DNA of 24,689 nt from a virus. The position numbers and the translations under genes were made by a program. The DNA is taken from positions 1 to 24,689 of IMG/VR virus record IMGVR_UViG_3300037189_021472. The stretch is one strand, 5' to 3'. This document shows positions 1 to 24,689 of the stretch, piece after piece; position 1 is the stretch's first letter, and each line of letters begins with the position of its first letter. The notes below the pieces were generated by a model. It worked only from the letters and a program-made list of their open reading frames with translations, was not told where the DNA came from and made no database searches.

Positions 1-31
1 CAGTACCTAAATTAATTGTTTGCTTAGCCAT
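1..31 (-). CDS. Partial tail-region protein, N-terminus only
   Basis: The ATG is the complement of 29-31 and is followed by ten open codons, MAKQTINLGT, before the window ends. The upstream GAGAAAAAT is a weak ribosome binding site. From memory, this start resembles the N-terminus of phage tail-fibre or tail-tip associated proteins that begin with M-x-K-Q-T-I-N-L-G. That is a weak basis, and the product cannot be assigned from ten residues. It lies downstream of the gpM-like minor tail gene, where lambda-type phages place further tail-tip genes. Confidence 0.5.
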   Translation of the reverse strand, partial: MAKQTINLGT

Positions 32-43
32 ATTTTTCTCACT

Positions 44-65
44 AAAAAGCCCCAGCTAGTGGGGC
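44..65 (-). terminator. Intrinsic terminator after the gpM-like gene
   Basis: The stem GCCCC (49-53) pairs with GGGGC (61-65) around a 7-base loop. On the minus strand the stem is followed by five U (44-48). It lies between the gpM-like gene and the next tail gene. Confidence 0.75.
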
Positions 66-81
66 GTGAAGTTAATTAGAT

Positions 82-426
82 TTAAGGGTAAAACACTTGG
101 GTAAAGGTTGTGGAGATTTGCCAAACATCACCACCAATATTCGTTAATTTGTAATTCACATCAGATTTAACTCGAACCTCTCCATCCAAAGGAGCATTCC
201 AAAGAAATGAGTCTGCCCCTTTGTGTTTGTCTAAGAAATCTTTAATTTGTTTAATCTCAGATGAGTAAGCAGTTCGACTATAAGCCCATTGCCCTTTTCG
301 ATTATTAATTCCAACACTTACATGTTGCTCATATCCATCACCAAATATAGATGAAAGTATGTTGAAGTCTTGAGTCGCTGAATTACCATCAACACTATTT
401 TCCCATATAAATTTTTCATTGCTCAT
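82..426 (-). CDS. Phage minor tail protein, lambda gpM-like
   Basis: This 114-residue protein has the pattern of the lambda gpM minor tail family: a central FGDGYEQHVSVGINN segment at about residues 28-42, a W-x-Y strand at about 47-49, and a C-terminus rich in aromatic and beta residues (VWQISTTFTQVF). Family members are about 110 residues and act at the tail tip, joining the tape-measure/tube complex to the baseplate-like tip. In lambda-type genomes gpM follows the tape measure gene H, and the same order holds here once the inserted accessory genes (498-6098) are skipped. ATG start; the upstream TTGGACGAAATTT gives only a weak Shine-Dalgarno. Terminators flank it on both sides. Confidence 0.85.
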   Translation of the reverse strand: MSNEKFIWENSVDGNSATQDFNILSSIFGDGYEQHVSVGINNRKGQWAYSRTAYSSEIKQIKDFLDKHKGADSFLWNAPLDGEVRVKSDVNYKLTNIGGDVWQISTTFTQVFYP

Positions 427-440
427 AAATTTCGTCCAAT

Positions 441-465
441 AAAAAACCCACTCACCTGAGTGGGT
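441..465 (-). terminator. Intrinsic terminator before the gpM-like gene
   Basis: A 9-bp stem ACCCACTCA (446-454) / TGAGTGGGT (457-465) has a very tight loop. It is followed on the minus strand by a U-run (441-445). It ends transcripts from the TonB-like accessory gene at 498-1142, and T's after the other arm make it partly bidirectional. Confidence 0.8.
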
Positions 466-497
466 TTTAAGTTTAATGCTGAATAAGTATTTAAATA

Positions 498-1142
498 TTA
501 ATCACTTGATGATCTTAAAATAAAGCTAAAATCTGCAGTTGTTTTGATAAGTTGAGGCTTGCCATTTATAATTAAAGGCTTAAAACTTGCCTGCTTGATG
601 AACTCACTTAAAATATATTTATCTAGAGCAGGTATTCCAGTCCCTCGAAAAACATTGACTTTGGTTAATTTACCTTTTTCATTAGCCTCTACACTCAATC
701 TTATCGTTCTATCACTTCCTTTTAAATCAGCATTAGTATAAGTAAATTCAGGATATACAGCATATTCAGGAATTCTGGAAACTGAAAATTCAAAAGGTAG
801 TTTTAAGCGCGATGGGTGATTTGTTTTTATATCCCATTCATTCCAAACTTTGAGTTTTGATCTTTTCACAGCCCTTAATACTAAACTGTCTAATTCATCC
901 ACTCCGCTACTTTTGCTTACTTCAGCTTTTTGAACCCTACCATTCTCATCGGTCTCTAAATAGATTAATAAATTTCTGTCGTAACCTTCTAATATTTCAT
1001 TATCAATTCTAATTTTTGGCGGTATTATCCATTTCATTAACATTCCAGTTTCTTTACTTCTCTGCACTTCTTGAACCTGAGCATTTGATTCGATACAAAA
1101 AATTGAAACCAATAAACCGAAAATTAAAATTAAGCTTTTCAT
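498..1142 (-). CDS. Exported protein with two TonB C-terminal domains
   Basis: This 214-residue protein starts with a Sec-type signal peptide (MKS, hydrophobic core about 4-17, likely cleavage after SNA near 21). Two repeats follow, at about residues 40-120 and 131-210. Each has the TonB C-terminal signature: a strand ending in xxGxV/L, a K-A/V-x-V strand, S/T-G beside a turn, L-D-x-x-(V/I)-L in a helix, then a hydrophobic F-x-F strand. True TonB has an uncleaved N-terminal membrane anchor and a Pro-rich linker; neither is seen here, so the protein should be free in the periplasm and cannot transmit proton-motive force itself. It has terminators on both sides and lies between tail genes, as accessory (moron) genes do. 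A decoy or blocker of TonB-dependent receptors is a plausible inferred role. The domain call is fairly strong and the role is a guess. Confidence 0.75.
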   Translation of the reverse strand: MKSLILIFGLLVSIFCIESNAQVQEVQRSKETGMLMKWIIPPKIRIDNEILEGYDRNLLIYLETDENGRVQKAEVSKSSGVDELDSLVLRAVKRSKLKVWNEWDIKTNHPSRLKLPFEFSVSRIPEYAVYPEFTYTNADLKGSDRTIRLSVEANEKGKLTKVNVFRGTGIPALDKYILSEFIKQASFKPLIINGKPQLIKTTADFSFILRSSSD

Positions 1143-1187
1143 GATATATCTCTAGTATATTTAGTCCAAGATACTAATTTTAAGGCC

Positions 1188-1213
1188 AAAAAGAAACCTC
1201 CCGAGGGAGGTTT
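1188..1213 (-). terminator. Intrinsic terminator after the Ntn-hydrolase-like gene
   Basis: An 8-bp stem AAACCTCC (1194-1201) / GGAGGTTT (1206-1213) with loop CGAG is followed on the minus strand by UCUUUUU (1188-1193). It overlaps the stop codon of the upstream gene. A near-identical stem occurs at 10702-10719. Confidence 0.8.
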
Positions 1214-1806
1214 TAACAGTCGATCTTACCCATAGCCATTCCATTCGAATTGATAATTGAAAAATCAAAATCACAAGAAACAGTAATATCTAATGAAGAT
1301 ACATGTTTAAAAAGTTTCTTTAAGATATCAATTACATTATGAATGTTTGGGTTTGGATTTTTAATTTCACTCTTAAGCTGTTCTTCAAATAGACTGGTAT
1401 CAATCTTGCCTATCATTATTGATACTCCGTCTTCTTCTAAAGCTCTCATCTCATAATTTTTAGCAGATAAAGTGACTGCCCTAAATCCACTAGAAGTGCC
1501 ATATATCAATGCAAAATTAGAAGTATTAATCCACTGCTGATGGATTGAACTATTTTGAATAACTAATCTTAAGTAATCTGCAATTTCATCAGCACTATTG
1601 ATTGTATTTTTTGCTGCAAAATCTTTAACATTTTCTAATAAAGGCGCGTAGCCACTTCCAGCTATATAACCGCCATTCCAAGTGTAGATTTTATCTACTT
1701 CGTCCGATATAACATGACTTACTTCGCTTCCACTCTTCCAAACAGCCCTCTTATCAGCTGCTAGTATTACCCCGTCTTTATAATTTATTAGAACAAGCAT
1801 GGTCAT
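1213..1806 (-). CDS. Proteasome/HslV-type Ntn-hydrolase-like protein
   Basis: After the initiator Met this 197-residue protein begins T-M-L-V-L-I-N-Y-K-D-G-V-I-L-A-A-D-K-R. This matches the start of proteasome beta subunits and HslV: Thr1 nucleophile, K-D-G turn, and Asp17 in A-A-D-x-R at the correct distance. A Lys comes later (K38 when Thr is 1) before I-Y, in the place of catalytic Lys33, with five extra residues between. GYIAGSG resembles the following V-I-A-G strand of HslV. The start matters: ATG at 1806 has GAGAG (1816-1820) nine bases upstream and exposes Thr after Met removal, whereas the next ATG two codons later would lose the Thr. No ATPase partner such as HslU is nearby. It lies among accessory genes and its 5' end faces the plus-strand gene at 1909. 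The substrate is unknown; a self-assembled peptidase or amidohydrolase is possible. Fold call fairly strong, activity inferred. Confidence 0.7.
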   Translation of the reverse strand: MTMLVLINYKDGVILAADKRAVWKSGSEVSHVISDEVDKIYTWNGGYIAGSGYAPLLENVKDFAAKNTINSADEIADYLRLVIQNSSIHQQWINTSNFALIYGTSSGFRAVTLSAKNYEMRALEEDGVSIMIGKIDTSLFEEQLKSEIKNPNPNIHNVIDILKKLFKHVSSLDITVSCDFDFSIINSNGMAMGKIDC

Positions 1807-1908
1807 TTTAAAAATCTCTCAAAAATTCTTATTTATTAAAAATAATACCTCACAATAGCCCCACTATGAGCTATTATCACAATAAATTATTATTTATTTT
1901 GAAATAAG
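1807..1908. promoter_or_regulatory. Divergent intergenic region with an inverted repeat
   Basis: This roughly 100-bp, very A/T-rich gap separates two genes reading away from each other. It holds an inverted repeat, AATAGC (1854-1859) and GCTATT (1870-1875), with a 10-base spacer, placed as an operator or promoter-proximal hairpin could be. Several A/T-rich hexamers could act as -10 boxes on either strand, but none has a convincing -35 partner. A shared control region is inferred from the layout. Confidence 0.4.
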
Positions 1909-2634
1909 ATGAACACCTTACAAGATATGCATGATAAGAAAGGCTCACCAAATCTTTCACATTGGCGCACAGTAAAAATCTTCACAATTGCAGAAGCAAG
2001 CCTACTAACTGCAGGCTTTGATCCGCTTGAATACAGTAAGTGCTCAGATTATCAATTAAGCGATGATTTAAGAAATAATAAACCTCTTCATTGGCAACAT
2101 GTATTGATGTTGATTAGATCTATTACTGAAGCAATTTGCACCCATGAAATTAAATCCCCTTATATCAATGTTGAGCGAAATGATATAAATAGCACTTGGG
2201 ATGAGGTTATTGAACAGGCAAAAATAAGCATTGATGATGCAAAAGATGTTATATACACAACTACAAAAATTCACAGGGATGAATTATATAAATGGCTTAA
2301 CAAAAATGGCTTTCTAAGACTACCGTCACCCCAAGTAATTACGATTGAGCACCTTGATGAAAAACCATTAGAAATCAGTAATGTTTTGCTATTACCCCAA
2401 CTTAATTACAGTACACCAGCTATTAATGCAGCCATAGCAGTTATTAAAGAATTTTGGGAAGATTATAATCCAAATGGCGATCAACCCCCACCAAAACAAG
2501 ACTATGTCAAGCAATGGTTATCTGACAATCATCCAGAGATCGAATCAAATGTATTACGGGAGGCTATTGATAAAATATGTCGTCATCCTGAAGCAAAAAA
2601 TGGCGGAAATAGCAAAATCAAACTAAAGCCATAA
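1909..2634 (+). CDS. Phage accessory protein of unknown function
   Basis: This 241-residue soluble protein has no signal peptide or membrane segment. I do not recognise a named domain. The N-terminal part (about 15-120) carries HWRTVKIFTIAEASLLTAGFD, helical and typical of uncharacterised Acinetobacter/Moraxellaceae prophage proteins. The C-terminal part (about 170-235) is helical and charged, with an EFWEDYNPN stretch and a run like a small DNA- or protein-binding helical domain (PKQDYVKQWLSDNHPEI). It is on the plus strand against the late operon, faces the Ntn-like gene across a divergent gap, and ends with its own terminator (2744-2775). It therefore looks like an independently expressed lysogeny or accessory gene. 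There is no good Shine-Dalgarno before the ATG (TTTTGAAATAAG), so initiation may be weak or leaderless-like. Confidence 0.7.
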   Translation: MNTLQDMHDKKGSPNLSHWRTVKIFTIAEASLLTAGFDPLEYSKCSDYQLSDDLRNNKPLHWQHVLMLIRSITEAICTHEIKSPYINVERNDINSTWDEVIEQAKISIDDAKDVIYTTTKIHRDELYKWLNKNGFLRLPSPQVITIEHLDEKPLEISNVLLLPQLNYSTPAINAAIAVIKEFWEDYNPNGDQPPPKQDYVKQWLSDNHPEIESNVLREAIDKICRHPEAKNGGNSKIKLKP

Positions 2635-2705
2635 CCCCATAAAAATCATATATTACAATATATTAATATGGGGTTATGGTAAATATTTTAAGATACCATT
2701 ACCCC
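2629..2705. repeat. Three-arm repeat able to form alternative hairpins
   Basis: Arm A, CCATAACCCCAT (2629-2640), overlaps the stop codon of the preceding gene. Arm B at 2668-2679 is its perfect 12-base inverse complement. The bases GGGGTTATGGTA (2670-2681) of arm B can also pair with arm C, TACCATTACCCC (2694-2705), with one mismatch in 12. A/B and B/C pairings exclude each other. A fourth partial copy, GACCCCATTAC, lies near 2719-2730. No U-run follows either hairpin, so they are not simple terminators. Alternatives are an operator cluster or iteron-like binding sites. Confidence 0.6.
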
Positions 2706-2743
2706 TTTGAGTATTCCTGACCCCATTACTACTTTGTTTTACT

Positions 2744-2775
2744 AGCCTCATCAACACAACTCGATGAGGCTTTTT
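2744..2775 (+). terminator. Intrinsic terminator of the 1909-2634 gene
   Basis: A 9-bp perfect stem AGCCTCATC (2744-2752) / GATGAGGCT (2763-2771) with a 10-base loop is followed by TTTTT on the plus strand. No U-run exists for minus-strand transcripts, so it is one-way. Confidence 0.85.
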
Positions 2776-2784
2776 CATGAAACA

Positions 2785-3063
2785 TCACTTTTCTGAATTC
2801 TGTTTCTTTCTCGTATTAATTAATTCTACTAGAAAGCTGGATGTGGAATTAACCTCCATCCCCGGTACCAACCTTTCTAATACATTGAGAAAAATATCTA
2901 ACTCATTTGTTGTATCAGAAGATTGGTTAAAGCTTTTTTCTAATCTATCGACCATCTCCGCACTTTGTGACCGATTGTTTGATTCAGCAGACTTTTCAAT
3001 TTTCTCTTTAAGTTCTGGCGGAACACGAAGTCGAACTATTGTGTGATCACTTTGGTTGCTCAT
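2785..3063 (-). CDS. Mnt-like ribbon-helix-helix repressor
   Basis: This 92-residue protein has an Arc/Mnt-type ribbon-helix-helix domain at about residues 5-48. The strand is T-I-V-R-L-R-V-P, followed by P-E-L-K-E-K-I, then an S-x-N-x-R-S turn and A-E-M-V-D-R-L helix. The C-terminal half is a further helical segment, as P22 Mnt has for tetramer formation. The ATG at 3063 is preceded by GAGGG. A longer frame to 3081 would need a TTG start inside operator O1 and is rejected. It diverges from the smaller ribbon-helix-helix gene at 3175, and three palindromes lie between them, so it probably represses one or both promoters as Mnt does in P22 immI. Family call strong; operator assignment inferred. 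Confidence 0.85.
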   Translation of the reverse strand: MSNQSDHTIVRLRVPPELKEKIEKSAESNNRSQSAEMVDRLEKSFNQSSDTTNELDIFLNVLERLVPGMEVNSTSSFLVELINTRKKQNSEK

Positions 3064-3074
3064 TAAACCCTCAT

Positions 3075-3089
3075 GCCACAAAAAGTGGC
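3075..3089. promoter_or_regulatory. Operator O1, palindrome GCCAC-AAAAA-GTGGC
   Basis: This 15-bp palindrome with 5-bp perfect arms shares its outer arms with O2 and O3. It lies just upstream of the Mnt-like gene, at the expected transcription start of the candidate minus promoter (3095-3123). Confidence 0.7.
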
Positions 3090-3094
3090 AAATA

Positions 3095-3123
3095 TTTATC
3101 TTTACCTATTTACAATACCACAA
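3095..3123 (-). promoter_or_regulatory. Candidate promoter of the Mnt-like gene
   Basis: On the minus strand, -35 TTGTGG (3118-3123), a 17-base spacer and -10 GATAAA (3095-3100). O2 covers the -35 box and O1 covers the expected start point, consistent with autoregulation. The hexamer match is moderate. Confidence 0.45.
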
Positions 3124-3137
3124 AGTGTGGCTATAGT
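3109..3137 (+). promoter_or_regulatory. Promoter of the Arc-like/antirepressor operon
   Basis: -35 TTTACA (3109-3114), an exact 17-base spacer and -10 TATAGT (3132-3137), each 5 of 6 to the sigma-70 consensus. Operator O2 fills most of the spacer, and O3 begins a few bases after the expected start point. In P22 the Arc operator likewise lies between the -35 and -10 boxes. Confidence 0.75.
3117..3131. promoter_or_regulatory. Operator O2, CCACA-AAG-TGTGG core
   Basis: The palindrome has 5-bp perfect arms (3118-3130) and shares ten consecutive bases with O3. It sits in the spacer of the plus promoter and on the -35 box of the minus promoter, so one bound repressor could block both. Confidence 0.75.
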
Positions 3138-3145
3138 TATCAAAA

Positions 3146-3160
3146 GCCACAAAGTGTGGC
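3146..3160. promoter_or_regulatory. Operator O3, GCCACA-AAG-TGTGGC
   Basis: A 15-bp palindrome with 6-bp perfect arms, the best of the three. Its centre is 29 bp from O2, and O2 is 42 bp from O1. It lies in the 5' leader of the Arc-like gene, directly upstream of the AAGGAG ribosome binding site. Confidence 0.75.
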
Positions 3161-3174
3161 ATCAAGGAGATGTA

Positions 3175-3327
3175 ATGAAAACCACTGAATTTATGTATGT
3201 GAAAGTCCGTTTAAACACTGAACTTCACAAGAAACTTAAAACCAAAGGGCAACAAGAGGAACGCTCAATGAACTACCTAATCAACAAAGCAGTTGAAGCA
3301 TTTTTAAACCAAGGAGTAAACGCATGA
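3175..3327 (+). CDS. Arc-like ribbon-helix-helix repressor
   Basis: This 50-residue protein (P22 Arc is 53) has strand F-M-Y-V-K-V-R-L, then T-E-L-H-K-K-L, a turn with E-R-S-M-N, and helix Y-L-I-N-K-A-V-E-A-F, which is the Arc/MetJ fold order. The start at 3175 has AAGGAG five bases upstream. The longer frame from 3073 would translate the operators and promoter and is rejected. Its stop overlaps the antirepressor start as ATGA (3324-3327), so the two are coupled, as arc and ant are co-transcribed in P22. It most likely binds the GCCACA/TGTGGC operators and limits antirepressor synthesis. Which of the two ribbon-helix-helix proteins binds which operator cannot be told from sequence. Confidence 0.85.
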   Translation: MKTTEFMYVKVRLNTELHKKLKTKGQQEERSMNYLINKAVEAFLNQGVNA

Positions 3328-4082
3328 ACTCATTAACAACACCTTTTCAACTATCTATCGATGGGATTGGAATTCGCACAGATACATTTGGTCGTTTTTG
3401 CTTAAATGACTTACACAAGGCTAGTGGTTCACAAGAAAAGAACAAACCTAAATTTTTTCTTGAAAATAAACAAACACAGGAACTTGTTCAAGAATTAACC
3501 GAGGGAGGAATTCCTTCCTCGCCTAAAATTCAACCAGTTAGTGTTATTCGTGGTGGACTAAGTCAAGGAACCTATGTTGTAAAAGAGCTTGTTTACTCAT
3601 ATGCCATGTGGATTAGTGCAGCATTCAATCTTAAGGTTATTCGAACTTTTGATGCTTATATCAATAATCAAATTCAGCCAGTGTTTGATATCACAAATCC
3701 AGTTCATTTGTTACAAGCCATAGAAATCCAATCAAAGAAAAATCTTGAGCTTCAGACCAAGGTTGAAGAATTAACCCCAACTGTTAAAGCATTTGATCGA
3801 ATTGCTACAGCTGATGGAAGTATTTGTATAACTGATGCTGCCAAAGCTTTACAAATGCGACCAAAAGATTTGATTTCAAAGCTTCAAGCTGAAAAATGGA
3901 TCTATAAACGTACTGGTTCAGCTCACTGGCTTGGCTATCAAGATAAAGTTCAGTCAGGGTATCTTGAGCATAAGGTTACAGAAGTGACACGCACTGATGG
4001 CACATCAAAAATCACTGAGCAGGTTCGAATAACTCCAAAGGGATTGACCAAACTCGCAACGTTAATTGGCAATCAACCATGA
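3324..4082 (+). CDS. Phage antirepressor, KilA-N plus KilAC (ANT) domains
   Basis: This 252-residue protein has an N-terminal KilA-N domain (about 8-112) with F-x-L-N-D-L-H-K-A-S, K-P-K-F-F-L, and the late motif G-T-Y-V-V-K-E-L-V-Y-S-Y-A-M-W-I-S. A short helical linker follows (about 130-150, KKNLELQTKVEEL). The C-terminal KilAC/ANT domain (about 155-247) has I-T-D-A-A-K-A-L, the W-I-Y-K-R turn and R-I-T-P-K-G-L. Such proteins bind and inactivate a CI-type phage repressor to trigger induction. The start has AAGGAG seven bases upstream and overlaps the Arc-like stop. Its own stop overlaps the next gene's ATG. With the two ribbon-helix-helix genes it forms a P22 immI-like unit. The target repressor is outside the window. 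Confidence 0.9.
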   Translation: MNSLTTPFQLSIDGIGIRTDTFGRFCLNDLHKASGSQEKNKPKFFLENKQTQELVQELTEGGIPSSPKIQPVSVIRGGLSQGTYVVKELVYSYAMWISAAFNLKVIRTFDAYINNQIQPVFDITNPVHLLQAIEIQSKKNLELQTKVEELTPTVKAFDRIATADGSICITDAAKALQMRPKDLISKLQAEKWIYKRTGSAHWLGYQDKVQSGYLEHKVTEVTRTDGTSKITEQVRITPKGLTKLATLIGNQP

Positions 4083-4441
4083 ATATTTCAGACAACAAAA
4101 AAGCCCAGAATCTTGGCGGATTGGGCTTAATTGAAAAGTCACTAGGACTAACAACTATGCACACTATACCATCACCCGAACCAGAACCACAAGACCCAAG
4201 CCCTAAACTGTTCAGGAAAGACAATATGCAAGCTGATCTTCAAGCAACAGCAAGTAAATTTGATGAAATGGCGAACCTATTTTCTGTGATCAAAACATTA
4301 CTGGATCAAAAGTCACCTCATGCCACATCTCAAGTAAAACAATTAGCTGAGACTGGTATGTATGTCTGCGAAGATTGGTCTGATCAAATAATGAAGATTG
4401 AACAGAAGATAACAACGGATTCAAATGTTTATTTTCATTGA
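4079..4441 (+). CDS. Unknown protein coupled to the antirepressor
   Basis: 120 residues from the ATG at 4079, which overlaps the antirepressor stop (ATGA). No domain is recognised. The first 48 residues are low in order and Pro-rich (IPSPEPEPQDPSP); the rest, from MQADLQATASKFDEMANLF, is helical. An internal ATG at 4226 has AGGAAAG five bases upstream and would give only the helical 72 residues, so it is a serious alternative start. The early codons form a terminator-like hairpin (4097-4128) for the opposite strand, which supports the downstream start. It is the last gene of the immI-like operon, before a strong bidirectional terminator. Confidence 0.6.
   Translation: MNISDNKKAQNLGGLGLIEKSLGLTTMHTIPSPEPEPQDPSPKLFRKDNMQADLQATASKFDEMANLFSVIKTLLDQKSPHATSQVKQLAETGMYVCEDWSDQIMKIEQKITTDSNVYFH
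4097..4128 (-). terminator. Minus-directed terminator-like hairpin inside a plus-strand ORF
   Basis: AAGCCCA (4101-4107) pairs with TGGGCTT (4122-4128). On the minus strand six U follow (4097-4102). A second inner pairing AATC/GATT is possible. It would stop late transcripts that pass the 4447-4470 terminator before they run antisense through the antirepressor. Confidence 0.5.
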
Positions 4442-4446
4442 ATTAA

Positions 4447-4470
4447 AAAAACCCGCTTAGGCGGGTTTTT
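4447..4470. terminator. Bidirectional terminator between convergent operons
   Basis: Stem ACCCGC (4451-4456) / GCGGGT (4461-4466) with loop TTAG, four A before and four T after, works for both strands. It ends the plus-strand antirepressor operon and the minus-strand metallopeptidase gene. Confidence 0.9.
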
Positions 4471-4488
4471 GTTTGCTGAAGAGAAGGA

Positions 4489-5517
4489 CTACCATAAGCC
4501 ATAGATTATATTGGCTTGAGTTGGATGATCTAAATTTATAAACAAACCTTGATCTTTGGTTACTTCAACTATTAAACCGTTTTCTTTGGCAATCCGGCTT
4601 GCCAATTTTCCTACATCTAAAAAGCTATCTACTGAGGCGGAATCACTCTCTAAGTTCTTAATAATATTTTTATAGATCGTTTTTAGTTCTTTAATGTGTG
4701 AATGGAGCTCATGATTTTTAATCCTTTCACTTATCTTGGATGTCTCTTTGGTATGAATATCACCAAGATAATAAGATGCATATTTTAAAAAAGAATGAAT
4801 TAATATGTATGTGTCATTAAATAAGTCAATATATGCATTTTGATCATTCAATCTTATACAATTCATGTAATTCTTGAATATCGCTCTCTTTCTGCTCTCG
4901 AATGAGTCCATTGTTTTGAATAAGATATCTTCATAGTTAGATTCTTGATCTTCTCCTATTTGATTTGCCTCAGAGCATACAGCAAACTCATCCCAACAAA
5001 TCCTAGAAATAGCATGTTCCATAGCATTTAATTTATCTGGAAAACTGTCTCTTATTGCATATTCTCTAAACTTTTTATAAATCATGGAATTATTTGAAAC
5101 ATGACACATCTCGTGAAATAAAGAATGTGCAAATCGATTAATCACCTTATGTTTAATTTTATCATCGGTTTGCGCTTCAAATTCTTTTAGTAAGTTTTCA
5201 AGCTCAAAGTATGAGCAATTTATAACAATATGATTCTTTGAATAATCACCATCTATACTAGAAATTGTCATTGCAACACCAACCCCTTCATCATTTGATG
5301 GGGCAAGATTTTTGTTGAAACATTTCAATCTTTTTAAATATTCTTCATCGCTTATTGCAATACTAATCCCTTCTAACGCAGAAACGTCTGTTAACTTTGC
5401 AAAGTCACAAACAAGCGTACTGAAAAACGGAGATAGTTGATCAATAATTGATTGATTTTTAAACCCCAATAAAGTCATTGAAAGGTTTTCACTTAAGGTG
5501 CTTTGATTATCTTTCAT
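4489..5517 (-). CDS. HExxH zinc metallopeptidase-like protein
   Basis: 342 residues from the ATG at 5517, which has TTTGAGA about five bases upstream; the longer frame to 5529 needs a TTG. The zincin motif H-E-M-C-H lies at residues 135-139 within SLFHEMCHVSNN. About 38 residues later comes C-W-D-E-F-A-V-C, where E177 could be the third zinc ligand, as in gluzincin-like proteins. The N-terminal 130 residues and helical C-terminus match no family I can name. There is no signal peptide, so it is probably cytoplasmic. It follows the exported-protein gene 5562-6098 by 44 bases with no terminator between, so the two are likely co-transcribed. Accessory gene in the tail region; a host-protein protease or anti-competitor role is inference only. 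Confidence 0.7.
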   Translation of the reverse strand: MKDNQSTLSENLSMTLLGFKNQSIIDQLSPFFSTLVCDFAKLTDVSALEGISIAISDEEYLKRLKCFNKNLAPSNDEGVGVAMTISSIDGDYSKNHIVINCSYFELENLLKEFEAQTDDKIKHKVINRFAHSLFHEMCHVSNNSMIYKKFREYAIRDSFPDKLNAMEHAISRICWDEFAVCSEANQIGEDQESNYEDILFKTMDSFESRKRAIFKNYMNCIRLNDQNAYIDLFNDTYILIHSFLKYASYYLGDIHTKETSKISERIKNHELHSHIKELKTIYKNIIKNLESDSASVDSFLDVGKLASRIAKENGLIVEVTKDQGLFINLDHPTQANIIYGLW

Positions 5518-5561
5518 TTTAATTCTCAAAGTATATTTTAAAGAAGGCTTAACACAGTGTT

Positions 5562-6098
5562 TTACTTCTTAACTATATCCAAAAGACCTTGTAGCGTTTT
5601 TATTGGCTCAGAGGCTTGACCTTTTTCAGAATAAAAAGATCCTTCTCTATATCCATTTGATATAGTTGAAACTCTATACTTAACATCTTTTCCGCTCAAT
5701 AATTTCTCGAGATAATCCACAGGAATTATTACTGCACTAATTGTTGTGCCAAGGTTACCAGAGCGTGTAATCTTGTTTTGCCGAATATCTACTGGAAATG
5801 TATTTATTTCCCCATCAATGTTAAATGATACTTTATCCACATTAGCCATTACATCACCTAGGGTGATTGTGAGTGAGACATGATCAGGAATACTATTAAC
5901 CCATAATCCACCGAAAGAGACTGTGCTAAGCATTGTATTTTTATCAAAAACATAAACGCCATAAGGCTTTACAATGCAAGTTTCTACATTATCAAATCCA
6001 CTTACACTGCATTCTGGATCGTACTTAGATTTAGCGTATACATTTAACGAAATAAGAAAAACAGAAATTAAAGAAAAGACTGATCCAATTTTTTTCAT
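5562..6098 (-). CDS. Exported protein of unknown function
   Basis: 178 residues. The signal peptide starts MKKIGSVFSLISVFL and probably ends after V-Y-A near residue 22. The mature part is beta-rich with two early Cys (C-S-V-S-G-F and E-T-C) that could form a disulfide. No known domain is recognised. The ATG at 6098 has AAGGAG nine bases upstream; the frame extending to 6134 has no comparable site and would bury the signal peptide. A terminator lies between it and the tape measure gene upstream. It is likely first in a two-gene unit with the metallopeptidase-like gene. The leader hairpin at 6103-6122 holds part of its ribosome binding site. Confidence 0.7.
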   Translation of the reverse strand: MKKIGSVFSLISVFLISLNVYAKSKYDPECSVSGFDNVETCIVKPYGVYVFDKNTMLSTVSFGGLWVNSIPDHVSLTITLGDVMANVDKVSFNIDGEINTFPVDIRQNKITRSGNLGTTISAVIIPVDYLEKLLSGKDVKYRVSTISNGYREGSFYSEKGQASEPIKTLQGLLDIVKK

Positions 6099-6102
6099 TC
6101 TA

Positions 6103-6122
6103 AAGCACTCCTTGAAGTGCTT
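6103..6122 (-). promoter_or_regulatory. Hairpin enclosing the ribosome binding site
   Basis: AAGCACT (6103-6109) pairs with AGTGCTT (6116-6122) around a 6-base loop. On the minus strand the AAGGAG Shine-Dalgarno lies across the loop and one arm, so folding could limit translation of 5562-6098. No U-run follows, so it is not a terminator. Confidence 0.45.
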
Positions 6123-6143
6123 ATAAAATATCAATTAAAAAAG

Positions 6144-6164
6144 AAAAAAGCCACCGAAGTGGCT
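6144..6164 (-). terminator. Terminator after the tape measure gene
   Basis: Stem AGCCAC (6149-6154) / GTGGCT (6159-6164) with loop CGAA is followed by a U-run on the minus strand (6144-6149). It lies five bases after the tape measure stop. Confidence 0.8.
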
Positions 6165-6168
6165 ATTC

Positions 6169-9100
6169 TTATTTTGACAATAAACCGCCTTGCCGCTTCT
6201 CTTGAATAATCACAGCTCGTACAGCATTACCAACAACCTGAGCAAACTGTCGCTGATCCTGGGTATTACCACCTGAAGTATTTACACCTGAGTCGGTTAC
6301 CGTGACTTGGATTGTGATGCTTGGCTCTGATGATTGTGTTGTATTTAGCTGACCAGAATTGTGCCAAATCGAATCAAGCTGCCTTCTATCAACATCGTCA
6401 CCACTCATTCGAGAAACTCCCACTAGCCCTCCATCTTTAAATTTTTGAACATTTAAATCTGGTTGAGTAGAACCTAAGTACTGAGATTTCATAGTTAGAT
6501 ATTTACGCTGATAAGGTAACTCACCAGTACGGTTCATGTAGTCGTAATTAGCTACACCTATTTTCTTGACAGCCCAAGCACGTGTAACAAATTCATTATC
6601 GGATAGTCTTGCATTTATTGAATCGCTCGTTTCTGTTCCAGCACCTCTGACTTGACCATTTCCAGTAAATAAGCCACCCGTATAAAAGCCTTGAGGAGTT
6701 GCCGCCTGAATCATTGATAGTAATGATCCTGATTGCACTGTAGCAATTGCAGCTGCACCAATTTTTTGCCAAATTGTACCTGGTTCATTGGCAAATGCAT
6801 CTGATGCTGCCTTGTAAACGTTCATTCCAGCTTGAGCCAAAGCAAAAGATTTTTGTGCAAAGAATAAGGCTTTATAAGTCCCAGAAGCTTCTCCAGCATA
6901 ACCTTTAACTAGATCCGCCATCCCACCAAACATAGCGCCATATGTTGATAAGTTGCTTATTTGTTGTTGCTGCCTCATAGCTCTCTCATCCTCAACCCCT
7001 TTCATTTTGATTAATAGAAGTTGATTTTGATAGTTTTGCTCAGCCTGTAACAACATTTGATTACGTGTTTCAGCCTCAATCAAGTACTGATCTTTGTCAT
7101 CCTTCTTATTAATATCCTTAACAGAATTTTGATAAGAATCATAAGCGCCACCTATAGAAGAACCATATTGATTTTGAAACTGCCACTGTGCAAGTTGCGG
7201 TTGAGTCATTGTGTTTTGTGCCATTAACTCATAATAAGCACGTTGCAATTCACCTGTTTGCAGTTCTAAAGCGGCTTTAAACTCATTGAGTTTGTCTTGT
7301 TGCAGTCTATGGTATGCCGCTAGTTCGTAGTCATGAAGTTGTTTAAGAGCAGCCTTATACTTAGCCTTACTCTCTTCACTATACTTACCTTCGGCATCAA
7401 GCCTTAAAACATTAGCATCGTAGGTATATTGAAGCTTCTGTGATTCAGTATATTTGTAGCCATTTAGCTCATAATCTTGTTGAAGATCATTAAGTTTCTT
7501 TTGTGCTTCAAATCGAGTAGTTAACTGAGCTTCATATGTTTTCTTTTCATCACCAGATAAAGCCGAATTTTCACGAATCTTCTTGAGTTGATCCTTATAT
7601 TCTTGCTCCTCTTGAAGACCTTTAGACATAAAATCCTTACGGATTTTTTCGGCTTCTTCTTGGGACTTTTCAAGTAGCTTTACCTGATCATTTAAGAGCG
7701 ATTCATAGTCTTTAGAACTCCCTGAAAAGCCGCTAATACCCCCCATATAGCCATAATAATCTTTGATGTACTGATTATTATATTTACCAAGATTTTTGCC
7801 TCTTTGGACATTTCCCTCACCTGCATGATAGGCACGAACAGCCTTCTCTACGTTTCCATTGAAAAGTTTCAATAGATATGAAAGATATTTTGCAGCACCT
7901 TCGGCAGATTGCGCTAAGTTATAACGATCTTTAACGCCATACTGGTCACCAGTTCCTTTAAGAAATTGGAAACCACCTGCAGCACCAGAACCTTTGTTAT
8001 ATGCATTTGCATTACCACGAGATTCAATCATATGAATCGCAGACAACATTCCGCTTGGTAGCCCATACTTACCTTCCAATCCACCAAAGTTATACTTAGC
8101 CGCATTAGCTTTTACTTTTTCGTTGACCTGTAAGACTTTAAGCTGCTTCTCAAGCTCTTTGGTTCGATCTTTTTCGGATTTACTTGCTTCATCCGATAGT
8201 GTTTTACGCTTCTGATCTAAGACCCATAGATCATTTAAAATTTTAGCTTGCTCAGTGGTTAACTGAATATCTCTTTCGATTTTGTTCTCTTTTCGCCAAT
8301 TAAGTGCAAAATCAGCAAAAGTTGAAGCTTTCTGTTTATCACCACCAATATTTTTCAATTCTCGATTATAAGTATTAATCCAATAATTATCGTCAAGCAT
8401 TGATTTGTTGGCAGATTTTCGGAGTTCACTTAGTCTCTGTTCATTGGCCAATTGCTTCCGTTTCTCTTCTGTTACCTCTTTTTCAGCAGCTAAAACACCT
8501 TGATGCTGACTTAAATAAGTATTTCTAAAATCAATTTGCTTCTTAAGCTCAACGTTCACACCAGCTACTGAATTCTTGTAGCTATCCGCTTGCTTTGATT
8601 GAGCAATAAATGAATCAATTGTTTTTTGAGGAATTGGAAGATTTTCCAAAAATATCCGCGATAATTGCGTTGCTGAAATTGTTCCTTTGCTATAACTATC
8701 TAGAGCATTTTTAGCAATAATTAATTGTTTTGCTGAGGCACCAGAATTTTCACTGATTTGAAGAAAGGATTCAGCTGATTTAACAATTGACTCTTTAGAG
8801 TTTGAATATGACTCATTTAGACGCTCAGACTCGTTTGTTAGCTTTGAAATTTTGTCTGCATTTTCCTCATAAAGACCTGAAGCTTTAGCCATATAGCTGT
8901 TTGCTAATTCTTTCTGATAACCAAATTCACGTGCTGAACTTATACCCTCATCTAATTGAGCAAAATAACGCTGCGCACTTTTAATCTCCCCATCTGTAAA
9001 TAATTTTGATTTACTCAGATTCTGAAGTGCAGCAGCTGTACTTAAACCTTCTTCCTTGATCTTTTTAAGTTGATCAAGCATTAGGTTTTGACGTTTAATT

Positions 9101-10641
9101 TCTTCATTACTTATTGACTCAGAATTACCTGTTACCATTCCCAATAAGCTATCTCTAGCTTTTGAAACATCAGATTGTGATTTTTTGATTCTTTTATCAA
9201 TTTCATCCATTTCTGAGATAAGTTTAGCTGCTGATAATTTACTATATTCAGCTGCAATCTCTCTAACCGATTGCTTTTGAATATTAAGAGAGTTTGTAGC
9301 TGAGTCTGTATTGTCTCTCATTAAAAGCATTGATGCGCCAACGGCCGCAACAATACCTACTAATCCCCCAGCTCCACCAAGTAATCCGAGCAAACCACGA
9401 CCAGCTCCCATTGTTGCATTATTTGCTACAGCTGATCTTGTTCTAGCTGCCGCTAAAGCATTTTCAGTAGCTGTTAATTCTACGTTGATGGCTGCTTGCT
9501 GTTGACGCAATAACCCCATTCTCAATTCAGAATTAATTGCACCCTGATCTGAAATTTGTTTTTTCTTACGAGCTAATTCTAGTTTCAACTCTTCGATAAG
9601 TTGCGCGCGTGTAGCTTGAAGATTAACTAATTTAGCCTCCGCGCCTGCCAATTCTTGTGCTGCGGCTACTTTTTCAGCTTCAATCGCTGCCCATTGAATA
9701 GCTGTTTGTTCAACTAATTGGGTAGCTTTTCCATATCCTGCAACTACACTTTTATAAAGTGCAGGAATATAAGTGCCAACCCAATAAGCACCACCGATCA
9801 TAGCAATGTTGGTTACATTGTTAAGGTTTTCTGCGAGTAAAGTTAGAGATCCTGAAATTGCATTTGCAGCCCCACTCCCTTTACCAGCCTCACCCACAAA
9901 CTTAGTGACTTCATTGGATAATTGCGTGAATGACTGAGCAATAGTGAAATCTGTTTTGCCGAATAGTTCATTTACTGAGCCACGTGCCTTTGTTAAAGCA
10001 TCAACAAGTACATCACCTGTAATCTTTCCTTCTGCAGCAACTGAACGTAATTGACCTACTGTGATTCCCATACCTTGAGCAATTGCCTTTGCAAGTCCAG
10101 GCGCTTGCTCCATAACAGAGTTAAGCTCTTCACCTCTTAGAACATTGGAAGCCAAAGCTTGTGAAAATTGAACTAATGCAGCTTCGGCCGAAGCAGCTGA
10201 ACCACCACTAATTGCGATTGCTTTAGCAACGGTATCAGTTAGTTCTGCGGTTTTGGCTTGAGTAATGTTTAAACGCTGTGCATTGTCGGAAAAGCGTTGA
10301 TAGATCTGTGCAACCGAATCCCAAGCTTGTGCAGTATTTTGAGCGATTTTGAAAGTATCGTTCATTGCAGTATTGAGTTCAGATTGACTTTTAGTGACTA
10401 ATTTAAGTTTGTTATTTAAACCAGTATAAGTATCCATCTTAGCGATCGCAGTACCAACAGTCACAACTCCTGCCAAATACCCTGCCAATTGACGTGCTGC
10501 CACTGACATAGAGTTCATTGAGGTAGTTGCGTAATTACCAGTGCGTTCGATACTTTGTAGCTCTCGATCTAAAGCACGTGCATTACGTGCTGCTTGTTCT
10601 GAGCTAATTTCAATAATGAGTGTGCTGCGTTGTTCAGCCAT
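6169..10641 (-). CDS. Tail tape measure protein with lytic transglycosylase domain
   Basis: This 1490-residue protein, the largest in the window, sets tail length and is ejected with the DNA. The N-terminal tape-measure domain (about 60-250) has L-R-G-E-E-L-N-S-V-M-E-Q-A-P-G-L and G-M-G-I-T-V-G-Q-L-R. Long coiled coils follow (about 310-400 and 450-850). A Gly/Ala-rich hydrophobic segment at about 412-437 could cross a membrane. An SLT-type lytic transglycosylase domain lies at about 855-965, with the likely catalytic Glu at 873 in H-M-I-E-S-R-G-N, then G-A-A-G-G-F-Q-F and A-Y-H-A-G-E-G-N. The C-terminus resembles lambda gpH-type tails. ATG at 10641 has AGGAAAG six bases upstream. It is downstream of the gpG/gpGT pair, as in lambda, with two accessory genes inserted between. 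Confidence 0.95.
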   Translation of the reverse strand: MAEQRSTLIIEISSEQAARNARALDRELQSIERTGNYATTSMNSMSVAARQLAGYLAGVVTVGTAIAKMDTYTGLNNKLKLVTKSQSELNTAMNDTFKIAQNTAQAWDSVAQIYQRFSDNAQRLNITQAKTAELTDTVAKAIAISGGSAASAEAALVQFSQALASNVLRGEELNSVMEQAPGLAKAIAQGMGITVGQLRSVAAEGKITGDVLVDALTKARGSVNELFGKTDFTIAQSFTQLSNEVTKFVGEAGKGSGAANAISGSLTLLAENLNNVTNIAMIGGAYWVGTYIPALYKSVVAGYGKATQLVEQTAIQWAAIEAEKVAAAQELAGAEAKLVNLQATRAQLIEELKLELARKKKQISDQGAINSELRMGLLRQQQAAINVELTATENALAAARTRSAVANNATMGAGRGLLGLLGGAGGLVGIVAAVGASMLLMRDNTDSATNSLNIQKQSVREIAAEYSKLSAAKLISEMDEIDKRIKKSQSDVSKARDSLLGMVTGNSESISNEEIKRQNLMLDQLKKIKEEGLSTAAALQNLSKSKLFTDGEIKSAQRYFAQLDEGISSAREFGYQKELANSYMAKASGLYEENADKISKLTNESERLNESYSNSKESIVKSAESFLQISENSGASAKQLIIAKNALDSYSKGTISATQLSRIFLENLPIPQKTIDSFIAQSKQADSYKNSVAGVNVELKKQIDFRNTYLSQHQGVLAAEKEVTEEKRKQLANEQRLSELRKSANKSMLDDNYWINTYNRELKNIGGDKQKASTFADFALNWRKENKIERDIQLTTEQAKILNDLWVLDQKRKTLSDEASKSEKDRTKELEKQLKVLQVNEKVKANAAKYNFGGLEGKYGLPSGMLSAIHMIESRGNANAYNKGSGAAGGFQFLKGTGDQYGVKDRYNLAQSAEGAAKYLSYLLKLFNGNVEKAVRAYHAGEGNVQRGKNLGKYNNQYIKDYYGYMGGISGFSGSSKDYESLLNDQVKLLEKSQEEAEKIRKDFMSKGLQEEQEYKDQLKKIRENSALSGDEKKTYEAQLTTRFEAQKKLNDLQQDYELNGYKYTESQKLQYTYDANVLRLDAEGKYSEESKAKYKAALKQLHDYELAAYHRLQQDKLNEFKAALELQTGELQRAYYELMAQNTMTQPQLAQWQFQNQYGSSIGGAYDSYQNSVKDINKKDDKDQYLIEAETRNQMLLQAEQNYQNQLLLIKMKGVEDERAMRQQQQISNLSTYGAMFGGMADLVKGYAGEASGTYKALFFAQKSFALAQAGMNVYKAASDAFANEPGTIWQKIGAAAIATVQSGSLLSMIQAATPQGFYTGGLFTGNGQVRGAGTETSDSINARLSDNEFVTRAWAVKKIGVANYDYMNRTGELPYQRKYLTMKSQYLGSTQPDLNVQKFKDGGLVGVSRMSGDDVDRRQLDSIWHNSGQLNTTQSSEPSITIQVTVTDSGVNTSGGNTQDQRQFAQVVGNAVRAVIIQEKRQGGLLSK

Positions 10642-10661
10642 TTTTTACTTTCCTACGGATG

Positions 10662-10688
10662 AAAAAAAGCCCGCAGGAAAGGCGGGCT
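10662..10688 (-). terminator. Terminator upstream of the tape measure gene (second of two)
   Basis: Stem AGCCCGC (10668-10674) / GCGGGCT (10682-10688), 7-base loop, with seven U on the minus strand (10662-10668). It is in tandem with 10697-10719. Confidence 0.85.
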
Positions 10689-10696
10689 ACAGGTAT

Positions 10697-10719
10697 AAAA
10701 AAACCTCCCGAAGGAGGTT
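10697..10719 (-). terminator. Terminator of the exported-protein gene (first of two)
   Basis: Stem AACCTCC (10702-10708) / GGAGGTT (10713-10719), loop CGAA, followed on the minus strand by seven U (10697-10703). Confidence 0.85.
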
Positions 10720-10735
10720 AAATAAATTTCAGCTT

Positions 10736-11548
10736 TTAGATTGTGTTGCCACAGATGTCTTTGGTGCCTGATGGGTAGGTTTGAGTCATTTTTGTGGAAT
10801 CAGTAATCAATTTAAAAGTTATAGGCTTGCCAATAAATTTCGAATTTGCATTTGGAGCAGCTTGCGACTCTGCTAAAAATCCAATTTTAGTTATAGGGTT
10901 GTTAGCAGTTACGTTCATGTACCCATAATTCACACCGTTTACAATAAAACCAAGTTGTTTTGATTGTTGATTAATATAAACACCAAATCTTAATATTCCA
11001 TTTGCTGGAACTTGAATTGGAAAACTTCTTGGATCGACATCTTTAAATCCTAGCTGCCCATTTGTAGTCTGGTAACTCCCCCCAACAATTACAAGTTGGT
11101 TCCCATTTGCTGATGGTGGGGAATTATTTACTAAAGCTTGAGCTAACTGAATACCCAACTCCATTCCAGATGCAGAACTACCAGCAACTACAAATCCCAT
11201 TTGTTGTATTTCTTGGGTTGATCCAGCTAATAAGCTTTGAAGTTGAGAAGTGTCAATTTCTGCCTCGAAAGCAAAAGTTCCATTATTCACTACGTTCTTA
11301 TCTGGAATACCATTCAATGTAGTGGCTGAAGCTAATACTTGATCTATAGTAGGATTACCCATTAATTTTATTACTGATATTCCTTCTTGAGTTGATGTAT
11401 TGATAGTGGTCATCAACTCTTTTTTTCTAGAGTGTGAAGAATTATAAGTATCAATTTGTGCCTGTGTAGCATTGAAGTCATATGTGCAAGCACTCCATCC
11501 ACTCATGCTCATCAATCCGGTTGCTAAGGCGATAGTTAGTTTTTTCAT
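10736..11548 (-). CDS. Exported protein, probable DUF4882 family
   Basis: This 270-residue protein has a signal peptide (MKKLTIALATGLMSMSGWSA, cleavage near 20). The mature chain starts C-T-Y-D-F-N and ends K-D-I-C-G-N, so first and last Cys could form a disulfide. Length, export and pattern fit the mainly Acinetobacter family DUF4882, recalled from memory. The body looks like a beta-sandwich of the lectin/glucanase type (F-A-F-E-A-E-I-D and L-R-F-G-V-Y-I-N strands), but no catalytic motif is seen. ATG at 11548 has AAGGA seven bases upstream. A candidate promoter (11576-11605), an upstream terminator (11637-11665) and two downstream terminators make it a self-contained accessory unit between the gpGT-like and tape measure genes. 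Confidence 0.7.
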   Translation of the reverse strand: MKKLTIALATGLMSMSGWSACTYDFNATQAQIDTYNSSHSRKKELMTTINTSTQEGISVIKLMGNPTIDQVLASATTLNGIPDKNVVNNGTFAFEAEIDTSQLQSLLAGSTQEIQQMGFVVAGSSASGMELGIQLAQALVNNSPPSANGNQLVIVGGSYQTTNGQLGFKDVDPRSFPIQVPANGILRFGVYINQQSKQLGFIVNGVNYGYMNVTANNPITKIGFLAESQAAPNANSKFIGKPITFKLITDSTKMTQTYPSGTKDICGNTI

Positions 11549-11575
11549 TATTCATTCCTTTTATTTTGAAAATAA

Positions 11576-11605
11576 AATATAGAACAATGAAATAAGTTAT
11601 GCGAA
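11576..11605 (-). promoter_or_regulatory. Candidate promoter of the DUF4882-like gene
   Basis: On the minus strand, -35 TTCGCA (11600-11605), an 18-base spacer and -10 TATATT (11576-11581). It lies after the terminator at 11637-11665 and before the 10736-11548 gene. Confidence 0.45.
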
Positions 11606-11636
11606 ATAAATCCGATAAAGATTTTTACTCTTCAAT

Positions 11637-11665
11637 AAAAACCGACCTTTAAAAAGATCGGTTTT
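11637..11665 (-). terminator. Terminator of the small membrane-protein gene
   Basis: Stem AAAACCGA (11638-11645) / TCGGTTTT (11658-11665) with a 12-base loop. U-rich sequence follows on the minus strand. Confidence 0.7.
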
Positions 11666-11686
11666 ATGGTTTGATGATCATGTTTA

Positions 11687-11839
11687 TTACCACCAGCGTA
11701 TGGCAGCAATCACTGCCGCGATTCCAAATAATACTGATGCAATAATTGCGGCAGTTGCTAATTTGTTACCAGCTTTATCAGCACCTAATTCGCTCATTTT
11801 TCCGTCTACCTTTAATTGGTTTTTAGGGGTATAATTCAT
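11687..11839 (-). CDS. Small single-span membrane protein
   Basis: 50 residues from the ATG at 11839, with one hydrophobic helix near the C-terminus (LATAAIIASVLFGIAAVIAA) ending in R-W-W. The frame extends up to 11935, but that part contains the terminator hairpin 11876-11913, so the longer start is rejected. The start at 11839 has GAGGA about 11 bases upstream. An alternative ATG at 11797 (MSELGADKAGNK) gives 36 residues. No family is recognised. It lies in the G/GT-tape measure interval, where an unrelated inserted gene is more likely than a tail part. Holin-like or superinfection-related roles are possible but unsupported. Confidence 0.5.
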   Translation of the reverse strand: MNYTPKNQLKVDGKMSELGADKAGNKLATAAIIASVLFGIAAVIAAIRWW

Positions 11840-11875
11840 ATATGTTCTAATCCTCAAGTGTGCGTTGTGGGTTGG

Positions 11876-11913
11876 AAACAAAAACCCCAAGAGCTGTGAA
11901 CTCTCGGGGTTTT
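11876..11913 (-). terminator. Terminator downstream of the gpGT-like frame
   Basis: Stem AAAACCCC (11881-11888) / GGGGTTTT (11906-11913), extended inward by AGAG/CTCT after one mismatch. U-rich sequence follows on the minus strand; T's on the plus side make it partly bidirectional. Confidence 0.8.
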
Positions 11914-12004
11914 GTTTTGGAATCAAGAAAACCATACGAATATTGTTCTCTCTTATACGTGCACCTCTAAATAAAATTTGTTAGAAGTTTTGATTAAATA
12001 GCTC

Positions 12005-12732
12005 TCATGCCTTATTCACTTCACTCAAGTACTTCCCATCCAGCGCAAAAATACACTCAACAAAAAGCCCTCGATCTAAGTCACAACCGTACACATCAAA
12101 ATAACTTTTAATATCGGCAAGAGTCAGTGAGTCATAAAACCCACCACCCTGCGGAAAGGCAATAAAACGTCGTGCCTTTGAAATTAAATTAAAGGCTTTA
12201 AGGATATGGTTTGCGGTGTAACTTGGTTCTAGACGCTCAGGTGGTTTTATGCCGAGCTTTTGGTAGACTTCTGCGGTTTTTTCTTCGCACCATTTGATGT
12301 TTCTTTGTTCGTAGTGCTTGAGGACTTTCCCACTTCATCAACAATCTCATCTGCCTTTGAATTACGGATTTCTTGAGCCTTATCCATGATGAATACAATA
12401 ATTTCAAGAGATTGCTTCGAGCTTGTACAAATCAACTCAGCATTTAGTGGGCTGTATTCGATTGGCTTTTTATCTTTACCAACTAGACCCACCCAGCCTA
12501 ACAATAGATGTGAAACAGCACGGTTAAAACCTAATTTGGCTTTAACCGCTCCTTCATCTGTAACAGCCTTAATGCCTGCAAGCTCTTGCTCAGCTTGAAT
12601 CCCATTGAGTTCAAGTGAACGTTGAAACGATGGCTTATCAATACTCGCAATGAGTAGTTTCACGCCATCTTTGAAATCAAACCATTCTTGAACGTATTCA
12701 ATGGACTTCTGTTCTTCAATTTCAATTAACAT
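12005..12732 (-). CDS. gpGT-like tail assembly chaperone made by -1 frameshift
   Basis: Translation starts at 12732 in the gpG-like frame, reads 136 codons to AAG at 12325-12327, slips back one base on G GGA AAG, and continues from 12325 for 106 codons to TGA at 12005-12007, giving 242 residues. The extension begins VLKHYEQRNIKWCEEKTAEV and includes RRFIAFPQGGGFYDSL. It has no start codon of its own, so it is missed by ordinary ORF calling, yet it is fully open and protein-like. In lambda, G and G-T are made at a fixed ratio from the same heptamer and act as chaperones for the tape measure protein. Position between tail tube and tape measure matches lambda exactly. The efficiency of the shift cannot be read from sequence. 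Confidence 0.8.
12247..12732 (-). CDS. gpG-like tail assembly chaperone, unshifted product
   Basis: 161 residues, ATG at 12732, three bases after the tail tube stop codon region (12735). The N-terminus (MLIEIEEQ) leads into an alpha-helical domain (about 15-120), and the last 35 residues are a Lys/Ser-rich, disordered tail (GAKKKPQKSTKSS). Lambda gpG binds the tape measure and keeps it soluble before tube assembly. Here translation could be coupled to the tail tube gene, with GGGG about eight bases before the ATG. The slip site 12325-12331 lies near codon 135. No clear Pfam name can be given; the assignment rests on position, size and the frameshift. Confidence 0.8.
   Translation of the reverse strand: MLIEIEEQKSIEYVQEWFDFKDGVKLLIASIDKPSFQRSLELNGIQAEQELAGIKAVTDEGAVKAKLGFNRAVSHLLLGWVGLVGKDKKPIEYSPLNAELICTSSKQSLEIIVFIMDKAQEIRNSKADEIVDEVGKSSSTTNKETSNGAKKKPQKSTKSSA
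12325..12331 (-). other. Slippery heptamer G GGA AAG for -1 frameshift
   Basis: The complement of 12325-12331 reads GGGAAAG with GGA and AAG in the zero frame (first base of GGA at 12330, 134 full codons from the start). This is the lambda G/GT heptamer. The -1 frame downstream is open for 106 codons. Confidence 0.85.
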
Positions 12733-12734
12733 GA

Positions 12735-13649
12735 TTAAGGCCCCGCAACTACAGGAATACGTGTAAGAGTCGGTGCAACATCCGCGACTGTGAACGAGAA
12801 TTGGGTAGTTAATACATCACCAGCGCCACCACTTGGCAAAGGCGCAGATACTTGTACCTTAGGTAGCTTGAGTGTGTATTTATTACCTGCAGTATCTTTC
12901 AACGAATATTCAAGGCCGATCGGTTCATTTAAGAATTGTTTTTCATAAAGCTCTGCAGTGTTTTTGGACCATGCAATTGTAAAGTTACCACTGCCTTTCA
13001 TAATAGTTTCTAAGATTGCGGCAATGTTATTTTCATAGTCTAAGCACTTTTGGATCTGCATTGTATTATCAATGGTTAATTCAATCTGAGTGATGCACAT
13101 TCCTGGTTTCTTTTCACCATCAATAAGAATGTCACCAGTGGATAGGCTAGTTAATGGTACTGCATCCACTGCTGGTGTTACGGTACCAGTCGGGGCAACC
13201 TCATAAGCTGTACGCTTCATTCCCATAATTGCGAATTTAGAAGTCACAATACCAGAATCAGGGATCGATAAAGTCCATTGGTTAATATGGCAACCGGTGA
13301 AAACTTGGAAATTATCAATATCACTAAAGCCACGAATAATCGAAAGTGTTTTTCGATTTGTGCCGCCAAATGTTAAAACGTTGCTACTCCAAGCATTGAA
13401 GGCAACTAGTTCTAAAACTTTATCTTGAATGCCATAAGCCCATTCGGATTCAATATCGCCTTGCACTTCAACACCAGTTACCAAAGTACCTGCTGCAATT
13501 CGTGAATCTTTAATCGTTTGCGATTCGGTGGTTTGTGCCGATGCATCTAAACCATTAGTGGTAAATGCAAATGTATTCCATGTGGTTGCAATCACACCGG
13601 GTGATGCTTCAAAACCAACTCGGGTTAATTGTTTAGCTCCAGAACTCAT
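12735..13649 (-). CDS. Major tail tube protein
   Basis: This 304-residue, beta-rich soluble protein has F-E-A-S-P-G-V near residue 13 and G-V-E-V-Q-G-D-I-E-S-E-W near 60, both typical of siphophage tube proteins of the Phage_tube_2-like type (from memory). The middle carries W-T-L-S-I-P and F-A-I-M-G-M strands; the C-terminus ends in F-S-F-T-V-A-D. Subunits stack as hexameric rings around the tape measure. The ATG at 13649 has AAGGAG before it. It lies directly upstream of the gpG-like gene, and an antirepressor module separates it from the tail terminator gene. It is longer than lambda gpV (246), perhaps by an added domain. Confidence 0.85.
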   Translation of the reverse strand: MSSGAKQLTRVGFEASPGVIATTWNTFAFTTNGLDASAQTTESQTIKDSRIAAGTLVTGVEVQGDIESEWAYGIQDKVLELVAFNAWSSNVLTFGGTNRKTLSIIRGFSDIDNFQVFTGCHINQWTLSIPDSGIVTSKFAIMGMKRTAYEVAPTGTVTPAVDAVPLTSLSTGDILIDGEKKPGMCITQIELTIDNTMQIQKCLDYENNIAAILETIMKGSGNFTIAWSKNTAELYEKQFLNEPIGLEYSLKDTAGNKYTLKLPKVQVSAPLPSGGAGDVLTTQFSFTVADVAPTLTRIPVVAGP

Positions 13650-13671
13650 GAAGTTCTCCTTAATTTAGGCA

Positions 13672-13695
13672 TAAAAAAACCTCCTTTAAGGAGGT
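13672..13695 (-). terminator. Terminator after the antirepressor gene
   Basis: Stem ACCTCC (13679-13684) / GGAGGT (13690-13695) with loop TTTAA; a U-run follows on the minus strand (13673-13679). It shields the tail tube gene from antirepressor transcripts. Confidence 0.8.
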
Positions 13696-13707
13696 GGATT
13701 GATTTTT

Positions 13708-13732
13708 AGGGTGGCATTTGAAATGCTACCCT
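13708..13732 (+). terminator. Plus-directed hairpin with T-run
   Basis: An 11-bp stem (13708-13718 with 13722-13732, one G-U pair) is followed by T's on the plus strand. No plus-strand gene ends here. It directly follows the antirepressor stop, so it could block antisense transcription or protect the mRNA 3' end. Confidence 0.5.
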
Positions 13733-13735
13733 TTT

Positions 13736-14272
13736 TTAATCATCATCTTTATTTTGTAAATCTAATGATTGCTGTGTTTCGTTTATTAGGTCATCTAGCT
13801 CTTTAATCATGGCTGGCTTAGTCTGCTTCCCATGGACAACAAGAAAACGACCTGCCTCAGATAGACCTTGTGTAATTAACTCAAGCTGTGCTGAAAGCTT
13901 ACCGATCCGCACTTGCATTCCATCTTTAAGATTTCGGGCAATATCTTCTTGTTCGATGTAATACAGGCGAACTTCACGACCACGATCTGTACATTCAACC
14001 ATTGAAAGTTCTTTTGCCATATCAACTGACAATATGTAATCTGTTTTGTGTTTTGCACCACTAACACCCTGCTCCACCACTTGGTGGATCAGATAATCAA
14101 TATTTTCCTGAAACTTATACTTTGAAATTCGACGCTTAATCCATGTCGAAAAATCCTGTTTACTATCAAGCCAGTGATGTAAATCTCGTGCATTTACGCC
14201 AAATTGATTTTTCCCATTTATCTTAACTTCTATAAATGGGGTTTGATTTTCGATTTTTACAATCGCATTCAT
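13736..14272 (-). CDS. AntA/AntB-type phage antirepressor
   Basis: 178 residues. The AntA/AntB domain spans about 22-108: V-N-A-R-D-L-H-H-W-L, D-F-S-T-W-I-K-R-R-I, the Y-I-L-S-V-D-M-A-K-E-L segment and T-D-R-G-R-E-V-R-L-Y-Y-I-E. The C-terminus (about 110-178) is helical with an acidic end. Such proteins antagonise the phage repressor and favour lytic growth. The ATG at 14272 has GGAG seven bases upstream (14280-14283). The frame stays open to 14383 through the C4-like RNA, giving an in-frame leader like icd in P1/P7, whose translation is linked to ant. The gene is inserted between tail terminator and tail tube genes, with terminators on both sides. Confidence 0.85.
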   Translation of the reverse strand: MNAIVKIENQTPFIEVKINGKNQFGVNARDLHHWLDSKQDFSTWIKRRISKYKFQENIDYLIHQVVEQGVSGAKHKTDYILSVDMAKELSMVECTDRGREVRLYYIEQEDIARNLKDGMQVRIGKLSAQLELITQGLSEAGRFLVVHGKQTKPAMIKELDDLINETQQSLDLQNKDDD

Positions 14273-14279
14273 TGTTATG

Positions 14280-14291
14280 CTCCGACCACTC
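14280..14291 (-). promoter_or_regulatory. Antisense target and ribosome binding site of the AntA/AntB gene
   Basis: On the minus strand, GAGTGGTCG (14283-14291) directly abuts GGAGC (14279-14283), which holds the Shine-Dalgarno. The first pairs over nine bases (one G-U) with CGACTACTC at 14326-14334 of the C4-like RNA; GGAGC also matches GCTCC at 14355-14359. Confidence 0.65.
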
Positions 14292-14325
14292 ATAAAATAA
14301 AAGAAAGCCAACAAGAAGATGCAAT

Positions 14326-14394
14326 GAGTAGTCGAAACGACCATCTTCCTTTCAGGAGCTACCCTAGTCGGCTTGGATGCCATATTTCAGGCAT
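14326..14394 (-). ncRNA. C4-like antisense RNA controlling the antirepressor
   Basis: About 70 bases directly upstream of an AntA/AntB gene, the known place of C4 RNA in P1/P7 and related prophages. On the minus strand it has a hairpin ATGCC...GGCAT (14377-14381 with 14390-14394), then a closing stem GGGTAG/CTACTC with one G-U pair. Inside the stem are two small hairpins, TCC-TGAAA-GGA and TCG-TTT-CGA. The CGACTACTC arm is complementary to the antirepressor ribosome binding region. In P1 the C4 RNA is processed from the same transcript as its target and blocks icd/ant translation. No convincing promoter of its own is seen between the upstream terminator and this RNA. Exact ends are uncertain. 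Confidence 0.7.
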
Positions 14395-14395
14395 T

Positions 14396-14424
14396 AAAAA
14401 AGCCGAACTGTGATAGCTCGGCTT
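14396..14424 (-). terminator. Terminator of the tail terminator gene
   Basis: Stem AAGCCGA (14400-14406) / TCGGCTT (14418-14424) with an 11-base loop, then six U on the minus strand. It lies immediately upstream of the C4-like RNA. Confidence 0.8.
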
Positions 14425-14453
14425 AAAGGTTAAATTGTTAAAAATTTGCTTAA

Positions 14454-14489
14454 TTTTTTTCTTCCAGAATACTTTATGGAAGAAAAAAA
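14454..14489 (-). other. A/T-rich 12-bp hairpin
   Basis: TTTTTTTCTTCC (14454-14465) pairs perfectly with GGAAGAAAAAAA (14478-14489) around a 12-base loop. The runs of A and T are within the stem and no U-run follows, so it is not a standard terminator. It lies about 27 bases after the tail terminator stop. Confidence 0.5.
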
Positions 14490-14515
14490 ATTTAATGACT
14501 AATATCGTGGTAGGG

Positions 14516-14926
14516 CTAGTTCACTCGAAACTCAGCTCTCACTATCTTTGCATAAAAATTATCATCATCCATATCTTGTGGCGCATGGACTCTATAGACT
14601 TCTAAATGTGAAATACCAAATGATTGAAGAAAATCACGCCATTTAACACATAGATTTGTCATTTCAATCGTGCCTGTATTCTTTGGTGCAAAGCATTGAA
14701 TTGAAATAGTGCCTATATCTCGAATACAGGGTTCATTTCCAATACCTGCAATCAAACTATCTCCATACTGAATATAAACTTTGCACCAAAGTTTATTTGA
14801 TGGTGGATCAAATGGTTTACCATCTGGAGTTTTCTGATTTTCAATACGAAGATTTGTTTTTTCCACACCACTAAATTGGCCTATTCGCTTGTATATCGCC
14901 AATTCAGCCTCTGATAAAGTCATCAT
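14516..14926 (-). CDS. Tail terminator-like protein
   Basis: 136 residues, of a size and placement (just before the tail tube) that fit gpU/DUF4128-type tail terminators, which cap the tail tube and join it to the head. Features include an amphipathic N-terminal helix (LSEAELAIYKRIGQFSG), a central W-C-K-V-Y-I-Q-Y strand, an I-S-I-Q-C-F-A-P strand and a last strand F-Y-A-K-I-V-R-A-E-F-R-V. The ATG at 14926 overlaps the stop of the preceding gene (ATGA). It begins with two Met codons; the upstream site is weak, so initiation is likely coupled. The family call is by pattern and position. Confidence 0.65.
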   Translation of the reverse strand: MMTLSEAELAIYKRIGQFSGVEKTNLRIENQKTPDGKPFDPPSNKLWCKVYIQYGDSLIAGIGNEPCIRDIGTISIQCFAPKNTGTIEMTNLCVKWRDFLQSFGISHLEVYRVHAPQDMDDDNFYAKIVRAEFRVN

Positions 14927-15303
14927 TTATATCTACTCGTAACTGACTGGAAAGTTATTGAATATATGCCTAAAGGTGCTTGCCCAGAATGCCCATTTTC
15001 AAGAGCAATTGAATAAGGCAAATTATTACTAATGAAGACTCTCATCCCTAATTGAACACTCAGTATTTTGGCCATTCCATCTGCAATGGTAGTGGTACCT
15101 GATTTATCTATTTTCTGAAAGTCTTTGGTGTAATCGACGCTACCAATTGAAACTCGATGATTACCTCTGAAAGCCCCTGTATCGACTGGACTTTTAAGCA
15201 CAACACCTTGAAGCATTGCAGCAGTGATTTTTCTTTGTAATTCTGTGCCATCACGCAAAACTTGGAGTGTGAATTGTGATGGTCTTAATCCGTTCCAACC
15301 CAT
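14923..15303 (-). CDS. HK97 gp10 / lambda gpZ-like tail completion protein
   Basis: 126 residues from the ATG at 15303, with GGTGA five bases upstream; a GTG at 15312 would add three residues. The central S-P-V-D-T-G-A-F-R-G-N-H-R-V-S-I-G motif (about 38-54) is typical of gp10/gpZ-like proteins, which join head and tail. The C-terminal half has L-P-Y-S-I-A-L-E-N-G-H-S-G-Q-A-P, also common in the family. It is coupled to the tail terminator gene by overlapping stop and start. A terminator (15318-15338) lies upstream. Confidence 0.75.
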   Translation of the reverse strand: MGWNGLRPSQFTLQVLRDGTELQRKITAAMLQGVVLKSPVDTGAFRGNHRVSIGSVDYTKDFQKIDKSGTTTIADGMAKILSVQLGMRVFISNNLPYSIALENGHSGQAPLGIYSITFQSVTSRYK

Positions 15304-15317
15304 AAGCTTCACCCATT

Positions 15318-15338
15318 AAAAAACCCACCGAAGTGGGT
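15318..15338 (-). terminator. Terminator of the exported-protein gene 15344-15703
   Basis: Stem ACCCAC (15323-15328) / GTGGGT (15333-15338), loop CGAA, followed by six U on the minus strand. Confidence 0.85.
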
Positions 15339-15343
15339 ATAAA

Positions 15344-15703
15344 TTATTCATTAGCAGCAATACATTCTTTAAAAACACTATCATGATAATTTTTTACGGC
15401 TTGCTTTTTGAGTTTATTATCTTCAGGTACATCAATATCATAAACCTCAGATGTAAACATTGCAGTTAAGCCACTTTGATCAGCTAAGTATTTTCTGTTG
15501 TTTTCGTCAGAGCTATTTTCGCTAGCACGTCTTAGCTTTTGGATTTCTTCCATCATTTTACTTCTGGGCACTCCATTGACTCTATTTTTCATTACCTTTT
15601 GAGCTAATTCAGCAACTCCGTTACAGGTGTCATTTACATCTGCATTTGCATGAAAAGAAAGCGCTACCCCAACGAGAAAGTAAATGATGATTATTTGGTT
15701 CAA
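15344..15703 (-). CDS. Small exported protein, unknown function
   Basis: 119 residues with a signal peptide (MNQIIIIYFLVGVALSF, cleavage near N-A-D at 20-22). The mature part is short, helical and charged, with one Cys near each end (C27 and C114) that could form a disulfide. The start codon is TTG at 15703, with AAAGGG about nine bases upstream; no in-frame ATG precedes the signal peptide. A candidate promoter lies at 15735-15761 and a terminator just after the stop, so it is a self-contained accessory gene between head-closure and gp10-like genes. No family is recognised. Confidence 0.65.
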   Translation of the reverse strand: MNQIIIIYFLVGVALSFHANADVNDTCNGVAELAQKVMKNRVNGVPRSKMMEEIQKLRRASENSSDENNRKYLADQSGLTAMFTSEVYDIDVPEDNKLKKQAVKNYHDSVFKECIAANE

Positions 15704-15734
15704 AGTTGGATGCCCTTTTTTAAATTACATTAAA

Positions 15735-15761
15735 ATTATCAGATAAATAAATGACTGTCTA
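15735..15761 (-). promoter_or_regulatory. Candidate promoter of the 15344-15703 gene
   Basis: -35 TAGACA (15756-15761) and -10 GATAAT (15735-15740) are each 5 of 6 to consensus, but the 15-base spacer is short. Confidence 0.45.
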
Positions 15762-15765
15762 ATGA

Positions 15766-16134
15766 CTAAACTCTTCTTAACTGACAAACCCAAATACTTC
15801 CGCTTGGATCTTTACCTACGCTCAAAACTTTGAATTGACTACCTGCCACCCAAACATCATCAATCTGAGGCTCTTGATTGACTTCATTTTGAAGCACTGT
15901 AGCTTTAACGTCTTCAACTTGATAATCGATAGGCTTTACCAAATCTCGCTTATATGAGCCAAATACACCATGTCCAGAGTATTGCTCAACAGTCACATTA
16001 GGATAAGTTTGTGCTTCAAAGTTGAAATCACCAGATTGGATTTCTTTGGAGCAAGTGAAAGTGGTGATAGCATCAGCTAAATCAGTATCAAATGCTTCCG
16101 CAATATCAGCCTGTAATTCATCTCTTAATCCCAT
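15766..16134 (-). CDS. Head-closure / head-tail joining protein
   Basis: 122 residues from the ATG at 16134, which shares a base with the preceding stop (TGATG); a GTG at 16137 is one codon longer. The beta-rich C-terminus D-P-S-G-S-I-W-V-C-Q-L-R-R resembles head-tail stopper proteins of HK97-type phages. The N-terminus is an amphipathic helix (LRDELQADIAEAF). The position between connector and gp10-like protein is where a stopper is expected. Assignment rests mainly on gene order. No terminator follows before the accessory gene. Confidence 0.6.
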   Translation of the reverse strand: MGLRDELQADIAEAFDTDLADAITTFTCSKEIQSGDFNFEAQTYPNVTVEQYSGHGVFGSYKRDLVKPIDYQVEDVKATVLQNEVNQEPQIDDVWVAGSQFKVLSVGKDPSGSIWVCQLRRV

Positions 16135-16517
16135 CACAGTTTCCTTACCATTTGAACGCGTGATTTTTTTGTATAAGGTTTAATCAAATCCCAAATGAAT
16201 TGCTCAACAGCATTAATGGTTTTAGATCCATCCTGATATACCTTTTCACTTTCAACACTATCTGCTTTAACTCGTTTAGATTTAAGCTCTTGGTCTTTAT
16301 CGATATAGAGTTTTTTATCAATGATGCCTTTAATGATTTCAAAAGATGCATCTTTTAAATCTTGTGGCACATCATCAACATTTTCATAATCTTTAACATT
16401 GCGAGCGATTAAATATGCTCGACTTTTCTTAAGAAGTTGAGCCTTGTCACTTTCACTTTGGTTATTCCAAGTATCCCCAAGCGCTTGCTCAACTTCCGAT
16501 TCAGTGACAAAACTCAT
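16134..16517 (-). CDS. Head-tail connector (gp6/DnaT-like) protein
   Basis: 127 residues from the ATG at 16517, with AGGTG close upstream; the frame to 16559 would overlap the preceding gene and is rejected. The N-terminal half is helical (MSFVTESEVEQALGDTW, A-Y-L-I-A-R-N), and a helix with F-E-I-I-K-G-I-I-D-K-K-L-Y follows. The C-terminus is basic. Proteins like this at this place form the adaptor ring under the portal; some databases call them DnaT-like ssDNA-binding proteins. Translationally coupled to the head-closure gene. Confidence 0.65.
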   Translation of the reverse strand: MSFVTESEVEQALGDTWNNQSESDKAQLLKKSRAYLIARNVKDYENVDDVPQDLKDASFEIIKGIIDKKLYIDKDQELKSKRVKADSVESEKVYQDGSKTINAVEQFIWDLIKPYTKKSRVQMVRKL

Positions 16518-16524
16518 AACCCAC

Positions 16525-16935
16525 CTATTTTGCTTTGGTTGTTTTCGGTTTTTCTTCATCCGTTTTATCGGCGTTTGCTTCCAATTCGGTGATTCGGGCT
16601 TTCATTGCTTCAATATCATTTTGGAATGCAATAAATTCCCCTTTTGATGTTTTAAGCTGGTCTAAAGCTTCATCACGTTCTGCAACCACCTTTTCACACT
16701 CGGCTTTTGCTTCATCAACAACTGCTTGTAATTCAGGCGTGATGCCTACATTAACTTGAACTGATTGAGCCTGAGCATTTAAGAACGCATAGGCTTGTTT
16801 TACTGCCTCAGCATTTGGGAATTCATCATCGACTTCAACTGAAGTTGCGGCAGAGATAACACCTAAAAATGAAGTTCGGTAGCAAACATTTGGCTGCTGA
16901 TTTTCAGGAATTGTATTTGTATAAATAACTTTCAC
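16525..16935 (-). CDS. Coiled-coil phage protein of unknown function
   Basis: 136 residues from a GTG at 16935, with TTTTGGAG six bases upstream. The longer ATG frame to 16971 would place the capsid gene terminator (16946-16969) inside coding sequence and is rejected. The first 60 residues look like a small compact domain (VIYTNTIPENQQPNV at the start). About 75-125 is a coiled coil (E-A-K-A-E-C-E-K-V-V, L-K-T-S-K-G, I-E-A-M-K-A-R-I-T-E-L-E), and the C-terminus is a charged, disordered tail (DEEKPKTTKAK). It sits between capsid and connector genes, where head decoration or accessory proteins are common. No named family. Confidence 0.65.
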   Translation of the reverse strand: MKVIYTNTIPENQQPNVCYRTSFLGVISAATSVEVDDEFPNAEAVKQAYAFLNAQAQSVQVNVGITPELQAVVDEAKAECEKVVAERDEALDQLKTSKGEFIAFQNDIEAMKARITELEANADKTDEEKPKTTKAK

Positions 16936-16945
16936 TTTATTCTCC

Positions 16946-16969
16946 AAAACAAAGGCGACCGAAGTCGCC
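16946..16969 (-). terminator. Terminator after the major capsid gene
   Basis: Stem GGCGAC (16954-16959) / GTCGCC (16964-16969), loop CGAA, followed on the minus strand by TTTGTTTT. A partial terminator here could set capsid protein above the later structural proteins. Confidence 0.75.
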
Positions 16970-16976
16970 ATGTTTA

Positions 16977-17948
16977 TTAAGGTGTACCTGAAATTACCGC
17001 AGCAAAAGGTACAAGTTTACGATCAAACACACGCTCCCAATTCGCAGCATTTGCATACTGAGCAATTGTTGGAGTTTTATTTGGATCTTCCTCACCTTTC
17101 CATGAGAATCCAGCAGGCTGCAAGATGTAAGTCTTACGCTCCACGATGATTTCCGAACCACCACCATTACCACCTAAAGCATCACGCTGAACTTCAACTG
17201 GATTGGTTGGATTGCCTTCACCATAACCGAATGCGCCAGTACCAAAGAACATTGAGAGGTACTGGTTTGCGCCATAAGTAAGACCATCATCCATAAAGAT
17301 TGGCTTACCAAGGTAGGTGGTTAAGATGATGTTCCCTTGAGAGTCTTTCACATACTCAATCAGGTCTTTTTGCACCATCTGCTTCATTACAACAGAGTGC
17401 ACACCAATTGCAGCAAACTGATCGGCTGCATCACCAGCGGTAAATGCTGCATCCTGCATAGCTGTAGCGGTCATCGTTGCACCTGCATCAATCACCATAT
17501 CGCCAGAGTTATTTGCAAGGTTAGATGCAATCACGCCACGTGCAGCACCTAACAAATAACGCTGCCATTGACGCTCCCAATACTTCCCATAACGGTTGCG
17601 AATGTGTTGCATTGGTTCGCTGTTGGCAAGCTCAGTCGTTAAATCTGACACGCCATATGGTTTGTTAAGATAGAGAGTACGAGCTTGCATCTTGCCTTGC
17701 GACGCTTTACCTACTTTACCTTTTTGATCTGGATCGTCTGTAGAGATGTTTGCCTCTTCATTGGCATCTAGATCCTGCCAATAAGAAATTGTTGAAGTCC
17801 CTTGACCATTATTTGCAATATCGCTCAAGGCTGGGTTTTTGGTAACGATTCCTGACTGATAAACTGCCGTTTTTTCAGGTGAATTCACTGGATTTAATGT
17901 TTGGTAGTAATCCCCAACAAAAATATCCGCAATACGAGTAGCTGGCAT
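16977..17948 (-). CDS. Major capsid protein, probable HK97 fold
   Basis: This 323-residue protein follows the scaffold gene by three bases, the usual order. It has an N-terminal extended region (about 1-110), a spine-helix-like region (about 110-140, R-Y-G-K-Y-W-E-R-Q-W-Q-R-Y-L-L-G) and a core with I-G-V-H-S-V-V-M-K-Q-M and G-K-P-I-F-M-D-D-G-L, motifs common to HK97-fold coat proteins. The C-terminus has W-E-R-V-F-D-R-K-L-V. The ATG at 17948 has AAGGA about ten bases upstream. No separate maturation protease gene is seen nearby, consistent with a scaffold that is removed whole rather than cleaved, though a protease outside the window cannot be excluded. Confidence 0.9.
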   Translation of the reverse strand: MPATRIADIFVGDYYQTLNPVNSPEKTAVYQSGIVTKNPALSDIANNGQGTSTISYWQDLDANEEANISTDDPDQKGKVGKASQGKMQARTLYLNKPYGVSDLTTELANSEPMQHIRNRYGKYWERQWQRYLLGAARGVIASNLANNSGDMVIDAGATMTATAMQDAAFTAGDAADQFAAIGVHSVVMKQMVQKDLIEYVKDSQGNIILTTYLGKPIFMDDGLTYGANQYLSMFFGTGAFGYGEGNPTNPVEVQRDALGGNGGGSEIIVERKTYILQPAGFSWKGEEDPNKTPTIAQYANAANWERVFDRKLVPFAAVISGTP

Positions 17949-17951
17949 AAA

Positions 17952-18683
17952 TTAGTTTTCCTTAGTTTTTAATAACTGTTGAAATGAGTTTGGATTTTCA
18001 CGCGCAATTGCTGCACGTTCTGATTCTGTATAGTCAGACCATTTTTTAGTTGATGTTCCTGAACCCGGTGCACCAGAACCTTGTGCTTTAGGGAAGAAAT
18101 AAGACTTGGTTTCACGCAGGCTTTCGACCCATTCTTTAGGGCTTAAAGGTGTCGAGCCATCTTTCCCAATGATTGTTTCTCCATTAGCATCGACCATCAC
18201 GGCATTGCCCTTTTCATCTAAAGCAAACTGAGATAAAGCCAAAGCCGTAACATCGTCTGTCGCTTCTGCTAAACCACCAACACCGCTGAATGCTTGTGCA
18301 ATCTGACCTTTTACTACTGACTGTTTAAACTGGTTTGCATATGCTTCCGCTTTATTTGCTCGTTCAGTTTCAGCAAGTAATTGCTTGTCATGGTCCTGCT
18401 TCATTTTTTCAGTACGCTTCTGAATGACTTCATCAATCTTGCCCTCGGCAATGAGTTTTGATTCTTCATCCATATTGGCTTTTGAAAGAAGGTCTTTAAC
18501 TGCTGTTAAATCCACCCCTTCCAACTGCTTTTTAATGCCTGAAAGTTCAGTGTTTAAGTCTTTATTCTTACCAAGCAGCTCATCATTTTTTGCCTTCAAG
18601 CCTTTGACCTGTTCATCTACGGCATTTTTGATTGCTTCTTGAATTTCAGGGTTATTTAAATCAACTTTATTGTCTTCTGACAT
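17952..18683 (-). CDS. Capsid scaffold protein
   Basis: 243 residues from the ATG at 18683, with GAGGA seven bases upstream; the open frame to 18752 covers leader hairpins and is not used. The first 135 residues are a highly charged coiled coil (V-D-E-Q-V-K-G-L-K-A-K-N-D-E-L-L and similar). A Gly/Ala-rich middle follows, and the C-terminal part (K-K-W-S-D-Y-T-E-S-E-R-A-A-I) is a small helical domain typical of scaffold ends that bind the coat protein. It guides procapsid assembly and leaves before or during packaging. It is directly upstream of the capsid gene. Two short hairpins (18702-18712 and about 18722-18737) lie in its leader. Confidence 0.85.
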   Translation of the reverse strand: MSEDNKVDLNNPEIQEAIKNAVDEQVKGLKAKNDELLGKNKDLNTELSGIKKQLEGVDLTAVKDLLSKANMDEESKLIAEGKIDEVIQKRTEKMKQDHDKQLLAETERANKAEAYANQFKQSVVKGQIAQAFSGVGGLAEATDDVTALALSQFALDEKGNAVMVDANGETIIGKDGSTPLSPKEWVESLRETKSYFFPKAQGSGAPGSGTSTKKWSDYTESERAAIARENPNSFQQLLKTKEN

Positions 18684-18741
18684 GTAATATTCCTCGAATA
18701 ACCGCCTAGCGGATTTGTGAACCTGAGCTTTGCGCAGGCAA

Positions 18742-18765
18742 TAAAAAAGCACCCTAATGGGTGCT
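18742..18765 (-). terminator. Terminator of the exported-protein gene 18783-19166
   Basis: Stem AGCACCC (18748-18754) / GGGTGCT (18759-18765), loop TAAT, followed by a U-run on the minus strand (18743-18748). Confidence 0.85.
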
Positions 18766-18782
18766 CTAAAGTAAGTAGCTAT

Positions 18783-19166
18783 CTAACATTTATGATTGGT
18801 TTTGCTCAATGCTTTTTCCAATTTTGAATGATTTAACGTTTTTTCTTCAAATTCTTTCATGCCTTTTTCCCCCAACCCACCCATAAAATTCTTTGTAAAT
18901 TCTGGATTATTTATCATAAACTTATACATTTTGAGCTCTGATTTTAGAATTAAGCAGTAGAGCTGAGCGCTTTCATCTTTCTCCTCGTTAGATAACGCTT
19001 TGCCAGCGTGAAGTTTAACAAATTCATTTTCATTGGCTTGTGCATTATCTTTCTCATCAATAATTGATAGAACTTCTCTTATTTTTGAATTTTCATAATT
19101 TGAGGATGCAAAAATTTGTTGAGTAATAAATATGGATATTAAAAGAATAGATAATTTTAGCTTCAT
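18783..19166 (-). CDS. Small exported protein, unknown function
   Basis: 127 residues with a signal peptide (MKLKLSILLISIFITQQIFA, cleavage near 20). The mature part is helical and charged, with one Cys inside (Y-C-L-I-L-K) and one at the C-terminal end (H-K-C). No domain is recognised. The ribosome binding site is poor. It lies between the Mu F-like and scaffold genes, with a candidate promoter at 19186-19213 and its own terminator at 18742-18765: the classic layout of a prophage-expressed moron. Similar in size and style to the 15344-15703 product, but no sequence similarity is obvious. Confidence 0.65.
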   Translation of the reverse strand: MKLKLSILLISIFITQQIFASSNYENSKIREVLSIIDEKDNAQANENEFVKLHAGKALSNEEKDESAQLYCLILKSELKMYKFMINNPEFTKNFMGGLGEKGMKEFEEKTLNHSKLEKALSKTNHKC

Positions 19167-19185
19167 TTTCGATGTTCATTTGTTT

Positions 19186-19213
19186 TTAATAGACCAGAAT
19201 AATAACTGATCAA
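19186..19213 (-). promoter_or_regulatory. Candidate promoter of the 18783-19166 gene
   Basis: -35 TTGATC (19208-19213), a 16-base spacer and -10 TATTAA (19186-19191), each 4 of 6. It lies in the short gap after the Mu F-like gene. Confidence 0.45.
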
Positions 19214-19222
19214 ATTCGAAAC

Positions 19223-20350
19223 CTACAAGCCTAAATCTTTGAAAGTTTTCTCATCCATCTCTTTTAACTGCTTTAACGTATATTTCTGATCAGTCAAAGG
19301 ATCAATGAACCGCAGAATTGGATATTTACCGGTTTTCCATAATTCATATCTAGCCTTGCCAAGCCAACTTACTTGATATTCTTTGCTTTGATATGGAAAC
19401 CAATCTTTATAAGAAGTATTAGCATCAACTTGACCAATCTTGCCATCACGCTGATCTTTAGGAATGTCTTTTATAGCTCGATTATCTGCTACAAATGGTC
19501 TCAATCCGGCAATCTTCCCATCAGCATCCACGCCAAGTAGTGTTGATCTACAATGAGGGTGTAAAGGTGGTCGTCTAATATTTGGATCACCCTTTTGCCA
19601 TGTTGTTTGATCTAAAGACGCGCACAGTAATGATGTTCTTCCATCCAGCACGCTAAAGAACTTGTAGAAATCAATTCCCAAAGCATCCCAAGTAGATAAA
19701 TAAGATTGATTTGACACATGACTTCGCGCGGTCCTAACCACCCGATCCACATCTTTAAATGATTGATCGATCAAACCATCAAAATGAACTTTCTTTCCAT
19801 CAATAGTTTTGTCATAACCTCGAATTCGTTTAATGATTTCATAATTAGTTTGACCTGAATTAATTCCATCTCGAATCGCATATTCAACTTTTTGACGTGC
19901 GGTAGTTGCGATATTTTCAAGTAAGCTATCAACCAAAGCACCACCAGTCAAAGGCTTGTGCCTGATCTTTGTATACAGCTTTTTGCCATCAGGCTCTTTA
20001 ACTAGGTTATTTAGTGCCTTGGATAACCACATTGATTCGTAAACAGCAAATGCTGTTGCCGTGACAGCAAAAGTTTCAGGCAGTGCGACACTTAAATTTA
20101 AAAACCATTCATTAATAAGGCTGCGCACTTCTTTGAGCTTTGGTGTTGTGTACTGTGCACCAGATAAGGCGATTTTCTCTTGATCGCTTAACTCATCCAT
20201 TAGATCACGAAGTTTCACAATCATTTCATTAGAATGATTGCTAAAATGCTGCCAAATCTCATTAACAGTTTGACTCGATGCACGATGCAAGTAAGTTTGA
20301 TGCTGAATAAATGCATTGAGAAACGCTTGTTCTTGAATCGAGTTGTTCAT
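19223..20350 (-). CDS. Mu F / SPP1 gp7-like head morphogenesis protein
   Basis: 375 residues. The Mu F-type motif is clear: D-G-R-T-S (236-240), C243, and P-P-L-H-P-H-C-R-S (261-269). The N-terminal 200 residues are helical, as in portal-associated head proteins. A basic C-terminus follows. These proteins bind the portal and go into the procapsid in few copies, and are sometimes ejected with DNA. The gene starts three bases after the portal stop codon, in the canonical portal-MuF order. Some MuF proteins have C-terminal toxin domains; this one shows none, having only about 105 residues after the motif. Confidence 0.9.
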   Translation of the reverse strand: MNNSIQEQAFLNAFIQHQTYLHRASSQTVNEIWQHFSNHSNEMIVKLRDLMDELSDQEKIALSGAQYTTPKLKEVRSLINEWFLNLSVALPETFAVTATAFAVYESMWLSKALNNLVKEPDGKKLYTKIRHKPLTGGALVDSLLENIATTARQKVEYAIRDGINSGQTNYEIIKRIRGYDKTIDGKKVHFDGLIDQSFKDVDRVVRTARSHVSNQSYLSTWDALGIDFYKFFSVLDGRTSLLCASLDQTTWQKGDPNIRRPPLHPHCRSTLLGVDADGKIAGLRPFVADNRAIKDIPKDQRDGKIGQVDANTSYKDWFPYQSKEYQVSWLGKARYELWKTGKYPILRFIDPLTDQKYTLKQLKEMDEKTFKDLGL

Positions 20351-20353
20351 GGT

Positions 20354-21706
20354 CTAACCCATATTTAATGTGCCTTCAGTTTCTTGTTCAACCTTAAGCA
20401 ATTCTTCTTGGTACCCACCTTCAGGAAGTTTGCCTGTAGCAATGTAATCCCAATAAGTTGAGAACGAGTTTTTACCAGCCAATGCACCTTCATAAAGTTG
20501 CTTAGCCAAGTTAATGTCATAAGATTGATTGGAGAATTCAGCTTTCACTGTAAATACATAATCATTAGGATTTAGACCAAGCCATTGCGCTGCATATTTC
20601 AATGCTTGCTCAATGCCTTCGGCAGCACAAGTCACAATGCTGTGTAAGCTTGCGTGCTGATCATCTTGTCTTGCTCGACGTGCTTCACCTGATTCTTGGG
20701 TATTGGTATCAATAACCTTGGCACCTGCTTCTAATGCAGCATTCTTTTGAGAATCCATTTCAGCTTTGGTTTTATCAATTCCTACGCCTTGGATCTCTAA
20801 ATATCCGCATTCAGCATCCTGAGGTAAATCCCAAACAGCCATCACTCCAGTAACACTAATTTCATCATCATCTGATAAACCACTAATCCATGGTTGCGGA
20901 TGAGCCGTATGATGAAGTGATTGAAAATAGTCAGCAGATAATTGGTAATACTTAATCGCAGCCTTTGCCATTGATAAGAGTGGAATTGATCCAACATTTG
21001 AAGAATTGTTGGTTGCGCCAATAAAAACAAAAGTAATAAAACCTAGACTATTGTTTCCAATTTTTGGTGTTTTTTCTTCAGTTTTCCCACCATCATGTAG
21101 GTACACTTCAAAATTACCATCATTCAATTCTAAAGAACGTTGTACTGTCTTTGTATTATGGCTGAACTTATCTTTACCTGAACTATGTTGTTCTTCTAAA
21201 ACAACCAATGTGGTGTCTTTACGGCCTTCAACACTGTTTTCCTTCCAGTTGATAATAGACAGTGCGTCATACAGAGCAAAATAAGGTTTTCCATCACCAT
21301 CTACATCGATGTAAAGCCCACAACGGCCAAATTCAATAATCTGCTCAACTATTCGAATGAATAACTGCTTTAATCCGAATCCATCATTTGTTGCATTTTC
21401 TTCTAAATGCTTCATCAAATTACTTTTGATTTGAATTTCAGGAGTAAGTTTAGAAACTAAACCAATCATAGTTCGCAATGAATCTTGGACCCATAATGGA
21501 TATTGGGCTCGCTGCAAATATCCGTTATAGATTTCTTTACCAAGTGGACTTTGTTTTTCAGCTTCGATTTGACCTGCTGATTTTGGTAGATACTTGGTTG
21601 TAGCCTCTTTTATGGTTTCTTCGCCAGCAACAGAGCTTGAATCCCGCATCAGTTGCCAACTCTTTTTGACCGCTGCGTACTGCGGATGTTGATCTGTAAC
21701 TGCCAT
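20354..21706 (-). CDS. Portal protein, DUF4055-like
   Basis: This 450-residue protein makes the 12-subunit ring through which DNA is packaged. It fits the DUF4055 portal type: F-V-F-I-G-A-T-N-N, L-L-S-M-A-K-A-A-I-K-Y-Y-Q and H-H-T-A-H-P-Q-P-W-I-S-G-L at about 230-275 are typical. A long C-terminal helical part (about 320-450) includes A-A-L-E-A-G-A-K-V-I and R-R-A-R-Q-D-D-Q-H. It lies between large terminase and Mu F-like genes. The upstream terminator 21719-21738 separates it from the terminase. The Shine-Dalgarno is weak (TTGGTATTAAT). Confidence 0.9.
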   Translation of the reverse strand: MAVTDQHPQYAAVKKSWQLMRDSSSVAGEETIKEATTKYLPKSAGQIEAEKQSPLGKEIYNGYLQRAQYPLWVQDSLRTMIGLVSKLTPEIQIKSNLMKHLEENATNDGFGLKQLFIRIVEQIIEFGRCGLYIDVDGDGKPYFALYDALSIINWKENSVEGRKDTTLVVLEEQHSSGKDKFSHNTKTVQRSLELNDGNFEVYLHDGGKTEEKTPKIGNNSLGFITFVFIGATNNSSNVGSIPLLSMAKAAIKYYQLSADYFQSLHHTAHPQPWISGLSDDDEISVTGVMAVWDLPQDAECGYLEIQGVGIDKTKAEMDSQKNAALEAGAKVIDTNTQESGEARRARQDDQHASLHSIVTCAAEGIEQALKYAAQWLGLNPNDYVFTVKAEFSNQSYDINLAKQLYEGALAGKNSFSTYWDYIATGKLPEGGYQEELLKVEQETEGTLNMG

Positions 21707-21718
21707 ATTAATACCAAT

Positions 21719-21738
21719 AAAAAAGCACCAGAAGGTGC
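21719..21738 (-). terminator. Terminator after the large terminase gene
   Basis: Stem GCACC (21725-21729) / GGTGC (21734-21738), loop AGAA, followed on the minus strand by a U-run (21719-21724). The stem is short, so it may be leaky. Confidence 0.65.
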
Positions 21739-21745
21739 AAACTGT

Positions 21746-23239
21746 TTAAGCCATCCCTCGAATTCTTCGAGTTTTGACTTTTCTTTCTCGCTTGTTCATC
21801 GCTACACCAAACATTCGGAAGGCATCAGCACCATGAGAGGTATGATCATGAAGAGGTTTGTCTTTCCAACATCCTTTTTTGTCATCCCACTCTTTACGAT
21901 AATTCTCTAAATGAGAAATACCTTCTTCACATTTGGCCTCATCAAACTCACAGTTTTTAAGGATCTCACGAGTTTGTTCTATACCATCCATCACACCTAT
22001 GCTTTCAACTACTTCAAATCGGACTGAATAAATCTCACCTTCAATCTCATAACCCTCTTTAGCGATATCTAAACGTGATTTAGCGTCACCTGTTAAAGAA
22101 CGGTTTTTAATGTCGTGTGGTGCGTAGTGTTTTGAATATGTGTAGCCTCTATCTTTCAACACTTTAAAGTAATGTCTTAAGCCTTCACCCGAGTTTTCGT
22201 AGTAATCAATGACTTGATAACATTCATCAGAAATTTTCCTGATAAACCAAATTGCCATTGAGTCTGAAACGCCCAAATCCCAAAAGGTCATTACGGGCAA
22301 ATGATCATTACTTGGTAATTCTCCAACTCGACCATTTGCATATAAGAATTTAAATTGCTTCTTGTAATATGCGCCTTCAACTGATTGCTGAAATGCTTCA
22401 GATGGAATGCTTGGATATTCTCGCTTGATGTCATCACCAAGCGTTTTCTCTTTTTGCCAGTACCACTGTTGTTGTTCTGGTGAGGTGTTTATATTGTATT
22501 TTGCCTTTAACTCAGCAAAATAATCTTTTAAACGCTGCGGTATTTCTCCAGCAACTGGTAAGGCGTATTCACCATTTTTCCACCAGGAGAAAAAGAAGAA
22601 TTTCCAATCTAAGATTCCTAATGTTCTGCCTTGTAATTGAAGCTTTTCAGCTTCTTGGCAGTAATCATAAAAATAACCAGCCTTACCCTCAGCTGTTGAT
22701 TCAAGTGTTATTTTTCCATCAACACTTACAGCCTCGAATGCACCAGTGACAATTTCACGCGCTTTATCTGGATATTTGGCGCAAATTTTACCAAACTCAG
22801 AAATATGCAGCCGTTTTAATGTACCACCACGAAATGACGTACTAACAGTGACAGATCCACCCTTCTTAAATACCAATTCTTCTTTTGTTTCAATAAGAAG
22901 TGGATTAGCGGCTCTTAAAGGGTGAGGTAATTTCTCATAAGCATATTTAACTTTCTCGCGAAACAACCTCTTAGCATCATGTAAGGTATGCGCAATCAAT
23001 GCACATTTATCAGACATGAACAAAGCAGCATCTAATTGAATAATACAAACTTCTGTTGTAAACCCAAGCTGCCTTGCTTTTAAGATAATGTTTCTTGACC
23101 ACTCGTTTTCAAAGTATTCAAGTTGTTCAAGAGTCATCTTGAATTTGACTTGTTTACCCTTCTTATCAGTGATGTAGTAGAGGTTATTTAATCGCCAGTG
23201 CTGATCAACAAGTCTTGCTCTATGCTCAGGTTTAAGCAT
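21746..23239 (-). CDS. Terminase large subunit
   Basis: This 497-residue packaging motor has an N-terminal ATPase and a C-terminal nuclease. The Walker A-like segment is K-A-R-Q-L-G-F-T-T (54-62), the variant form seen in many phage terminases. The Walker B region is L-K-R-L-H-I-S-E-F-G, with the Glu as probable catalytic residue. The nuclease part (about 300-480) has T-F-W-D-L-G-V-S-D-S (first metal-binding Asp), H-Y-A-P-H-D and the late H-G-A-D-A-F-R. The ATG at 23239 has a near-perfect AAGGAGG. It follows the small terminase gene by 12 bases. Confidence 0.95.
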   Translation of the reverse strand: MLKPEHRARLVDQHWRLNNLYYITDKKGKQVKFKMTLEQLEYFENEWSRNIILKARQLGFTTEVCIIQLDAALFMSDKCALIAHTLHDAKRLFREKVKYAYEKLPHPLRAANPLLIETKEELVFKKGGSVTVSTSFRGGTLKRLHISEFGKICAKYPDKAREIVTGAFEAVSVDGKITLESTAEGKAGYFYDYCQEAEKLQLQGRTLGILDWKFFFFSWWKNGEYALPVAGEIPQRLKDYFAELKAKYNINTSPEQQQWYWQKEKTLGDDIKREYPSIPSEAFQQSVEGAYYKKQFKFLYANGRVGELPSNDHLPVMTFWDLGVSDSMAIWFIRKISDECYQVIDYYENSGEGLRHYFKVLKDRGYTYSKHYAPHDIKNRSLTGDAKSRLDIAKEGYEIEGEIYSVRFEVVESIGVMDGIEQTREILKNCEFDEAKCEEGISHLENYRKEWDDKKGCWKDKPLHDHTSHGADAFRMFGVAMNKRERKVKTRRIRGMA

Positions 23240-23251
23240 ATGCCCTCCTTA

Positions 23252-23992
23252 TTAATCCCCTTTGCTTAATTCATCCATCAATTCGGAAAGAGATTGAATT
23301 TCTATAGTGCCTGAGTGTTCTATCTTTCCTGCAAACATACCAATATGTTGACCAACCAACTTTAAAGCAGCCATTTGATCATTCATTTTGATTTCAATGC
23401 CTTCTTTGGTCTGCTTTGCGCCTGCATACAATAATTGAGCTGATTCACTTAAAGTCGATGTGTCTTCAATGTGCAAATAACCTTTACCATCTCCATCACA
23501 TGACGGGCATTCAGGATGAGGTGGTTTAGTTCTGCGGAATCCATACCCACCAATATCGGTTGGATAGTTGCAACGATAATCTGGATCTTCTTTTTGGATT
23601 TCTTTCACTTCAGCTATCGTTTGCTGTAAAGCATTTTCAAACTCTGCTTCATCACGCCACTGGTATTGATGATCTTCACCCCAACAAAAACGACAATTTA
23701 CTAATTTGTGTTTTACCAGTTCGCGTGGATCAGCTGTAGCAACTGCCCAAAGGCGAGATAAAACATCAACCTGCTCAATATGTAATTCTTTTGCACGTTC
23801 ACCTTTAAGAAAGTTGATGCGATCCTGCATATCAGGATTGCTCCACGCTCTCCAAGAAGTGCTCTTATCCGCATATCCGGCCAATTCACCTGCTTTGGCA
23901 ATGTTTAAGCACTTTAAGTATTCTTGCGCCAACCGTTCGCGACGGTCATCTTCTAATGGCTCACTCCCTGCTGGAAGCTCGATGTTTTCCAT
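23252..23992 (-). CDS. Terminase small subunit with a Cys-pair insertion
   Basis: This 246-residue protein binds the packaging site in phage DNA. The N-terminal helix-turn-helix (about 13-65) has Y-L-K-C-L-N-I-A-K-A-G-E-L-A-G-Y, typical of Terminase_2-like small subunits. The middle (about 98-175) has C100-x2-C103 and C162-x2-C165, which could bind one zinc ion. The C-terminus has M-A-A-L-K-L-V-G-Q-H-I-G-M-F and an acidic end, often used to contact the large subunit. The ATG at 23992 has GGGAGG five bases upstream. Its first 32 bases overlap the end of the preceding gene. Confidence 0.9.
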   Translation of the reverse strand: MENIELPAGSEPLEDDRRERLAQEYLKCLNIAKAGELAGYADKSTSWRAWSNPDMQDRINFLKGERAKELHIEQVDVLSRLWAVATADPRELVKHKLVNCRFCWGEDHQYQWRDEAEFENALQQTIAEVKEIQKEDPDYRCNYPTDIGGYGFRRTKPPHPECPSCDGDGKGYLHIEDTSTLSESAQLLYAGAKQTKEGIEIKMNDQMAALKLVGQHIGMFAGKIEHSGTIEIQSLSELMDELSKGD

Positions 23993-24155
23993 TTAAACCT
24001 CCCTCAATATTTTGAATAAACCCATTAATCTGCTTCACTCTCATCTCGCACTGATTCTTGAACGCCCAAGTGGAATTGAGATGATTAAGTGATAGTAAGC
24101 GTGCTTTATCTTCTTCGAGTAGTTTTAGGTTCTTTTGTGCTTCGGTTTTGTTCAT
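23961..24155 (-). CDS. Small charged helical protein, unknown function
   Basis: 64 residues from the ATG at 24155, which shares one base with the stop of the previous gene (TGATG). The protein is helical and charged, with a likely coiled coil at about 5-30 (E-A-Q-K-N-L-K-L-L-E-E-D-K-A-R-L-L) and a second helix. Its 3' end overlaps the small terminase start by 32 bases, so it is translated just before it. No family is recognised. Confidence 0.6.
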   Translation of the reverse strand: MNKTEAQKNLKLLEEDKARLLSLNHLNSTWAFKNQCEMRVKQINGFIQNIEGGLNGKHRASSRE

Positions 24156-24337
24156 CACAACCGACCTTGACGTCTATACTTACGTCTTTTTGCTTGAGAT
24201 ACCTTGTTGGGTTTTGATTTTCCTTCTACTGGCTCTCGCCATGTAATTGAATCCCAATCAACTGCACTTCTCTGAGCAGGTTCGGCAAACGCTGCGCTCA
24301 TACCCAATGCTGCTAAAACAATTCGACCTAAACGCAT
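24155..24337 (-). CDS. Small basic protein with hydrophobic N-terminus
   Basis: 60 residues from the ATG at 24337, with GGAG six bases upstream; the longer frame to 24376 would run through the terminator 24354-24374 and is rejected. Residues 4-20 are hydrophobic and signal-like (GRIVLAALGMSAAFA), then comes W-D-S-I-T-W-R-E-P and a strongly basic end (K-R-R-K-Y-R-R-Q-G-R). No family is recognised. Coupled to the next small gene by the TGATG overlap. Confidence 0.6.
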   Translation of the reverse strand: MRLGRIVLAALGMSAAFAEPAQRSAVDWDSITWREPVEGKSKPNKVSQAKRRKYRRQGRL

Positions 24338-24353
24338 GGCTTTCTCCAAGACA

Positions 24354-24374
24354 AAATAAAACCCCTTTCGGGGC
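24354..24374 (-). terminator. Terminator after the gp49-like gene
   Basis: Stem CCCC (24362-24365) / GGGG (24370-24373) with loop TTTC, followed on the minus strand by TTTTATTTT. The stem is short but all G-C. Confidence 0.65.
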
Positions 24375-24401
24375 AAAGTAAACGTAGCTGAAGGCTGTGA
24401 A

Positions 24402-24689
24402 TTATTTATTTAATTCAGCCTGATACAACTTTTGTTTAAGTAAATAACCTTCAAGTTGCCAAATCTTGTTACGTGCATTTTCATACGCAATCTTTTTGCC
24501 AATTTCAGGATCAAAGTTCTCAGGACTTGCACAAGCAGACTCGCCAGTAACTGTGAAACCATTCTGTAAAATCAATACACAGAAAGTTAATGTTTCTAGT
24601 TTCTTGTGCATCCCAATCAAGGCTGTCGTATTTGGATCAGCACCCCATTGTGCATTTGCAGCTGTAAAGAAATATTTATCAACAATCAC
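24402..24689 (-). CDS. Phage gp49-like protein, 5' end cut by the window
   Basis: 95 codons are visible. The pattern L-T-F-C-V-L-I-L-Q-N-G-F-T-V-T-G-E-S-A-C, followed by E-N-F-D-P-E-I-G and a helical end with K-I-W-Q-L-E-G-Y-L-L, is that of the Gp49/N4-gp49-like family of small phage proteins of unknown function. The first codon here is a GTG at the very edge; family members usually have more residues before it, so the true start probably lies outside. Often found near lysis or terminase genes. Confidence 0.8.
   Translation of the reverse strand: MIVDKYFFTAANAQWGADPNTTALIGMHKKLETLTFCVLILQNGFTVTGESACASPENFDPEIGKKIAYENARNKIWQLEGYLLKQKLYQAELNK

Follow-up and report, generated by a model that had tools for sequence, protein, structure and literature searches.

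Two antirepressor cassettes, one behind an int-alpA-type leader RNA, in the late region of an Acinetobacter-type temperate phage

The DNA analysed here (24,689 nucleotides, hereafter the window) comes from a temperate phage of Acinetobacter type; this 24.7-kb fragment has two predicted antirepressor genes. These genes probably belong to two independent, exchangeable cassettes that sit as insertions in the cluster of late genes, the first resembling immI of P22 and the second C4-like. Judged from the sequences of relatives, the antisense leader of the second cassette and the antirepressor gene behind it turn out to form what looks like a recurrent, swappable control unit.

Two antirepressor-class genes in one late region

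The late-region genes of the window include those for the terminase small subunit, a portal-like protein, capsid, tail terminator, tube and tape measure. Gene annotation of the window confirms the placement given by an earlier reading made from the sequence only, in which the two modules lie about 10 kb apart in the late region and on opposite strands. A whole-window DNA search for close phage relatives returned a single weak match. The features are as follows.

2785–3063, − strand: predicted Mnt-like divergent repressor of the Arc-type ribbon-helix-helix class (PF03869 Arc, E 1e-8; PHROG Arc-like matches); start taken from the sequence as the ATG at 3063, the listed ORF extending to 3081
3075–3090, no strand: operator-like palindrome 1, at the start of the divergent gene
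3109–3137, + strand: putative sigma-70 promoter of the arc-ant operon, TTTACA-17-TATAGT (consensus match only)
3117–3132, no strand: operator-like palindrome 2, inside the promoter spacer
3146–3161, no strand: operator-like palindrome 3, directly past the -10 box
3175–3327, + strand: Arc-like small ribbon-helix-helix protein, 50 aa (HicB E 6.8e-5; phrog_3180 Arc-like E 9e-14)
3324–4082, + strand: predicted antirepressor, KilA-N + ANT (KilAC) (KilA-N E 3.9e-23; ANT/KilAC E 3.4e-31)
4079–4441, + strand: overlapping ORF that closes the KilA-N operon, with no Pfam or PHROG match
13736–14272, − strand: AntA-domain antirepressor-class protein, 178 aa (PF08346 E 1.2e-24; phrog_5817 anti-repressor Ant E 7.6e-56)
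14279–14293, − strand: target 5'-AUGAGUGGUCGGAGC, which includes the antA Shine-Dalgarno GGAG
14297–14375, − strand: antisense leader RNA, 79 nt, C4 topology, int-alpA type
14324–14338, − strand: antisense loop 5'-GUUUCGACUACUCAU, forming a 15-bp helix with the target
14400–14424, − strand: intrinsic terminator directly upstream of the antisense leader

Module 1 (2785–4082) has the gene order of P22 immI, with a divergent Arc-type gene, a small ribbon-helix-helix gene and a KilA-N+KilAC gene. Domain matches and strands thus bear out the earlier proposal of a KilA-N/KilAC gene accompanied by two ribbon-helix-helix genes in this order; in the 3324–4082 protein, both KilA-N (81.8 bits) and ANT/KilAC (108.2 bits) exceed the Pfam cut-off. 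Three GCCACAnnnTGTGGC-type palindromes lie within and beside the promoter, which is predicted from a consensus match of a kind that shuffled sequences contain 2.5 times on average. The palindrome itself has 5 matches in the window versus 0.6 expected. We propose that the Mnt-like and Arc-like repressors would act on these putative operators over a single promoter to prevent expression of the KilA-N/KilAC antirepressor.

Module 2 (13736–14375, − strand) is an AntA-domain gene with the leader RNA before it, flanked by the genes for the tail terminator and the tail tube. Its AntA/AntB domain (PF08346) scores 87.1 bits against a Pfam cut-off of 27. The start of antA is at 14272, a conserved position with a Shine-Dalgarno sequence, and not at 14383 as in the listed ORF (13736–14383); no ORF lies between the leader RNA and antA. 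A search for a sigma-70-like promoter between the 14400–14424 terminator and the leader found none, so the RNA may arise solely from late read-through. There is no copy of the GCCACAnnnTGTGGC-type palindrome at antA and no copy of the leader RNA's target sequence at the KilA-N operon. Hence, the two controls look separate.

The leader RNA and its loop-target pairing

The leader RNA has an outer stem (14367–14374 with 14305–14312), then a small hairpin and then a second hairpin (14342–14348 with 14315–14321) followed by a U-run, and its fold has a z of -2.66. In the leader alignment, 94.7% of 1046 cells are paired, versus 36–49% when the alignment is slid, and 10 pairs are changed on both sides. 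A search of the window with RF02996 (int-alpA; cut-off 35.8 bits) gave no match at E 1, while close orthologues of the leader pass the cut-off (L010, 38.3 bits; the isolated phage vB_AbaS_qsb1, 35.9 bits; G016, 41.4 bits). The window RNA is linked to the RF02996-positive RNAs as a homologue through covariance model R1, which was built partly from such sequences with the window's lineage left out, and against which 14297–14375 scores 78.3 bits (E 6e-22). To our knowledge, no function has been reported for int-alpA RNAs.

The loop and its target co-vary among relatives, and both are sometimes replaced together. Type B loop and target (CAUGUUCA/UGAACAUG) also occur in a compensated version (CAUAUUCA/UGAAUAUG), and the corresponding pairs are UCUCGUUACC/GGUAACGAG for type C and GAUGCUCA/UGAGCAUC for type D. 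The antisense helix taken alone is 98.5% paired in the alignment, with two two-sided pairs. When loops were matched to their own downstream sequence, the mean score was 17.5 versus 12.4 after permutation (sd 0.49, maximum 14.5; 10,000 permutations, relatedness not modelled). The 37 Rfam int-alpA loops from other gammaproteobacteria gave 15.9 versus 12.5 (sd 0.41, maximum 14.0; likewise 10,000 permutations with relatedness not modelled). This loop-only matching and its permutation test supersede whole-leader duplex energies, which, relative to shuffles, are significant in most type A leaders and weak in types B and C, long AU-rich leaders being prone to pair. Taken by itself, the window leader is equalled in pairing strength by 2 of 100 shuffled leaders, the strength of the result coming from the comparison across relatives. 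It should also be noted that certain B and A leaders have a second hairpin behind them and have lost the nearby target match, and that the only second target of the leader RNA in the window is a 3-mismatch site inside the 10736–11548 gene.

In the mechanism we propose for the second cassette, the leader RNA would end in its terminator-like stem and U-run, and the loop of its second hairpin would pair with the antA Shine-Dalgarno and hide it, such that AntA would be made only if readthrough mRNA outnumbers or escapes the leader RNA. Given the joint change of loop and target, any one loop type (A, B, C or D) should silence only those antirepressors with the matching target, and the loop types may define RNA-level incompatibility groups resembling those of P1/P7.

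The sequence-only reading had described the element before antA as a C4-like RNA. The 14297–14375 element is indeed a structured RNA of C4 topology, and it shows the C4 design of an outer stem, two hairpins and a loop complementary to the next gene's ribosome-binding site; its kinship, however, is with int-alpA-type RNAs. The three-stem topology and the position before an antirepressor gene, as in C4, would also suit a genuine P1/P7-family C4 antisense RNA, but this is very unlikely: Rfam C4 (RF01695) has no match even at E 10, either in 14200–14530 or in the whole record, and its best match in 25 related phage records is a chance-level one of 12 bits, where membership was set at >45 bits and the P1 C4 positive control scores 68.8 bits. 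The window likewise lacks icd and any match to the c4-a1b1 element (RF03163), and genuine C4 RNAs exist as a separate family in 146 of 176 Acinetobacter genomes. Slimmer still is the chance that the leader is an ordinary transcription terminator with complementarity by accident or shared ancestry. A U-run does end the stem and AU-rich sequences do pair easily, but the permutation test, the compensatory changes and the replacement of whole loop-target pairs all argue otherwise. A cis-only leader, with its loop folded back on the Shine-Dalgarno of its own transcript as a pseudoknot-like translational lock or attenuator with no trans-acting sRNA, is possible, though we consider it rather doubtful. 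Loop and target are always neighbours on one transcript, 30–45 nt apart, many int-alpA RNAs hold a first target within their own 3' tail, and intramolecular pairing would yield identical co-variation; on the other hand, the stem and U-run resemble a terminator, from which a short RNA would be set free, and the nearest functional analogue, C4, is a trans-acting RNA (PMC12197685).

Exchange of the cassettes among relatives

Both modules are found together in 11 of 32 records (a count of recurrence, not of enrichment over chance), which is the co-occurrence in related phages that had been suggested as a check on the combination. Since the modules recur together, the combination is not an assembly artefact. 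A chimera of two phages might be suspected in one virus record of unknown assembly quality, but it is the least credible of all the alternatives: in one relative (L162), the KilA-N operon accompanies the tape measure and tail genes seen here (94–98% identity), in another (L139), the leader and antA accompany these tail genes (88–97% identity), and modules of both kinds are present in the isolated qsb1. The genes that follow this leader in Acinetobacter genomes are of the AntA, Rha, P22_AR_N and KilA-N/P63C classes; thus, control and antirepressor type are exchangeable. AntA is found behind either the RNA or an Arc pair, and so are KilA-N proteins. Control element and antirepressor class therefore appear to be shuffled independently of each other, and the two-antirepressor arrangement reads as a recurrent design and not an oddity.

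A serious possibility, towards which we are mildly sceptical, is that both proteins leave this phage's own repressor alone and act on other prophages or on host factors, the cassettes being genes of competition or crosstalk and not two induction inputs. The free exchange of cassettes between phages fits this, as does the position of antA in a late operon, which is too late to start induction unless the gene is separately transcribed. No CI gene is in view within the 24.7-kb window; the phage's repressor gene lies beyond the fragment.

We lean slightly towards a broader reading of the antisense leaders. Here int-alpA RNAs would be a widespread C4-type antisense class, the loops of hairpin 2 silencing the ribosome-binding site of the next gene, and in Acinetobacter prophages they would serve as a portable switch for any antirepressor class. 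Through matching loop-target types, the RNA of one prophage could silence the antirepressor of another, which would sort prophages that share a cell, and that also have a second, protein-repressed antirepressor, into RNA-coded incompatibility groups. This reading offers a testable function for the RNA family int-alpA, so far described as no more than a motif, and predicts that the prophages that silence or wake each other in one cell could be read from a 10-nt loop.

Comparison with known systems

The earlier interpretation of the combination holds in that two antirepressor-class genes are paired, one with protein/operator and the other with antisense-RNA control. The pairing is not unprecedented, since P1 has a C4-controlled Ant and an adjoining KilA. 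With immI of P1/P7 the window shares a three-stem antisense RNA before an antirepressor gene with a loop over the ribosome-binding site, and P1 KilA has the KilA-N+ANT architecture of the 3324–4082 protein. In P1 the order is C4 antisense RNA, icd and ant1/ant2, with kilA adjacent, whereas the window is without a C4 model match, icd or the a1/b1 element. Its protein has an AntA domain where P1 Ant1 has only ANT, and its KilA-N gene is accompanied by Arc-type repressor genes, unlike P1 KilA, which C1 and an antisense transcript control.

The likeness to P22 immI (mnt - arc - ant) lies in the divergent Mnt-like gene and the Arc-like gene co-directional with the antirepressor, and may extend to operators, given the operator-like palindromes within and beside the predicted promoter. 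In contrast to P22, the antirepressor is KilA-N+ANT and not P22_AR_N, and the arc and ant ORFs overlap (3327/3324), which leaves no room for a sar antisense RNA between them.

The leader resembles int-alpA (RF02996) in its outer stem, small hairpin, variable-loop second hairpin and U-run, followed by the next gene's Shine-Dalgarno; the window copy differs in falling below detection (E >1) and in lying in a phage late region and not at int-alpA. The Group 1 C4-like sRNAs of A. baumannii (Weiss et al. 2016, PMC5320573) match Rfam C4, are multi-copy and chromosomal, and have an unknown target. They resemble the leaders in being Acinetobacter, phage-derived, three-stem antisense-type RNAs with a variable loop, while the leaders here have no C4 match and directly precede antirepressor genes. 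Finally, vB_AbaS_qsb1 differs from the window in having a type B leader and then a type C antisense hairpin, which its annotation does not describe. Its AntA gene occupies the tail position that antA has in the window, and on the opposite strand, 3.3 kb from that gene, lies a divergent Arc pair with an antirepressor-class (ORF6N) gene.

Two antirepressor modules in the window

The window, a single virus record of 24,689 bases whose relatives point to an Acinetobacter phage, carries on its minus strand a late cluster of terminase small subunit, portal-like, Mu F-like, capsid and tail genes. Overall, the observation of two antirepressors in this region is confirmed with one correction, and its interpretation is partly supported.

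Features of the window
82-426, minus: minor tail gene
3324-4082, plus: KilA-N and ANT/KilAC protein (81.8 and 108.2 bits)
6169-10641, minus: tape measure gene
12735-13649, minus: tail tube gene
14516-14926, minus: tail terminator gene

The sequence-only reading had placed the KilA-N/KilAC antirepressor under two ribbon-helix-helix repressors in the style of P22 immI, and domains, gene order and palindromes were all found. Upstream of the KilA-N gene (Module 1) lie a 50-aa ribbon-helix-helix protein and then a divergent Arc-type repressor, and between these two genes are three copies of one palindrome, which are genuine repeats. The sole promoter-like site found here, TTTACA-17-TATAGT, has one palindrome in its spacer and one directly downstream of its -10 box; because shuffled sequences also yield such matches by chance, a putative promoter is only suggested.

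The AntA-domain gene (Module 2) is likewise confirmed amid late genes, between those for tail terminator and tail tube. Its start, however, had been set too far upstream: relatives' proteins open with MNAIVKIE, corresponding to 14272 in the window, seven bases downstream of GGAG, and the 5' portion of the longer frame is the leader RNA. At 14451-14494, just upstream of a terminator at 14400-14424, an almost perfect inverted repeat bearing runs of A and T was judged by eye to be a two-way terminator; L139 and L162, two related loci, are unaligned there.

Elsewhere, minor tail genes flank a TonB C-terminal-like protein (498-1142, minus), and a small protein (1213-1806, minus) matches MJ0548_N (connectase/proteasome-like, E 3.4e-8), which is unusual for a phage tail region. 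A protein with no family assigned (1909-2634, plus) is 60% identical over 106 aa to an L214 gene directly after an int-alpA RNA; unlike its homologue, it has no leader RNA visible 5' of the gene.

The leader RNA and its target

The leader was detected by comparing relatives. Its unaided minimum-energy fold (outer stem, small hairpin, large hairpin) has the layout of the C4 and int-alpA consensus structures. Of the claimed C4-like RNA, a structured RNA with C4 layout before antA stands, while a match to Rfam C4 is absent, although the identical search scores P1 C4 at 68.8 bits. Leaders of phage qsb1 (35.9 bits) and L010 (38.3 bits) pass the int-alpA cut-off, and a search of 40 related records with RF02996 gave hits at E ≤ 1 in 23; the window's copy does not match that model at E 1, and a model built without the window lineage recovers it (E 6e-22). 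The leader is present in tens of AntA relatives; Ab105-2phi and another three phages carry it too, about 80% identical and followed by Rha where examined.

The antA Shine-Dalgarno lies within AUGAGUGGUCGGAGC, and this stretch pairs with the large loop, GUUUCGACUACUCAU, over 15 uninterrupted positions. Pairing in this helix reaches 98.5% over 32 distinct sequences, two pairs showing two-sided changes and seven one-sided only, and the outer stem is 99.6% paired, with five pairs altered on both sides. In some relatives the whole loop-target pair is swapped out.

Exchanged loop-target pairs
Type B: loop CAUGUUCA, target UGAACAUG
Type B, compensated form: loop CAUAUUCA, target UGAAUAUG
Type C: loop UCUCGUUACC, target GGUAACGAG
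Type D: loop GAUGCUCA, target UGAGCAUC

In int-alpA RNAs of other gammaproteobacteria, the loop complements sequence directly after the U-run, often the Shine-Dalgarno too (ACCCAA with UUGGG and GUGGGAGG; CCUUCA with UGAAGG). When permuted, 46 distinct loops scored 12.4 (sd 0.49) against 17.5 observed, with 0 of 10,000 permutations as high, and int-alpA loci only gave 15.9 against 12.5 (sd 0.41); this test ignores kinship among loops, whose types are numerous and mutually dissimilar. The int-alpA RNA gains a testable functional assignment, the most interesting outcome of the analysis; no report of its function was found in a literature search that did not reach the family's original description.

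Two further arrangements were observed. In L242-L271, the int-alpA 3' tail complements the loop at two places, past the U-run and again at the Shine-Dalgarno. This doubling recalls the duplicated targets of C4 or P4 CI. At L162 (19937-20100, minus) and L003 (11830-12030), an orphan type A or B leader precedes an unrelated second antisense hairpin (types D and C), and the latter matches the actual start site.

Co-occurrence and exchange of the modules

Both modules recur together in related phages: an Arc-type module lies within about 10 kb in 11 of 32 records with leader-type antA, and in nine of the 11 the neighbour gene carries a recognised domain. The module is on the same strand as antA in seven of nine, and opposite in the window and qsb1.

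Domain of the gene beside the Arc-type module
KilA-N: window, G003, G023, G024
Bro-N: G005, G028
ANT: G010, G013
ORF6N: qsb1

Four KilA-N/ANT relatives from Acinetobacter-type phages (L162, L165, L167, L169) each carry, no more than 10 kb away, an antisense leader together with a further antirepressor-class gene. In L162, the KilA-N operon and the tail genes are those of the window (94-98% identity), but Rha, preceded by a type D hairpin, takes the place of AntA; L139 has leader and antA alongside the window's tail genes. The modules are thus naturally combined in the window, which is not a mis-assembly.

The leader model matches in 30 of 176 Acinetobacter genomes, mostly before AntA, but also before Rha, P22_AR_N, KilA-N/P63C and a GIY-YIG-like protein. 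The reverse case is Ab11510-phi, whose AntA protein directly follows an Arc pair. Judged from these sequences, control element and antirepressor class therefore shuffle independently of each other. At L280 (995-1477, minus), a T5orf172/MUG113 (GIY-YIG-like) protein, not an antirepressor, follows a type A leader.

Proposed regulation and known systems

The best reading is two separately regulated antirepressor cassettes, in which repressor proteins would hold the KilA-N antirepressor at its promoter and antisense RNA on the ribosome-binding site would hold antA. No copy of the RNA target was found near KilA-N, nor of the Module 1 palindrome near antA. As no promoter was seen between the 14400-14424 terminator and the RNA, late read-through may be the common source of leader RNA and antA mRNA. 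In that case AntA would be made late, which fits acting on other prophages better than starting induction; Fels-1 FsoA is a precedent (PMC3121763). DNA-damage-independent induction modules are already described (PMC10432266), as is an antirepressor operon under RNA control in Gifsy-1 (PMC4825925).

The arrangement resembles P1, where C4-icd-ant has kilA adjoining, and P1 KilA has the domain architecture of the window's KilA-N protein; P1 Ant1, however, shows an ANT domain and no AntA, unlike the Module 2 protein. In P22 immI, mnt is divergent from arc-ant. Module 1 shares this gene order, but its antirepressor belongs to another class, and arc and ant overlap in the window, with no space for a sar RNA. 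Rfam C4 matches occur in 146 of 176 Acinetobacter genomes (maximum 23 copies per genome); these RNAs and the 21 C4-like Group 1 sRNAs of A. baumannii (PMC5320573) form a set distinct from window-type leaders.
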